From: Candidatus Kapaibacterium sp.
Lineage (GTDB): Bacteria > Bacteroidota > Ignavibacteria > Kapaibacteriales > UBA2268
Direction: 5' to 3'
Assembly (NCBI GenBank): GCA_938031175.1
Contig: CALHGZ010000002.1
Location: 1-64,000 of the forward strand
DNA: 64,000 nt
Shown here: positions 1 through 64,000 of the stretch, piece by piece
Position numbering within the stretch: the first letter of the stretch is position 1
How the letters are laid out: the number at the start of each line of letters is the position of its first letter
Made by a program: the position numbers and the translations under genes
Notes under the pieces: generated by a model
Database searches by the model: none
Seen by the model: only the letters and a program-made list of their open reading frames with translations
Told to the model about the DNA's origin: nothing

Positions 1-1205
1 TTGAAAGCAATGTACAAATTGATGGCAATCTTAATGTTGATGGCGATGTTAATTTCAATGGTAGGGTTGGTGTAGATGGCGACTATGGTAATCAATTTGA
101 TGTATTCGTAGTTGGTGCTGATGGTGAACCAATCTGGACAAATTCATTAACTAACTTATCCACGGTTGAGACAACTGACTTAGTCGCATCGAGTGCCACA
201 ATAAATACATTATTGACAGTTTCAGGTGATGCATTATTCGCTGCTGGCCAAACAGTAGATTTCAATGGTAATACTAATTTCAATGGTCAAAATGATTTCA
301 CAGGAACATTCGAACTCGATGGAGATGCCGGTACTATAGGACAGGTTATGATCAGTCAAGGCACTGGTAATACACCAGTTTGGACAAGCGACTTAACGCT
401 TAGTAATCTTACAGTAACAAATGACTTTATTTCTTCAGGCAGTTCGACAATTGGGCAAACTTACTTCAATGGTAATTTGCAAATTGATGGAAATGTAGAT
501 ATTGGAGATAATACCACATCATTTATATTGACTCTCAATGGGTCACCAGTACCTACACTTGGTTCAAACACGTTTACCGGCTTGAACATCTTTGGAACAG
601 ATCCATCAGCCGATCCAATACCTCCTGGAACTATTTTGGCAGCAGTTACAAATCATAACACATCACCCACAGTTGTTTTCCAAAATGTTGGATTAGGTCC
701 GGTACTTGATTTGCGTGGTGTAGATGGCCAAATAGCATTATCAGTAACAAAAGGTGACGCTTTATTCCAGGGTGCTGCACAGATTACTTTATCTGCTACA
801 ACCTATACACCCGATCAAGCTTTGATCGTAACTGCTGGAACTCCAGTTAATGAAGCAGCTGCAGTTATACAAAATGTTAATCCTGATGGAATAGCATTAA
901 TGTTACCAATAGGTGGTCTGGCATTATCAACTAATTATCAGGCAGTACCACCCTCTACAAATATTACTTTAGTTGGTGAATATACAGTTTGGGCAGTAAA
1001 TCCGCAAGGCGCATTAGCTGGGGTTGATTTCCCGACAACAAATTTGAAGCCCGGACAAATAATCTTCATCATAAATCTAAGCGGTACATTCAGTCTTAAC
1101 GTAAACGGACTCTTTACTATACCAGCAGGTAATTCCGCAGCTTATGTTTACGTGGATACAAATGGACTTGGAACTTATGGATGGCGACAGCTATTCAATG
1201 ACTAA
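1..1205 (+). CDS. Repetitive surface/fiber-like protein, 5' truncated by window edge
   Basis: The reading frame is open from base 3 with no stop, so the gene starts before the window; the internal ATG at 213 is not its true start. The visible N-terminal part is a run of short beta-strand repeats around DGNxNFNG and IDGNVDIGD. This repeat style is seen in trimeric fibers and in large extracellular proteins of the FCB group. The last 130 or so residues (ALSTNYQAV to YGWRQLFND) look like a compact beta-rich cap. No catalytic motif and no T9SS sorting domain is visible at the C-terminus. It could be a tail-fiber-like, adhesin or cell-surface structural protein. I do not recognise a specific family. 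It is followed by two stem-loops that likely end the transcript. Confidence 0.7.
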   Translation, partial: ESNVQIDGNLNVDGDVNFNGRVGVDGDYGNQFDVFVVGADGEPIWTNSLTNLSTVETTDLVASSATINTLLTVSGDALFAAGQTVDFNGNTNFNGQNDFTGTFELDGDAGTIGQVMISQGTGNTPVWTSDLTLSNLTVTNDFISSGSSTIGQTYFNGNLQIDGNVDIGDNTTSFILTLNGSPVPTLGSNTFTGLNIFGTDPSADPIPPGTILAAVTNHNTSPTVVFQNVGLGPVLDLRGVDGQIALSVTKGDALFQGAAQITLSATTYTPDQALIVTAGTPVNEAAAVIQNVNPDGIALMLPIGGLALSTNYQAVPPSTNITLVGEYTVWAVNPQGALAGVDFPTTNLKPGQIIFIINLSGTFSLNVNGLFTIPAGNSAAYVYVDTNGLGTYGWRQLFND

Positions 1206-1256
1206 TCTGTGTAAATTAATTGAATTTAAAGTAATGTTGACAATTGACGATAATAC

Positions 1257-1286
1257 ATACTCAGGGCGATTAATCGCCCTGAGTAT
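1257..1286. repeat. 30-base perfect palindrome
   Basis: Bases 1257-1286 equal their own reverse complement, with centre GATTAATC and GC-rich arms CAGGGC/GCCCTG. It can form a stable hairpin in RNA. No T-run follows on either strand, so alone it is not a standard intrinsic terminator. It may protect the mRNA 3' end, assist the terminator just downstream, or bind a dimeric protein. Confidence 0.75.
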
Positions 1287-1300
1287 AATAAAAAATCTTC

Positions 1301-1331
1301 AAAAAATCCTACCAAATTGGTATGATTTTTT
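1301..1331. terminator. Intrinsic, possibly bidirectional terminator
   Basis: Arms at 1301-1314 and 1318-1331 pair with one mismatch around a 3-base loop. The left arm starts with six A and the right arm ends with six T, so it could act on both strands. It lies about 100 bases after the stop of the truncated fiber-like gene and before the next promoter candidate. Confidence 0.7.
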
Positions 1332-1344
1332 CAAGGTTTTTTAA

Positions 1345-1373
1345 TTGATATTTAAATAAAAGTGTTAAATTTG
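1345..1373 (+). promoter_or_regulatory. Candidate Bacteroidota-type promoter of the giant T9SS gene
   Basis: TTG at 1345-1347, an 18-base spacer, then TAAATTTG at 1366-1373. This fits the Bacteroidota sigma-ABfr consensus (TTTG, spacer, TAnnTTTG). It lies just after the terminator and would give a leader of about 190 bases. AT-rich DNA produces such matches by chance, so this is tentative. Confidence 0.35.
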
Positions 1374-1569
1374 CGGAATTGATAGGGGAAAATTTTACTG
1401 ATGACCTTATTGCAGCATATTAAAGACAATAACACAGGCTCTTGATTAAAACTTGATTATAAACAAAAAGAGAGGATATATGAATAATAGTAGCCAAAAT
1501 TCTTACCAAAACAAAACTGAAAATCCTTTTCTAATTAATACATTAGTTTCAACAATTGGAGGTATTGTT

Positions 1570-4500
1570 ATGAACAAATTCCTTAAAGTTTTTTTATGTC
1601 TCACTTTAGCTCTCGTTTTGAGTCTGCCTTCCCTTGCAAGGGACTGGTATGTTCATAGAGATTTAGGTGCTGATAGTCCTGCAAGAGATGGCACAGATAA
1701 TTCCAGTCAGTGGTTACAAACAATTAATTATGCCATTTCACGTGCTTCTTCACATGATGTAATTTACGTTTATGGCTGGACTTCTAATAATTACAATGAA
1801 AGAGTAGTTATTCCTACTTCAAAAAACAATTTAACCATACGTGCTAAAACACCAACCCAAAAACCAGTAATCGATGGATTGGGATTGAGTTCAGCAAATC
1901 AATCATTCGGTATTTATGTTAAGTCTGACAATTGCAAATTGATTAACCTTAAAATTCAAAATTTCAAAGCAGCTACTAATGCAGGCGACTTTACAAGCAA
2001 TAATGAAGGTGGCGTCGGTATTTACGCTGACCCCGGTTTATCGGGTACTTATATTGAAGGTGTTGAAATTTACGCTTGTAACTGGGGTATATATTTACCG
2101 GAGAATAGCAGAACTACAATAGTCAAATCGGTTATTGGTGCTTCTGGAACTAATGCTATTACTTCTTTAGCTTCTAATGGCGGTGTTGGTATTGCTCTCT
2201 GGAGTAATGGTACTACAATTGAGAAAAACCTCATTGGGAAACTTTCTGATAATACTTCTGGGAATCAAATTTCTTACTGTGATGCTGATGGTATCAGAGT
2301 CGGTTACTCTACATCATCGGGCGGAAGTGCCGACCAAACAGAAATTGCTTACAATACAATTACCAATTGTGGTACAGTTCTAAATGGTTTTGGTATAAAT
2401 ATTCAAAGAGTAACAAGAACAGTCAATGTAAAATACAATACTATCCAGAATTGTGTCAATGGTCTTGATATAGATGGACCATGCCTTGACCTTTCAGTTT
2501 CTGAGAACTTGTTTATAGATGTTGGCTTAACGACGGATGTTTTGGTTCGTACAAGCAGTAACTATGATGGTATTATGCTCTTCGATATCTGGAAAAGAAA
2601 TAAAAATCAATTCTTGCAAGGTACTAATTTAGTCAATAATTCCGCAGCATCTGTTGAAAAAACGCAAAATTCAGTGATGACTTCACAAAGTTTTGGTAGT
2701 TACAGATTCATAAGAAATACAATACAATCTGTATGGAATAATGATGTTACAACGGGCCACAGACTTGGAGTAAAAGGTTATAATCCTGCTTATCCTACAG
2801 TTGGTTCACCAACATCATTTGTTTATTATGAAAACCTCAATTTTAGTGGTACAGACGATGTCGAAATTTATGGCGAAAGCGACGCTAATCCTCAATATAC
2901 TCAGATTATAACAAGTGATCAGGATGTCTGTGCTGGAACTGGTGACCCTTATGGTATAGAATTAAGAGCAAATGATTTAGAATTGCATGGTTTCAAAATT
3001 ACAGGACCTACACCTGCAAACAATACATACTCAGTAAATATATTAGTTGATGGTACAAATATTAATATTCACCATAATATAATTGAAGTACAAAGTCAGC
3101 AAACTACAAATACCCCTTTATGTTTAAGTTATGGTATTGCCAACGAAATTTATACAGCCATCGGTGATGCTATTGTTGATGGATTGCAAATTCATAACAA
3201 TACATTCACACATAATCATTCTGCTGGTAACTGGGGGTATGCAGGTATTTTAATCAATCATGCAGATAATGGAGAAATCACCTCAGCTAACAATATCAGA
3301 ATCGAAAAAAATATGTTCGAAGGCAATTTGCAATATGGCGTAATTGCACAACAGTCCGGGGTTACAATCAATGAGAATACCTTTATCACTAATTTAACGA
3401 AATCTGGTGATGGTAACTGGGATAATGGCGAAGGCTATATGGCAATTCGGATACATGACCCAAGTTCTTCTAATCTTGAGCAGAACAATATAAATATTAC
3501 CTGCAATATCATTACAGGTAGTGCCACTGGTAAAGGATTTTTAATCGGGATGTATTTAGGAGAACCTACAGATGCCCAATTATTAACCGCGAATGTTAGC
3601 TCCAACGTGATTGAAAATGTTTATTTAGGTGTCTATGTTGGCTCCGCCGAAGATGTAATTAATTCCGGTACAAATGGTGTAACAATTCAGAATAATGATT
3701 TTGGTTATGACTATGATGTTCCTTCACCGACAGGTATATCTAACGGAGCATTGGATAATGTTTCATCATATACAATAAATGCAACCGATAACTGGTGGGG
3801 CACTCCAAATGGTCCACGCCATATCAGCAATACATATAATATACCATTGCAGGGCGAAAAGGTCTTTGGTAACGTAACATTTGTACCATGGTGGGGCGCT
3901 GCACCGACAGGAACCTGTCCATTGATATCCACCAGCACAAGCGTTGGTCCAGTAACATTACGTACAAATGCAACCGAGACTTTAGTTTCATACCATACCT
4001 CAATTCAATCAGCGATTAATGCTGCCACTGCATTAAATGGTATAATATGGGCTACAGCTGGTACATATACAGAAAATTTGAATTTTAATAATAGTAATGT
4101 TGTGGCTTTGAAAGGTAAAAAGCTCGATGGATTGACTAATGCCTTCACAGCCGGAACAGCTGGCGCTGACCCAAGCGAAAGAGCTATTCTGGAATCTGAT
4201 GATGAGACCCAACCAATGGTAACGATTGCAACAGATGGCATTACAATTCAGGGCTTTGAATTCTCTGGTAATATGACTTCACCAGAAGATCCAACCTATG
4301 TCATCTGGATTGATGCTGCACCAATTACAAATCTCACTTTACAATATAATACAATATTAATGGGTAATGAAGATTACGGTGTTGTCGCTACAGATGGTAA
4401 TGGCTTGTCGAATGCAGTAATTACATACAATAAATTTATCGGCGAGTCAACAAATGCTAACTCTGACTGGTTCTCAATCGGTGACAGAAGTGGTAGCAAT

Positions 4501-7500
4501 TTGGGTGGCTATACCAATAATCTACAACTTACTTACAATGATATAAACTATGCCTCAGCTAAATTTAGACTAAGCGAGCGAGGTAATATTTCGAACATCA
4601 CTATTGAAAATAATACATTCAATAATGTAAACGGAGCTATTAAAGTTGGTCGTGATGAGAATGATCCACCAAGTAGCTTTTCTTTATATAACTTCAACAT
4701 TTTGAGCAATGTATTTAATAATACATCATTTCCAAATGAATTTGCATTTATGCTCGTAAATGAGCAACAAATTTCAGATAATTTTCGTGCTTTCGCTATA
4801 GCTGATCTTGGTGGTTCCAATTTAAGCGAATTTACAATAAATTATAACCAGATACTTTACGAATCAACAGGTTTATATTCAGCAGTAGGAATCGCCGGTA
4901 ATGATAATGATTATGGTATTTCAGGTTTTCCAACATTTACTGCGAGTGGCCAAATCAATGCAAGAAGTAACTGGTGGGGTTCGCAATACGGTCCAAAAGT
5001 AGCTCCTTATACGGCTACTTTAAACCAAGCCAATTTTGCAAACTGGTGGGACAATGCTGGGAACGGCACCATTTTATGGCCCATACAGAGGAGTTCCTGG
5101 AACCAGCACCTTCAAGGAGCAACCTGCGGTAATTTATTCATAGATTTTCATCCCTGGTGGCAAACTGCTACTGGTCCCGATATCAATGGTCCTATACAGG
5201 TTAAAAATGACAATAATACCATAACAACTTACCCAAGCTTCTTTGATGCTATTTTTGATAATGCTGCTTGCGATGATGATGGGCAATGGGATATCGTATC
5301 AGCTACATCAGGTACATATACAGAAGATTTTGGCATCTGGAAAAACTTTGTTGAACTTCGTGGCGTAAGCGATGCTAATCCAAATGCAGTAGTTATTAAA
5401 TCTACTCGATCAGCTTCAACTTATCCATCAGATTATTTCGATGCAATCGGTTTATACCTCCAGAAGGATAATGCTCCTGTCAACAATGTTCGCATACGGG
5501 GAATTACATTCGAAGGTCCTACACCTAACGCAGGTGAATATTCGGTCTTAGTATTTGTAAACGGAACAAATATAAGAATACATAACTGCGAATTCAGGGT
5601 ACCAGTATCTAATAATCCATCATACATAAGCTCTGCTATTCGAACGCACAATGAATTACTTGACTTTAGCCCAGACAATTCAATTAATGGTCTATACATA
5701 CATGACAATACATTTACGCATTTTGGCACCCTCCCCTCTAGTTTAGGATACAATGGTATCATTCTAAATTATGAATTAGGATTAGGAGCTAATTCAATTA
5801 GAGTATTCGACAATACATTTACCGGCAATTTATACACAGGTATACTAGTTTCAGCACCAGGCGTTACTGTCCGAGGTAATAATTTGACAAGTGACGTCCA
5901 AGCCTTTTATGGTATAGCTGTAATTGATAATTACACTTCAGGACCAAATGTTTTAAACAACATTACAATTAGCTGTAACAACATAACAAATACACATGCA
6001 ACGGCAACATATAGTTATGGAATTTGGTTCCCAAATACAGACCTTTCAGATCCAGATTTTGCCGCACCAATCAATGTAATCAATAATACGATTAATAAAT
6101 GTGGTGTCGGTGTACGAGTTGATGAGAATGCGGACCAGATAACAGTTAATTTTAATAATTTCAATGGTACATATACTTCATTCGCAGTACAAAATACTCA
6201 TACAACTCCCCTAGATGCAACCCAAAACTACTGGGGTTCAGTAAATGGTCCGTCTCACATTTCTAATGCATATGGTTCCCCACAAGGTGGTGCAATAAGC
6301 AATAATGTTAACTACCTGCCTTTCTGGACAAACTGGATCAATCAATGTCCCGGTAATGCTATAGGTAGTCCATTATACCCGGTTATAGTTTATGATAATT
6401 TATCCCATACCACCCAGATTGGAGTATATGCTTCTATTAATGCAGCAATTAATGATCCGTCAACATTAGCAACTCATGTTATCTACGCAGCTAATGGTAC
6501 CTTTTATGAGAATGTAACTACGAAAAACCAAGCTAATTATCTTGAGAGTGCAGGTACAACAACTATAAATGGTAATTTCACATTACTGCATCAAGCAGAC
6601 ATAACAATTGTCAGTCCCTACAAAGTAACAGGCAATTTGAATTTTGCAGGTGTGGGCAATCAAAGCTCAATTATATTGCAAAATGCCGATTTCGAAGTAA
6701 TTGGTAACTTAAACGGTGCATCCTCACCGACATCACCACCATTCAATAATTATATAGCTACAACGGGTACAGGTTCATTTATTAAGGGTGGTATCAACTC
6801 ACTTGATAATAACATTTTACCGTTGCATGCAGGTTTAGGAAATTATTTCTTCCCATTACAGTTAAAAGTAAATCAGACAGGTATAAGCAATGCCAAATTC
6901 AAAGCAAGAGTAAATGGACAAAATCCCGCATCATTCTTTGGTAAAGGTGAAGTAGATAATCCTGTAGACAATGTCTGGTTTATGGAATTATTCGATGCAA
7001 CGTGGAATCCAATCACCAATTCAAACTCAGATGTTTACTTCTACTTCCCTGAAACTGGTTCCTGGCCACTTGGCTTTGCCACAACAACAGGTACAGAAGT
7101 AGATGGTTGCTGGTCCACTTCAGCAGTATTAGGAAGTGTATTTGGAGCAAGATGGGATGGCAGTGCCTGGGAATCCCGTAAAGGCAATTCCGATGCACCC
7201 GGAACAGCAGTCTGCCGAGTTCAGCAAGTTAATACATTCTCACCCTGGGGCGTATTCTGGGGTTATTCCAATGCAGCTTTGGAAGAGCCACCCACTCATG
7301 CCAATAATTTGCAGTTTATAGGAGTATCAACCAATTCACTTACCATAAGAGTTAATCGCGGTAGCGGCGAACGCTTTATGGTAATAGTTAAGCCGGGCAA
7401 TCAGGCACCGGATTGCTGGACATGCTATCCCGGTCAGCCCGGAGAGTATCCGTCAGATGGCGAAGAATATGCAAGTGCACCTTATAACGTGTCAACAGAT

Positions 7501-10500
7501 CCAAATAATGCAGATTGGAATACTGGGTATCCATTAGGTAGCAACCCAAATCCAGCCCTACGACCCAGAATAGTATATGTAAGCCCGATGAATTCTGTTG
7601 ATCTGGGACGTGAAGTAACGATTACAAATCTCGACCACGGAACCAAATATTACGTACAAGTAATTGAACTTAATGGTTCAGGATTGTCCTATCCGAATTA
7701 TAATGTACGCGGTTGGTGTAATTTAGATTTATCGACAGTACCAAATTATAACGGCAGATGGAGAATGACAATACCTATAATTGACCTTAAATTCAAGGTG
7801 CCACCACAGAATGGTCCGTATGCGCACCATGCATGCAATACCTGGCAAGATTACTTCCATATTACAGGTTCAGGCGAACCCCCGTGGACAGTAAAATATA
7901 GCGATGGCGTTACAACCTGGGCATTAAGTTCTCCTGTTCAATCATTTAACCCATACTTCCAGGCAGTTGTTCCAACTACAGAAAGTAGGACATATAGCTT
8001 AGTATTAGTGAAAGATGCAAGCGAAAGACTTTGCGAAACGACAGGTTACCCCGAGCTTTATATACATACACCAACTACATTTACTTCGGGCAACGAAGTA
8101 ACAGTTAATCCAAATCCTGCTTGCAATGGTACATCAACAGTAACCTTTACACCAAATGTTACTGGTACAGATGCAAGCTTTATCCGTTGGGAAGTAAATG
8201 AAGGTTCTGGTTACTATGCATTAAATAATTCAGGTGGAACCTTAGGCACAGGTACAGCTTATAGCATAAATACAAGTACAGGAGTGCTAACACTCACAAC
8301 ACCTACTACAGCCGACAATGGATTCAGTTTTGTTGTGTATTATACAGGTTCAGCAACTTGTGGTCAGCCATCAGAAATTGCTTCACCAGCTCAGGTATTG
8401 ACAGTAAATGCAGGACCCAATCCGGGTACATTAAGTTCAGTACAAACAATGCCAATATGTCCCAACAATGCAGTAACACTTAATTTAACAGGTGTAAGTG
8501 CAGATAATTGGACATGGCAGCGCAGTACAGATGGTGGCTCAACCTTCAATGATATAACCGGTTATGTTAATGTAACCACAACAACTTATATAATTCCAGC
8601 AGCTGATGTTACCGAAGCAAACAGTGGTAATTATGTTTATAGAATCATAGCTTATCGAGCAGGTTGCTCGCCTGAAACTACACCAGTAACAGGTTATTGG
8701 ACATTGCAGGTAATTCAATCACCAGCAAATTGGAGCAGTAATAATGCGAATATATCGCTTGTAAGTACAGCAACAAATACAATGACAATTACCTGGGATG
8801 CAGCTTCAGGAGCAAGTTATTATAGGGTAAATGTATGGAGAGTATCAACTTCAAGTTACTTCTATACAAATCTCTACGCATCATCCAACACATTAACAAT
8901 CGGTCCACCATCGAATCCATTACCAGATTGCGAAGATTTTGGATTTGAGATAACTGCTTACAATACTTGCAATAATCCAAATACGACATCGAATATGCAG
9001 ACATTTAGTTCGTACTGCCCAAGTATAACATTGACACCTCAGAATACCTGTCCAACTGCATATAATTTCGGTAGTGTATTTGTAGGTGCAACCTCGACAT
9101 CAACATTCTCTTATGCTTTGACAGGTACATCACTTTCAACCAATGTGTCGGTAACATTGCCTTCGTCCGACTTTGAGATACGAGCAAGTTCAGACGGTGG
9201 TTCAACTTGGACACCCGATTGGACTACTTCAGCTTTATCACTAAACTATGTCCACTTGAATAATGGTGGAACCTGGTCAATCCAAGTTAGATTTAGACCA
9301 CAAGCAGCCAATACATACAGCTGTGCGACAATCACACATAGCAGTTCACCAGCAGCTAGTAAAATACAATACGTATCAGGTGTAGGTGTTGATAACTCAC
9401 CGACAGTACAAGCGAGTAACATCTGCTTCAGCAATATAGATGATCAAAATGATCAGAACATAACAATCACTTGGACACGTGGTAATGGTGCTGGTATAAT
9501 CGTGGTAGTAAGCTCAGATCAGACCTGGGAACCACTAGGTACAGCAACATATACAGCTGGTAATTTCATAGGATCAAGCAATGACTATGTTGCCTATGTC
9601 GGTACCGGTACATCTGTTAATGTAAACTTATCAAGTGCAGGAATTTCAGCAGGTCAAAACTTCTATGTCCGAGCTTATGAATACAATACATCTAGTGGCT
9701 TGAATTTCTATAGCGTAGCTACAAACGCAACAAATCCAAACATGCCGAAGTTCCTAGTATTTACCACACAGCCGAGTACAGGTCAGAATATCAATTCTGG
9801 TGCTAATTTCACGGTTGTTGTTCAATCACAATATAGAGATGGCACTCTTTACATACCATCAGTGAATGAAAACGTAACAATCAGCATCTATAGTGGAACT
9901 GGTACACTTACAACATCACCTGCTACACCACAAATTTCGAATTCAACCGGAAATACAGGTAATGTTACAGTAACCTGGACTTATGGTGATGGAGTATTGG
10001 ATGCACAATTGCAGGCATCAGCATCATGCTCCTGGGTTACTGGATTAAGCAATAAATTCAACATTATTCCATCAACCCCAACAACACAAACCCGTACAAT
10101 GATTGTAACTGGTTTTGCAAATTGCGGTGGTGGCAATGTTGATGTAAATCTCAGATGGACAAATGGTAACGGATTGCATAGAATACTTGTGGTAAGACAA
10201 GGTCAAGGTCCAGCAGTTCCATCTGATGGAGATTTTTACTATGATGCAAATGGCAATTGGTCAGATGCTAGTAAAGAATCAATCGGTGGCGATAATTCAT
10301 CCTGGGTTGTTGATAGAATTGATGTTAATAATCCTGGCGGTACTTATACAACAACAGTTTATAACTTGCCAGGCAACACGACATTCTACTTTAGAGTATT
10401 CGATTACAATGGAAATGCAACAGGTATAACCCGATACAACACCAATTCAGCATCATTCAATCCAATCCAGCGAACAACACCTGCCTGCAAAGCAGGAGCA

Positions 10501-11115
10501 GCAGACTTTTACGTAGATGCAGATGACTTCAAGGCACAATCATACAGCCGTAAAGTATATCTCTCCTGGAATACTTACATTGAACAAGGTATTCTGGGTT
10601 ATGAGCTTTACAGAGCAGATGCGAACGCGAGCGATAATTATACATTGGTCGGTTCATATCTATCCGATAAAGAGTTGCAGGCTGGAATTAATAGCTACAG
10701 CACACGCAGCTATTCATTTGTTGATAATGATGCAATGCTCGTAGTTGGTAATGAATATCATTACAGACTAATGGCAGTAGCTATTGATGGTTCTAAGTTC
10801 GATGTTGCAGAACAACTCGTTACAATCAATATAACAGAAGATCCAAATTCCAGATTTGTAGTAAATAATATAAATCCAAATCCAGCAACAGACGAGATCA
10901 GATTTGAACTCGAAATGAATGCAGAAAATGCAATCACAGTGGAAGTTATGGATGTAAGCGGAAGAGTTGTAACTAGCCCAATAAATGCTAAGATTTACAA
11001 CCCCGGCAAGCATTTCGTGACTGTACCACTTGGTGATATAGCAAGCGGAACATACTTGCTGATGATAAGCAGTGGAAGCGATGTTGTAATGCATACTTTC
11101 GTTGTTAAGAAGTAA
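1570..11115 (+). CDS. Giant T9SS-exported right-handed beta-helix protein (about 3181 aa)
   Basis: Probably a cell-surface or released protein. I chose ATG 1570 because GGAGGT lies 6 bases upstream and translation then begins with a clean signal peptide (MNKFLKVFLCLTLALVLSLPSLA). An in-frame extension of 39 residues (to 1453) or 30 residues (ATG 1480) is open. Residues about 25-1600 are stacked parallel beta-helix repeats (pectate-lyase/NosD-like, many NNTI/GI-type turns) in several modules closed by NWWG or NYWG...GP segments near nt 3790, 4970 and 6230. A linker with FSPWGVFWG (about 1890), a fibronectin-III-like part (about 1960-2050) and Ig-like beta-sandwiches follow. Residues about 3098-3181 are a T9SS type-A sorting domain (NPNPATDEI...GRVV...GTYLL). 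No catalytic residues were identified. Adhesin, polysaccharide binding or lyase activity are all possible. Confidence 0.88.
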   Translation: MNKFLKVFLCLTLALVLSLPSLARDWYVHRDLGADSPARDGTDNSSQWLQTINYAISRASSHDVIYVYGWTSNNYNERVVIPTSKNNLTIRAKTPTQKPVIDGLGLSSANQSFGIYVKSDNCKLINLKIQNFKAATNAGDFTSNNEGGVGIYADPGLSGTYIEGVEIYACNWGIYLPENSRTTIVKSVIGASGTNAITSLASNGGVGIALWSNGTTIEKNLIGKLSDNTSGNQISYCDADGIRVGYSTSSGGSADQTEIAYNTITNCGTVLNGFGINIQRVTRTVNVKYNTIQNCVNGLDIDGPCLDLSVSENLFIDVGLTTDVLVRTSSNYDGIMLFDIWKRNKNQFLQGTNLVNNSAASVEKTQNSVMTSQSFGSYRFIRNTIQSVWNNDVTTGHRLGVKGYNPAYPTVGSPTSFVYYENLNFSGTDDVEIYGESDANPQYTQIITSDQDVCAGTGDPYGIELRANDLELHGFKITGPTPANNTYSVNILVDGTNINIHHNIIEVQSQQTTNTPLCLSYGIANEIYTAIGDAIVDGLQIHNNTFTHNHSAGNWGYAGILINHADNGEITSANNIRIEKNMFEGNLQYGVIAQQSGVTINENTFITNLTKSGDGNWDNGEGYMAIRIHDPSSSNLEQNNINITCNIITGSATGKGFLIGMYLGEPTDAQLLTANVSSNVIENVYLGVYVGSAEDVINSGTNGVTIQNNDFGYDYDVPSPTGISNGALDNVSSYTINATDNWWGTPNGPRHISNTYNIPLQGEKVFGNVTFVPWWGAAPTGTCPLISTSTSVGPVTLRTNATETLVSYHTSIQSAINAATALNGIIWATAGTYTENLNFNNSNVVALKGKKLDGLTNAFTAGTAGADPSERAILESDDETQPMVTIATDGITIQGFEFSGNMTSPEDPTYVIWIDAAPITNLTLQYNTILMGNEDYGVVATDGNGLSNAVITYNKFIGESTNANSDWFSIGDRSGSNLGGYTNNLQLTYNDINYASAKFRLSERGNISNITIENNTFNNVNGAIKVGRDENDPPSSFSLYNFNILSNVFNNTSFPNEFAFMLVNEQQISDNFRAFAIADLGGSNLSEFTINYNQILYESTGLYSAVGIAGNDNDYGISGFPTFTASGQINARSNWWGSQYGPKVAPYTATLNQANFANWWDNAGNGTILWPIQRSSWNQHLQGATCGNLFIDFHPWWQTATGPDINGPIQVKNDNNTITTYPSFFDAIFDNAACDDDGQWDIVSATSGTYTEDFGIWKNFVELRGVSDANPNAVVIKSTRSASTYPSDYFDAIGLYLQKDNAPVNNVRIRGITFEGPTPNAGEYSVLVFVNGTNIRIHNCEFRVPVSNNPSYISSAIRTHNELLDFSPDNSINGLYIHDNTFTHFGTLPSSLGYNGIILNYELGLGANSIRVFDNTFTGNLYTGILVSAPGVTVRGNNLTSDVQAFYGIAVIDNYTSGPNVLNNITISCNNITNTHATATYSYGIWFPNTDLSDPDFAAPINVINNTINKCGVGVRVDENADQITVNFNNFNGTYTSFAVQNTHTTPLDATQNYWGSVNGPSHISNAYGSPQGGAISNNVNYLPFWTNWINQCPGNAIGSPLYPVIVYDNLSHTTQIGVYASINAAINDPSTLATHVIYAANGTFYENVTTKNQANYLESAGTTTINGNFTLLHQADITIVSPYKVTGNLNFAGVGNQSSIILQNADFEVIGNLNGASSPTSPPFNNYIATTGTGSFIKGGINSLDNNILPLHAGLGNYFFPLQLKVNQTGISNAKFKARVNGQNPASFFGKGEVDNPVDNVWFMELFDATWNPITNSNSDVYFYFPETGSWPLGFATTTGTEVDGCWSTSAVLGSVFGARWDGSAWESRKGNSDAPGTAVCRVQQVNTFSPWGVFWGYSNAALEEPPTHANNLQFIGVSTNSLTIRVNRGSGERFMVIVKPGNQAPDCWTCYPGQPGEYPSDGEEYASAPYNVSTDPNNADWNTGYPLGSNPNPALRPRIVYVSPMNSVDLGREVTITNLDHGTKYYVQVIELNGSGLSYPNYNVRGWCNLDLSTVPNYNGRWRMTIPIIDLKFKVPPQNGPYAHHACNTWQDYFHITGSGEPPWTVKYSDGVTTWALSSPVQSFNPYFQAVVPTTESRTYSLVLVKDASERLCETTGYPELYIHTPTTFTSGNEVTVNPNPACNGTSTVTFTPNVTGTDASFIRWEVNEGSGYYALNNSGGTLGTGTAYSINTSTGVLTLTTPTTADNGFSFVVYYTGSATCGQPSEIASPAQVLTVNAGPNPGTLSSVQTMPICPNNAVTLNLTGVSADNWTWQRSTDGGSTFNDITGYVNVTTTTYIIPAADVTEANSGNYVYRIIAYRAGCSPETTPVTGYWTLQVIQSPANWSSNNANISLVSTATNTMTITWDAASGASYYRVNVWRVSTSSYFYTNLYASSNTLTIGPPSNPLPDCEDFGFEITAYNTCNNPNTTSNMQTFSSYCPSITLTPQNTCPTAYNFGSVFVGATSTSTFSYALTGTSLSTNVSVTLPSSDFEIRASSDGGSTWTPDWTTSALSLNYVHLNNGGTWSIQVRFRPQAANTYSCATITHSSSPAASKIQYVSGVGVDNSPTVQASNICFSNIDDQNDQNITITWTRGNGAGIIVVVSSDQTWEPLGTATYTAGNFIGSSNDYVAYVGTGTSVNVNLSSAGISAGQNFYVRAYEYNTSSGLNFYSVATNATNPNMPKFLVFTTQPSTGQNINSGANFTVVVQSQYRDGTLYIPSVNENVTISIYSGTGTLTTSPATPQISNSTGNTGNVTVTWTYGDGVLDAQLQASASCSWVTGLSNKFNIIPSTPTTQTRTMIVTGFANCGGGNVDVNLRWTNGNGLHRILVVRQGQGPAVPSDGDFYYDANGNWSDASKESIGGDNSSWVVDRIDVNNPGGTYTTTVYNLPGNTTFYFRVFDYNGNATGITRYNTNSASFNPIQRTTPACKAGAADFYVDADDFKAQSYSRKVYLSWNTYIEQGILGYELYRADANASDNYTLVGSYLSDKELQAGINSYSTRSYSFVDNDAMLVVGNEYHYRLMAVAIDGSKFDVAEQLVTINITEDPNSRFVVNNINPNPATDEIRFELEMNAENAITVEVMDVSGRVVTSPINAKIYNPGKHFVTVPLGDIASGTYLLMISSGSDVVMHTFVVKK

Positions 11116-11133
11116 GTATTGCTCTGGAAAATT

Positions 11134-11167
11134 AAAACGGCAGGCTGAACAAGTCTGCCGTTTTTTT
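11134..11167 (+). terminator. Intrinsic terminator after the giant T9SS gene
   Basis: AAAACGGCAG (11134-11143) pairs with CTGCCGTTTT (11155-11164) around an 11-base loop and runs into a T-tract (11161-11167). It sits 18 bases after the stop codon, so the giant gene is probably transcribed separately from the next gene. Confidence 0.85.
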
Positions 11168-11199
11168 ATTAATTTTGAGAAAAAATGAAGGAGGTAAAA

Positions 11200-12339
11200 T
11201 TGGCAAAGTTATTAGTATTAGCAATTTTATTCAGTGTAACTCATTTGTATTCAGCCACATACTATGTAAATGGCATTAAAGGAAATGATACTTTAAAAAC
11301 TCATACCGGATTGAGTGAATCTAAAGCATTTAAAACTATAAATAAGGCAATATCTATTGCTAAGCGAGGTGATATAATTAAAGTTAAAGGAAAAGTTGAC
11401 ACAATCCAAATTATATACAAAGAATCGATATACGTGCCGTATGATAAAGAAGATTTAAAAATAATCGGTGAACATTCACCAATTATTGATGGTAATTTGG
11501 AAGTAGAAGATAAACCCTACTATGGAATTTTGATCAAAGGACGCGGTACCGTTGTAGATGGGTTTACTATAAGAAATTTTACCGGTACAAAGGTAAATGA
11601 ATATGGATTAACTGGCTCGGCTGGAATAATTTTAGATAGAACAAATACTTGTATAATTATAAATAACAAAATTGAAAATTGCAATTGGGGCATAGTTGCG
11701 ATTGAGAGCGAATATTGCAGTATTCAGGGTAACTCAATTTTTCGGATATTAAGCTCATCCAATGATTTTAATTTAAAATCAGGAGGTGTAGCGATGTATT
11801 TAGTGAATAATGAAGTTACAATGCAAAAATACCTGATTGGAAATGAAAAAGGCAACATAATTGATGATGCCTCGCTTTGTGGAATCTGGTTCGGTACGGA
11901 GCTTGAGAATATTTTAGCTGATTTGACTCTAATAGAAAATAATACAATTTCTCGTATTAGACAGGGAGCATCACTTTTCATCCGTAATCTGGAAGGAACG
12001 ATTCGTATAACAAAAAATACATTCCGAAACAATCATCATTCACTTGAAATTGAAGGTGTTTGTATTGATACTTGGATATCAGAAAATATATTTGCCGGCT
12101 CTACTTCTGCTTATGAAATCAAAACTGATGAGCGATATCCAGCCTCATTAATATACGATATCTGGAGAAACAACAAAAATGAGTTTTATAGAACAACCTA
12201 TGCCCTTATAGAAAAGAGAAATAATATAGGTGCAAGCGATAGATTCAGATATATTTGGAGCAATAAAGAAGGGCTAGAAAATTACAAAGGTAACTATAGA
12301 ATAGAAGAACTTGCAGGCACAAAAACAACAGAGAACTAA
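11200..12339 (+). CDS. Secreted beta-helix protein, paralog of the giant protein's N-terminus
   Basis: An exported protein of about 379 aa with right-handed parallel beta-helix repeats. I prefer the TTG at 11200 because AAGGAGGT (11188-11195) lies just upstream and translation then starts directly with a signal peptide (AKLLVLAILFSVTHLYSA). The ATG at 11185 would place that Shine-Dalgarno sequence inside the gene. The protein follows the first ~400 residues of the giant protein in order: CNWGI, KYLIG/KNLIG, CGIWFG, then DIWRNNKNEF against DIWKRNKNQF. It therefore looks like a duplicated helix module. It lacks a T9SS sorting domain, so it may stay in the periplasm or leave by another route. 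Function unknown; the fold is shared with pectate lyases but no catalytic residues were identified. Confidence 0.82.
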   Translation: MAKLLVLAILFSVTHLYSATYYVNGIKGNDTLKTHTGLSESKAFKTINKAISIAKRGDIIKVKGKVDTIQIIYKESIYVPYDKEDLKIIGEHSPIIDGNLEVEDKPYYGILIKGRGTVVDGFTIRNFTGTKVNEYGLTGSAGIILDRTNTCIIINNKIENCNWGIVAIESEYCSIQGNSIFRILSSSNDFNLKSGGVAMYLVNNEVTMQKYLIGNEKGNIIDDASLCGIWFGTELENILADLTLIENNTISRIRQGASLFIRNLEGTIRITKNTFRNNHHSLEIEGVCIDTWISENIFAGSTSAYEIKTDERYPASLIYDIWRNNKNEFYRTTYALIEKRNNIGASDRFRYIWSNKEGLENYKGNYRIEELAGTKTTEN

Positions 12340-12359
12340 CATTTATTTTGCAACTTACT

Positions 12360-14300
12360 ATGGCAAAAAAAGCAAAAATCAAAGGGAATTCATCGTACAA
12401 AAAAAAAGAAAAACAACAATCCGTTAAGACCTCAAAACAAAAAAAGAAAATTGAACTTAAAAGTATTTTATTGAACACATTGATTGTGCTTGCAATTTTT
12501 TCCTCTACATATTTGTTTTACAGCTCAACGCTAAAATATGACTTAGTATATTGTGATGATGATATATTTGTTTTAAAAAATAAGCAGTTTAATTCAAAAA
12601 TTGAAAATATAGTTAAATCATTCCAAACTGCAATTGGCAGCTCATATTACAGACCGATTTTACAAGCATCATTCATAATTGATCATCAATTGGGTGAAAC
12701 TGATGTATCAGTTTATCGCAGGACAAATTTAATATTGCATTCACTTGGTGCTTCAATTTTATTTTTATTTTTCATCACCTTTGGGTTCGATCGTCTTCCT
12801 TCACTGCTATTTAGTACATTGTTTGCAGTACATCCGTTACTGACACCTGCAGCATCTTGGATATCAGGTCGTAATGATTCTTTAATTGCAGTATTTATTC
12901 TTTTAGCATTTATTTTCCAGATATTATATTATCGCTCGTATAAGATTTATTCTATACCAATATTTTATTTTCTTCATTTGTTAATGTTTGCTTTAAGTTT
13001 ATTTACAAAAGAAATAGCAGTGGTTTATCCATTTATTACAATAATATATTCATTTTATCATCGTGGAGACAGGCTTTTAAGTCCGAAAAATTTAGCATTG
13101 GGTATTGGCTGGGTAGTAATAATGATTGTCTGGTATATTTTACGTCAAATAGCATTGAGTAACGTTAAACTCATGGACGAAGTTGGCTTTAGTGCGTTAC
13201 TAAAGAATTTACCATCAGTAGCAGCAATGATTGGCAAGATATTTCTCCCAATAAATATGATAGCCTTATCAAATTATGAAACCTTGTCCTTGCTTAGTGG
13301 TTCGATTATAATTATTGCATTTATAATATTCATAATTTTTAGTAAAAGGGTAAAATTCCAAAATATAGTTCCTGGTTTGAGCTGGTTTATATTGTTTATA
13401 GCACCTACTTTAATAGTACGCATAATGTTAGTTGATGATTTTTTTGATTATGCTGAGCATAGAGCTTATTTGCCAATGATAGGTATATTTTTAATAATAA
13501 TAGAAATATTTCGCCGCTATCAGATAGATTTTCAAAAGCCTTTAGTTTTAATTATTTCAATTTTATTGATTGGATTATTTGCTTTTCGTTCCAAATTATA
13601 TGAATCAAAGTTCCAGAATAGATTTACATTCTGGAATCATCATATTGAGGTATATCCGGACAAAGCTCGTGGATACCTTGATTTAGCTAAAGCATATTAT
13701 TTTATTAACAAGCTCGATAGTGCTGAAATATTATATAAAAAAGGAGTTGAGTTAAATCCAGAGAATTATAACTTTTACATAGATTTAACTGCTGTTTACA
13801 TACGCAAAAAAGAATATGACAAAGCATTAGCTAATGCAAAGAAAGCTATTGAACTCAATCAAGAAATACCTCTTGCATATTATAATTTAGCTAGAGCATT
13901 AGCTGAACTGGGACGATATGAAGAAGCAATCCCAAACCTTGAAAAAGCACTCGAAAAACAAAACAATCCGATATGGTTAATTGATTTAGGGGTGATGTAT
14001 TTTCAAGCGAAGAATTATCAAAAAGCAATTGAAATTTTAACTAAAGCTATAACAATAAAACCTAACGACCCTAATGTATATAACAATTTGGGTTCAGCTT
14101 ATGCTGCTAATCGTCAATATGATGAAGCTGAAAAAATTTGGTTAAAAGCCCTTTCTATAGAACCTGAATTATACCAGACATTGGAGAATTTATTGAAATT
14201 CTATTTAATGAAAGGAGATTTGCAAAAAGCAAGGGAATACAAAAACAGAATTCTAAAAACCGGAAAAGAGTTACCAGTTAGCCTTAATATTCCAGACTAA
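12360..14300 (+). CDS. TMTC-like membrane glycosyltransferase with C-terminal TPRs
   Basis: A multi-pass membrane protein of 646 aa. ATG 12360 is preferred over the in-frame TTG at 12348 because the paralog at 19132-20880 also begins MAKK. A Lys-rich cytosolic N-terminus is followed by a first membrane segment and an acidic loop with CDDDIF (D66-D68). That position matches the Asp motif in the first outer loop of GT-C glycosyltransferases. Many hydrophobic segments follow to about residue 420, including HPLLTPAASWISGRND. Residues about 434-640 are tetratricopeptide repeats (NPENYNFYIDL, LAYYNLARAL, PNVYNNLG). The architecture resembles eukaryotic TMTC O-mannosyltransferases and bacterial homologs. 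Transfer of a lipid-linked sugar to exported protein is inferred, not shown. It lies 20 bases after the beta-helix gene, probably in one operon. Confidence 0.78.
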   Translation: MAKKAKIKGNSSYKKKEKQQSVKTSKQKKKIELKSILLNTLIVLAIFSSTYLFYSSTLKYDLVYCDDDIFVLKNKQFNSKIENIVKSFQTAIGSSYYRPILQASFIIDHQLGETDVSVYRRTNLILHSLGASILFLFFITFGFDRLPSLLFSTLFAVHPLLTPAASWISGRNDSLIAVFILLAFIFQILYYRSYKIYSIPIFYFLHLLMFALSLFTKEIAVVYPFITIIYSFYHRGDRLLSPKNLALGIGWVVIMIVWYILRQIALSNVKLMDEVGFSALLKNLPSVAAMIGKIFLPINMIALSNYETLSLLSGSIIIIAFIIFIIFSKRVKFQNIVPGLSWFILFIAPTLIVRIMLVDDFFDYAEHRAYLPMIGIFLIIIEIFRRYQIDFQKPLVLIISILLIGLFAFRSKLYESKFQNRFTFWNHHIEVYPDKARGYLDLAKAYYFINKLDSAEILYKKGVELNPENYNFYIDLTAVYIRKKEYDKALANAKKAIELNQEIPLAYYNLARALAELGRYEEAIPNLEKALEKQNNPIWLIDLGVMYFQAKNYQKAIEILTKAITIKPNDPNVYNNLGSAYAANRQYDEAEKIWLKALSIEPELYQTLENLLKFYLMKGDLQKAREYKNRILKTGKELPVSLNIPD

Positions 14301-14365
14301 CCATTAATAAGTCTTTTCAATCAAATATTTTCATTGTTAATTCTTCAAATATTCAAATAAAATAA

Positions 14366-15982
14366 ATGATTGTCATGATTTCACTGCATATAAGGTATTT
14401 GTTTATTTTTTACTTATGCGTTTGTATAGGTTTTTGCAAAGATGATGAAATTGAAAAAAGAATTCAATTTCAATCACAAAAGTTTAAGTTTATACTTGAG
14501 ACACTTTACAAAAATTATGCTGATACTATAAACGTGGAAGAATTAAGCGATATTGCTTTTAAAGCAATGCTCCAGCATCTCGATGATCAATCAGTATATT
14601 ATAACAAAGAACAGAGGGATAATTTTAAAGCAAGCATTCAAGGTTCAAAAATTGGATTGGGGATTAAAGTACAATTTATAAATGATACTTTAACTATTGT
14701 TGGAATAATTGAGCGAAGTCCTGCTGATTCATTAGGGTTAAAAATTGGGGATAAGATTTTATTTATAAATGGAATCAATACAATAACAGCTTCGAAAAGC
14801 GATATATCTGATTTGCTTAATGGAAATGATGGAGACGAAATTCACTTAATTTACCGTGATTTCTTTTCAGGGAAACTTGAAGAAAAAAAATTTATTCTTC
14901 GTTCGTATCATTTACCTTCAATTTCAGCTTGTTTGAAAATTAATGATACAGATTTTTGGTATATTGATATTGATAATTTTTCTCAGACAATAGTTGAGGA
15001 TTTCGATAATATTAGCCATCACTTGCTAAGTGCAAAAGGTTTGATATTTGATTTACGAGGTAATCCTGGTGGTTACTTAGAAAGGGTATGTAAATTAATT
15101 GAGTATTTCTTACCATCGGGTTTAACAATTACTTACACAGAAGCCAGAAATCCTGATTTCGTTGTAAAGTATAAAACTGAACGTAATGGTAAATTTTCTA
15201 ATATACCTATTGTAGTTATAATAGATAAATCATCTGCATCAGCAAGTGAAATATTTGCAGCTGTAATGCAAGATTATGATAGAGGAATCGTTGTTGGAGA
15301 ACAATCATTTGGAAAGGGTACGGTCCAAAAGTTATGGGAATTGACTGACGGAACTGCATTTAGAGCTACGGTTGCTAAATATTTTACTCCGCTTGGTCGT
15401 AAATTACAAAGAGTATCAAAAACAAATATTTCAAATATCGACATAGACCCTTCTATTACTTTATTTGGCGGAAAGGAAGCCGAGCGACAAATCAAAGATT
15501 TATTGAGTAAAACAGGTGGGAAAACTCAATTACCTATTTATCGCACTGCAAAAGGTCGTATTTATATTGGTTTAGGTGCAGTGATGCCTGATTATATCGT
15601 TGCACGAGATACCACAAGCCCCCTTATTGGTGCATTAAATCAAAAAGGAATTTTTATGTTATGGGCTTTGGAATATTTAAAGCGAAATAGTGAGAATATC
15701 AAATCGAATTATGGTGAAAAATTTAATAAATTTGCTATAGATTGGAAGTTGAACCAAGAAGATTTGGAAACATTTATAAAATTAGCAAAAGTTAATGGCA
15801 TTTGGAATGAAGAAATGTACCAAAAAGATAAAAATTTAATCATAGAATTAATGAAAGCATCGATTGCAAACATACTTTGGGGCAATAATGGTATAAAAGC
15901 GGTTACAAACCAATTCGATAAGCCGGTTTTGAGAGCAATCGAAATTATGAATGAAGCAAAAGAGTTAATTACAAATAAATGA
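14366..15982 (+). CDS. S41-family C-terminal processing protease with PDZ domain
   Basis: A secreted or periplasmic serine protease of 538 aa of the CtpA/Prc family. A hydrophobic N-terminal export signal is followed by a helical region (about 30-85) and a PDZ domain (about 90-170; IERSPADSLGLKIGDKILFI). The S41 core has RGNPGGYL, SSASASEIFAAVMQDYDRG with the nucleophile Ser near 292, and SFGKGTVQ with the catalytic Lys near 317. The C-terminal 150 residues (about 390-538) are a helical extension common in FCB members. Such proteases trim or degrade envelope proteins from their C-termini. Start ATG 14366; ATG 14375 is an alternative. The next gene starts 9 bases downstream. Confidence 0.9.
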   Translation: MIVMISLHIRYLFIFYLCVCIGFCKDDEIEKRIQFQSQKFKFILETLYKNYADTINVEELSDIAFKAMLQHLDDQSVYYNKEQRDNFKASIQGSKIGLGIKVQFINDTLTIVGIIERSPADSLGLKIGDKILFINGINTITASKSDISDLLNGNDGDEIHLIYRDFFSGKLEEKKFILRSYHLPSISACLKINDTDFWYIDIDNFSQTIVEDFDNISHHLLSAKGLIFDLRGNPGGYLERVCKLIEYFLPSGLTITYTEARNPDFVVKYKTERNGKFSNIPIVVIIDKSSASASEIFAAVMQDYDRGIVVGEQSFGKGTVQKLWELTDGTAFRATVAKYFTPLGRKLQRVSKTNISNIDIDPSITLFGGKEAERQIKDLLSKTGGKTQLPIYRTAKGRIYIGLGAVMPDYIVARDTTSPLIGALNQKGIFMLWALEYLKRNSENIKSNYGEKFNKFAIDWKLNQEDLETFIKLAKVNGIWNEEMYQKDKNLIIELMKASIANILWGNNGIKAVTNQFDKPVLRAIEIMNEAKELITNK

Positions 15983-15991
15983 GGTTGGATT

Positions 15992-16804
15992 ATGCCACTT
16001 TGGAAAAATATATTACTATGGGTTGTCTCATTAATGATAATGGGAAGTCTTGCGGTTTATCAACGTATGACAGGTCCGACATATCCAATTAATGGTAAAA
16101 TAACCATAGGAAACGAAACAATCCAATATAGCCTTCCAAGAAGCCACGATGGAAGTGGTGAAGAGTTAATCAAAATTCAAGTAAAAGACGAAAGTATCAC
16201 AGGGAAGATAGAGCTACGCAGATATAAAAGCTATGACGAATGGCAATCTAAGGATCTTAAAAGAAAAGCTGATTTTCTACTTGGTAGCATTCCGGAACAA
16301 CCACCGGCAGGTAAGGTTATGTATATGATTTATCTTCATGATAAGGATGGACAATCATACCAATTAACAAAAGACCCTGTAATTATCCGCTTCAAAGGCA
16401 AAGTACCTGATTATTTCCTCATTCCTCATATTATATTTATGTTCGCAGCTATGTGGATTTCAATGAGAACGGGATTTGAAGCAATTTTTAAAGGTAATAA
16501 TACATATAAATTATCAATTATAACTTTTGTAAGCTTGATTATTGGAGGTATGATTTTAGGTCCAGTAATTCAGTTTTATGCTTTCGGAGCTTGGTGGACA
16601 GGTTGGCCCTTCGGTCATGACCTGACCGACAACAAGACTTTAATAGCGTTTTTAGCATGGCTGGTGGCTATAATACGCTTAAGAAAAAACAAGGATAACT
16701 ATCTATTTCCTCTGATCGCTTCAATCATTTTACTAATTGTGTATCTAATCCCTCATAGTGTACTTGGTTCGGAATTAGATTTTACAAAAATTGAAAACCA
16801 GTAA
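15992..16804 (+). CDS. Membrane protein of unknown function
   Basis: I do not recognise the family. The 270-residue protein has an N-terminal membrane anchor (about 5-23), an extracytoplasmic beta-rich domain (about 30-135; NGKITIGNETIQYSLPR) and about four membrane segments (about 142-262). A Trp/Gly-rich stretch between segments (FGAWWTGWPFGHDLTDNK) is the most distinctive motif and could bind a ligand or cofactor. GAGGTTGG lies just before ATG 15992. It is 9 bases after the S41 protease and 2 bases before the AI-2E-type permease, so it is almost certainly cotranscribed with both. Confidence 0.72.
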   Translation: MPLWKNILLWVVSLMIMGSLAVYQRMTGPTYPINGKITIGNETIQYSLPRSHDGSGEELIKIQVKDESITGKIELRRYKSYDEWQSKDLKRKADFLLGSIPEQPPAGKVMYMIYLHDKDGQSYQLTKDPVIIRFKGKVPDYFLIPHIIFMFAAMWISMRTGFEAIFKGNNTYKLSIITFVSLIIGGMILGPVIQFYAFGAWWTGWPFGHDLTDNKTLIAFLAWLVAIIRLRKNKDNYLFPLIASIILLIVYLIPHSVLGSELDFTKIENQ

Positions 16805-16806
16805 TT

Positions 16807-17877
16807 ATGCAAGATAATGTAATTAAAAATATTTTGCTGATTTTTTTGATAGTTTTAGTATTTTACCTTTTGACAATACTTTCAAGTATTTTGATACCTT
16901 TTGTTCTTGCTTTTCTATTTGCTTCCATTTTTCAGCCTTTGATCATATTACTGAGGAGATGGAAAATTCCTATCTGGATAATTGTTCCATTTATAACAGC
17001 TTTTACTTTGATGGTAATTTTTGGTTTATCGAATATAATATATTCGACCGTGGTTGATATAATATCAAATAAAGATTTCCTCATAACAAGAATAAATTTG
17101 AAATTAGACGAAATATTTCAGTGGTTGAGGGAAATGTTTGGCATAAGGTTGAATACTCGCATTATCAACAAGGAATTAAAAAATATTTTCGATGCAGAAA
17201 CCATATCTTCAATTGTTCAGAATTTTGCGTCTGTTTTGGGAAGTTTCACGGGTTCATTTATAATGTTTGCTTTGTATTATATATTCCTTCTGATTGGAAT
17301 GGGAAAATACAAGGACTACTTTAATTATGTCGCTGGTAAAGAGGAATCAAATTTATTAAAGTATTACGAACGAATACAAAAATCCATATTCTCATATATG
17401 CTTTGGAAGACATTGATAAATTTGATAGCAGCTGTTTATGTATATTTGGTTTGTCAATTTTTCGATATTCCCTTTAGTTTATTTTGGGGCTTTTTAACAT
17501 GGCTTTTATTGTACATACCTACGATTGGTTCTATTTTGGCTGTATTGATGCCAGCTTTAATGGCATTTGTACAATTTGATTCGATTGCCGAGGTTCTTGT
17601 TTTCTTAGCTATTGTTATAGTTTTTCTTTTTCTTTTTGGTAATCTAGTTGAACCAAAAGTATTAGGCTCACAGTTAAGGCTGAATACATTGGTTGTAATT
17701 TTCGGATTAGTTTTCTGGGGCTATATTTGGGGTATCCCCGGTATGTTGTTATCTATACCAATGATGGTCATTTTAAAAATCATATTTGAGCATATTCCTA
17801 GCTTTCAAGTTTTTGCGAGGATGATGGGACCAGTCGAGCAAATTTCTAACGAACTTGATGCTCAAAAAACTGGTTAA
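16807..17877 (+). CDS. AI-2E family transporter (PerM/UPF0118-like permease)
   Basis: A 356-aa inner-membrane protein with the typical family layout. There are two N-terminal hydrophobic segments (about 6-35), a third (about 58-78), a central amphipathic region (about 80-140), then a C-terminal bundle with LWGFLTWLLLYIPTIGSILA-like and GNLVEPKVLGSQL motifs. EPKVLG near residue 282 is a family hallmark. Family members export or exchange small solutes (quorum signals, Na+/H+ in some); the substrate here is unknown. Its 3' end overlaps convergently with the 3' end of hydF by 32 bases. Confidence 0.88.
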   Translation: MQDNVIKNILLIFLIVLVFYLLTILSSILIPFVLAFLFASIFQPLIILLRRWKIPIWIIVPFITAFTLMVIFGLSNIIYSTVVDIISNKDFLITRINLKLDEIFQWLREMFGIRLNTRIINKELKNIFDAETISSIVQNFASVLGSFTGSFIMFALYYIFLLIGMGKYKDYFNYVAGKEESNLLKYYERIQKSIFSYMLWKTLINLIAAVYVYLVCQFFDIPFSLFWGFLTWLLLYIPTIGSILAVLMPALMAFVQFDSIAEVLVFLAIVIVFLFLFGNLVEPKVLGSQLRLNTLVVIFGLVFWGYIWGIPGMLLSIPMMVILKIIFEHIPSFQVFARMMGPVEQISNELDAQKTG

Positions 17878-19129
17878 ATTCATTTCTACGAGCCTTTCTA
17901 AATGCTTCAAGTGCTTCTGGGAAAGGTGATAAAACTCTTTCTAAAACTCTTTTTGCATAAGATATAGCTATACCATAGTTCGTAATTGGCACGCCTTCCT
18001 TTAATGCCTTTTCAATTCGATTTAATTTCTCATTACGGGTGAGCATACAACCACCACAATGGATAATTAATTTGTATTCGTTCAAATTTGTTGGGAAATC
18101 ACGCCCAGCAACGGTTTCGAATACTAAGTTTTTGCCTGTGAAATGTACCAACCAATTAGGAATTTTAACTCTGCCAATATCATCCTCTATGGGATGGTGA
18201 CTACAGGCTTCGGCAATTAATATCTTGTCATTATTCTCTAATTTATCAATAAACACTGCACCGACTGATTCAATTAATAAATTTCCTTTAAACCTTGAGA
18301 AAAGAATAGAAAAAGTAGTACATTTTATATGTTCCGGGGTTTCAGCAATCATTTTGTGAACTACTTGAGAATCGCAAACGACAATGTCGGGGATTTGAGA
18401 TTTGCAGATTAATTCGAGTGTTTTTTTATACTCAGTTTCTCTTACTACTATTGCTATTGCATTATGATCTAAAATATCTCTTATGACTTGAACTTGAGGA
18501 AGAATTAATCTGCCTTTTGGTGCTTCTTTATCAATTGGAACGATTAATATTGCAATTCCCTCAGGTTTTATTAAGTCTCCAATTAATGGTATTTTTTGTG
18601 TAAATTCAGATGATAAGCCTTTTAAAATACTACTTTTGATTAAATTGATATATTTATCACGGTTTTTGCTATCTATAGCAGAAATTCTGATAACTTCAGG
18701 GGAGTATTTATAAAGTAAATCTATAAATTCACTCCGTGGTTCAATAGTATCGATTTTATTAATTAAAATTATCAATTCGATATCATTTCGCTTAATTTCT
18801 TTAACAATATTTTCTTCATATTCGGTCCAATGATTTGGCTCGACAACAAGAATAATGATATCAGCTCGGTCAAGGATTTTTAAAGTACGTTCTATACGTT
18901 TTTCGCCAAGAACAGATTTATCATCAATTCCACCAGTATCGAGAAGAGTGACAGGACCGATTGGAAGTAATTCCATTTGTTTTTCAACAATATCGGTTGT
19001 GGTACCTGCAGTTGGTGATACAATTGAGACATCCTGCTGAGAAATCATATTCAATATACTCGATTTGCCAACATTTGTTCTTCCAATTATACCAATTTGA
19101 AGTCTTAATGATTTAGGTGTTTTTATCAT
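17846..19129 (-). CDS. hydF: [FeFe]-hydrogenase H-cluster maturation GTPase HydF
   Basis: Scaffold/carrier GTPase that delivers the 2Fe subcluster to apo-HydA. The 427-aa protein has an N-terminal G domain with P-loop GRTNVGKSS, DTGG and NKID. It continues into dimerisation and cluster-binding domains. The diagnostic [4Fe-4S] ligands are present as CSH (C309, H311) and HCGGC (H357, C358, C361), which separates HydF from Era/Der GTPases. It is the last gene of the minus-strand group hydG, TMTC-like, hydF, and starts 2 bases after the TMTC-like gene. Its target is presumably HydA at 42501-44261. Its 3' end overlaps the convergent AI-2E gene by 32 bases. Confidence 0.95.
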   Translation of the reverse strand: MIKTPKSLRLQIGIIGRTNVGKSSILNMISQQDVSIVSPTAGTTTDIVEKQMELLPIGPVTLLDTGGIDDKSVLGEKRIERTLKILDRADIIILVVEPNHWTEYEENIVKEIKRNDIELIILINKIDTIEPRSEFIDLLYKYSPEVIRISAIDSKNRDKYINLIKSSILKGLSSEFTQKIPLIGDLIKPEGIAILIVPIDKEAPKGRLILPQVQVIRDILDHNAIAIVVRETEYKKTLELICKSQIPDIVVCDSQVVHKMIAETPEHIKCTTFSILFSRFKGNLLIESVGAVFIDKLENNDKILIAEACSHHPIEDDIGRVKIPNWLVHFTGKNLVFETVAGRDFPTNLNEYKLIIHCGGCMLTRNEKLNRIEKALKEGVPITNYGIAISYAKRVLERVLSPFPEALEAFRKARRNEFNQFFEHQVR

Positions 19130-19131
19130 AT

Positions 19132-20880
19132 TTAATTACCTTTATTTTTCAAGTTTAATAATTCGATTGCATATTTTAAATTTTCTTTGGCATTATCATC
19201 ATTTGGATTTAGGGATAGTGCCTTTTCGAAATCGGAAATAGCAGGTTCAAGATTTCCTAATTGAGCGAAAGAGATACCTCTATTTACATAAGTATCCGGT
19301 TGGTAGGGATTTAAATTCAAAGCTGTGGTATAATCCTCGATTGCTAAATTATGCTTTCCCACAGATGAGTATGCTAATCCTCTGTTATTAAAAACATCAT
19401 AATGCTTTAATCCAAGTTCAATTGCTTTTGAATAGTCTTCAATCGCTTTTATATAGTTCTCGTTGTCATAGTATACGATGCCCCGATTATAATAAGCGCG
19501 CGAATATTTGGGATTTAAATCGATCGCTTTGTTGAAATCAGCTAAAGCTTTTTGATAATCACCTTTACTGAGATATTGGAAGCCCCTACCTGTATAAGAA
19601 TGTGCCGATCTATCAGGATATTTCCGTATATTATTATCCCAAAGTGTAAATTCATTAGTCCAAATGCTCAGTTGAGAATGGGTCAAGTATGAGAAAATTG
19701 CTATTGTAATAATACCTATACCTTTAGCAATTGCATCATTTTTTATCATTGAAAGAATGTTGGAAAATGCAAGTGATACACCTATCATAGATAAATATAA
19801 ATATCTATCGGCGACGGTTGACCAGTCCTGAAAGTAGAATGTTACTAAACCTGATAATGCTAAAAAGCCGGCTATAAATAAAAAATAAGATGCAAGATAA
19901 ACTTTTGTTTTTTGAATTTTGATAATTAAAAACACAAATATTGTTAATGGTATAATCCAAGCAAGGTAATAACTCGTATTAGCTAATACGAATTCCGGTT
20001 TACGTCCATAATCTGCTACAAGTTCAATAGGTAATATTACTTTAAGTAAATAAAATTGTAAACTGTCGAAAAATATGAAGGGACGTGACCATAGAGGTGA
20101 ACCAAAATCTACTGGAAGATTACTCTCGGCTAACTTTGCACGTATCATAATAGGAATAACGAGCAAAAAAAATGGCAAAACTTTTAGCAATGATAGACGA
20201 AACTTACCTTTGAAAAGAAAATAGTCAATTATGAATAACATCAATGGTAAAACAATTGCCGATGGTTTCGATAATACGGAAAACAACGTTGTTATGATTG
20301 CCAGATAATAGTATAAATTTGGTCTTATTTTATTTTTACTAATTTCATTCTTCGTCTTTAAATATTTGATATAGAGAAGAAATGTGATTAGAGCAAAAAA
20401 TGCTGCCAATACCCCCCTCAATTCCGATACCCAGGCTACTGATTCTGATTGTAAAGGGTGAAGACCAAATAATAATGCTCCAAAAAATGCAGACCATTCG
20501 TTATTTATGATTTTTTTTAAAAAAATTAAAACTAAAAATGAATTTATAATATGGAAAATAATATTTAAAGTATGGTAGGTAGATGGGTTAAACCTTGTAG
20601 ATGCTTCTTTTTGTGATAAATCAGCGGCTAAAGTCCAGAAAGTATATGTAATAGGTATATACATCTTTTCACTTAACGGATTCCAAAATTTCAAATAGTC
20701 GGCAATAGAGAATTTTTCTGGGAAATTTGTTTCGTTAAGGTACAATTCTTGATCATCCCAAACAAAATCAAAATCTCTTACTTGGACAAAAACAATTAAT
20801 AGAATAAATAAGAGGATAAAATAATGGAGTTTAGATGTTAATGTAGAGCTTTTTTTGACATTTTTTGATTTTTTTGCCAT
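19132..20880 (-). CDS. TMTC-like membrane glycosyltransferase with TPRs, between hydG and hydF
   Basis: A 582-aa paralog of the protein at 12360-14300. A Lys-rich MAKKSK start is followed by a first membrane helix, an acidic loop with VWDDQELYL (D42, D43), and many membrane segments including LFGLHPLQSESVAWVSELRG. TPR units fill about residues 420-575 (YSRAYYNRGIVYYDN, YQPDTYVNRGISF). Membrane O-glycosylation of exported proteins is inferred from this GT-C plus TPR architecture. Its place inside the hydrogenase maturation group is odd: it starts 38 bases after hydG and ends 2 bases before hydF. It may be a passenger with its own promoter (candidate at 20920-20950). Confidence 0.78.
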   Translation of the reverse strand: MAKKSKNVKKSSTLTSKLHYFILLFILLIVFVQVRDFDFVWDDQELYLNETNFPEKFSIADYLKFWNPLSEKMYIPITYTFWTLAADLSQKEASTRFNPSTYHTLNIIFHIINSFLVLIFLKKIINNEWSAFFGALLFGLHPLQSESVAWVSELRGVLAAFFALITFLLYIKYLKTKNEISKNKIRPNLYYYLAIITTLFSVLSKPSAIVLPLMLFIIDYFLFKGKFRLSLLKVLPFFLLVIPIMIRAKLAESNLPVDFGSPLWSRPFIFFDSLQFYLLKVILPIELVADYGRKPEFVLANTSYYLAWIIPLTIFVFLIIKIQKTKVYLASYFLFIAGFLALSGLVTFYFQDWSTVADRYLYLSMIGVSLAFSNILSMIKNDAIAKGIGIITIAIFSYLTHSQLSIWTNEFTLWDNNIRKYPDRSAHSYTGRGFQYLSKGDYQKALADFNKAIDLNPKYSRAYYNRGIVYYDNENYIKAIEDYSKAIELGLKHYDVFNNRGLAYSSVGKHNLAIEDYTTALNLNPYQPDTYVNRGISFAQLGNLEPAISDFEKALSLNPNDDNAKENLKYAIELLNLKNKGN

Positions 20881-20918
20881 TTAGTACATCTATGAATAAA
20901 TGAAAATTGCAATTTAAA

Positions 20919-22313
20919 TCAAATATAAATATCCCTTTCGCCATTTTCAATTTTATTTAAAATTTCGGAAATTTTTCTTTTGAGTGCTTCATTTTCGAAT
21001 TTAGTTAATTCCTCCGCAATAAGTTTTTCACCAATTTTTTTAGTTTCCTGATCAGCATAATCGATTAGATATTCTTTCAATGTAATCAACGCATTAGGCT
21101 GACAGAAGAGTTTGATTAAGCCGGGTTTTGCCTGTTCCATAAAATCACCACCTACTCTGCCTAATCTGTAGCAGGAAGTACAAAAGGATGGAATAAAACC
21201 TGATTTAATAACATCATGAATAACCTCCCCTGAGCTACGACAATCATTGAGATGAAACTGACTATCCTCATCAGTTGGAGAAAGCCCTTGTTTATAACCG
21301 CCCGGGTTTGTCCTCGAACCGGCACTAATTTGTGAAATTCCCAATTGAAATAATTCATTTCTTAATTCGGCAGGCTCGCGAGTCGATAGAATCATACCTG
21401 TATAAGGTACTGCAGATCTCAAAATAGCTATTAACTTTTTAAAATTTTTATCATTAACAGCATAAGGAACATTTTGAGATAAAGGGGCATTTTTAGCCGG
21501 TTTTATCCTTGGTATTGAAATTGTATGAGGTCCGATTCCATAAGTTTTGTCGAGATGATTTGAATGGGCAATTAATGCCAATACTTCAAATCTATAATCG
21601 TATAATCCAAATAATGCGCCTATTCCTACATCGTGCAAACCATTACTCAAAGCTCTATCCATACAAGATAAACGCCAGTAATAATCGGATTTTTTTCCAG
21701 AGGGATGAACTTTTTTATATGTTTCAAGATGATATGTTTCTTGAAATACTGTATAGGTGCCTATAGGAATTTGGCTTAAACGTTTAAATTCTTCATCGTT
21801 AAGTGGAGCAATTTCGAGATTGATCCGTCTAATTGAATTCCCTTTGGAATCTTTTACTGAATATACTGCGAGAATAGCCTCAATGAAATAATCAAAGGTA
21901 CAATTTTTGTGATTCTCGCCCATAAGCATCAAAACTCGTTTATGCCCTTGTTCAAGTATGCTTTTGGTTTCTTCTTTTATTTCATCTATTGTGAGTGTTA
22001 TTCTGTGGATTTCATCATTATCAGCTCTAAATCCACAGTAGAGACAATTATTTGAACAGTAATTGGAGATATAAAGTGGAGCAAATAACACGAGACGCTT
22101 ACCATATATTTGCTCTTTGATTTTAAGGGCATTTTCAAAAAGCATTTCCAAAAGTTCGTCGTCATTTATATTGAGTAAAATAGCTACTTCATTTAATTCC
22201 AAGCCTTTTAAATCTAGTGATTTATCCAATATACTTTTGATATATTCTTTATCTGTTGTGCTTTTATTAATAAGGCTATTAATTTCATTTTCGTTTATTA
22301 TATCATTTCCCAT
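20919..22313 (-). CDS. hydG: [FeFe]-hydrogenase H-cluster radical SAM maturase HydG
   Basis: A tyrosine lyase of 464 aa that makes CO and cyanide ligands, as an Fe(CO)2CN synthon, for the H-cluster. The radical SAM cluster motif CX3CX2C is at C86, C90, C93 (YCSNNCLYCGF). The second cluster motif CX2CX22C is at C378, C381, C404 near the C-terminus. That second motif separates HydG from the thiamine enzyme ThiH. No thiamine genes are nearby, and HydF and the HydA target are in the same window. It is the first gene of the minus-strand group with the TMTC-like gene and hydF. Confidence 0.95.
   Translation of the reverse strand: MGNDIINENEINSLINKSTTDKEYIKSILDKSLDLKGLELNEVAILLNINDDELLEMLFENALKIKEQIYGKRLVLFAPLYISNYCSNNCLYCGFRADNDEIHRITLTIDEIKEETKSILEQGHKRVLMLMGENHKNCTFDYFIEAILAVYSVKDSKGNSIRRINLEIAPLNDEEFKRLSQIPIGTYTVFQETYHLETYKKVHPSGKKSDYYWRLSCMDRALSNGLHDVGIGALFGLYDYRFEVLALIAHSNHLDKTYGIGPHTISIPRIKPAKNAPLSQNVPYAVNDKNFKKLIAILRSAVPYTGMILSTREPAELRNELFQLGISQISAGSRTNPGGYKQGLSPTDEDSQFHLNDCRSSGEVIHDVIKSGFIPSFCTSCYRLGRVGGDFMEQAKPGLIKLFCQPNALITLKEYLIDYADQETKKIGEKLIAEELTKFENEALKRKISEILNKIENGERDIYI
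20920..20950 (-). promoter_or_regulatory. Candidate promoter for the TMTC-like gene, at the 3' end of hydG
   Basis: On the minus strand TTG (20950-20948), a 20-base spacer, then TATATTTG (20927-20920) fits the Bacteroidota TAnnTTTG promoter pattern. It would start RNA about 30-35 bases before the TMTC-like ATG at 20880. If real, that gene and hydF can be made independently of hydG. Pattern match only. Confidence 0.35.
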
Positions 22314-22385
22314 TTGAATTTAAATATGTTGATAATTATTAAATGACGTAAAAATTAAATATCCATTACTAATTTAGTACTAAGA

Positions 22386-22420
22386 TTGAGCATTTAAATT
22401 CACAATTTTTGTTAAGTTTG
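22386..22420 (+). promoter_or_regulatory. Candidate promoter for the OmpA-family gene
   Basis: TAAGTTTG at 22413-22420 matches TAnnTTTG and lies 29 bases before the ATG at 22450. A TTG at 22386-22388 is 24 bases upstream, slightly further than usual. It sits in the divergent spacer between hydG and the OmpA-family gene. Confidence 0.3.
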
Positions 22421-22449
22421 AGATAAATAATTTATAATCAGATTATTAA

Positions 22450-24573
22450 ATGAAGAAAATATATACTTTAAATATTCACAAACAATCGCTTGCTATTACA
22501 ATCATTATCTTAATACTTACTAAGGCTTTTCAAATTTCAGCACAATCGGAGTATAATTTATTTTCATCTGATTCCACAATAACTTATGGTGGGTTTCTTA
22601 ATGTAAATTTTAATAAACATTTTGCTGATTTCAGTGATTTTGAAGGTATCGAAACATGTTGCCCACGATTTGGTAATGGTAATGGTCTTGGAATGGGTGG
22701 TGGCATATTTTTTGAACTTCCTTTCCCAAATATTTTAAAAATCGGACTTAGAGCCGAATTCAACTCAATTTCTGCTAATTTGATTAAAGATGAGCCAACA
22801 ACAATCATTTTAGACGATATACTTCAGGAAGGCACTTTCAGACATAGTTTATCTACTCAAATCATGAACCTTGGGGTATCGCCATATTTAACAATTCGTG
22901 TAATTCGAGGATTAAATATAACAGCAGGTGGTCATTATGGTTACATAGTGAAAAGTAAGTTTGATTATTTCGAGCAAATAATTAAACCAGAAAACAGAGG
23001 CGTATTTATTGATACTCGTACAAGAGAGAGAAATAAATTAACAGGTATCATTCCAAATCATAGTCAAATTTATGGTTGTGTATTTATTGGATTTTCCTAT
23101 GATTTACCTGTTAATAAAGAGCAAAATCTTAGAATTTCTCCTGAAATTTTATATTACAAAGGCTTGACAAAACTTGCATTTCAAAAGGATTGGATGGCTG
23201 ATATAATTAAGTTTGGTGCCAGCATCAAGTATTCACCTATACCAGAAAAGAAAGAAATTCCAAAAATCAAAAAATTTGAGCAAATTATTGATACTTTATT
23301 TGTTGAGATTGACTACATTCCTGATAAATATTTTCTTGAAGGCAGGGATTATGTAATTGAAGATATAGTTCAGAAATCAGATACAATTATATTCATTGAA
23401 AAATATTTCAGAACAGACACTCTATATAAATTAGCAAAACCGATTGCAAAAATAAAAATGCAGACTGGATTTATTAATGTTCGTGCCAGATTTGTTACTG
23501 AAGCTTTTCCACTTTTGCCGATTATATTTTTCCCCAAAGAGTCTGACAAGTTGCCAGAAGAATATATAAGTGGTGATGAGGAATTCGATGTCTCAAAATT
23601 CGAAATAAAACCAATTATTTATCATCGAAATATATTGAAAATAATAGGGAAAAGGCTTCGTGAACATCCTCGTGCAACTATCACCTTGATAGGATATGCT
23701 GATTCTACAACAGAAAACTCAAATTGTAAATTAGCTTTTAATAGAGCTGAAGCAGTTAAAAACTATTTCATTGAAGAATTTGAGATTAAGTCTAACAGAG
23801 TGAAAATCAATCGTTCTGAACGTAAATGCAGTCCGATTAATCCTACACTTACACCAAATGATAGCGGTTATTCAGAAAATCGCCGAGTTGAGATTTTTTC
23901 AGATGATCCCAAAATTTTAGAACCGATTATTAGAGAAAATTTTTTAGAAATAGAATACTTTGAACCGGCTGAATTAAATATTGATTTATCAGAAACAAGT
24001 AAACTTGCTGACAAAAGAACGATAGTATTAAAACAAAATGAGACTGTCTTAAAAGAAATGGATGTATCTGGTAAAGAATATGTAAAAATACCACTCGACG
24101 AAAATATTGTAAAACAAATGGTAAAAGGTAATCTTTGGATTGAATTATATGTAGAAGATAATGCTGGTCAAACATCGAAAGATTCTAAATTTATTCGGGT
24201 GATTAAAGATACTAATGATTATGCTATTGAGAGATTATCAATTGTATTGTTTGATGTTGGAAGTGATAAATTATCACAATCAGCTGTAAATTCTATTAAA
24301 ACTTTTGTAAAAGATTTAAAAGCAGGTTCGAAGGTGAAAGTCACAGGTTATACTGATGAACTTGGTCTTTGGGAGACAAATATGGTTTTATCAGGAAATC
24401 GAGCGCAAAATGTAGCAAATGTTATAAGTGAACATCAGCCAGATGCTGAAATTGTTGGTATTGAAGGAATTGCATCAAAAAGAAAACCATATGGCATTCA
24501 TTCTTATTCGACTCCAGCTGAGAGGTTTTTATCAAGGACGGTGCAAATTGAAATTCTTAAATTAATAAGATGA
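22450..24573 (+). CDS. Envelope protein with two OmpA-like peptidoglycan-binding domains
   Basis: A 707-aa protein with a signal peptide (to about ISAQS). Residues about 35-280 are beta-rich (porin-like or outer-membrane barrel-like; GGGIFFELPFP, GGHYGYIVKSK). A linker of beta strands follows. Two OmpA_C-like domains are present: one near 380-490 (TLIGYADSTTENSNCKLAFNRA, ending in SENRRVEIFSD) and one near 590-705 (VTGYTDELGLWETNMVLSGNRA, ending in FLSRTVQIEI). Standard OmpA proteins have only one. They anchor the outer membrane to peptidoglycan. The neighbours (hydG behind, nadA ahead) give no functional clue. Confidence 0.82.
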   Translation: MKKIYTLNIHKQSLAITIIILILTKAFQISAQSEYNLFSSDSTITYGGFLNVNFNKHFADFSDFEGIETCCPRFGNGNGLGMGGGIFFELPFPNILKIGLRAEFNSISANLIKDEPTTIILDDILQEGTFRHSLSTQIMNLGVSPYLTIRVIRGLNITAGGHYGYIVKSKFDYFEQIIKPENRGVFIDTRTRERNKLTGIIPNHSQIYGCVFIGFSYDLPVNKEQNLRISPEILYYKGLTKLAFQKDWMADIIKFGASIKYSPIPEKKEIPKIKKFEQIIDTLFVEIDYIPDKYFLEGRDYVIEDIVQKSDTIIFIEKYFRTDTLYKLAKPIAKIKMQTGFINVRARFVTEAFPLLPIIFFPKESDKLPEEYISGDEEFDVSKFEIKPIIYHRNILKIIGKRLREHPRATITLIGYADSTTENSNCKLAFNRAEAVKNYFIEEFEIKSNRVKINRSERKCSPINPTLTPNDSGYSENRRVEIFSDDPKILEPIIRENFLEIEYFEPAELNIDLSETSKLADKRTIVLKQNETVLKEMDVSGKEYVKIPLDENIVKQMVKGNLWIELYVEDNAGQTSKDSKFIRVIKDTNDYAIERLSIVLFDVGSDKLSQSAVNSIKTFVKDLKAGSKVKVTGYTDELGLWETNMVLSGNRAQNVANVISEHQPDAEIVGIEGIASKRKPYGIHSYSTPAERFLSRTVQIEILKLIR

Positions 24574-24644
24574 AAAAACCGATATTAAAATCTGAATAAA
24601 ATCGTCTATAAATTTAAATTATAGTTAATTTTTGTTTGACAAAA

Positions 24645-25583
24645 ATGAAAATAAACGGTAACAATAAATATCTTTTGGATAAACTTATACGCCTAAAAAA
24701 AGAACGAAATGCTGTTATTTTAGCACATTACTACCAAGACCCTATTATACAGGATGTTGCAGATTTTTTAGGTGATTCGCTGGCGCTTGCTCAAGAGGCG
24801 AAAAAGACCAATGCTGATGTAATTTTGTTTTGTGGTGTTCATTTTATGGCTGAAACAGCTAAAATACTTAATCCTGAAAAGATTGTGCTTATACCTGATT
24901 TAGAGGCTGGCTGTTCTCTTGCTGATAGTGCTCCACCCGATAAATTTCGCCTTTGGGTTGATGCTCATCCAGACCATATTGTCATATCATACATAAATTG
25001 TAGTGCAGCTGTTAAAGCTATGTCGGATATAATTTGTACTTCTTCCAATGCAGTAAAAATAGTTGAATCGGTACCAGCTGAACAAAAGATATGCTTTGCT
25101 CCTGATAAATACCTTGGGGCTTATATAATAAAGAAAACAGGCAGAGATATGGTTTTATGGGATGGAACCTGTCAGGTTCACGAACATTTTTCCGAAATGG
25201 AGTTAATAAATTTACTCAATAAATATCCTGATTCATTTGTATTAGCACATCCCGAATGCCCGGATAATATATTACAATATGCAGATTTCATCGGTTCGAC
25301 AAGTTCAATAATTAAAGAAGCATCGAAACGCAAAGAAAATAGATTAATAATTGCAACGGAACCTGGTATTATACATCAGCTGGAAAAAGTAGCACCTGGG
25401 AAAGAATTTATTTCTTTACCCGGATTGAACGGTTGTGCTTGTAATATCTGTCCTTATATGAAATTAAATACACTTGAGAAAATGATTTCTGCTCTTGAAA
25501 ATCTTGAACCTGAAATTATTTTACCCGAAGATATAAGAATAAAAGCATTAAAACCTTTAGAAAGAATGTTGGAATTAAGTTGA
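24645..25583 (+). CDS. nadA: Quinolinate synthase NadA
   Basis: Condenses iminoaspartate with dihydroxyacetone phosphate to quinolinate, the second step of de novo NAD synthesis, using a [4Fe-4S] cluster. The 312-aa protein has AHYYQDPIIQDVADFLGDSL near the N-terminus and Cys ligands in LFCGVHFM, GTCQVHEHF and NGCACNICPYM. ATG 24645 is preferred to the in-frame TTG at 24636. The stop codon overlaps the start of nadC, and nadB follows, which gives the complete pathway from aspartate to nicotinate mononucleotide. Confidence 0.95.
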   Translation: MKINGNNKYLLDKLIRLKKERNAVILAHYYQDPIIQDVADFLGDSLALAQEAKKTNADVILFCGVHFMAETAKILNPEKIVLIPDLEAGCSLADSAPPDKFRLWVDAHPDHIVISYINCSAAVKAMSDIICTSSNAVKIVESVPAEQKICFAPDKYLGAYIIKKTGRDMVLWDGTCQVHEHFSEMELINLLNKYPDSFVLAHPECPDNILQYADFIGSTSSIIKEASKRKENRLIIATEPGIIHQLEKVAPGKEFISLPGLNGCACNICPYMKLNTLEKMISALENLEPEIILPEDIRIKALKPLERMLELS

Positions 25584-26440
25584 TTGAATACCCAAGATAT
25601 ACAAGAATACCTGAAGAATATATAAAAGAGAAATTAAACCAATTCCTGAGAGAAGATTCCCCTCATGGTGATCTCACTAGTATGCTTACGATTCCTGATG
25701 AAATGAATTCAACGGCTTTGATAATTTGCGAAGAACATACCGTTTTTGTCGGACAACAAATAATTAAAACATGTTTTTGGGATGATTGCCTGATGGAGAT
25801 CAATGTTAATGATGGTGATTTTATTGAAAATGGGACCGTAATAGCTAAAATTATTGGTAAGTCAAAATATCTACTTCTAAGAGAAAGAGTAATATTAAAT
25901 CTTCTTCAAAGGTTATGTGGAATTGCTACTGAAACGAGTAAATATGTTGCAAAAGCCAATAAGTTCAAAGTAAAAATACTAGATACACGTAAAACAACCC
26001 CCGGTATAAGATTATTTGAAAAATATGCTGTCGCCTGTGGTGGAGGTTATAACCATCGTCTTGATCTATCAAGTGGTATTTTGATAAAAGATAATCATAT
26101 AAAGGCAGCCGGTTCAATAAGCAAGGCGTTGAATATGGTAAAATCCTATAATCCACAATTCAAAATTGAAATTGAAGCTGAAGACATTGAACAGATTAAA
26201 GAAGCAATGAAATTTGGCGTTGACGGCTTCTTACTTGATAATATGTTGCCTGAAAATTTAATCAAAGCCGTAGAATTGATTCGTTCCTATCCTAATGGCA
26301 AGGATATATTTATTGAAGCTTCTGGTGGTATAACATTAGAAAATGTAGATGCATATTTAAATACAGGGATAAATGCAATCTCTGTAGGTGCCTTGACTCA
26401 TAGTGTAAAAAGTATTAAAATTCACATGGAATTCGAATAA
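25580..26440 (+). CDS. nadC: Nicotinate-nucleotide pyrophosphorylase NadC
   Basis: Converts quinolinate and PRPP to nicotinate mononucleotide with CO2 release. The 286-aa protein has REDSPHGDLTS near the N-terminus, RERVILNLLQRLCGIAT, the substrate-binding DTRKTTPG, KDNHI and EASGGI. The best start is a TTG at 25580 that shares TTGA with the nadA stop. This 4-base overlap implies translational coupling, and no ATG exists before residue 35. It is followed by nadB 2 bases later. Confidence 0.95.
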   Translation: MIEYPRYTRIPEEYIKEKLNQFLREDSPHGDLTSMLTIPDEMNSTALIICEEHTVFVGQQIIKTCFWDDCLMEINVNDGDFIENGTVIAKIIGKSKYLLLRERVILNLLQRLCGIATETSKYVAKANKFKVKILDTRKTTPGIRLFEKYAVACGGGYNHRLDLSSGILIKDNHIKAAGSISKALNMVKSYNPQFKIEIEAEDIEQIKEAMKFGVDGFLLDNMLPENLIKAVELIRSYPNGKDIFIEASGGITLENVDAYLNTGINAISVGALTHSVKSIKIHMEFE

Positions 26441-26442
26441 AA

Positions 26443-27984
26443 ATGGAAACCGAAATACTCGTTATTGGAAGCGGACTTGCAGGTTCAATTGCCTCAATCA
26501 CTGCTGCAGATCTCGGTAAGGAAGTTGTAATAGTAACCAAAACTAATGAACTTTTAAGCGGCAATACACCTTGGGCTCAAGGTGGTATAATCTATAAAAA
26601 CCCTAAAGATACACCTGAACTTTTAAAAAAGGATATAATGGAAGCTGGTGACCATCATTGCTGGGAACCTGCTGTTGAACAACTCTGCAAATTTGGACCA
26701 AAATTAATAGAAAAATTTCTCCTTGATAGATTTAATATAGAATTCGACAGAAAACCAAATGGGGAATTACATTTAACTTCGGAAGGTGTTCATTCTCTAC
26801 CGAGAATTATCCATAGTAAGGATAAAACTGGCGAATACATACAAAAAGCTGTTCTCGATGAATTGACTAATAAACCAAATATAAAGATTTTAACGAACCA
26901 CACAGCAATTGATCTTCTTACATTATCACACCATTCAAAAAGATCAATAGATATTTATTTAAAGCCAGCATGTTTCGGAGCATTGATGCTCGATAATCAA
27001 AATAGCAAAATATTCCCAATTTTCGCAAAAAAGACTATTCTTGCAACAGGTGGACTGGGACAAATATATTTGAATACAACTAACCCCAAAGAATCTACAG
27101 GTGATGGTATTGCTTTAGCCTGGCGAGCAGGGGCAAGATGCTTTAATCTGCAATACATACAATTTCATCCTACAGCATTCTACAGTAAACATCACGAGAG
27201 ATTTCTTATAAGTGAAGCTCTAAGAGGTGAAGGGGCAAAATTAATCGATAAAAATGGACGTGAGTTTATGAATGAAATTCACGAACTTGGTTCCTTGGCG
27301 CCTAGAGATATTGTTTCCAGAGCTATACACCAAACAATATTAGAATCTGATCATCCTTGTGTTTATCTGGATATTTCCTTTAAAAATTCAGATTGGATAA
27401 AGGAGCGTTTCCCTACAGTTTACCAAAACTGCCTTAGGGCTGGTGTAGATATAACAAAAGAACCAATCCCGGTTGTACCTGCTGCTCATTATTCTTGTGG
27501 TGGTGTTGGAGTAAGTCTTGTTGGCAGAACTTCACTTCAAAGGCTTTATGCTGTTGGCGAGGTATCTTGTACTGGAGTACATGGAGCGAATCGTTTGGCA
27601 TCTACATCTCTACTTGAGGCATTGGTTTGGGGCTATTTAGCTGGTAAAGATGCTTCAAAAGATAATGCTGATGATAATTACTTTCCTGAAATTTATCCAT
27701 GGATTGAAGAGAAAGAGCATATAGATCCTGCTCTCATTGCTCAGGATTGGCTTACAATTAAGAATACTATGTGGAATTATGTCGGTTTGGTTAGGACGAG
27801 GCAAAGATTATTAAGAGCATTTACTACACTCCGCCATTTGCAATCCGAAATAGAGCAATTTTACCAAAAAGCAAAAATGACCAAATCAATTTTACAATTG
27901 CGTAATGGTATCCAGACCGCTATTGCGATTACTTTAGCAGCACTTGAGGCTAGGGTTAGCAAAGGATGTCATTACGTTGATTAA
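26443..27984 (+). CDS. nadB: L-aspartate oxidase NadB
   Basis: FAD-dependent oxidation of L-aspartate to iminoaspartate, the first step of de novo NAD synthesis. The enzyme can use O2 or fumarate as acceptor. The 513-aa protein starts with the FAD dinucleotide-binding motif GSGLAGSIAS. It continues with NTPWAQGGI, LATGGLGQIY, the active-site region QFHPTAF, RGEGAKLIDKNGREF, APRDIVSRAI, and GEVSCTGVHGANRLASTSLLE. A C-terminal helical domain follows (WNYVGLVRTRQRL). These motifs place it with NadB rather than fumarate reductase or SdhA. It is the third gene of the tight nadA-nadC-nadB operon. Confidence 0.95.
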   Translation: METEILVIGSGLAGSIASITAADLGKEVVIVTKTNELLSGNTPWAQGGIIYKNPKDTPELLKKDIMEAGDHHCWEPAVEQLCKFGPKLIEKFLLDRFNIEFDRKPNGELHLTSEGVHSLPRIIHSKDKTGEYIQKAVLDELTNKPNIKILTNHTAIDLLTLSHHSKRSIDIYLKPACFGALMLDNQNSKIFPIFAKKTILATGGLGQIYLNTTNPKESTGDGIALAWRAGARCFNLQYIQFHPTAFYSKHHERFLISEALRGEGAKLIDKNGREFMNEIHELGSLAPRDIVSRAIHQTILESDHPCVYLDISFKNSDWIKERFPTVYQNCLRAGVDITKEPIPVVPAAHYSCGGVGVSLVGRTSLQRLYAVGEVSCTGVHGANRLASTSLLEALVWGYLAGKDASKDNADDNYFPEIYPWIEEKEHIDPALIAQDWLTIKNTMWNYVGLVRTRQRLLRAFTTLRHLQSEIEQFYQKAKMTKSILQLRNGIQTAIAITLAALEARVSKGCHYVD

Positions 27985-28062
27985 TTAATCATCACTATTA
28001 ATATATAATTCAAACTTTTTCCTTAATTTTGAGATTTATTTTGATAAATCTTAAATTGCACT

Positions 28063-29379
28063 ATGGAAATTCATTATGATGTACCGATTTGGTCAATTAT
28101 ACCATTTATACTGATGCTTGGCTCGATTGCAGTCCTTCCTTTGGTTGCTGAGCATTTTTGGGAATCCAACAGAAACAAACTAATAATTTCCCTAATATTA
28201 GGTATTCCAACATCGGTCTGGATGTTGATTGTTGGTCTTACGCATGAATTGGAGCATGCTATTATATTCGATTACATCCCATTTATAATACTTTTAGGCT
28301 CATTATTTGTTATCACTGGTGGTATATTTGTAGATGGCAATATTCAGGCAACACCCCGAAACAACTCGATTATATTATCAATAGGAGCAGTCCTTGCTTC
28401 ATTTATGGGAACAACAGGTGCTGCTATGCTATTAATTCGTCCATTAATTAAAACCAACACCGAGCGTAAACACAAAGTTCATACAATTCTCTTTTTTATA
28501 GCAATTGTGGCAAATTGCGGTGGATTACTAACACCACTTGGCGACCCACCTTTATTTATGATGTATCTACGGGGAGCTCCATTTGAATGGTTTGCTACTC
28601 TTTTCAAAGAATGGATTTTTATCAATACACTTTTAATTTTAATATATTATATCTATGATTCCAAAATGTATAAAAAGGAATCGGATGAGATAAAAAATTT
28701 AGATATTAAATTTCAGGAACCTATAAAAATTAGAGGGTTGTTTAATTTCATTTGGCTTGCTGGAATAGTTCTTTCAATAGCTTTCTTAAATGAAAATTCA
28801 GTTGATTTTATAAAAAGCGGTGAATATTCTTCCTTTATCAGGGAGGCTGTAATTTTGACAATGGCAATATGTTCGATGGTATTTACAAAAAAGGAACTGA
28901 GAATATCAAATAAATTTTCCTGGGCGCCCATTCTTGAAGTCGCTTATTTATTCCTAGGAATTTTTACAACGATGGTGCCCTGCCTAATCTATCTTGAGTC
29001 GCATGCAAAAGATCTTGGAATTATAAGTCCAGTTACCTTCTATTATGCAACCGGTATACTAAGCAGTTTCTTAGATAATACACCAACGGCAGTAACTTTT
29101 TATTCATTAGCTCTCGGATTGGTAAATCAAGATCCTTCAATGATAGCTAATGTAAATACTGTTGCCGGTATTCCCGAAATGATTATGCAGGCAATTTGCG
29201 TTAGCTCAGTATATTTCGGTGCCATGACTTATATCGGTAATGGTCCAAATTTTATGGTTAAAGCTATTGCCGATTATCAGGGCATTCCTATGCCACATTT
29301 TTTAGGATATATATATAAATTTTCTTTAATTGTTCTTTTCCCACTATTTATACTAGCTCAATTGATTTTTATATGGTGA
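28063..29379 (+). CDS. NhaD-type sodium:proton antiporter
   Basis: A 438-aa inner-membrane protein with about 11-12 hydrophobic segments, of the ion transporter superfamily that includes NhaD and ArsB. Family-type motifs are SFMGTTGAAMLLIRP, the re-entrant loop TPLGDPPLFMMYLRG, and the second symmetric loop FLDNTPTAVTFYSLA. Na+/H+ exchange is the usual annotation for this family. It lies 150 bases upstream of nuoA on the same strand, so it may help couple proton pumping to a sodium gradient. TAATTTTG at 28024-28031 is a weak promoter candidate. Confidence 0.85.
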   Translation: MEIHYDVPIWSIIPFILMLGSIAVLPLVAEHFWESNRNKLIISLILGIPTSVWMLIVGLTHELEHAIIFDYIPFIILLGSLFVITGGIFVDGNIQATPRNNSIILSIGAVLASFMGTTGAAMLLIRPLIKTNTERKHKVHTILFFIAIVANCGGLLTPLGDPPLFMMYLRGAPFEWFATLFKEWIFINTLLILIYYIYDSKMYKKESDEIKNLDIKFQEPIKIRGLFNFIWLAGIVLSIAFLNENSVDFIKSGEYSSFIREAVILTMAICSMVFTKKELRISNKFSWAPILEVAYLFLGIFTTMVPCLIYLESHAKDLGIISPVTFYYATGILSSFLDNTPTAVTFYSLALGLVNQDPSMIANVNTVAGIPEMIMQAICVSSVYFGAMTYIGNGPNFMVKAIADYQGIPMPHFLGYIYKFSLIVLFPLFILAQLIFIW

Positions 29380-29529
29380 TTTTGTAATAATCATATAATT
29401 TAAAATGTTAAACAACACAATATATATATATTATTATTTTATTTTTCAATTTTTTTAATTAGATTATTTAATTTGCTTTAATTTATGAATTAAAAATTTC
29501 ACAAAATTGTTTGAAAATTTGGATTAAAA

Positions 29530-29940
29530 ATGCTGACGGATTTTGGAATAATACTATTATTTATGATAACAGGCGCAGTCTTTGTAGGAATCGGAATATT
29601 TGCATCTGCTTTAATACGTCCGAGCAAACCAACACCGCTTAAATTAACAACTTATGAATGTGGTGAAGAAGCTATAGGCTCGCCCTGGATAAAATTTAAC
29701 ATTAGATTTTATGTTGTTGCACTTGTATTTTTATTGTTTGAAGTAGAAATTGTATTTTTATTCCCTTGGGCTGTTGTATTTAAAGAGTTAGGATGGTATT
29801 CATTTTTGTCAATGGTAATTTTTGTAGTTATATTATTGGCTGGATTAGCATATGTTTGGGCTAAAGGGGATTTGGATTGGGACAAACCTAAACCTTATGT
29901 CCCGAAACTGGAAGATTTGGTAATTACGAAAAAGGATTAA
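29530..29940 (+). CDS. nuoA: NADH-quinone oxidoreductase subunit A (NuoA)
   Basis: A small membrane subunit of complex I at the junction of the peripheral and membrane arms. The 136-aa protein has three hydrophobic helices and the loop TTYECGEEAIGSPWIKFNIRF, whose ECG is the conserved family motif. FLLFEVEIVFLFPWA is the conserved second helix. It is the first gene of an 11-gene nuo operon. The upstream 150 bases are very AT-rich, and I see no clear promoter there. nuoB starts 15 bases after the stop. Confidence 0.96.
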   Translation: MLTDFGIILLFMITGAVFVGIGIFASALIRPSKPTPLKLTTYECGEEAIGSPWIKFNIRFYVVALVFLLFEVEIVFLFPWAVVFKELGWYSFLSMVIFVVILLAGLAYVWAKGDLDWDKPKPYVPKLEDLVITKKD

Positions 29941-29955
29941 TCTGAGGATAGTAAT

Positions 29956-30489
29956 ATGGGTTTATTAGATAGATTAGATAATCCCTACAATTTTGGGGGT
30001 ATAATTTTAGGAACACTTGAAGATTTGTTAAACTGGGGAAGGAGTAAATCCGATTGGTACCTTCATTTTGGTCTGGCTTGTTGTGCCATAGAATTTATGG
30101 CTGCAAATGCATCTCATTTCGATTTTATGAGATTTGGTACAATTCCACGTGCAAGCCCACGCCAAGCTGATTTTATGATTGTTTCCGGTACAGTTACGCT
30201 TAAAATGGCTGAACGTATCGTCAGATTATATGAACAAATGGCAGATCCCAAATACGTACTGTCAATGGGATCCTGTGCAAATTGTGGTGGACCATATTGG
30301 GAACACGGCTATCACGTATTAAAAGGTGTCGATAGGATTATCCCCGTGGATGTATATATTCCCGGTTGCCCTCCAAGACCAGAGGCTTTTTTGGAAGGAA
30401 TGATTCTACTACAGTCAAAAATTAACAAGCAAGAAATTTTTAAAAAAAGAAAAAGACTTGAAGAAGAAATGAAAAATATGAATCAATAG
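29956..30489 (+). CDS. nuoB: NADH-quinone oxidoreductase subunit B (NuoB)
   Basis: Holds cluster N2, the last [4Fe-4S] cluster before quinone. The 177-aa protein has the ligands CC in [11 protein letters not shown] in [11 protein letters not shown] and C in PGCPPRPEA. The C-terminus is a short Lys/Glu-rich tail ([15 protein letters not shown]). It lies in tight succession between nuoA and nuoC (13 bases to nuoC). Confidence 0.97.
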
Positions 30490-30502
30490 GAAGTAGCATA
30501 AA

Positions 30503-30979
30503 ATGACGCAACAAGAAATATACAACATCTTAAAGGAAAAATTCGGCGATGAAATTATTGAATTTAGTCATGAGCTACCATCTGATCCATATATTGTAGC
30601 AAATCGTTCAAAAATTGATGAAATATGTTTATTCCTTAGAGATGAAGAAAATCTAAATTTCGATTATCTAGTGATTTTGAGCGGTATGGATTATATTGAA
30701 AAATTAGGAGTAGTCTATCATTTATATTCAATTAAGCATAAACATCGCCTAACAATAAAGGTTTTTCTCTCGAAGGATGATCCGCATATACCAACAGTCG
30801 AAAAGATTTGGCGTTCAGCTGATTGGCACGAAAGGGAAGCTTGGGATATGTACGGGATTATCTTCGATGGGCATCACAATTTAATTAGAATTTTATGCCC
30901 ATATGATTGGGAAGGATTTCCTTTGCGCAAAGATTATAAAACACCTGAAGAATATCACGGAATTAAAGTACCCTATTAA
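30503..30979 (+). CDS. nuoC: NADH-quinone oxidoreductase subunit C (NuoC)
   Basis: A 30-kDa-type peripheral subunit next to NuoD, 158 aa. Conserved C-terminal motifs are WRSADWHEREAWDMYGIIF and LCPYDWEGFPLRKDY. It is separate from nuoD rather than fused as in E. coli NuoCD. The N-terminal alpha/beta domain is short. Confidence 0.96.
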   Translation: MTQQEIYNILKEKFGDEIIEFSHELPSDPYIVANRSKIDEICLFLRDEENLNFDYLVILSGMDYIEKLGVVYHLYSIKHKHRLTIKVFLSKDDPHIPTVEKIWRSADWHEREAWDMYGIIFDGHHNLIRILCPYDWEGFPLRKDYKTPEEYHGIKVPY

Positions 30980-31005
30980 GTTTAACATTATGGAAAACTC
31001 TCACA

Positions 31006-32157
31006 GTGAGCGAACGTAGAAAAATTGAATTTGATTATAGCGGAGTAGATACCGATAGAATGCGAGTTAATGTAGGACCTCAACATCCCTCAACTCATGG
31101 TGTTTTGCGTTTGGAAGTAGAATTAGAGGGGGAAATAGTGACTGAGGTTGTTCCTCACATAGGTTACCTACATCGTTGTTTTGAAAAGCACGCTGAAGCA
31201 ATGACCTATCCCCAAGTTATTCCCTACATTGATCGAATGGATTATATCTCATCGATGAATAACGAATGGCCTTATGTAATTGCCATTGAAGAAATGTGTG
31301 GGATTAAAGTGCCAGAAAAAGTTGAATATATACGTGTCATCTGTGCAGAATTAAATAGAATTGCAAATCACCAAATTGCCGTCGCAACATTTGGATTAGA
31401 TGCAGGTGCCTTTACACCTTTTCTTTATTTATTCCGCGATCGTGAATGGATTTTAAATTTATTTGAGAGAATTTCAGGAGGACGGCTTTTATACAATTAT
31501 TTTTGTGTGGGCGGTGTAAGAGGAGATGTTTATCCTACTTTCAAAGAAGATTGTCTTGATATAGTAAGGCAAGTCCGTGCCACAAATAAGGAAATTATGG
31601 ATTTATTAATCTATAATCACATATTTGTTGAAAGAACGGCAAATATAGGAATATTACCTGTAGATGTGGCAATTAATTATGGATGCTCTGGTCCAGTGTT
31701 GCGAGGCTCTGGATTTCCCTATGATTTGAGGCGTAGCGAACCTTATTCAATTTATGACAGATTTGATTTCGATGTTCAAGTAGGTAAAGGTGAAGTAGGA
31801 ACTGTAGGTGATTGCTGGGATAGAAATATTGTAAGAATGCGGGAAATGGAAGAAAGTTGTAAAATAATCGAGCAGGCAGTGGCTCAGATGCCAGATACAG
31901 GTGATGTTTTTGAAGCAATCCCAAAAAAAATAAGAGTGCCTAAAGGTGAAATCTATAGAGCCGCTGAAAATCCAAAAGGTGAATTAGGATTTTATATCGT
32001 CAGCGATGGTGGTCAAAAACCTTTCAGAGTGAGACCAAGAGCAACCAGCTTCATAAATTTAAGTGTGTTACCGGAAATTTCGAAAGGATATATGCTAGCG
32101 GATTTAATATTGATTCTAGGTAGCATTGATATTGTTTTGGGAGAAGTAGATAGGTAA
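31006..32157 (+). CDS. nuoD: NADH-quinone oxidoreductase subunit D (NuoD)
   Basis: A 49-kDa-type subunit that forms the quinone pocket with NuoB. The 383-aa protein has VGPQHPSTHGVLRLEVELEGE, IGYLHRCFEKHAE, the quinone-site region and the C-terminal GELGFYIVSDGG...LILGSIDIVLGEVDR. The start is a GTG at 31006. The ATG at 30990 is out of frame and meets a stop, and the next in-frame ATG (MRVNVGPQ) would remove the first 17 residues. It has no NiFe-ligand cysteines, so it is a complex I subunit and not a hydrogenase large subunit. Confidence 0.96.
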   Translation: MSERRKIEFDYSGVDTDRMRVNVGPQHPSTHGVLRLEVELEGEIVTEVVPHIGYLHRCFEKHAEAMTYPQVIPYIDRMDYISSMNNEWPYVIAIEEMCGIKVPEKVEYIRVICAELNRIANHQIAVATFGLDAGAFTPFLYLFRDREWILNLFERISGGRLLYNYFCVGGVRGDVYPTFKEDCLDIVRQVRATNKEIMDLLIYNHIFVERTANIGILPVDVAINYGCSGPVLRGSGFPYDLRRSEPYSIYDRFDFDVQVGKGEVGTVGDCWDRNIVRMREMEESCKIIEQAVAQMPDTGDVFEAIPKKIRVPKGEIYRAAENPKGELGFYIVSDGGQKPFRVRPRATSFINLSVLPEISKGYMLADLILILGSIDIVLGEVDR

Positions 32158-32176
32158 AACTTAGCAAGAATTAATT

Positions 32177-33226
32177 ATGGAACATAATTTTATTTATAAT
32201 TTGATAAATAGTGACATAGTAGCAATTATAGCCATAATTCTGCTACCATTAATATTTGTTTTAATTTATGCTCTGATAGCAATTCTAGGAGAATTAAAAA
32301 TTGCCTCTTTTGTCCAAGAGCGATTAGGTCCAATGAGAACTGGTCCTTGGGGTATTATTCAGCCTGTAGCAGAAGTAGTTAAATTAATACAAAAAGAAGA
32401 TATTACACCAGCAGCAGCCGATAAGAAATTATTTAATCTAGCTCCCTATATCATGTTCGTAGGTGCTTTTGCAGCATTTGCTGTAATACCATTTGGTCCT
32501 GCATTTGTTCCAGCTGACATTAACCTGGGTTTATTTTATTTATTTGCTGTTGGAGCTTTCGCAATAATAGGTATCGTAATGGGCGGTTGGGCTTCAAATA
32601 ATAAATATTCATTACTTGGTGCGATGCGTTCTGCAGCCCAGATTATCAGTTATGAGATTCCAGCCGGTGTAGCATTACTTGCTATTGCCTCTCTTGCCGG
32701 CTCGCTAAATTTAAATGAGATTATTGAATCTCAGTCTGGTTGGTTCTGGAATTGGTATTTATTCGGTGGAGATGGTCCTATATGGAAAATTTTTGTTATT
32801 CCCTTCACATTAATTTTATTTATAATTTTTTTGGTTTCAACTCTTGCAGAAACTAATCGCACCCCATTCGATATACCCGAAGGTGAATCTGAGATCGTTG
32901 CAGGTTATCATACTGAATATAGTGGAATAAAATTCGCTATGTTCTTTTTTGCTGAATATGCAAATATGTTTGTAGTTTCTGCTCTTATAACTATATTATT
33001 TTTAGGCGGATGGAATTCACCTTTCGGAGATTTTATGAGTGGACCAATTTGGGGTGCATTCTGGTTCATATTAAAAGCATTTTTCTTCGTATTTGTACAG
33101 ATTTGGCTACGATGGACATTACCACGATTGCGTGTTGACCAGTTAATGTACATGGGATGGAAAGTACTTGTTCCCTTTTCTTTTGTATGTTTTTTTGCTA
33201 TTGCCTTTTGGGCTATGGTCAAGTAA
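32177..33226 (+). CDS. nuoH: NADH-quinone oxidoreductase subunit H (NuoH)
   Basis: A membrane subunit that lines the entrance of the quinone chamber. The 349-aa protein has the family motifs ERLGPMRTGPWGIIQPVAE, GWASNNKYSLLGAMRSAAQ and ETNRTPFDIPEGESEIVAGYHTEYSG-like segments (here starting AETNRTPFD), plus eight or so membrane helices. The order D-H-I without nuoE, nuoF or nuoG between is the 11-subunit arrangement. Confidence 0.96.
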   Translation: MEHNFIYNLINSDIVAIIAIILLPLIFVLIYALIAILGELKIASFVQERLGPMRTGPWGIIQPVAEVVKLIQKEDITPAAADKKLFNLAPYIMFVGAFAAFAVIPFGPAFVPADINLGLFYLFAVGAFAIIGIVMGGWASNNKYSLLGAMRSAAQIISYEIPAGVALLAIASLAGSLNLNEIIESQSGWFWNWYLFGGDGPIWKIFVIPFTLILFIIFLVSTLAETNRTPFDIPEGESEIVAGYHTEYSGIKFAMFFFAEYANMFVVSALITILFLGGWNSPFGDFMSGPIWGAFWFILKAFFFVFVQIWLRWTLPRLRVDQLMYMGWKVLVPFSFVCFFAIAFWAMVK

Positions 33227-33263
33227 ATTCATTATTTAAATAGTTATCAAGAGGTAAACATAG

Positions 33264-33908
33264 ATGAAAGATTATTTTAAAAGAATTTGGCTCGGAATAT
33301 ATACAGTATTGGTTGGTATGAATATTACCTTACGACACTTATTTGCCAAAAAAGTTACTAACCAATATCCAGACCGTTGGCATCCGATTCAAGATAAATT
33401 TAGCGGAAGTAGAAGCTTCTACAAAGGTGATGAAAAGCACGGCGATATACCCCCAAATTCGAGGAATAGAATTTTTCTAGATATTGACCTTTGTAATGGT
33501 TGTATGGGCTGCGCAAGGGCTTGCCCTGTAAATTGCATCACAGTTGAAACTTTAAAAGTTGTACCTGGCGATAATGTCCCTCCATTAAAAGATGGAAGTA
33601 AAAGAGGTTTATGGGTTACTAAATATGAAATTGACTTTGCAAAATGCTGTTTTTGCAGCTTGTGTATTGACCCTTGCCCAACACATGCTATTACAATGAC
33701 ACCAGAGTTTGAATACTCCACATATAACAGAAAAGATCTGGTTTATAGATTTTCAGTAATGACCGAGGAAGAAATTAAAGAAAAGAAAGAATTATTAGCT
33801 AAATTTCAGGCAGAAAAGAAAAAAGCTGCCGATGAAAAAAAAGCTAAAGAAACCAAAATACCAGCTAAAGACAACGACTCCGAGCAAAAAGAAGCTGATG
33901 AACATTAG
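33264..33908 (+). CDS. nuoI: NADH-quinone oxidoreductase subunit I (NuoI) with charged C-terminal tail
   Basis: A ferredoxin-like subunit with two [4Fe-4S] clusters that pass electrons to NuoB. The 214-aa protein has CNGCMGCARACP and CCFCSLCIDPCP. A GAGGT lies before ATG 33264. The last 50 or so residues (from about MTEEEIKEKKELL) are almost only Lys, Glu, Ala and Asp, predicted as charged helix or disordered. E. coli NuoI ends soon after the cluster domain. In a complex without NuoE, NuoF and NuoG, NuoI and its tail are exposed and could dock a ferredoxin or the HydBAC module (inference). Confidence 0.95.
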   Translation: MKDYFKRIWLGIYTVLVGMNITLRHLFAKKVTNQYPDRWHPIQDKFSGSRSFYKGDEKHGDIPPNSRNRIFLDIDLCNGCMGCARACPVNCITVETLKVVPGDNVPPLKDGSKRGLWVTKYEIDFAKCCFCSLCIDPCPTHAITMTPEFEYSTYNRKDLVYRFSVMTEEEIKEKKELLAKFQAEKKKAADEKKAKETKIPAKDNDSEQKEADEH

Positions 33909-33961
33909 TTGTAATATATTAAAAAGTTTAGTAAGATTAATCATTAAACCGGTTAGTGTAA

Positions 33962-34468
33962 ATGAGTCTAATTGATATAGCTTTTTATTTTTTTGCGATA
34001 CTTATTATTGCCTCTGCCTATATCGTTGTAACCTCAAAAAATATAATGTATTCGGCATTTGCACTATTATTTACTTTTTTTGGTGTAGCCGGCATTTATG
34101 TGCTTTTAAATGCTGATTTTTTAGCTATTACTCAAATTGTCATATACATAGGCGGTATTCTTGTGCTGATTATTTTTGGTGTAATGCTTACCAATCGTAT
34201 AACTGGTGTGGATATTAAAACAGGTACTATGAGCAAATTTCAGATTTGGATGACAGCAATTCTATGTGTAATTGCAGCAATAGGATTGATATTAATTTTC
34301 ACCCAAACAAATTGGAATACAGCACTTTCACCAACTAAGGCAAGTACAATTGAGGATATCGGAACGCTGTTATTGACTGATTATTTAATCGGGTTCGAAA
34401 TAGCATCAGTTTTGTTGTTAATTGCTATAATTGGGGCTGCCCTAATAGCAAGAAGGAAAACTAATTAG
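33962..34468 (+). CDS. nuoJ: NADH-quinone oxidoreductase subunit J (NuoJ)
   Basis: A five-helix membrane subunit of 168 aa. The family pattern is MYSAFALLFTFFGVAGIYVLL, then QIVIYIGGILVLIIFGVML. The pi-bulge region YIGGILVLIIFGVM is conserved. It lies between nuoI and nuoK, with 13 bases to nuoK. Confidence 0.95.
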   Translation: MSLIDIAFYFFAILIIASAYIVVTSKNIMYSAFALLFTFFGVAGIYVLLNADFLAITQIVIYIGGILVLIIFGVMLTNRITGVDIKTGTMSKFQIWMTAILCVIAAIGLILIFTQTNWNTALSPTKASTIEDIGTLLLTDYLIGFEIASVLLLIAIIGAALIARRKTN

Positions 34469-34481
34469 GAGATAATGCAAA

Positions 34482-34790
34482 ATGACTATTAACCTCGAAC
34501 ACTATCTCATATTGAGTGTAATCTTGTTTTGCTTTGGTATTTATGGCATTATAACCCGGAAAAATGCAGTTATGGTGCTAATGGGGCTTGAATTAGTATT
34601 AAATTCTGCTAATATTAATTTTGTCGCTTTTTCGAGATTCGGTGGACTAAATATTGAAGGGCATGTAGCTGCTATTTTTGTAATTATTTTAGCTGCTGCT
34701 GAAGCTGCAGTTGCTCTTGCTATCATTTTGAATATATATCAAAACTATAAACATATTAATGTCGATGAAATTAGTAACCTTAAAGAATAA
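34482..34790 (+). CDS. nuoK: NADH-quinone oxidoreductase subunit K (NuoK)
   Basis: A three-helix membrane subunit (MrpC-like) of 102 aa with conserved acidic residues in helices 2 and 3 (LMGLELVLNSANINFVAF and ILAAAEAAVALAI). AGGAGATAATGCAAA precedes ATG 34482. It follows nuoJ directly. Confidence 0.96.
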   Translation: MTINLEHYLILSVILFCFGIYGIITRKNAVMVLMGLELVLNSANINFVAFSRFGGLNIEGHVAAIFVIILAAAEAAVALAIILNIYQNYKHINVDEISNLKE

Positions 34791-34823
34791 TTAAAAAATG
34801 TATTTTAAAGCGAAGAAGTAAAT

Positions 34824-36938
34824 ATGACTCATGATACTCTACTAATACTATCAACGATTATATTACTACTACCACTACTCGGATTTACAATCATTATTTT
34901 CTGGGGGAAACGCATCGGGGCTACTTGGAGTGGAATCATTGAAACATCTATTTTAGGGATTGCACTGATTTTATCTATTATTGTTTGCTATAGTAAATTA
35001 TTCACATTTGCCTCAGAAGAATTAATTCAAATTAAATTTACCTGGTTTGATTTTGGTACAGGTGGTATTAAAGTTGGTATTGGCTTGGATAATTTAGCTG
35101 CTATAATGTTGATAGTAGTAACACTTATAAGCTTCCTCGTACACTTCTTTTCGACTGAGTATATGAAGGGCGATAAGCGATACTCCCGTTATTTTGCTTA
35201 TCTTGGTATTTTTACATTTTCAATGCTCGGGATTGTACTTGCAAATAATTTTTTGTTTATGTATGTATTTTGGGAGCTTGTCGGATTAAGTTCATATTTA
35301 TTAATAGGTTTTTGGTACGAAAAAGATTCTGCTGCAAATGCCTCTAAAAAAGCCTTTATAACAAATAGAATCGGCGACCTCGGCTTCTTCATCGGTATAA
35401 TGATGATATTTTTTACATACAATACCTTGATGTTCGATGAAGTGTTTGAAGCTATTGGCAATGGTATATTTCCATTTGATAGTACAGCTTTTTTGACCGC
35501 GACTGGCATTCTTGTATTTTGTGGTGCAATTGGCAAATCAGCTCAATTTCCACTTCATGTCTGGCTTCCCGATGCAATGGAAGGTCCAACGCCAGTTAGT
35601 GCATTGATTCACGCAGCAACAATGGTCGCCGCTGGTGTTTATTTAACTGCACGCATATTCCCGATGCTTACTGCTGGAGCATTTATATTCGTTGCCTTCA
35701 TTGGTGCTATAACGGCTTTTATTGCTGCTACAATTGCTATAACTCAATTCGATTTCAAACGCATTTTGGCATATTCAACAGTAAGTCAACTCGGTTATAT
35801 GATAATGGCAATCGGTGTTGGCGCATATACGGTAGGTTTTATGCATCTTGTAACACATGCCTGGTTCAAAGCCTGCTTATTCCTTGCTTCGGGATCAGTT
35901 ATTCATGCCATGCATCATGCTTTACACCATCTCCATGACCACCATACTGACCCACAGGATATTAGAAATATGGGAGGTCTTAGAAAAAAAATGCCCATAA
36001 CATATATTACTTTTTTGATTGCAACAATAGCTATTGCGGGAGTTCCATTTACCTCGGGATTTTTAAGTAAAGACGGAATACTTGCTGCTACTCTTGCATT
36101 TGCACATCTGTCCGGTGGTGGCATATATTGGTTAATACCATTATTTGCATTTAGTGCTGCCGGTATGACAGCGTTTTATATGTTCAGGCTAACAATTGAA
36201 GCATTTCATGGAAAACCTAAGATAAAAGCTGCTGCCCATACCAAGGAAAATAATTTTCAAATTGTTGCTCCACTCGTTGTTTTAGCAATTTTATCATTTT
36301 GGATATTCTATTCAATTAACCCATTTGATATATCCTCTGGTTGGTTATATCAAAAACTGCCTGCACCAACAACTGTTGTACCAGCTGAAAGCCAGTGGAA
36401 TCACCTACTGCCAATAAATGATAAAATTTTAGAAACTCAACATAATAGTCATTCCTATGCTAATTTGTTTGAAGAAGAAATGCACCACCAGCATGGATCA
36501 GCAATGATTTTATCTATATTAATCGCAGGCGGTGGTATTTTATTGGCTTTTGCAATTTATCAGTTTAAATTGGCTAATCCTGATAATTTAGCAAAGCAAT
36601 TTGGTAAACTCTATAAATTATCTTTTAATAAATGGTATTTCGATGAGATATACCAAAAAACCTTCATTGGCGGTACTGTGCTATTGTCGAAATTGATGGC
36701 AATTTTTGATAATTATGTCATTGATGGTCTTGTGAATTTATCATCACTTATAACAAGAGGCATCTCTTATTTTATTGGTCATTTTGATAATATAGTGATA
36801 GATGGATTAGTAAATTTAAGTGCTAATATTACTGGCTTTTTGGGTTTAATGTTGAGGAAATTGCAGACTGGTAAAGTACAAACATATGTAATATTTGTAA
36901 TCATAGGCATTATACTTTTATTTTATTGGTTATGGTAG
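34824..36938 (+). CDS. nuoL: NADH-quinone oxidoreductase subunit L (NuoL), long C-terminus with internal duplication
   Basis: The distal antiporter-like proton-pumping subunit, 704 aa against roughly 610 for E. coli. The core has VGLSSYLLIGFWYEK, the conserved PLHVWLPDAMEGPTPVSALI-type segment, and a His-rich loop (MHHALHHLHDHH) before DPQDIRNMGGL. The extra length is in the C-terminal region after residue 510. There two copies of FDNxVIDGLVNLSxxIT occur 26 codons apart (nt 36705-36755 and 36783-36833). This is the region of the long lateral helix and its anchor. The copies differ at third positions, so the duplication is not recent. Confidence 0.95.
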   Translation: MTHDTLLILSTIILLLPLLGFTIIIFWGKRIGATWSGIIETSILGIALILSIIVCYSKLFTFASEELIQIKFTWFDFGTGGIKVGIGLDNLAAIMLIVVTLISFLVHFFSTEYMKGDKRYSRYFAYLGIFTFSMLGIVLANNFLFMYVFWELVGLSSYLLIGFWYEKDSAANASKKAFITNRIGDLGFFIGIMMIFFTYNTLMFDEVFEAIGNGIFPFDSTAFLTATGILVFCGAIGKSAQFPLHVWLPDAMEGPTPVSALIHAATMVAAGVYLTARIFPMLTAGAFIFVAFIGAITAFIAATIAITQFDFKRILAYSTVSQLGYMIMAIGVGAYTVGFMHLVTHAWFKACLFLASGSVIHAMHHALHHLHDHHTDPQDIRNMGGLRKKMPITYITFLIATIAIAGVPFTSGFLSKDGILAATLAFAHLSGGGIYWLIPLFAFSAAGMTAFYMFRLTIEAFHGKPKIKAAAHTKENNFQIVAPLVVLAILSFWIFYSINPFDISSGWLYQKLPAPTTVVPAESQWNHLLPINDKILETQHNSHSYANLFEEEMHHQHGSAMILSILIAGGGILLAFAIYQFKLANPDNLAKQFGKLYKLSFNKWYFDEIYQKTFIGGTVLLSKLMAIFDNYVIDGLVNLSSLITRGISYFIGHFDNIVIDGLVNLSANITGFLGLMLRKLQTGKVQTYVIFVIIGIILLFYWLW
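36705..36833 (+). repeat. In-gene duplication in nuoL (two copies, 78-base period)
   Basis: Copies at 36705-36755 and 36783-36833 encode FDNYVIDGLVNLSSLIT and FDNIVIDGLVNLSANIT. The period of 78 bases keeps the reading frame. Many synonymous differences show that the protein pattern is under selection. Confidence 0.85.
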
Positions 36939-36976
36939 TTGAAAATTAAAGTTAAAAATAAAAATTCGGAGGCTCG

Positions 36977-38611
36977 ATGTTCACAATATTAGGTGTGGGA
37001 CCATTAACGTGGATAACTTTTTTACCAATTGTATCAATGATCATTCTGCTGTTGATTCCAAGCGGAAGGGATGAAAAAAGTAAGATGGTCTCCCATATTC
37101 TGTTCAGATGGCTTACTGTATTGACAACATTTCTGCAATTACTTTTGGCTCTTGCCATATATTTTAATTTTGATTTTGGATTAACCGGTATAAACCAGCA
37201 AAGTACGATGCAATTTGTGGAGCGTGTGAGATGGATTGAAATTCAGAATTTACCATTGCTCGGAAATTTAAAGATAGATTATTTCGTTGGAATTGATGGA
37301 TTAAGTGCTCCAATGGTATTACTCACAGCGATCGTATGTTTTGCCGCATCATTTGCCTCTTTTGGAATCGAAAAAGGTGTCAAGGGTTATTTTGCAATGT
37401 ATCTACTGCTCGATACAGGTATGATGGGAGTTTTCGTAGCCCTTGATTTCTTCCTATTTTATGTATTTTGGGAGGTAATGTTACTACCAATGTACTTTCT
37501 AATTGGTATTTGGGGAGGTCCGAGGAAAGAATATGCTGCAATTAAGTTCTTTTTATATACTTTGTTAGGCAGCGTATTTATGTTACTTGTAATGATTGCA
37601 TTGTATTTTGCAGTAGGCACATTTAATATGTTCGATATGATGGATCCATCAAAATATGACCCATCATCAATATTAGCTGGGGCAGATACCTTTTGGCGTT
37701 ATGTTGCATTCGCAGCCTTATTTATTGGATTTGCAATCAAAGTACCATCCGTACCGTTTCATACTTGGCTTCCTGATGCCCACGTTGAAGCACCAACACC
37801 GATTAGTGTCATCCTAGCTGGAGTATTATTGAAAATGGGTACCTATGGTATGCTTCGGATTAGTTGGCCTATGTTCCCCGATGCAGTAAGGTATTTCCAG
37901 GATTATATTGCTTTTGTTGGTATGGTAAGTATAGTCTATGGCGCCTTATGTGCATTAGGTCAACACAAAGTTGGTAAAAGAGATTTCAAAAAGTTAATTG
38001 CATATTCATCTGTGAGCCATATGGGATACGTAGTTCTCGGTATGGCTGCAATGAATCCAGAAGGAATGATTGGCGCTATTTTCCAAATGTTCAATCACGG
38101 TATTATAACATCTATGTTATTTATGATTGTTGGTGTAATATACGACAGGGCTCATACTAGAGGTCTTGATGATTTCGGTGGACTTGCTAACAAAATGCCT
38201 GTATATACCGGTATTATGGCTATTGCATTCTTTGGAGCTATTGGATTGCCCGGCTTAAGTAGTTTTATCAGTGAATTTCTTGTTTTTGTTGGTGCTTTTA
38301 AAACTTATCCCGTTTTAACAATAATCTCAGGTAGTGGTATCATATTAGGCGCTGGATATATGTTATGGACTCTACAAAAAGTGTTTTTCGGTAAACTTCC
38401 CGAACGATGGGCTGGTCCTTGGGATCCAACTGGTAAAAAGTATAAACACGATGATCTAATGCCAGTAGAATATGCTGCCTTGGTCCCTTTGGCAATAATA
38501 ATAATCTATCTTGGAATTTATCCAATACCTATAACCGATTTGATGAATACATCAATCAATCATTTAATTGATTTTGTTAAAACTACAGGTAGTTTTGCTG
38601 CCCATTTATAA
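36977..38611 (+). CDS. nuoM: NADH-quinone oxidoreductase subunit M (NuoM)
   Basis: An antiporter-like proton-pumping membrane subunit of 544 aa. Motifs include FYVFWEVMLLPMYFLIGIWGG, VPFHTWLPDAHVEAPTPISV, LIAYSSVSHMGYVVLG and GLPGLSSFISEFLVFVGAF. The Glu in FWEVML and the Lys in FAIKVPSVPFHTW are the conserved pumping residues. CGGAGG precedes ATG 36977. Confidence 0.97.
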   Translation: MFTILGVGPLTWITFLPIVSMIILLLIPSGRDEKSKMVSHILFRWLTVLTTFLQLLLALAIYFNFDFGLTGINQQSTMQFVERVRWIEIQNLPLLGNLKIDYFVGIDGLSAPMVLLTAIVCFAASFASFGIEKGVKGYFAMYLLLDTGMMGVFVALDFFLFYVFWEVMLLPMYFLIGIWGGPRKEYAAIKFFLYTLLGSVFMLLVMIALYFAVGTFNMFDMMDPSKYDPSSILAGADTFWRYVAFAALFIGFAIKVPSVPFHTWLPDAHVEAPTPISVILAGVLLKMGTYGMLRISWPMFPDAVRYFQDYIAFVGMVSIVYGALCALGQHKVGKRDFKKLIAYSSVSHMGYVVLGMAAMNPEGMIGAIFQMFNHGIITSMLFMIVGVIYDRAHTRGLDDFGGLANKMPVYTGIMAIAFFGAIGLPGLSSFISEFLVFVGAFKTYPVLTIISGSGIILGAGYMLWTLQKVFFGKLPERWAGPWDPTGKKYKHDDLMPVEYAALVPLAIIIIYLGIYPIPITDLMNTSINHLIDFVKTTGSFAAHL

Positions 38612-38641
38612 TTGATTGTCTAAAAATTTGAACTAATTGAT

Positions 38642-40150
38642 ATGATTGACGAAATTTTTCTGAGCCAGTTAAAACAAAGCGTTGATTTATTTTTACCAGA
38701 AACTATTTTAGTGGCAACATTTATCATTGCTTTGATTTTTGATTTGATATATAAAAATTCAAGATATTTAATAGCTGTAATTTCAATTATTGGACTTGTA
38801 TTCAGCGGTATTTTCCTTGTCAATCAGTCAACATCATCCGCAGCAATTTTCTCTGGTATGTTGAGTTTTGATCCTTTTGGAAATTTTTTCAAAATATTGA
38901 TATTATTGACAACTATAATAATTGTCTTAATGTCAGTTTTCTCGAAAGAATTATACGAAGGTGGAAGGAAAACTGGTGAGTACTATATTTTAATTGTCGG
39001 AATGACATTTGGTATGTTTTTGCTCGCAGTTGCCAATAATCTAATCATCGTTTATTTAGCTATCGAGACAATGAGTATTTCATCATATATTTTAGCCGGT
39101 TATACTAAAGAAATAAAAAGAGCCAGTGAGGCATCCTTAAAATATGTAATTTTCGGTGCAGTTTCATCTGGAATGATGATTTATGGAATATCGTTAATCT
39201 ATGGATTGACTGGTTCTCTTACCTTTGATGCAATTAATTCTGCAATGATCTCATCTGATATCTCTGGTCTAACCTTATTAATCGCTGGATTAATGATTAT
39301 TGCTGGAATTGGATATAAAATCTCTGCCGTGCCATTTCATTTCTGGACGCCAGATGTTTACGAAGGTGCACCAATTACCATTACTGCATATTTATCGGTT
39401 GCATCCAAAGCTGCTGGTTTTGCAGTATTGATACGTTTTTTAAAAGTATCCTTTTTCGATTCAACAAATTATGCAAACGATGAAATATGGACATTGATCG
39501 GGACTATCGATTGGCAAATTGTCATAGCAATCCTATCTGTATTAACAATGACACTTGGTAATCTTGTAGCTTTATGGCAAACCAACATGAAAAGACTTCT
39601 TGCTTATTCTAGTATTGCCCACGCTGGTTATATATTGATGGGGGTTGTTGTTATGACCGATATAGGGGTAACTTCTGTTTTAATTTATTTCTTTGTCTAT
39701 ATGATAATGAATCTTGGAGCATTTCTTGTGGTGATGATAATTGCCAACAAAACTGGTAACGAAGATATTCAAAAATATAATGGAATTGGACACAAAGCCC
39801 CGTTTGTAAGTGCTTGTATGGTTATCTTTTTAATTTCACTGACCGGTTTACCACCAACCGCCGGATTTATAGGCAAATGGGCAGTATTCACCGCAGTGCT
39901 GAAATCTGAATATATATGGCTTGCTGTTGTTGGTGTTTTAAATAGTGTTGTGTCATTGTACTATTATGTTAAAATTTTCAGAAATATGTATATTCGAAAT
40001 TTTGAAGATGATAGTGAAATTTATGAATTCTCACCCGGGACATATATTTTGTTAATAATTTTAGCCGTTCCCACACTTATTTTTGGCATATATTTCACAC
40101 CATTGCTCGATTGGGCTGAAAGTTCAGTAAAAATTTTCCTTGGAGTATAA
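38642..40150 (+). CDS. nuoN: NADH-quinone oxidoreductase subunit N (NuoN)
   Basis: The third antiporter-like subunit, 502 aa. Motifs include YLAIETMSISSYILAGYTKE, YKISAVPFHFWTPDVYEGAP, LLAYSSIAHAGYILMG and GLPPTAGFIGKWAVFTAV. It ends the 11-gene nuo series. hydB follows after 153 bases on the same strand. Confidence 0.97.
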   Translation: MIDEIFLSQLKQSVDLFLPETILVATFIIALIFDLIYKNSRYLIAVISIIGLVFSGIFLVNQSTSSAAIFSGMLSFDPFGNFFKILILLTTIIIVLMSVFSKELYEGGRKTGEYYILIVGMTFGMFLLAVANNLIIVYLAIETMSISSYILAGYTKEIKRASEASLKYVIFGAVSSGMMIYGISLIYGLTGSLTFDAINSAMISSDISGLTLLIAGLMIIAGIGYKISAVPFHFWTPDVYEGAPITITAYLSVASKAAGFAVLIRFLKVSFFDSTNYANDEIWTLIGTIDWQIVIAILSVLTMTLGNLVALWQTNMKRLLAYSSIAHAGYILMGVVVMTDIGVTSVLIYFFVYMIMNLGAFLVVMIIANKTGNEDIQKYNGIGHKAPFVSACMVIFLISLTGLPPTAGFIGKWAVFTAVLKSEYIWLAVVGVLNSVVSLYYYVKIFRNMYIRNFEDDSEIYEFSPGTYILLIILAVPTLIFGIYFTPLLDWAESSVKIFLGV

Positions 40151-40241
40151 TAAATTTCGTATCATACCATTTTTAAAAGTATTATTAACAACACAACGAT
40201 ATACATCCCCGAATCTGTTTTCTCTTCTAATTTTTAGCCAA

Positions 40242-40249
40242 TAATTTTG
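40242..40249 (+). promoter_or_regulatory. Candidate promoter element before hydB
   Basis: TAATTTTG matches TAnnTTTG in the 153-base gap between nuoN and hydB, 55 bases before the hydB ATG. No clear upstream TTTG is seen at the usual distance (the closest is TGTTTTC near 40216-40222). If real, hydBAC would have a promoter of its own within the nuo-hyd cluster. Confidence 0.28.
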
Positions 40250-40303
40250 CATAGAGGAAATTAGACTTAATCCCTATTTGCAATACAAATTAAGGTGAGA
40301 TAA

Positions 40304-42490
40304 ATGCCAAATGTAATGCTGAATTACGATAACCTCAAGAGGCAGTTAGAGCCTTCATCAATAGATGCAACAACTCATAATAAAACGATCATACAAATTG
40401 GCTCGGCTACTTGCGAGATTGCTGCGGGGTCTTTACAAGTTAGAGACGAGTTTGTAAAGCTTATTAATGCCTCAGGTCGAGACGATATTATCGTTAAACA
40501 AACCGGTTGTACAGGTAGATGCTCACAAGAACCAATTGTTGGTGTATTTTTACCCGAAAAGATGCCTGTTAAGTATCGAAAAGTAACTGTTGATAAGGTT
40601 CCTTTAATTTTTCAGGAACACGTTTTAAACCAACATCCAGTAACTCAATTAATGCTTGATAAAAAAACAGATAAATTATACAATCATGTAGCAACTGTAT
40701 GTACTTCACAAAATTGCAGGGATAAGGACGGTAATCCTTGGACATATAAGTTCGAGGAAATACTTCATAAAAAGGAGATTGATCCGATGGAAGTACGCAT
40801 TGTAAGCGGTGGATGTATTGGATTATGTCACGAAGAACATATAGTCGGACAGCATGGCGTTGTGATGATTTATCCTGAAAATTTGATCTATCGCTTTAAA
40901 AGTGAGGAAGAAATAGAAGAAATTGTTGATTTGCATTTTAAAAACGGTAAAATTGTTAATAGATTATTAGCACATACCGATTTCATTACAGAAGAGTTTT
41001 TTAAGTTTTATGGCGACGTTTCATTTTTTAACAAGCAAACACGCATAACATTAAAAAACTGTGGTATCATTGACCCAGAGAGTTTGACTGATTATATCCA
41101 CGCTCAAGGCTATGAAGCTTTAGCGCGTATCTTATATAAAAATGATCCTGATTTTGTTATAAATGAAATAGAAAAATCAGGTTTAAGAGGACGAGGTGGT
41201 GCCGGTTATCCTACAGGTAAGAAATGGAGAGAGACAAAAAATAGTTCTAATGATCCGATTAAATATGTAATCTGCAATGCTGACGAAGGAGACCCCGGTG
41301 CCTTTATGGATCGAAGCGCCCTAGAAGGGGATCCATTTTCAATTATCGAAGGAATGACAATCGGTGCTTTTGCTATTGGTGCATCAAAAGGATTTTTATA
41401 TATACGTGCAGAGTATCCGCTTGCTATTGCAAGAATTGAAAATGCTATAAAAAAAGCCCGTGAAAAAAATTTACTTGGTAAAAATATTTTGGGATCAGGA
41501 TTTGATTTTGACCTTGAAATAAGATTAGGTGCTGGTGCATTCGTTTGTGGCGAAGAAACAGCACTAATTTATTCAATTGAAGGCAAAAGAGGACAACCAA
41601 GAATTAGACCGCCTTATCCATCTGAATCAGGATTATGGGGACACCCGACTTGTATTAATAATGTCGAAACCTGGGCAAATGTGCCGGTCATTATGCTTTA
41701 TGGTGCTGATTGGTATTCACGTATTGGTACTACTACAAGTAAAGGAACTAAAGTATTTGCATTAGCTGGAAATGTTGTTAATACTGGATTGGTTGAAGTA
41801 CCAATGGGGACTACTCTTAAAGAAGTAATTTATGATATTGGAGGTGGAATACCAGAAGGTAAGGAACTAAAAGCAATACAAATTGGTGGTCCCTCCGGTG
41901 GTTGTATACCGAAAGAGCTAATAAATACACCAATTGATTATGAATCAATCAAGAAAATTGGCTCGATGATGGGCTCCGGTGGTATGATTGTATTAGATTC
42001 ATCAGATTGTATGGTAGCAACTGCAAAATTTTTCCTTGAATTTACTAAAGATGAATCTTGTGGTAAATGTACTCCTTGCAGAGAAGGAACTGTTCGGATG
42101 CTTGAAATTTTAGAAAAAATTACTAATGGCAACGGCGAAATGTCTGACCTTGATAAACTCGAGCGTTTAGGAAATCTTATGATAAAAACCTCTCTTTGTG
42201 GATTAGGTAGTTCAGCTCCAAATCCTGTACTTAGTGCTTTGAGAAATTTCAGAAAGGAATTTGAAATACATATAAAAGATAAAAGATGCCCAACTCAAAA
42301 ATGCCCAAATCTTACTCATTATGAAATTATACCTGAAAAATGCACTGGTTGTATGGTATGCGCCAGAAGGTGTCCAGTATTTTGTATAGAGGGGGCAAAG
42401 CAAAAACCACACTTTATTATTCAGGATAGATGCATAAAGTGCGGTGAGTGTTTCAATGTTTGTAAATTCGATGCAATAATTAAGATTTAG
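40304..42490 (+). CDS. hydB: [FeFe]-hydrogenase subunit HydB (NuoF-like, NADH/FMN) with two N-terminal [2Fe-2S] domains
   Basis: The flavin subunit that exchanges electrons with NAD(H) in bifurcating-type hydrogenases. The 728-aa protein has two tandem thioredoxin-like [2Fe-2S] domains: the first at about 25-110 (C37, C69, C73) and the second at about 128-210 (C133, C138, C171, C175). The NuoF core follows with GLRGRGGAGYPTGKKW, CNADEGDPGAFMDRS and GAGAFVCGEETALIYSIEGKRG, and the [4Fe-4S] motif SCGKCTPCREGT. The C-terminus has two ferredoxin [4Fe-4S] motifs (CTGCMVCARRCP, CIKCGECFNVCK). The Thermotoga HydB is, from memory, near 626 aa with one such N-terminal domain, so an extra one explains the length here. 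It is followed after 10 bases by hydA. The C-terminal ferredoxin clusters distinguish it from plain NuoF. Confidence 0.93.
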   Translation: MPNVMLNYDNLKRQLEPSSIDATTHNKTIIQIGSATCEIAAGSLQVRDEFVKLINASGRDDIIVKQTGCTGRCSQEPIVGVFLPEKMPVKYRKVTVDKVPLIFQEHVLNQHPVTQLMLDKKTDKLYNHVATVCTSQNCRDKDGNPWTYKFEEILHKKEIDPMEVRIVSGGCIGLCHEEHIVGQHGVVMIYPENLIYRFKSEEEIEEIVDLHFKNGKIVNRLLAHTDFITEEFFKFYGDVSFFNKQTRITLKNCGIIDPESLTDYIHAQGYEALARILYKNDPDFVINEIEKSGLRGRGGAGYPTGKKWRETKNSSNDPIKYVICNADEGDPGAFMDRSALEGDPFSIIEGMTIGAFAIGASKGFLYIRAEYPLAIARIENAIKKAREKNLLGKNILGSGFDFDLEIRLGAGAFVCGEETALIYSIEGKRGQPRIRPPYPSESGLWGHPTCINNVETWANVPVIMLYGADWYSRIGTTTSKGTKVFALAGNVVNTGLVEVPMGTTLKEVIYDIGGGIPEGKELKAIQIGGPSGGCIPKELINTPIDYESIKKIGSMMGSGGMIVLDSSDCMVATAKFFLEFTKDESCGKCTPCREGTVRMLEILEKITNGNGEMSDLDKLERLGNLMIKTSLCGLGSSAPNPVLSALRNFRKEFEIHIKDKRCPTQKCPNLTHYEIIPEKCTGCMVCARRCPVFCIEGAKQKPHFIIQDRCIKCGECFNVCKFDAIIKI

Positions 42491-42500
42491 GAGGTAAAAA

Positions 42501-44261
42501 ATGAAATATATAAATGCAATAATCGATGGGATCGAAGTTTCGGTACCTGAAGGAATGACCATAATGCAGGCTGGCGATAGCATTGGAGCGCATATTCCAC
42601 GCTTATGTTATCATCCTAAACTATCAACTGAGGGTGCCTGCAGAATTTGTGTAGTGGAAGTTGAGGGCTGGTACAAATATTTACCTGCCTGTTCTACTTT
42701 ATTGCAGGAAGGTATGGTTATCAGAACTAATACTCCTGAATTAAGGCAGATGCGTAGAGATTTAGTAGAATTGCTTTTAGACAATCATCCCCGTGGCTGC
42801 CTAACTTGCATAAAAGATGGAAATTGCGAATTACAAAATTTGTCCTATAAATTAGGAGTAAGGGAGAGATTATTTGCAGGTAAAAGAAAAAGATATCCCA
42901 TAGAAAAATCCAGCGTTGCAGTTATAAGAGATGCTGAAAAATGTATTCTTTGTAGGCAATGCGTTCGAGTTTGTTCCGAAATTCAAGGTGTACATAATCT
43001 AAGCCAGATGTTCAGAGGATTTAATACAGTTGTAACGCCAGCATTTTTAGCAAATATGGACGATTCTGTATGTATAAAATGCGGTCAGTGTATTAACGTA
43101 TGCCCTACAGCTGCATTTATTGAACAGGACTCGACCGAAGATGTCTGGCAGGCATTGAGCGACCCCAATAAATTTGTCGTTGTACAGACTGCACCAGCCG
43201 TTCGCGTCGCTATCGGGGAGGGATGGAAAATGCCTATCGGTACACCTTGTACAGGTAAGATGGTTACTGCTCTCCGTAGATTAGGTTTTAAAGCCGTTTT
43301 TGATACCAACTTTACTGCCGATCTAACAATTGTCGAAGAAGCTTATGAATTCATTGAAAGATATAAGAATAATGAGAAATTGCCAATAATTACATCCTGT
43401 TCACCGGGTTGGATCAAATTTTTGGAACATTTTTATCCTGAATTAATACCAAATGCATCTACTTGTAAATCACCAATGCAAATGATGTCTGTTCTTCTGA
43501 AAACATATTATGCTGAATTAAAAGGGATAGATCCAAAAGACATCTATGTGGTAGCAGTAATGCCCTGTGTTGCAAAAAAATTCGAGGCTAAGCGACCCGA
43601 ACATTATTCTGAAAATAATTATCCTTGGACCGATGCTGTCCTAACGACAAGAGAATTAATTTGGATGATAAAAGCTTATGGCATCGATTTCCTTAATTTG
43701 CCAGATGAAGATTTCGATCAACCACTAGGATATGCAACAGGTGCAGGAGACATATTTGGTACAACTGGTGGAGTTATGGAAGCCACTTTAAGAACAGCTT
43801 ATGAAAAATTAACTGGTAAAAGCTCAGATAATTTAGATTACTTTGATGTCAGAATGGCTCCCGGTTTAAAGGAAGCAAGTGTGATGATTAATGGATTTGT
43901 ATTAAATATTGCAGTTGCTAATGGTTTGAATAATGCAAAAACAATATTGGAAAAAGTTAAATCTGGAGAAAAGCAATATCATATCATCGAGATTATGGCT
44001 TGCCCAGGTGGCTGTGTTGCTGGTGGAGGTCAACCATTAGTGCATCCTGAAGACTATGTATATCCATTAGATGAGGAAATGATTAAGTTACGTCAAAAAG
44101 CACTTTATTCGATTGATAAAGATAAAATACATAGAAAAGCACATGACAATCCATTCATAAAAAAATTATATTCTGATTTCCTTGAATATCCCGGTAGTCC
44201 GATAGCCCATAAATTATTACATACAACTTATACTCCACGAATACCAAGGGGGATAAAATAA
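42501..44261 (+). CDS. hydA: [FeFe]-hydrogenase catalytic subunit HydA, group A, bifurcating type
   Basis: Oxidises or produces H2 at an H-cluster. The 586-aa protein has an N-terminal [2Fe-2S] domain (C36, C47, C50, C64), a His-Cys3 [4Fe-4S] (H96, C100, C103, C109), and two ferredoxin [4Fe-4S] clusters (C148/151/154/158 and C191/194/197/201). The H-domain then carries L1 TSCSPGW (C300), L2 MPCVAKKFE (C356) and L3 MACPGGCVAGGGQP (C501, C505). The residue after C300 is Ser where the clostridial and algal enzymes have the proton-transfer Cys. There is no extra C-terminal [2Fe-2S] domain. AGGAGGT precedes ATG 42501. The last base of the hydA stop is the first base of the hydC start. Residues 1-210 resemble the start of NuoG. 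Confidence 0.96.
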   Translation: MKYINAIIDGIEVSVPEGMTIMQAGDSIGAHIPRLCYHPKLSTEGACRICVVEVEGWYKYLPACSTLLQEGMVIRTNTPELRQMRRDLVELLLDNHPRGCLTCIKDGNCELQNLSYKLGVRERLFAGKRKRYPIEKSSVAVIRDAEKCILCRQCVRVCSEIQGVHNLSQMFRGFNTVVTPAFLANMDDSVCIKCGQCINVCPTAAFIEQDSTEDVWQALSDPNKFVVVQTAPAVRVAIGEGWKMPIGTPCTGKMVTALRRLGFKAVFDTNFTADLTIVEEAYEFIERYKNNEKLPIITSCSPGWIKFLEHFYPELIPNASTCKSPMQMMSVLLKTYYAELKGIDPKDIYVVAVMPCVAKKFEAKRPEHYSENNYPWTDAVLTTRELIWMIKAYGIDFLNLPDEDFDQPLGYATGAGDIFGTTGGVMEATLRTAYEKLTGKSSDNLDYFDVRMAPGLKEASVMINGFVLNIAVANGLNNAKTILEKVKSGEKQYHIIEIMACPGGCVAGGGQPLVHPEDYVYPLDEEMIKLRQKALYSIDKDKIHRKAHDNPFIKKLYSDFLEYPGSPIAHKLLHTTYTPRIPRGIK

Positions 44262-44779
44262 TGTGCACAGATATAAAATATACTTTAGATTCAGATATTC
44301 TCGAATATATCAATGAATGCTTGACAAAAGAGCATCCCGAAAGCTATTTAATTGCTGTATTGCATAGAATTCAAGAAAAGTATGGCTTTTTGTCTGAAAT
44401 TCATATGGATGAGGTTGCTCATTTGCTTGGGGTACCTACTGCAAATGTTTATGGAGTTTCTACTTTTTATCATTTCTTCAGATTAAAACCTAGAGGAAAA
44501 TTTGCCATTTCGATTTGTTTAGGTACAGCTTGTTTCGTAAAAGGAGCTGATTCAATTCTAGCTGAATTCAAAAAAGAACTTGGAATAGATTTAGGCGATA
44601 CAACTATTGATGGGTTATTCTCGATAGAATCTTCACGTTGTATAGGTGTCTGTGCTTTGGCACCTGTCGTTACGATTAATGATGAAGTATTCAGTCGTGT
44701 TAAACCAACACAGGTGGGTGATATTTTAAATTTAATGAAGGGGAAAAGATCAGCAGAAAAAATTGCCGAAAATAGCTGA
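44261..44779 (+). CDS. hydC: [FeFe]-hydrogenase subunit HydC (NuoE-like)
   Basis: A 172-aa thioredoxin-like [2Fe-2S] subunit that partners HydB. Conserved parts are ILHRIQEKYGF-like (here AVLHRIQEKYGFLSE), VYGVSTFYHFFRLKPRGK, and the cluster Cys in CLGTACFVKGA and CIGVCALAPV. The start codon shares a base with the hydA stop (TAATG), so the two are translationally coupled. By sequence alone it could be NuoE, but the position after hydA and the absence of nuoF and nuoG make HydC the better call. Confidence 0.92.
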   Translation: MCTDIKYTLDSDILEYINECLTKEHPESYLIAVLHRIQEKYGFLSEIHMDEVAHLLGVPTANVYGVSTFYHFFRLKPRGKFAISICLGTACFVKGADSILAEFKKELGIDLGDTTIDGLFSIESSRCIGVCALAPVVTINDEVFSRVKPTQVGDILNLMKGKRSAEKIAENS

Positions 44780-44822
44780 TCATTTAAGATGAAATATATT
44801 GATAATAAATTTAATAAGCCGA

Positions 44823-46013
44823 TTATTTTGAATGTTGAAAATTAAATATCTCTGCTATTTTCCTTGGAATAAATGTATTTTCATAAAAACCGGAGAAATG
44901 CTGAGAATATGGGCCAATTGAGTAAACCGGTACAGGTTGAGGTGTATGGTCACCAGTCGCCCAAGCTATTTTCATAAATGATTTTGAACGATTGGCTTCA
45001 ATAATATTCAATCCGCCAGTTTCGTGGTCTGATGTAACAATAACTAATGTTTTACCGTCTTTTCGCGCAAAATCAACTATGACTTTAATAGCTTCATCCA
45101 TTTGTTTCATTTGTTCTCTGATTCCTGATATATCATGCGAATGTGAATAATCATCAGTTCCATCTTCTTCAACTAATAAGAAAAAGCCCTTTTTATTTTG
45201 GTTAAGTAATTCAATAGCCTTAATGGTTACTTCTGCTAATGTTGGTAATTTATCTCTATAATAAACATCTTTAAGAAAATTCATACTATCAATAAGAGCT
45301 AAAATCTTGTTAGAGTTAATGTTCATTAATTCAGCTTTATTGGTTACAATTGAGTAACCTCTTGATTGAGCAATTTCAACAGGAGTTTTACTATCATTAC
45401 CTTTTTTGTAAAAAAATTCACTAGCTCCCATCAAAAAATTGATGTTCGTATTACTAATATCGCGAGCTATCTGTTCTTTAAGTTTTCTACTTGGAGATTT
45501 AACAGAGAAACCAGCAGGTGTAGCATCGCAAAGTTGCCCGGTTGAAATGATTCCTGTTGAATACCCGGCATCTCTAAAAAGTTCAATTATGCTTGTTTTA
45601 GGTATTGAATCTGGCGTCATTCCAATCATTGCCCTTGCGGTTTTATGACCTGTTGCAAGTGCAGTAGCAGCAGCTCCAGAATCAGTAATATAATTTTCAT
45701 CAAGGGGAGCAGTGTTAGAATGACCTATTACTGGAAAACGTTCACAGTACATTCTTCCATCAGGACCATACAAAATCAATCTTGAAGCTAATATATGATT
45801 AAGTCCGACTCCATCACCAAGAACAAGAATAACGTTTCTGATTTCTGTACCTCCGAAATTAGGCAAGGTTGAGTAATCTGCTTCTGAAGTTTTAGCTATC
45901 GCAATTGAATCAAACTTGATTTGGTTCAGATAATCTGCTGATAAAACATAATATTGCAGAGTAAATGTGAATACAAGGCTTAGTAATGAAATGGGTAATA
46001 TTACTTTATTCAT
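44823..46013 (-). CDS. Alkaline phosphatase (PhoA-type), exported
   Basis: A metal-dependent phosphomonoesterase of the outer compartment. The 396-aa protein begins with a signal sequence (to about LSADYL). It has the metal site LVLGDGVG, nucleophile Ser in TDSGAAATALATGHKT, TSDHETGG with metal-binding Asp and His, and ATGDHTPQPVPVYSIGP. The usual VEGSxID segment is LLVEEDGTDDYSHSHD here. It lies alone on the minus strand after coaBC (116 bases apart). I see no clear phosphate-regulation box. Confidence 0.88.
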   Translation of the reverse strand: MNKVILPISLLSLVFTFTLQYYVLSADYLNQIKFDSIAIAKTSEADYSTLPNFGGTEIRNVILVLGDGVGLNHILASRLILYGPDGRMYCERFPVIGHSNTAPLDENYITDSGAAATALATGHKTARAMIGMTPDSIPKTSIIELFRDAGYSTGIISTGQLCDATPAGFSVKSPSRKLKEQIARDISNTNINFLMGASEFFYKKGNDSKTPVEIAQSRGYSIVTNKAELMNINSNKILALIDSMNFLKDVYYRDKLPTLAEVTIKAIELLNQNKKGFFLLVEEDGTDDYSHSHDISGIREQMKQMDEAIKVIVDFARKDGKTLVIVTSDHETGGLNIIEANRSKSFMKIAWATGDHTPQPVPVYSIGPYSQHFSGFYENTFIPRKIAEIFNFQHSK

Positions 46014-46129
46014 ATAAATTTTGTCCTGTTAATTGTAATTTCTGAAAATTAAAATTAATGTGTTAATTCATTGTTAGATAGAAGTTAAAAAGCCATCCAC
46101 AAAAAATATTTGCTCAATACAAAGAATAT

Positions 46130-47548
46130 TTAACCAGCGAAATTGGAGATTTTATTTAAAATTTCAATTGCGCAATCTTCTTTGCTCATTGGCGGATAGT
46201 AATCCTCTGTCCCTTTGCGTGTCAATATAGTAATTGTGTTATAATCAGAGCGGAATCCGCTTTGTGGTTGATTTAAAGAATTGACAATCATTATATCACA
46301 ATTTTTTTCTTTCAACTTTTTCCATCCATTTTCAACTTCATTTATGCTTTCTAAAGCAAACCCAACTAAGATTTGATTTTCCTGCTTAACATCAGCAAGT
46401 GTTGCTAAAATATCATTTGTTAATTGCAGTTCGAGGATTAGTCTTTCTCCTGTTTCGCTTTTTTTTATTTTGCCTTTAACAGGATTTATTGGTGTATAAT
46501 CAGCAACAGCGGCAGCAAGAATAGCTATGTCAGTATCTTTAAACTCTTCTACAGCAGAATCGAACATTTCGTCAGCGGTTTCCACTTTTATAAGTTTTAC
46601 TCCATCTGGAGCGGCTATTTCCACGGGTCCGGAAATTAAAACTACTTCAGCTCCTGCTAATTTTGCCTGCCGTGCTAAGGCATAACCCATTTTACCTGAG
46701 GAGTAATTGGATATAAATCGTACATCGTCAATTTTTTCATAAGTGGGACCAGCTGTAATCATCACTTTTTTCCCTTGATAAAATGATTCGAATTCTTTTC
46801 TTTTTTCCGCTAATTTCAATTCTTTCAATTCATATTCTACACTGATGTTGTCTTTTAATATTACATCTTCAAGTTTTGAAGTAGTATTTTCCAAAATTTC
46901 TTCAAATTTTTGCTCGAAGGGTTTGTCGGTTTCTGTAAATTCAATATCCGTGGATTTAAATATTTCTGAGACTTTAGTTTTTATAGATTTATCAATTGCA
47001 GAAGCGATATATTCCATTAATACATTTGTTTCCGGTAGTCTGCCTGGACCTATTAAGCCACTTGATAGCTCACCTTCTTCTGGAGGTATAATAATTATCC
47101 CGTTTTCGGACAAATTATCGAGATTTTTTTTTGTAGAAAAATGTTCAAGCATAGTTGAATCCATAGCAGGAGCAATAAGTAAAGGAATGTCCTTTGGAAG
47201 TGCAATAGCAAGCGTAGTTAACGCTGTATCACAAATTCCATTTGCAATTTTACCAATAGTTGCGGCGGAGCAAGGAGCAATTATCATTAAATCGCACCAA
47301 TGTACTAATTTTATGTGCCATGCACCTTCGGTTTGGTATTGTTTATCGAACATATCCACGATGACAGGGTTCCTACTGAGATTTGACAAGGTAAGCGGTG
47401 TTATAAATTCTTTTGCCGATGGAGTCATTACAACCCGAACCTCAGCACCGACTTTTATTAATTCCCTTACTAAAAGAGCAGATTTGTAAGCTGAGATTGA
47501 ACCGGTTACTCCCAATAAAATTTTTTTCCCTTTCAATTCCTCTTTCAT
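46130..47548 (-). CDS. coaBC: Bifunctional phosphopantothenoylcysteine decarboxylase/synthetase CoaBC
   Basis: Two steps of coenzyme A synthesis. The 472-aa protein has a flavoprotein CoaC domain (1-186; GVTGSISAYKS, active-site His78 in GAWHIK, PAMDSTM) and a CoaB domain (257-472; MITAGPTYEKIDDVRFISNY, SSGKMGYALA, AAVADYTP). The segment 187-256 between them is a charged, helical linker of about 70 residues, so the protein is longer than the usual 400 or so. In the CoaC substrate flap, GELSSG stands where E. coli has a catalytic Cys (ACG; S163 aligns with it). PAMD in place of PAMN is a pattern I associate with Bacteroidota enzymes. Confidence 0.93.
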   Translation of the reverse strand: MKEELKGKKILLGVTGSISAYKSALLVRELIKVGAEVRVVMTPSAKEFITPLTLSNLSRNPVIVDMFDKQYQTEGAWHIKLVHWCDLMIIAPCSAATIGKIANGICDTALTTLAIALPKDIPLLIAPAMDSTMLEHFSTKKNLDNLSENGIIIIPPEEGELSSGLIGPGRLPETNVLMEYIASAIDKSIKTKVSEIFKSTDIEFTETDKPFEQKFEEILENTTSKLEDVILKDNISVEYELKELKLAEKRKEFESFYQGKKVMITAGPTYEKIDDVRFISNYSSGKMGYALARQAKLAGAEVVLISGPVEIAAPDGVKLIKVETADEMFDSAVEEFKDTDIAILAAAVADYTPINPVKGKIKKSETGERLILELQLTNDILATLADVKQENQILVGFALESINEVENGWKKLKEKNCDIMIVNSLNQPQSGFRSDYNTITILTRKGTEDYYPPMSKEDCAIEILNKISNFAG

Positions 47549-47653
47549 TCTAATTCTTAAATATTATGAATGATTGCAAATTAATAAGCTTTTGATTATA
47601 ATAAAATATAATTTTTTTATATGTTTGAAATTTATAGCAACAGGGAATTCTAA

Positions 47654-48982
47654 ATGGATTTAGTAGCGATTGTAGGCAGACCCAATGTCGGGAAATCGAC
47701 ACTTTTTAATAGGCTAATCGGGCTACGAAAAGCTATTGTTGAAGCGGTACCGGGAGTTACGCGTGATAGAATTTACGGAGTCAGTGAATGGAATGGCAAA
47801 AAGTTTATGGTTATTGATACTGGTGGATTTATACCGGGTACGGAAGATACTATTGAAAAAGCTGTACGTGAACAAGCAATGATAGCGATTCAAGAAGCTC
47901 AACATATTTTATTTGTTACTGACGTTAAATCAGGTATAACATCATTCGATGAGGATATTGCTAAAATCTTGAGAGTTTCTGGGAAAAACGTCTTGTTGAT
48001 TGTTAATAAATGCGATAATGTAGAATTAGATTATAGTTCTTATGAATTTGTAAAACTGGGACTTGGTGACCCATTCCCAATTTCTGCCAGTAGTGGAAGA
48101 AATACAGGTGACTTCTTAGATGCATTAGCTGAAAAATTGACAGCTTCAGACTTGGATGTTACAGACAAAAACCTCAAGATAGCCTTTGTCGGCAGACCGA
48201 ATGTAGGCAAATCAAGTTTAACAAATGCTTTACTTGGGGAGGAGCGTTCTATAGTAACGGATATTCCTAGTACTACAAGAGATTCAATTGATAGCGTAAT
48301 TAGATATTATGGTGAAGAAATTACTTTAATTGATACTGCTGGACTTAGAAAAAAAAGTAATATTAAAGAAAATATCGAAATGTTAAGTGTATTGAGGACA
48401 TCAAGGGCAATTGAACGCTGTGATATTGCTGCTGTCATCTTAGATGCAACTCGAGGATTAGAAGATCAGGATAAAAAAATAATTAATCAAGTTGAAGAAA
48501 ATAGAAAGGGAATAATTATTGCAGTCAATAAATGGGATTTAATTGAAAAAGATGAAAAAACTGCTGATAATTTTAGGAAAAAGATCAGGGATTCGCTTGA
48601 AACATATTACTATGTCCCAATAATATTTGTATCCGCAGTCACAAAACAAAGAATTACTAAAATTATAGATTTAGCACGGATCATTCAATTAAATAGAAAA
48701 AAAAGAATTAAAACATCTGAATTAAATCAAATCTTGCTACCCATTTTCGGGAAAAATACTCCGCCATCGGTTAGAGGATATGATTTAAGGATCAATTATA
48801 TAACACAGGTGGGAACTGAACCGCCGATATTTGCTTTCTTCCTCAATCATCCCAATTTATTGCCTGAACAATATAAACGATTTATGGAACGCACGCTGAG
48901 GGAACATTTCAACTTTGAAGGCACTCCAATATCTTTTATTTTTAGAAGAAAAAATAAAAAATGGGAAGAAAGATTCGAATAA
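47654..48982 (+). CDS. der: Ribosome biogenesis GTPase Der (EngA)
   Basis: An essential double GTPase for 50S ribosome assembly. The 442-aa protein has two G domains: GRPNVGKSTLFNRL with DTGG and NKCD, and GRPNVGKSSLTNALL with DTAG and NKWD. A C-terminal KH-like domain follows (about 355-442; PPSVRGYDLRINYITQVGT, FFLNHPNLLPEQYKRF). A CAGGGA lies before ATG 47654. TATGTTTG at 47620-47627 is a possible promoter element in the divergent gap with coaBC. Confidence 0.97.
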   Translation: MDLVAIVGRPNVGKSTLFNRLIGLRKAIVEAVPGVTRDRIYGVSEWNGKKFMVIDTGGFIPGTEDTIEKAVREQAMIAIQEAQHILFVTDVKSGITSFDEDIAKILRVSGKNVLLIVNKCDNVELDYSSYEFVKLGLGDPFPISASSGRNTGDFLDALAEKLTASDLDVTDKNLKIAFVGRPNVGKSSLTNALLGEERSIVTDIPSTTRDSIDSVIRYYGEEITLIDTAGLRKKSNIKENIEMLSVLRTSRAIERCDIAAVILDATRGLEDQDKKIINQVEENRKGIIIAVNKWDLIEKDEKTADNFRKKIRDSLETYYYVPIIFVSAVTKQRITKIIDLARIIQLNRKKRIKTSELNQILLPIFGKNTPPSVRGYDLRINYITQVGTEPPIFAFFLNHPNLLPEQYKRFMERTLREHFNFEGTPISFIFRRKNKKWEERFE

Positions 48983-49074
48983 TAAATAACTTACTCTCAA
49001 ATGAAAAGAGCATAGAATGACGGTTATTGATACATAATATGTTTTGATTTTTTTAAATAAATTTAGGAGGAAAA

Positions 49075-50307
49075 ATGCGTAGAAAAATCATTTATAGTCT
49101 TATTCTATTAGTACTGATTCAATTTGTCTGCCAAGCACAACCGATGCGGGATAAAGGTATTTTTAAAGACTATAAAAATGAATTTTGGGAAGAAATCAAA
49201 AAGAGTTTAGAAGATTATGAAAAGAAAAATCAACCGCCGCCTAAAAAAAGTTTTAGAATGGATTTTTCAGGTTATGATTTACCCAAATCCATAGATGAAT
49301 TCAAATATCAACCACATCTTGAACCTGTATCACAGGGGAATACAGGAACATGCTGGGCTTATGCTGCAACTTCCTTTCTCGAATCTGAAATGATTAGATT
49401 GTACAATAGAAAAATCAAATTATCAGAAATGTTTACAGTGTATTGGCAATATATAGAGAAAGCACGCCGATTTGTAAAAGAACGCGGGAATTCATTATTT
49501 GCTGAAGGTTCGCAAGCTAATGCTGTAGTAGCAATGTGGAGGAAATACGGATGTGTACCTTATGAAAATTATACAGGTTTGCAACCCGGTCAACCATTTC
49601 CAGACCATTCAAAGATGTTCAAAGAAATGAATGACTTTCTGCAATCTGTTAAATCTGCAAATGCCTGGAATGAAGAATTCGTAATAAATACAATTAAAAC
49701 AATTCTAAATCATTATTTAGGCGAGCCACCTACAAGTATTACTTATGAAAATAAACGAATGACTCCGATTGAATTTATAAACAATATTGTCAAACTAAAC
49801 CTTGATGACTATTATGATGTAATGTCACTTATGAGTGAACCTTACTATCAACGTACGATATACGATGTGCCTGATAATTGGTGGAAAGATAGTAGTTATA
49901 TAAATGTCCCACTTGATGATTTTATGAATATTATTAAAAATGCAATTAAGTCCGGTTATACGATGGTAATAGGTGGCGATGTCTCTGAGGTAGGTTATGA
50001 TTCATATTCTGAAGTAGCTATGATACCGACATTTGATATTCCATCGGAATATATTGACGAAAATGCCCGCCAATTCAGATTTAGCAATGGTACTACAACT
50101 GACGATCATGGTATTCATCTTATAGGCTATAAGGAAGTAGACGATAAATTTTGGTTCTTAATTAAAGATTCCGGAAGTGGTTCTAGAAATGGAAAGAATA
50201 AAGGTTATTATTTCTACCACGAAGATTATGTTAAATTGAAAATGATGTCAATATTTGTAAATAAAGCTGCTATTAGTAATTTGTTGAAAAGAGTATTGAA
50301 TAATTAG
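49075..50307 (+). CDS. Exported C1-family cysteine peptidase (bleomycin hydrolase-like)
   Basis: A papain-fold peptidase of 410 aa with a signal peptide (MRRKIIYSLILLVLIQFVCQ). The catalytic Cys is C93 in QGNTGTCWAYAATSF. The catalytic His is likely H348 in DDHGIHLIGY. The position of the usual catalytic Asn (xxNSWG) is KDSGSG with D365, so the third residue is Asp. The region 100-300 has the helical insertions of the C1B aminopeptidase C type. A strong AGGAGG precedes ATG 49075. The gene is flanked by der and a small membrane-protein gene. Confidence 0.85.
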   Translation: MRRKIIYSLILLVLIQFVCQAQPMRDKGIFKDYKNEFWEEIKKSLEDYEKKNQPPPKKSFRMDFSGYDLPKSIDEFKYQPHLEPVSQGNTGTCWAYAATSFLESEMIRLYNRKIKLSEMFTVYWQYIEKARRFVKERGNSLFAEGSQANAVVAMWRKYGCVPYENYTGLQPGQPFPDHSKMFKEMNDFLQSVKSANAWNEEFVINTIKTILNHYLGEPPTSITYENKRMTPIEFINNIVKLNLDDYYDVMSLMSEPYYQRTIYDVPDNWWKDSSYINVPLDDFMNIIKNAIKSGYTMVIGGDVSEVGYDSYSEVAMIPTFDIPSEYIDENARQFRFSNGTTTDDHGIHLIGYKEVDDKFWFLIKDSGSGSRNGKNKGYYFYHEDYVKLKMMSIFVNKAAISNLLKRVLNN

Positions 50308-50370
50308 TAATTTTTTTTATACAAGATTTATCAACATCATTAAATGCACTTGAAAAGTTAAAATTACAAT

Positions 50371-50400
50371 AAGCTAAAAAAATTAAATTAGCTTTTAAAA
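50371..50400 (+). terminator. Weak terminator candidate after the C1 peptidase gene
   Basis: AAGCTAA (50371-50377) pairs with TTAGCTT (50388-50394) and is followed by only a few T. The stem is short and AT-rich. It lies 64 bases after the stop codon, within an AT-rich 187-base gap that otherwise shows nothing. Confidence 0.3.
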
Positions 50401-50494
50401 AAATATTTTGTTTATTGTATTTTAAATTTTATTTTAACGTATCAAAAATCTCAATATTTTAAATACTATTTTTTCTAAAAATTACGGAGGTTCT

Positions 50495-50959
50495 ATGGAT
50501 TATGAATACGGCTTTAATGGTAGTGATTACTTCAGCGATTTTTTGGGTCCAGCATTTTGGATCTTAGGTATTATATATTTGATTATTATTGTCATAATAT
50601 TAGCTTCACTGTGGAAAATATATGTTAAAGCAGGCAAACCAGGTTGGGCTGCAATAATTCCATTCTACAATCTTTGGGTTTTTATTGAAATAGTTGGAAG
50701 ACCAAGTTGGTGGTTCTGGATGATAATTGTAGGGGGTATTTTGACTATGATACCTGTTTTGGGAATTTTGATAGCAATCGCTCTTTTCGTATTAATAATA
50801 ATGTTGTATATTGATTTAGCAAAATCTTTTGGTAAAAGTGTTGGATTTGCCATAGGATTAATATTCCTCTCATTTATTTTCTTACCAATATTAGGATTTG
50901 GGAATTCTCAATATCTAGGTCCCGCTGCAAGTCAAAGCCAATTACCTTCAGAAAATTGA
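50495..50959 (+). CDS. Small membrane protein, DUF5684-like
   Basis: A 154-aa membrane protein with about four hydrophobic segments. The conserved pattern AGKPGWAAIIPFYNLWVFIEIVGRPSWWFWM is typical of the DUF5684/signal-peptidase-like proteins found in many bacteria; shown here by its pieces GKPGWAAIIPFYN and GRPSWWFWM. Function unknown. GGAGG precedes ATG 50495, and a terminator follows the gene. Confidence 0.8.
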   Translation: MDYEYGFNGSDYFSDFLGPAFWILGIIYLIIIVIILASLWKIYVKAGKPGWAAIIPFYNLWVFIEIVGRPSWWFWMIIVGGILTMIPVLGILIAIALFVLIIMLYIDLAKSFGKSVGFAIGLIFLSFIFLPILGFGNSQYLGPAASQSQLPSEN

Positions 50960-50976
50960 TTATTAAATAAAATTTT

Positions 50977-51010
50977 AAATCCGATAAGCATTAGTTTATC
51001 GGATTTCTTT
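50977..51010 (+). terminator. Intrinsic terminator after the small membrane-protein gene
   Basis: AAATCCGATAA (50977-50987) pairs with TTATCGGATTT (50996-51006), followed by CTTTATTTTG. It lies 18 bases after the stop. Confidence 0.75.
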
Positions 51011-51048
51011 ATTTTGTAAGAAATATTTTTCACATATTTTATTACAAA

Positions 51049-52338
51049 ATGACAGAAATTATTATTTTGTTGCTAGCCGTTATAATTACTATTCAAATTA
51101 TAGTAATGCTGAAGGTATTCAAACCAGCTGACAGCCTTGGAAAAAGATTATCAGAGCTCAGCGATCGGTTTGTTGCAGTCGAAAGTAGTTTATCAACTAA
51201 ATTTGATGCTCTGCCGGAAAAAATTAATGCTTCAACAAACTCAATCATTCAGGATAGATTTATTCATCTTGAATCGAGATTATCTCAAAATAATACCGAA
51301 TTAATTGAAAAATTTTCATTTTTAGATAAAAATTTAACAGCTTCGCTTGCTGATTATTTAAAAAAAAATTCCGATGAAATTGCACTTTTCAAAGATCAAC
51401 TTGCTAAAAATCTTAAGGAAAATTTCGAAGGTTTAACAGCGGTTGTAGAAGATAAATTAGACAAGATAAACCGCAGGGTACAAGATAATTTGCTGGAAGG
51501 ATTTAATAAAACGAATGAAACATTCCAGAATATTATCGAACGGCTTGCTAAAATTGATGAAGCACAGAAAAATATTGAAAATCTATCCTCAAATGTAGTA
51601 TCTTTGCAATCAATTTTAACCGATAAAAAATCACGTGGAATTTACGGTGAAGTGCAATTATATCAGATTTTGAGCGCTGTTTTTGGTGATGTAAATGACA
51701 GGGTCTATAGCCGCCAATACAAATTATCAACAAATGCAATTGCCGATGCAGTAATTTTTGCACCCGAGCCTATAGGGATGATTGCAGTTGACTCGAAATT
51801 TCCACTCGATAATTATCAAAGGATGATTGATCGTTCTTTATCTGATGCTGAAAGAGAATTAGCCTACAAAGAATTTAAAAAAAATGTACGCAAACATATC
51901 GAGGATATTGCAGAAAAGTATATTTTATTGACTGAAACAGCTGAACATGCAATAATGTTTTTACCAGCTGAATCAATTTTTGCTGAACTGCATGCTTATC
52001 ATACAGATATTATTGAATATGCTTATAAAAAAAAGGTCTGGATAGTATCTCCTACGACATTTATGGCTTTTTTGACAGTATTGCAGGTAGTTCTTACAAA
52101 TATAAATCGTCAGCAAAACATAGATGCTATTCTTATTAATCTAAAAAAGTTATCAGAGGAATTTAATCGTTTCGCTGAACGATGGAATAGACTCGCTAAT
52201 GATATTGATAAAGTACAAAAGGACGTCAAAGAGATACACACGACCAGCCAGAAAATTACAAACGAATTTGAGAAAATATCGAAAGCCGAATTACTCGATG
52301 ATAATATCATAAATAGCAGGAATTTTTTGGGTAGTTAA
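51049..52338 (+). CDS. rmuC: RmuC family protein
   Basis: A 429-aa protein with one N-terminal membrane segment (IIILLLAVIITIQIIVML), then a long coiled coil (about 30-190), then the RmuC nuclease-like core. Core motifs are RGIYGEVQLYQIL, AVDSKFPLDNYQ, YKEFKKNVRKHIEDIAEKYI, AIMFLPAESIFAEL and WIVSPTTFMAFL. In E. coli RmuC limits DNA inversions at short inverted repeats. Its end overlaps the convergent nitroreductase gene by 4 bases. Confidence 0.9.
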   Translation: MTEIIILLLAVIITIQIIVMLKVFKPADSLGKRLSELSDRFVAVESSLSTKFDALPEKINASTNSIIQDRFIHLESRLSQNNTELIEKFSFLDKNLTASLADYLKKNSDEIALFKDQLAKNLKENFEGLTAVVEDKLDKINRRVQDNLLEGFNKTNETFQNIIERLAKIDEAQKNIENLSSNVVSLQSILTDKKSRGIYGEVQLYQILSAVFGDVNDRVYSRQYKLSTNAIADAVIFAPEPIGMIAVDSKFPLDNYQRMIDRSLSDAERELAYKEFKKNVRKHIEDIAEKYILLTETAEHAIMFLPAESIFAELHAYHTDIIEYAYKKKVWIVSPTTFMAFLTVLQVVLTNINRQQNIDAILINLKKLSEEFNRFAERWNRLANDIDKVQKDVKEIHTTSQKITNEFEKISKAELLDDNIINSRNFLGS

Positions 52339-52943
52339 TCGTTCACTATGGGCGTATTCCAGCTATCTTTAAAGAAATTGAAACTTAGAGGTTTTCTTTC
52401 TCTTCCTTTAATTTCAAGTTTGTAATACTCTTCATCGAGAATTTCGGGTACCGCTGGATAACCGACAGCAATCATAGCCATAGGTGTAAATTCAACAGGA
52501 ATATTGAATTCCTGCCTTAATTTTTCAATACTAAATCCACCCATTTGATGAGCGTAAAGTCCCATAGAGAATGCCTGAAGGCATAAATTAATTGTAGCGG
52601 CACCAGTATCATATTGACCCCAACGATTTGGTTTACCATTATGAATAAACTTACTGCCAGCAATACTGACAATTAGAAGTGGGGCATTTTTAACCCACTT
52701 TTGATTCCATTCATCTAAACAATTAAATGCTTTCTGGTATGCTTCTGGATTCTCAAATTTATTCCAATATATAAATCGCCAGGGTTGGTCATTAAAGCAA
52801 GAACAAGCCCAGCGAGAGGCTTCGCATAATGCTAAGATTTTCTCAGGCTCGATTGATTTTGATTTGTCGAATGCTCTCGCACTCCAACGACGGGCAATTA
52901 ATTGGTCTATTCTGACACTACTTATAGCTATTTTTTCTAACAT
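52335..52943 (-). CDS. Nitroreductase family protein (FMN)
   Basis: A 202-aa FMN-dependent NAD(P)H oxidoreductase of the nitroreductase superfamily. Family features are RRWSARAFDKSKSIEPEKI at the N-terminus, EASRWACSCFNDQPWRFI, GAATINLCLQAFSMGLYAHQMGGF, and the late FMN motif MAMIAVGYPA. The substrate is unknown (quinones, nitro compounds or flavin are usual). Transcribed against rmuC with a 4-base overlap. Confidence 0.88.
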   Translation of the reverse strand: MLEKIAISSVRIDQLIARRWSARAFDKSKSIEPEKILALCEASRWACSCFNDQPWRFIYWNKFENPEAYQKAFNCLDEWNQKWVKNAPLLIVSIAGSKFIHNGKPNRWGQYDTGAATINLCLQAFSMGLYAHQMGGFSIEKLRQEFNIPVEFTPMAMIAVGYPAVPEILDEEYYKLEIKGRERKPLSFNFFKDSWNTPIVND

Positions 52944-53061
52944 ACATTAGTTATATAAAATTAAACAAATTCAAAAAATTGAGCATAAATATATTACAAG
53001 TTTAAAAAAAAAATGATAATTTTAAATTCACATTTATTTTGTCAAACATAAATAGAAAATT

Positions 53062-54453
53062 ATGAAAACACGAATTGAACGAGACTCGATGGGTGAAATC
53101 GAGGTACCAGTTGATGTTTACTGGGGGGCTCAATCAGCCCGTTCACTTATCCATTTTGCTATAGGAATTGAAAAAATGCCTCGTGAAATTATAAGAGCAA
53201 TTGGTATTTTAAAGAAAGCATCAGCCCTTACTAATGCTGAATTAGGTGTATTACCAAAGGAGAAAGCTGAATTAATTGTCCAAGCAGCAGACGAAGTAAT
53301 TGAAGGTAAGTTGGATGCTCATTTCCCGTTGTCAATTTGGCAAACTGGCTCAGGCACCCAAACAAATATGAATGCAAATGAAGTTATATCGAACAGAGCC
53401 ATCGAAATTGCCGGTGGCGTCATGGGGTCAAAAAAACCGATTCATCCCAATGATGATGTAAATAAATCTCAAAGTTCTAATGACACTTTCCCTACAGCAA
53501 TGCACATAGCTGCTGCTGAAATTCTAAATCATAGGTTGTTACCTGCTGTAGCTTTATTAAGAAATACCTTAGCCGAAAAAGCAGAAGCTTTTAAGGATAT
53601 TATTAAGGTTGGTCGAACACATCTTATGGACGCTGTTCCGCTTACTTTAGGCCAGGAATTCTCCGGATATGTACATCAACTCGATAAAGCTATTGAACGT
53701 ATTAATCTGACACTGCCAGGCTTGTATGAATTGGCTCTTGGTGGCACTGCCGTTGGTACTGGACTAAATGCACACAAGGATTTTGCTGTGAAAGTAGCAC
53801 AAAAAATTGCTGAAATCACCGGACTTCCCTTTATTTCAGCACCGAACAAATTCGAAGCCTTAGCATCCCACGATGCCCTTGTTTTTGCTCATGGAGCTTT
53901 GAAGACGCTTGCTGCATCACTTATGAAAATTGCAAATGATATTCGATGGCTTGCTTCTGGACCTAGATGCGGTCTTGGTGAATTATTCATACCTGAAAAT
54001 GAGCCAGGTTCATCTATAATGCCCGGTAAAGTAAATCCTACTCAATCCGAAGCTATGACTATGGTTGCTGTGCAAGTCTTTGGTAATGATGCAACGATTA
54101 ATTTTGCTGGTGCTTCAGGTAATTTTGAACTCAATGTCTTTAAGCCTGTGATTATTTATAATTTTTTGCAAAGTGCCAGACTTTTAGCTGATACTTGTAA
54201 AATGTTTAATGATCACTGTGCTGTTGGAATCGAACCAAACTATGAAAAAATAAAGTATTATCTCGAAAATACTTTAATGCTTGTAACTGCATTAAATCCT
54301 CATATCGGATATGATAATGCTGCTAAAATTGCAAAACATGCACATAAGACTGGCAAAACATTAAAAGAAGCAGCTGTTGAACTTGGACTGCTCACTGCCG
54401 AGGAGTTCGATGAAAAAGTTAGACCAGAAAATATGATTGGACCGAAATTATAA
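53062..54453 (+). CDS. fumC: Class II fumarate hydratase FumC
   Basis: Interconverts fumarate and malate in the TCA cycle. The 463-aa protein has [65 protein letters not shown] and the superfamily signature [11 protein letters not shown] with catalytic Ser near 318. The C-terminal small domain ends [11 protein letters not shown]. The GTGTQTNMN region and the signature separate it from argininosuccinate lyase and aspartase. A hairpin lies between it and murB. Confidence 0.95.
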
Positions 54454-54460
54454 TTTATCA

Positions 54461-54489
54461 GAGGCTGTTGCTTGATCAGTAACAGCCTC
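54461..54489 (+). terminator. Stem-loop between fumC and murB
   Basis: GAGGCTGTT (54461-54469) pairs with AACAGCCTC (54481-54489) around an 11-base loop. No good T-run follows (CAGTTGTTCAATT), so termination may be partial. The murB ATG is 14 bases after the hairpin. Confidence 0.5.
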
Positions 54490-54502
54490 CAGTTGTTCAA
54501 TT

Positions 54503-55528
54503 ATGGAAATTATCGAAAACGCTTCTCTCGTAAATTTTAATACCTTTCGGATTCATTGCAAAGCTAAAATTTTAGCTATTATAAGGAATCCTAATGACTT
54601 ATCCTTTTTAATGGATTACATACAAAAAAACTATCTTCAGTACTATATTCTTGGTGGTGGCTCAAATATTTTGTTTACTGAAGATTATGATGGTATTATT
54701 ATAAAAAATGATATCAAAGGTGTTCGTATAATAGAAAGTACTAATGAAAATGTTTTGCTTGATATTGCTGCTGGGGAAGATTGGAGCAGAATTGTTGAGA
54801 TCTCAATTAAAAATAAATTTTACGGTTTTGAGAATTTAGCTGCAATACCCGGTAGCGTTGGTGCCGCTCCTGTGCAAAACATCGGTGCTTACGGAGTTGA
54901 GCAAAAGGATTTTTTCCATTCACTTATTTACTATGATATCTCTGAAAGTCAGCTAGTGGAATTAAGCAATGATGACTGTAAATTTAATTATAGAGATTCG
55001 ATTTTTAAGAATGAACTAAAGAATAAAGCAATAATAACAAATGTTAGATATAAATTAAATAAGAAACCAATCTTAAATCTAAGTTATAATGAGCTTAAAA
55101 ATGAAATTCAAAAGTTTTTAGTTGTGGAACCAACTCCTGAATATATATATAATACAATTAAGAGGTTGAGAAGCAGAAAATTACCCGACTTGGCTAAATT
55201 ACCTAATGCAGGAAGTTTTTTCAAAAATCCGATCGTTTCCAAAGAAAAATTCGATGAAGTATACCAGAAATATCCAAATATGCCATTTTTTGTTCTCAAT
55301 AATGAAATGATAAAAATTCCAGCAGGATGGCTTATTGAACAATGCGGATGGAAAGGTAAACGCATCGGAGATGTTGGCGTTTTTGATAGGCACGCCCTTA
55401 TAATTGTCAATTATGGTAATGCAACTGGTAAAGATATTTTGCATTTGGCTCAGCAAATTAAAAAATCAGTAGAAGATAGATTTGGTATAATCTTGGAAAA
55501 TGAGGTCAATATTGTTGGATCTAATTAA
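54503..55528 (+). CDS. murB: UDP-N-acetylmuramate dehydrogenase MurB
   Basis: NADPH-dependent FAD enzyme that reduces UDP-GlcNAc-enolpyruvate to UDP-MurNAc for peptidoglycan. The 341-aa protein has NTFRIHCKAK, YILGGGSNILF, IPGSVGAAPVQNIGAYGVE, the catalytic Ser in LPNAGSFFKNP, GWLIEQCGWKGKRIG and a late Glu in LENEVNIVG. The length and the YNTIKRLRSRKLPD segment fit the E. coli-type (type I) enzymes. Its 3' end overlaps the T9SS subtilase gene by 8 bases, convergent. Confidence 0.95.
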   Translation: MEIIENASLVNFNTFRIHCKAKILAIIRNPNDLSFLMDYIQKNYLQYYILGGGSNILFTEDYDGIIIKNDIKGVRIIESTNENVLLDIAAGEDWSRIVEISIKNKFYGFENLAAIPGSVGAAPVQNIGAYGVEQKDFFHSLIYYDISESQLVELSNDDCKFNYRDSIFKNELKNKAIITNVRYKLNKKPILNLSYNELKNEIQKFLVVEPTPEYIYNTIKRLRSRKLPDLAKLPNAGSFFKNPIVSKEKFDEVYQKYPNMPFFVLNNEMIKIPAGWLIEQCGWKGKRIGDVGVFDRHALIIVNYGNATGKDILHLAQQIKKSVEDRFGIILENEVNIVGSN

Positions 55529-58500
55529 TTACTACAAACTTTTTCAGTTCAGATTCAATTTTCGAGCCATCAGGGGTTAATCTAATGATTCTATATAAAT
55601 ATACTCCGCTTTTCAATCGCTTTCCATTTTTATCAGTTACATCCCAACTGAAACCACCATTTCCATCATTTTCATAAAGAGTTTGAATAAGTTCACCATT
55701 TAGTGTTAAGATATCAATTTCACAACGCTCGGGTAGCATCGCAAAAGTGAGATATTCATCTCGAGTAAAAAGGAATGGATTGGGATAAGCGAATGTTTCA
55801 TTTATATCATCATTAGTAAAGACGAAACCGAGCGTATTCCCAGCACCTTTTGTCATTGGATTTCCTGTCTTAGAAGCTACGTTAAATACAGTAATTGTAT
55901 AATTAAGTCCTAATGCTCCTATTGGAATGCTTGGATCTAAATATATTATGTATTTATCTGCTTTTTCGGTTGATTCGATATAAGCAATTTTTCCTTGTGG
56001 CATAAGTAAATAATTGCTAATATTGGTCGCTTGCTCGACAATTGCATCTTCTGAGTATGTTAATGTCAATTTCTCAGATGAATTAACAGTAATATTTTTT
56101 AAATATAATTCTTGGCTTTTCTCTGATAAATCTATTGAAAATTTTATAATGGTATCAATTGAAGGTATTTTGTAATAATCCCGAAATGAGTTGCATTTTA
56201 AACTATATTTACCGTTATTGATTGGATAGTTGAAGCTTAAAAGCAGAATTGAGTCAGAAGAAAATTGTACTGTATTAGGATTTCCCAAATAATTCATCTC
56301 ATTATCAAATATTGAAAATAAGGTAGTTTCATATATACGATGGACTAATCTCCCCGAAAATTTCAAGAGAAATGTTTTATTATCGATTGCTGTAACAGAT
56401 ACTGGTTTAATAGGATCATTTGTGTACAATTCGATTAATTTAGACCATGAACTAAATTTGGGGTCAAGATTGGAATTATAGGAACGTATGGCGTAATAGT
56501 GATATTTGTAAGGTTGTAAGTTTTTGATTAAGAAATGATTTTCTAAAGTTTCTGCGATTAATTCAGCTATGTTATTTTCATCAATTGAATAAATTAGATA
56601 TTTTTCAGCGCTTGCTACATATCTCCAAGTGATGTAAGCTGTGGATTTGTTGATAGCCCAGCCATCAAAATCAATTGGAGTTTCTGGGGCATCAGATTTA
56701 AAATATTCAATGAATAGCGTCTTATAACCATCACAAAAACCAAGTTCATTAATTGAATTTTTATCAAAATCATAAATAATTCCACTATTAGAATAAGCGG
56801 AAGGATAGAAAAAAATTGGATTTAATTTGTTTGAGTACGTATCCCATTCGAATATATATAAATTAGGGAATAAAGTAAGAACGACCTCATCTCTATTGTT
56901 CTTCAAAAGGTCACCTGCAAGGATACCGTTTCTATATCCAACACCTGCTCTTACACCATAAAAGTAATCAGTGTAAATGACTTTAAAATCATTTCCAATG
57001 AACTTATAAATCTTTAATTGCCAAAATGTGTTGCCACCATCGTTTCGAGGGAAAAAGTAATTTGTTCCGTAGTTTAATTGTAATATCTCTTTGGTACCAT
57101 CACCATCAATATCAGCAGATGCAAGAAATTGATTCCAATCAGATTTACCAGAAGTATCAACAAAAATTCTTTTAAATGAGCCGTCAATAAATTTAAATAC
57201 AAATAAATCTCCCTGCATATTACTATGGGCTAATTCGTAATTCCCATCACCATCAAAATCTCCAAAGGCATAACCTGGAAATGTTCCAATGTATTTTTTA
57301 TTCGGTTCATTTTTGGTTTGAGCTAATAATTTATATTGGTTATTTTCAAATGTAAATAACATGAAAGAGGTATCAGAATAAGCTACAATTTCAGGAATGC
57401 CATCTTTGTCAAAGTCAAAAAATCCTGCTCCCCAGAAATTAAAGCCAAGTGTATCTTGAAATATAATATTTTCGAATGGTGTATCTCCACTTTTATGAGC
57501 CTGACTAAGGAAAGTTTTGCCGGATTGATATAGCATAATTTCAGTCAATCCGTCACCGTTTGAATCGCCTAATCCGGCAGGAATATAAATCTTTCGCAAT
57601 GTATCTCTTGGGATGAATTGTCCATCAACAAATTGGAATGTAATTACGTTTCCCCAAGTTAAATCAGTGAAATCATTTATAACAACAGATGCTTTACCGT
57701 CATTATATAAATCAGCAACATTATTAATTAGGTAAGCCGATGGTAGCAGAAATTTTTTGAAAGCAAATTTATTTTCCGGGAAAAAATCCTCAGGAAGATA
57801 AAAGTCAAATTCTTTTGTAATTGAATCGCCTTGGCTATAGTGTGCAATTGCTTTCCCTTTGTATTCGACTCCGAATTCAATCTGTTTATCAATTATCAGT
57901 GATTGGAATATGGAATATCTTTCTGACTTAGTTGAAATAATTGTATTCTCTGGTTTGTTGACGGGATGGAGTTGAACACTTAAACGTGCAGGTAACTTGG
58001 TTTTAGCAGAAATTGATAATACTCGGCGGTTGTTAAAATAAGGACTACTTATGCTAAAATCAGTAAAATCAAGTAAGGATTGACTTGAATATATTTCAAA
58101 TTGTACATTCTTTTCCAGTGTTTTTTTATTTTTCAAATTGACGATTATTTTTAGTGTATAAGTTGTATCAGCTAAGTTCTTGGTTTCTAAATTGTATATA
58201 ATATTATCTTTAATTTGGTTGAAATTATTTAATGATAAGGTATCCCATTTAGATGGATTATCACCTTTTCCCAAAAGAATTGAGAAATTGTCGAATAATG
58301 GAGTAATTATTGAACCAGTAAAATCTATAGAACTTATTTTATCTTTATTAAACAATTGTTGATTTTGAGGATGTATTATAGTTATTTCACTTTTGCCGAT
58401 ATTATTGACAGCAGACAAAGCATCGATCAAGCCAGCACCTGTGAAAATATCCCAACCTGGGCGATCAAGGTCAAAAGCGGTTGACAGTATAATGGTTTTG

Positions 58501-59786
58501 ATTTCGGATGCTGTTAATGTTTTGTCAAGTTCAATTAGCATAGCAGCAATTGAAGCAGCAAAAGGAGCAGCTAGAGATGTGCCACTGTAGGATTTGTACC
58601 TGTTACCGACTTGAGTGGTAATTATTGAAACTCCCGGTGCAACACAATCAAGCCTCGTTCCATAATTACTCCTGAAATCACGAATTAATCTAGAGTCAAT
58701 AGAACCAACTGAGACAACTTCCTCATAATCCGATGGATAATGCCTTCTGTCACTGCCATTATTTCCAGATGATGCAAACATAACACATCCCATCGAATAG
58801 GCAAATTTGATTGCATCGTGTAGTAGAGGGGAATCATAAGATTCTCCGAAACTGAAATTTAAAACTTTAGCGCCATTAAGAGCAGCATAAACAATGCCAG
58901 AAGCGATGTCATCGGTTTCGCCATTTCCAGTAGCATCCATTACACGTATGGTCATAATTTTGGCATCAGGAACTGCTCCACTGATACCAATATAATTATT
59001 CCGTGTTGCTGCAATAACACCCGAAATAGCAGTTCCATGTCCGTGTTCATCATAAGGGATTGGGTCAAGTGTAGATGCATCACCAATATTTCTTATGTTT
59101 TGGTTGACAAAATCGAATCCAATGACATCATCAATAAAGCCATTTCCGTCATCATCGATACCATTTAAATCACCGCTTATACCGTTTCGGATTTCTAAAT
59201 AATGCCAAGGCTCAAATCTACCATTTTTATTTAAATCCTCGCCTGAATTGATCCATAAATTACCGATTAGATCAGGATGATAGAAATCAATCCCCGTGTC
59301 AACGACTCCGATTATTACATCTTTGCCCGTTGCTTTCTCCCAAGCCTGTATTGTGTTCGTGGCTATTAAACCCCATTGCTCGTTAATTAGTGAATCATTG
59401 GGCAATTTTAGTCGATTGAGCTTATATTTGTAATTGGGGAATATATCTACGATATCGGGAAAAGTTTTTATGTATTCAATTATTTCATTGATTGCCGATG
59501 TCTGTGCAAAATCAATTCTATAGTAGTTTTCTAAATTTTTTAACATTTTCAATTGCTCAAAATCCAATTTTGAGCTTAAAATGGAAGCTTCTTCCAATTT
59601 ATCGTATTTTTGAAAAATCCTTTGAGAATAGATGATTTGATAATTGAATCTAAAATGGAGGTACTGTATTGCTGATGGTTTAGAAGTCTTTACAATAAAG
59701 CTTTGTGGCTTTAGATTTGACTGACTAAAAAGTGGAGGTATGAAAATTATTGAGATTAAAAAAATTAATTTGATATATCTAATCAT
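55521..59786 (-). CDS. T9SS-exported subtilisin-like (S8) protease with FG-GAP-like repeats
   Basis: A surface or secreted serine protease of 1421 aa. A signal peptide (to about LFSQS) is followed by a propeptide-like region (about 25-130). The S8 domain has Asp163 in GVVDTGIDFYHPDLIGN, His250 in DEHGHGTAISG and Ser404 in SGTSLAAPFAA. Calcium-type loops rich in Asp/Asn and GNG follow the first motif (DLNKNGRFEP, DDDGNGFIDD). Residues about 690-1010 are FG-GAP/VCBS-like repeats (DSNGDGLTEI, DFDGDGNYEL, DIDGDGTKEIL). A fibronectin-III-like part follows, and 1335-1421 is a T9SS sorting domain (AYPNPFLF, ENDGNGGFSWDVTDKNGK, LKSGVYLYRI). The target is unknown. Confidence 0.93.
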   Translation of the reverse strand: MIRYIKLIFLISIIFIPPLFSQSNLKPQSFIVKTSKPSAIQYLHFRFNYQIIYSQRIFQKYDKLEEASILSSKLDFEQLKMLKNLENYYRIDFAQTSAINEIIEYIKTFPDIVDIFPNYKYKLNRLKLPNDSLINEQWGLIATNTIQAWEKATGKDVIIGVVDTGIDFYHPDLIGNLWINSGEDLNKNGRFEPWHYLEIRNGISGDLNGIDDDGNGFIDDVIGFDFVNQNIRNIGDASTLDPIPYDEHGHGTAISGVIAATRNNYIGISGAVPDAKIMTIRVMDATGNGETDDIASGIVYAALNGAKVLNFSFGESYDSPLLHDAIKFAYSMGCVMFASSGNNGSDRRHYPSDYEEVVSVGSIDSRLIRDFRSNYGTRLDCVAPGVSIITTQVGNRYKSYSGTSLAAPFAASIAAMLIELDKTLTASEIKTIILSTAFDLDRPGWDIFTGAGLIDALSAVNNIGKSEITIIHPQNQQLFNKDKISSIDFTGSIITPLFDNFSILLGKGDNPSKWDTLSLNNFNQIKDNIIYNLETKNLADTTYTLKIIVNLKNKKTLEKNVQFEIYSSQSLLDFTDFSISSPYFNNRRVLSISAKTKLPARLSVQLHPVNKPENTIISTKSERYSIFQSLIIDKQIEFGVEYKGKAIAHYSQGDSITKEFDFYLPEDFFPENKFAFKKFLLPSAYLINNVADLYNDGKASVVINDFTDLTWGNVITFQFVDGQFIPRDTLRKIYIPAGLGDSNGDGLTEIMLYQSGKTFLSQAHKSGDTPFENIIFQDTLGFNFWGAGFFDFDKDGIPEIVAYSDTSFMLFTFENNQYKLLAQTKNEPNKKYIGTFPGYAFGDFDGDGNYELAHSNMQGDLFVFKFIDGSFKRIFVDTSGKSDWNQFLASADIDGDGTKEILQLNYGTNYFFPRNDGGNTFWQLKIYKFIGNDFKVIYTDYFYGVRAGVGYRNGILAGDLLKNNRDEVVLTLFPNLYIFEWDTYSNKLNPIFFYPSAYSNSGIIYDFDKNSINELGFCDGYKTLFIEYFKSDAPETPIDFDGWAINKSTAYITWRYVASAEKYLIYSIDENNIAELIAETLENHFLIKNLQPYKYHYYAIRSYNSNLDPKFSSWSKLIELYTNDPIKPVSVTAIDNKTFLLKFSGRLVHRIYETTLFSIFDNEMNYLGNPNTVQFSSDSILLLSFNYPINNGKYSLKCNSFRDYYKIPSIDTIIKFSIDLSEKSQELYLKNITVNSSEKLTLTYSEDAIVEQATNISNYLLMPQGKIAYIESTEKADKYIIYLDPSIPIGALGLNYTITVFNVASKTGNPMTKGAGNTLGFVFTNDDINETFAYPNPFLFTRDEYLTFAMLPERCEIDILTLNGELIQTLYENDGNGGFSWDVTDKNGKRLKSGVYLYRIIRLTPDGSKIESELKKFVVIN

Positions 59787-59890
59787 TAAGCCGTCATTTA
59801 TTAATCATTTTATTACTATAACGATGTTAACAAGCTTTTATTCATAATAAAGAAATTAAATTGCCAATAATTAATAATTTTTTGTGAAAA

Positions 59891-59910
59891 AATACCATAT
59901 TTATGGTATT
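59891..59910. promoter_or_regulatory. Perfect inverted repeat beside the lipoprotein promoter (operator candidate)
   Basis: AATACCAT (59891-59898) and ATGGTATT (59903-59910) are exact inverted repeats around 4 bases. The right arm overlaps the TTG of the promoter candidate at 59909-59939. That position fits a repressor or activator site in the divergent gap between the subtilase and the lipoprotein gene. Confidence 0.4.
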
Positions 59911-59939
59911 GTATCTTGTAAAAACCGTGTTTAATTTTG
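59909..59939 (+). promoter_or_regulatory. Candidate promoter of the lipoprotein gene
   Basis: TTG (59909-59911), a 20-base spacer, then TAATTTTG (59932-59939), a good fit to the Bacteroidota pattern. The ATG at 59980 follows 40 bases later and has CTGGAG nearby as a modest ribosome binding site. Confidence 0.4.
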
Positions 59940-59979
59940 TACAAATATTAGAATATATTATTTCATCTGGAGTATTATT

Positions 59980-61143
59980 ATGAGGAAGTTTTATTATATT
60001 ATTATCTTTACAATACTTATCGCTATTTCTTCCTGTGATAAAGTATTGGTAGATGATATGACCCTTAAAGATGTAACTGGTGGCAATAAAAATAAAAGTA
60101 ACCAACCAGTTGTTGTTGATTATGCTGCTATACCAGATTACATACCTTGCGAACCTTATACTGTCGATTTAATTGTTCATAATGACCCACTCGATCTATG
60201 GGGCAAGACTGGCATCAAAGTAGGAACATTGACTGTTACTAATGATAATTCTAATCTTTATCTCAATTTCGAGCTTAACTCTGAGCTTAGTGGAAATGGC
60301 TGCAATATTACAGAGATATCTGTTCTCATTAAAGTCTGGGAAACCTATGATGGGCAATATACCCCACGAAATAGGAAAATAAAAGTTGATCTTAGCCAAA
60401 ATCCAGCCACTAATTATACTATTCAAGTTCCTAAAAATTATATAAGTTATGATTATCCAATACCATACGATCAATCCTTTGAATGTGGCGATAATCTTAT
60501 GATTACGTCTTATGTTAAGATATGCTGTCAAAATGGTTCTTTTGGTGCAGGTGCACATGGTCAATATTATATAGTTGAAGATACACATCCTATGTATTAT
60601 GGAAATAATGATACTTATGTCGGTACATTAAATGTTAGTATTTCTAACAATAGTCTTGTAATTACTTACCAGACAATTAATAATATAGAGATAAATAGTA
60701 CTCATATACATATCTCAACAAATTGTACATATCCTGGTTATCCAGGAAATCCACAAATTGGTCAATTTGCTTATGGTTCTCATAAAGGTCAAGGACAATT
60801 CTCTGCAAATAATACAATCTATACAATAAGCATACCTTTGAGCAATTTGCAACAGATCCTTGGTTCACTTGATCTCTGCGATAAAGAATTCTGTGTTTTG
60901 GCACATGCCTCATTAAAAAATGGAGAAACAATGTTTGCTGGTTCAAATAAAGTAACTGGTCAGGGCAGATGGTATAGATTTTTCAAATTTACTATCAAAT
61001 GTAATCCACCATTGGGTGGAGGACCAGAATGCTTCGATGCATGGTCGCATGGTAATGGTAGAATATGTTTAGTACCTGACGGTTTATTCCCCGGTAGATA
61101 CTGGTATTTCGCTCTAATAGGATATATTTATTGCTGCGAATAA
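59980..61143 (+). CDS. Surface lipoprotein with repeated beta-sandwich-like domain
   Basis: A 387-aa putative lipoprotein with lipobox IAISSC and lipid Cys at 19. Two related beta segments are visible: VGTLTVTNDNSNLYLNFEL near residue 85 and VGTLNVSISNNSLVITYQT near 215. Each is followed later by a Cys-containing segment (FECGDNLMITSYVKICC; LCDKEFCVLAHASLKNG). This alternation suggests two copies of a disulfide-rich beta-sandwich domain. The VGTxxVxNDxxNLYV pattern and the hydrophobic-AHAxx-G-ET segment are ones I associate with Bacteroidota surface lipoproteins of unknown function. An intrinsic terminator follows the gene. Confidence 0.75.
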   Translation: MRKFYYIIIFTILIAISSCDKVLVDDMTLKDVTGGNKNKSNQPVVVDYAAIPDYIPCEPYTVDLIVHNDPLDLWGKTGIKVGTLTVTNDNSNLYLNFELNSELSGNGCNITEISVLIKVWETYDGQYTPRNRKIKVDLSQNPATNYTIQVPKNYISYDYPIPYDQSFECGDNLMITSYVKICCQNGSFGAGAHGQYYIVEDTHPMYYGNNDTYVGTLNVSISNNSLVITYQTINNIEINSTHIHISTNCTYPGYPGNPQIGQFAYGSHKGQGQFSANNTIYTISIPLSNLQQILGSLDLCDKEFCVLAHASLKNGETMFAGSNKVTGQGRWYRFFKFTIKCNPPLGGGPECFDAWSHGNGRICLVPDGLFPGRYWYFALIGYIYCCE

Positions 61144-61165
61144 TCTATAAAAAATAAAATAATTG

Positions 61166-61192
61166 ACTGCCAGAATTTCTGGCAGTTTTTTT
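61166..61192 (+). terminator. Intrinsic terminator after the lipoprotein gene
   Basis: ACTGCCAG (61166-61173) pairs with CTGGCAGT (61179-61186), then seven T (61186-61192). It is 23 bases after the stop codon. Confidence 0.88.
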
Positions 61193-61273
61193 ATTTTTAG
61201 CCGAAAAAAGTATTGCATTTTGTAATTCATTAATATTTATTCATCCAAATTTTATCAACTCTGTTATAAATAC

Positions 61274-61289
61274 GTAAGATTAATCTTAC
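61274..61289. repeat. 16-base perfect palindrome upstream of the arylsulfotransferase-like gene
   Basis: GTAAGATTAATCTTAC is self-complementary and lies 106 bases before the ATG at 61395. Its centre GATTAATC is the same as that of the palindrome at 1257-1286, though the arms differ. Possible operator. The rest of the 250-base gap shows only the terminator and AT-rich sequence. Confidence 0.4.
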
Positions 61290-61394
61290 ATAAATTTCAG
61301 AATATACCCGACAAATATTATTGTAACTAATATGTATTTCCATTGTTATGAAATTATATAGTATAGTTTAACGATTTTTTGTAGGGTGTAGATT

Positions 61395-63896
61395 ATGGTT
61401 AAAGTAATTATTAAAAGCAAGTTATTGATAATATTATTATTTGTACTACTAAATGTAAGGTTAGCATTTTCTGAGTTATTGAAAGAATCAAAAGCGGATA
61501 TGGCGACTCAAAAAGAAATAACAATTCAAAACGACACTATCCCAGGTAATTTAGCTCCAATTACAATCCGTGTGAAAGGCGATTATTATCCTGGCAACTT
61601 ATTACTTTCTATATTATCAAATACCGCAGGTAATTATTTATTGGTTTTGGATACTTCATTGACTCCAATCAAGTACAAAAAGGTAAATTCAGGTTTTAAT
61701 TTCCGCTATCTTTATGATGGTAAATTTTCATACAATGAAACTATTAGAGGGTTCGGTGGTTATGCGCATGGTATTGTTTATATAATGGATGAAAATCTTA
61801 ATGTAATTGATTCAATTCAATGCGATAATGGTTATTTCGCTGACATACACGAATTTCTTTATTTACCCAATGGACATAAAGTGCTTGTTGCTTATGTTTC
61901 TAAGGCAATGGATCTAAGTAAATTAGCTCCTGAAGGTAATCCTAATGCAAATGTTATCGGTGGGGTAATACAAGAGCTTGACAAGAATAATAATGTTGTA
62001 TTTGAATGGTTGACCTGGGACCACGTTGATATCACTGAAACCTACCAGAGTTTATCAGCTGTTAACGTCGGATTTGACCATATAAATGCTGTCGAAGTAG
62101 ATTATGATGGTAATTTTCTGGCTTCATTCAGGCATTTAAACCAGATCATTAAAATTGATAGGAAAAGTGGCCAGATAATCTGGCGTCTTGGCGGTAAGAA
62201 AAATGAATTTGAATTTATTGATGAAGACCCCCATAATGAACCGCTATATTTTAATTTTCAACACGACATCAGACGCCTGCCTAACGGTAACATAATGTTA
62301 TATGATAATGGAAATGCGAGAAAGCCTGCTTATTCAAGAGTAGCTGAATATGAATTAGACGAAATAAATAAAACAGCACGGTTGGTATGGGAATATAGAA
62401 GAGATCCTGATGTCTACGGTCAAGCTTTAGGTTCTGCTCAAAGATTACCAAATGGTAATACGTTGATTTCTTGGGGCTCATTTCTGACACCAAAGATAGA
62501 TATAACTGAAGTTACTCCCGATAAAACAACTGTACTTGAATTATCTTTTCCTATTGGTACTGTTACATATAGAGCATTTAAAGTTCCTCAAGAATTATGT
62601 CCCTCCATAAAGGTAACTCATAAAGAGGTTTTTGAAAAAGATGAGTATGATTTTTCAAATGATCTTGGAACAACCGCTGTTAAGCTTTACCTTAACAAAC
62701 TTGTATCATTTGTATATAATTCAATTACAGTAACAAAATACGACTGTCCACCAAAAAATGCTGATTTTGATGGAAATTCACCAAACATTATACCATATCA
62801 TTTTGTAATTAATGGTTCTTCAATCAATCAGATTGAATATAAATTGTCAATCAATTTAAATTCATTAAATTTTTTACTACAACCTGATAAAATACGAATA
62901 TTCAAACGAGATAAACAAGGAGAAGGCATTTTTACGAAATTAACTGAAAATTTCGAATTAATTGATAATGTTGTTAGTGTTGATGCTATCGGATTTGGAG
63001 AAATTATTATTGCCTACGAAGGTGAAATTTCGATAAACCCAAAACCAAAGCTTAATAAACCTCCTGATAATTCAAAAATTGACATAAATGAAAAAGTTGT
63101 TCTGGATTTTAATGTTGATGGATATTTCGAAGAAACCATAGTCGAAATTTCTGAAGATGAAAAATTTGAAAATACAATAGCAACTTTTACTGGAAAAGGG
63201 AAAACCCGCTATTTATTTGAAGATTTGATTGAAGGACAAAAGTATTATTGGCGGGCAAAGGCAAAAAATCCCAAAGGTGAAAGTCAATGGTCAGAAGTAT
63301 GGAATTTTACTCCGATGCAACCTTTCCTAATGATTATAACCCCCAACGGTGGTGAAAGTTGGAAAAAAGATAGCTCTATCAGATATATTATCAGCTGGGA
63401 TGATAATTTTGATAGTATGGTTAGAATAGAATTGTTAAAAGATGACAAATATTACAGATTAGTTAAAGATTCTTTATTGAGTCCATTGAACATTTTTGTT
63501 TGGACAATTCCACAGGATATACCCGATGATTCTACATATAAAATAAGGATTTACAGTCTCAAATATGGGAATGTAATTTCGGAAAGCAAGGATTATTTTG
63601 CCATTCGCGATAAAGAAACAAGTGTAACTCTTGATGAGAACGCATATGATTTAGAAATATTTCCCAATCCCTTTAACAACAGGATTAATATAAAGTTCAA
63701 AAATGAACAGTTTGGAAAGATTAGTATCAAATTATACGATACTGAAGGGAGAATGGTAAGCAATTTATTTGAAACTGAAATTGAACCCGGAGAATATAAT
63801 ATTGGTTACGATTTGTCAAAATTAAGTAAAGGTACATATTTTTTAAGATTATCTAGTGGGAATAAAATTACATTGAAAATTATTGTAAAAAATTAA
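61395..63896 (+). CDS. T9SS-exported arylsulfotransferase (ASST)-family protein
   Basis: An exported 833-aa protein with a signal peptide (MVKVIIKSKLLIILLFVLLN, ending near AFSE). Residues about 110-420 fit a beta-propeller of the ASST type (FADIHEFLYLPNGHKVLVAY, FDHINAVEVDYDGNFLASFR, RKSGQIIWRLGGKKNEF, NFQHDIRRLPNGNIMLYDNG, SAQRLPNGNTLISWGS). The two HxN/H segments (DHINAV and QHDIRR) may supply active-site His. A fibronectin-III-like domain (about 550-640), a Kre9-like segment (about 650-730, starting PNGGESW) and a T9SS sorting domain (about 750-833; FPNPFNNRI, SKGTYFLRL) follow. Sulfate transfer is the family activity; many homologs lack proof, and the fold is also used for binding. Confidence 0.83.
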   Translation: MVKVIIKSKLLIILLFVLLNVRLAFSELLKESKADMATQKEITIQNDTIPGNLAPITIRVKGDYYPGNLLLSILSNTAGNYLLVLDTSLTPIKYKKVNSGFNFRYLYDGKFSYNETIRGFGGYAHGIVYIMDENLNVIDSIQCDNGYFADIHEFLYLPNGHKVLVAYVSKAMDLSKLAPEGNPNANVIGGVIQELDKNNNVVFEWLTWDHVDITETYQSLSAVNVGFDHINAVEVDYDGNFLASFRHLNQIIKIDRKSGQIIWRLGGKKNEFEFIDEDPHNEPLYFNFQHDIRRLPNGNIMLYDNGNARKPAYSRVAEYELDEINKTARLVWEYRRDPDVYGQALGSAQRLPNGNTLISWGSFLTPKIDITEVTPDKTTVLELSFPIGTVTYRAFKVPQELCPSIKVTHKEVFEKDEYDFSNDLGTTAVKLYLNKLVSFVYNSITVTKYDCPPKNADFDGNSPNIIPYHFVINGSSINQIEYKLSINLNSLNFLLQPDKIRIFKRDKQGEGIFTKLTENFELIDNVVSVDAIGFGEIIIAYEGEISINPKPKLNKPPDNSKIDINEKVVLDFNVDGYFEETIVEISEDEKFENTIATFTGKGKTRYLFEDLIEGQKYYWRAKAKNPKGESQWSEVWNFTPMQPFLMIITPNGGESWKKDSSIRYIISWDDNFDSMVRIELLKDDKYYRLVKDSLLSPLNIFVWTIPQDIPDDSTYKIRIYSLKYGNVISESKDYFAIRDKETSVTLDENAYDLEIFPNPFNNRINIKFKNEQFGKISIKLYDTEGRMVSNLFETEIEPGEYNIGYDLSKLSKGTYFLRLSSGNKITLKIIVKN

Positions 63897-63910
63897 TAAA
63901 CGGCCTGAAA

Positions 63911-64000
63911 ATGAGATATTTAAAATTAGTGATAATAACCGCACTGTTTTTACTTGATATAACAGTAAGCTATTCGAGTGACTTTGTAGAATCTCAAATA
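63911..64000 (+). CDS. Start of an exported protein, truncated by window edge
   Basis: From ATG 63911 the frame stays open to the end and encodes MRYLKLVIITALFLLDITVS followed by YSSDFVESQI, a typical signal peptide. It starts 14 bases after the ASST-like gene, so it is probably in the same operon. Family unknown. Confidence 0.6.
   Translation, partial: MRYLKLVIITALFLLDITVSYSSDFVESQI

Follow-up and report, generated by a model that had tools for sequence, protein, structure and literature searches.

A stand-alone paralog of the first module of a giant predicted T9SS cargo, found together with it in seven genomes of the Kapaibacteriales

Results and discussion

The window (the whole stretch of 64,000 nucleotides analysed here, from a Candidatus Kapaibacterium genome) contains a gene for a giant protein with a T9SS sorting domain, and behind it a gene for a much shorter protein that sequence comparison identifies as a paralog of the giant's first module (module A). 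The likeliest reading of this short protein, in our view, is that of a soluble counterpart of module A which arose long ago and has been retained. A functional tie between the two proteins, suggested by their joint presence across genomes, is a tentative reading that we hold at a little under even confidence, and a role for the short protein as partner, cap or chaperone of the giant, as raised in the original prediction, is possible. The features discussed are listed in Table 1.

Table 1. Features of the giant gene, the short gene and their surroundings in the window
Feature	Positions	Strand	Description
Fibre-like ORF upstream of giant	3..1205	+	Open at contig start
Giant T9SS beta-helix protein (predicted)	1570..11115	+	3181 aa
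Module A of giant	1639..2694	+	Residues 24-375; paralogous to short protein
Motif DIWKRNKNQF	2584..2613	+	Giant residues 339-348
Linker into second helix	2647..2769	+	From giant residue 360; resembles tails of short proteins as profiles
Giant C-terminal block	9283..11112	+	Last 610 residues; matched in giants from 8 of the 123 genomes at E < 1e-80
T9SS sorting domain (Por_Secre_tail)	10870..11106	+	Giant residues 3101-3179; Pfam, NCBIfam
Terminator-like hairpin and T run	11134..11164	+	13 pairs; between giant and short genes
Short protein	11185..12339	+	384 aa; free-standing module A paralog lacking a sorting domain
Motif DIWRNNKNEF	12157..12186	+	Short residues 325-334; at predicted helix (320-329)
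Tail of short protein	12202..12336	+	Residues 340-384
TPR protein, next gene	12348..14300	+	Same order in G014, about 44% identity
S41 peptidase with PDZ	14366..15982	+	Same order in G014, 40% identity

Relationship of the short protein to module A

The original prediction held that the short protein tracks approximately the first 400 residues of the giant, and this is borne out by BLASTP, which aligns giant residues 3-375 with the short protein at 111 of 377 identical positions (29%, E 5e-28). The Smith-Waterman score of the two is 297, as against 43.2 +/- 7.5 (maximum 78) for 300 shuffles of giant residues 24-430. When 14 stretches along the giant were scored against the short protein, the two overlapping module A reached 297 and 165. 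The remaining twelve scored 30-85, and the highest of these (85) was the stretch directly behind module A (residues 454-883). A search of the organism's own genome with the short protein (E <= 0.001) matched only the short protein itself and the giant module, and among 60 relatives the best match beyond orthologs of the short protein and giant modules was at 4.7e-8. The alignment is thus better than random by comparison with the shuffles, with the rest of the giant and with the other proteins of the 60 relatives. The motifs named in that prediction are also present as described (CNWGI at giant residue 170 and short residue 166; DIWKRNKNQF at 339 of the giant and DIWRNNKNEF at 325 of the short protein); the length that it gave for the short protein, 379 residues, is to be corrected to 384 (positions 11185-12339).

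The giant as a predicted T9SS cargo

The sorting domain of the giant scores above the cut-offs of both models used (Pfam Por_Secre_tail, 30.2 bits versus 27; NCBIfam TIGR04183, 30.2 bits versus 23), the first 23 residues form a signal-peptide-like start (by eye), and SprA_N (PF14349) is found above cut-off in the same genome, SprA being the sole component of the T9SS translocon that was examined. On the sorting domain and SprA we classify the giant as a putative T9SS type A cargo (PF18962 / TIGR04183), for which export to the surface is predicted. The short protein differs in that, as originally predicted, no sorting domain matched in it (E <= 0.01, Pfam and NCBIfam), and it does not belong to the type A cargo by this measure. 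A separately encoded copy of the first module of a cargo is not known as a part of the T9SS.

Toward their C termini the giants share a further block: their last approximately 600 residues are matched in at least 14 places in 8 of 123 genomes of the order (E < 1e-80, with up to ten candidates per genome scored), namely the seven genomes that have both giant module and short protein (see below) and G012 (85% complete), which has neither a full short protein nor a full module A. Because G012 carries the C-terminal block without the other two, the short protein tracks module A and not this block. An open frame of 8400 aa in G008 (G008:C98:10070-11809) bears the same C-terminal block.

Structure and family of the short protein

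The short protein has a signal-peptide-like start (by eye) and its first Cys is residue 156, so that no lipoprotein anchor is expected; together with the missing sorting domain, these properties point to a soluble periplasmic protein. Its AlphaFold model, built on an alignment of six short proteins and two giant modules, is a beta-helix (pLDDT 89.5, pTM 0.88) in which the tail contributes strands. Foldseek returned 27 matches to this model at E <= 0.001, and the best solved neighbour aligns over 285 residues with Z 28.2 and rmsd 2.7; the solved neighbours comprise beta-helix glycoside hydrolases, lyases, epimerases, NosD, PfbA and tailspikes, with the glycoside hydrolases, lyases and epimerases at the top (Z 28.2 to about 25). 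The sequence also scores above the cut-off of the beta-helix repeat model TIGR03804 (25.7 bits versus 19.45), and with the model, the Foldseek matches and the Z scores this argues for a right-handed parallel beta-helix, a common fold that leaves the function of the short protein undecided. Giant residues 1-797, folded without an alignment, gave an unusable model (pLDDT 33.3), and the structure comparison covered the short protein.

Sequence searches of solved structures at E <= 1 gave one match for the short protein (2xwg, a sortase, E 0.87) and none for giant residues 1-427. The short protein resembles the streptococcal adhesin PfbA and phage tailspikes in fold (Z 24.6 and 23.9), but the fold alignments hold 13-14% identity and neither was matched in the sequence search of solved structures. 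NosD was considered and rejected as an identity for the short protein: the two are alike in fold class (NosD as fold neighbour, Z 23.8) and TIGR04247 matches in part, but at 54 bits versus a cut-off of 300, PF05048 falls just below its cut-off (22.6 versus 23.6 bits), and the short proteins form a group of their own with a DIWxxNxNxF-type motif, found with giants.

Co-occurrence across the order

Single-sequence searches of 60 relatives and of 54 genomes of the family located short proteins and giant modules before profiles were applied to 123 genomes of the order, with up to 15 candidates per genome scored for the short profile. The profile of the seven short proteins gave full-length matches (E <= 4.6e-152) in seven genomes (G000, which is that of the window, G008, G009, G014, G024, G074 and G075); giant modules came next, in six of these seven (1.2e-51 to 2.1e-20), and the first match that is no giant module was at 1.5e-14. 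A profile of six giant modules recovered full modules (E <= 3.1e-40) in precisely these seven genomes out of 123, including the giant of G008 (2298 aa, with sorting domain; 3.1e-40), which was unlisted with the short profile. The rows of a profile match it by construction, and the informative results are that no further genome appeared and that the G008 giant, which is not a row, was found. That the two genes occur together, which the original prediction proposed to check, is accordingly upheld for the full forms, which are found in these seven of the 123 genomes and nowhere else among them. Hypergeometric probabilities of the joint presence, which ignore kinship, are 1.4e-11 by genome and 4e-7 by genus; the seven genomes represent five genera of one family, three of them sharing one genus.

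Other genomes show partial matches, to the start of the module. The strongest belong to genus g19: that of G033 (1.0e-27) spans positions 2-133 and lies at a contig edge, and that of G018 (5.8e-23) spans positions 2-221. Neither genome has a full short protein. Beyond the family, no full short protein was found in 395 genomes of the phylum and 391 of the class (overlapping sets; E <= 1e-12; four to five candidates per genome scored). No paper on the pair was found by title or abstract start among the matches listed.

We asked how independent these seven occurrences are with an EngA tree of 28 of 30 genomes (G001 gave no match, and G013, whose gene is split over two contigs, was left out). On this tree the seven genomes do not group as a single clade (AU p 0.007), and parsimony requires four changes for the pair, two of them forced by strongly supported branches; the argument for independence uses this one gene tree, in which many forks are weak. 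Divergences among the short proteins are uncorrelated with those among the giants (r -0.60 over 10 non-independent genus pairs), which argues against tight co-evolution of the two.

Origin of the short protein

The original prediction described the short protein as a module copied beside its parent, and in that form this part is not supported. In the tree of 13 rows the short proteins are split from the giants at 100/99, and with the G008 giant added (columns at least 75% filled) the seven short proteins form one branch against seven giant modules at 97/95; two of the giant branches in this unrooted tree are long. The giant nearest to the short proteins is that of the window (90/91). Of four tests that constrained a genome's own pair to group together, three rejected the constraint (AU p 0.029, 0.0009 and 0.002). 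The fourth, on the window pair, was borderline (AU p 0.057), and for this pair a separate duplication is not clearly rejected. Only in the window, moreover, does a full-module giant adjoin the short gene. We therefore read the divergence as one old split, suggested by the sequence trees, and not as a fresh local copy, the window pair being the borderline case.

The tails of the short proteins bear on the direction of the event. As profiles, these tails match the linker of the giants (hhalign E 6.3e-5, probability 64.6%, 33 columns), whereas 21 control stretches of the giant alignment gave 0.099 or worse. Pairwise, the signal is strong between the short proteins and giants of genus g25 and in some pairs involving G008 and G009, and is not strong in many others; when the tail of the window's own short protein was paired with each of six giants, no signal was seen. 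Since the tails resemble the linker, the short protein seems to be a giant-type ancestor truncated a little way into the second module, and truncation is the origin that we favour on these alignments: an ancestral giant-type gene would have been duplicated, and one copy, cut at that point, would have been kept as a separate gene. The reverse direction, in which a giant-type gene arose from a short form, is possible.

Genomic neighborhood and transcription

In the window the fibre-like ORF is followed by the giant, the short protein, the TPR protein and the S41 peptidase, and G014 has the order giant, short protein, TPR protein, S41 peptidase. The match of the adjacent giant of G014 (2141 aa, T9SS) to module A is confined to the first half; the full-module giant of that genome is on another contig. 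In G008, G024, G074 and G075 the giant and short genes lie on different contigs and no giant adjoins the short gene, and in G009 the short gene is on a contig of 3060 bases, behind a fibre-like gene. The giants of G024, G074 and G075 likewise stand behind fibre-like genes that have signal-peptide-like starts; the similarity of the window's fibre-like ORF to those of other genomes is weak (best E 1.4e-5). The window's ORF (3-1205) is rich in T, G and N and has no Pfam match. The giant of G075 is broken into several frames (L044 11168-20000), through either assembly error or real decay. Downstream in the window, the TPR proteins at 12348-14300 and 19132-20880 are related (about 25% identity, with a membrane-like N-terminal part) and flank the genes for the S41 peptidase and for HydF (17846-19129). 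HydF and a BATS-domain radical SAM protein (20919-22313) are encoded by hydrogenase maturation genes that are probably unrelated to the pair.

The hairpin between the two genes of the window (-23.1 kcal/mol, z -4.34) lies some 20 nt upstream of the short gene's start codon, and similar hairpins precede the short genes of G014 and G009 (by eye). These terminator-like structures make simple co-transcription with the giant unlikely and, as far as predicted structure can tell, suggest separate transcription or controlled read-through. The Bacteroidota-type promoter word TAnnTTTG lies 15 nt before the short gene of the window; in G024, G074 and G075 the distance is 98-99 nt, and in G008, G009 and G014 the word is absent within 180 nt before the short gene. 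The chance expectation is 0.14 per 180 nt, and the word is not used as evidence here.

Possible roles of the short protein

What a functional tie would consist of can be outlined from the predicted properties. The short protein would be a free, soluble copy of module A in the periplasm, where it would stay while the T9SS takes the giant to the surface, and it would act with the giant or on the ligand of module A; it might, for example, shield the edge of a helix in the periplasm before export. In its most specific form, a T9SS partner derived from the cargo itself and dedicated to it, in contrast to general chaperones such as Skp, capping or templating the edge of the cargo's helix in the periplasm until export, this proposal is in our view unlikely. 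A comparison is offered by SkpA, described in passages of PMC10994853 as a Skp-type periplasmic chaperone of the T9SS extended translocon that is needed for type A cargo and SprB. The likeness is that of a periplasmic protein serving T9SS export, the location of the short protein being a prediction; unlike SkpA, the short protein is a beta-helix that is paralogous to one module of a cargo, and an export role for it is hypothetical.

The principal alternative, plausible but on balance doubtful, is that the short protein is an independent periplasmic or secreted beta-helix protein related to glycans, either a binder or an enzyme, which shares ancestry with the giant and makes no contact with it. 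Its closest solved fold neighbours would fit such a role, as would three acidic residues (E80, D295 and E311) that are invariant in all seven short proteins, and both the uncorrelated divergences and the separate transcription suggested by the hairpin are in keeping with it. Against it, the short protein has no match to a lyase or hydrolase family (E <= 0.01, Pfam and NCBIfam), the residues invariant over the 13 rows of short proteins and giants are mainly Asn, Gly and hydrophobic, with one Cys, a single acidic residue (an Asp) and no Lys, Arg or His, and the joint presence in seven of seven genomes is left unexplained. Joint inheritance or transfer could explain that presence if the short protein were a retained relic, inherited or moved along with the giant gene and having no role tied to it; the small number of genera and the neighbours partly common to the window and G014 agree with this, but we judge it improbable, given that the EngA tree does not unite the seven genomes in one clade, that the frame of the short gene is intact in seven of seven genomes with invariant positions kept at about 30% identity, and that in four of the seven no giant adjoins the short gene. 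It is this joint presence without obligatory adjacency that makes a functional tie our preferred reading, ahead of a relic.

Conclusions

The analysis corrects the picture of the short protein as a fresh local copy of its neighbour's module. Were there no tie between the two proteins, it would still define an uncharacterised protein pair, encountered to date in a single Kapabacteria-like family. Should the tie be functional, the short protein would offer a small, confidently modelled protein with which to study how a cargo of more than 3000 residues with several beta-helix modules is kept from misassembly in the periplasm before its export by the T9SS.
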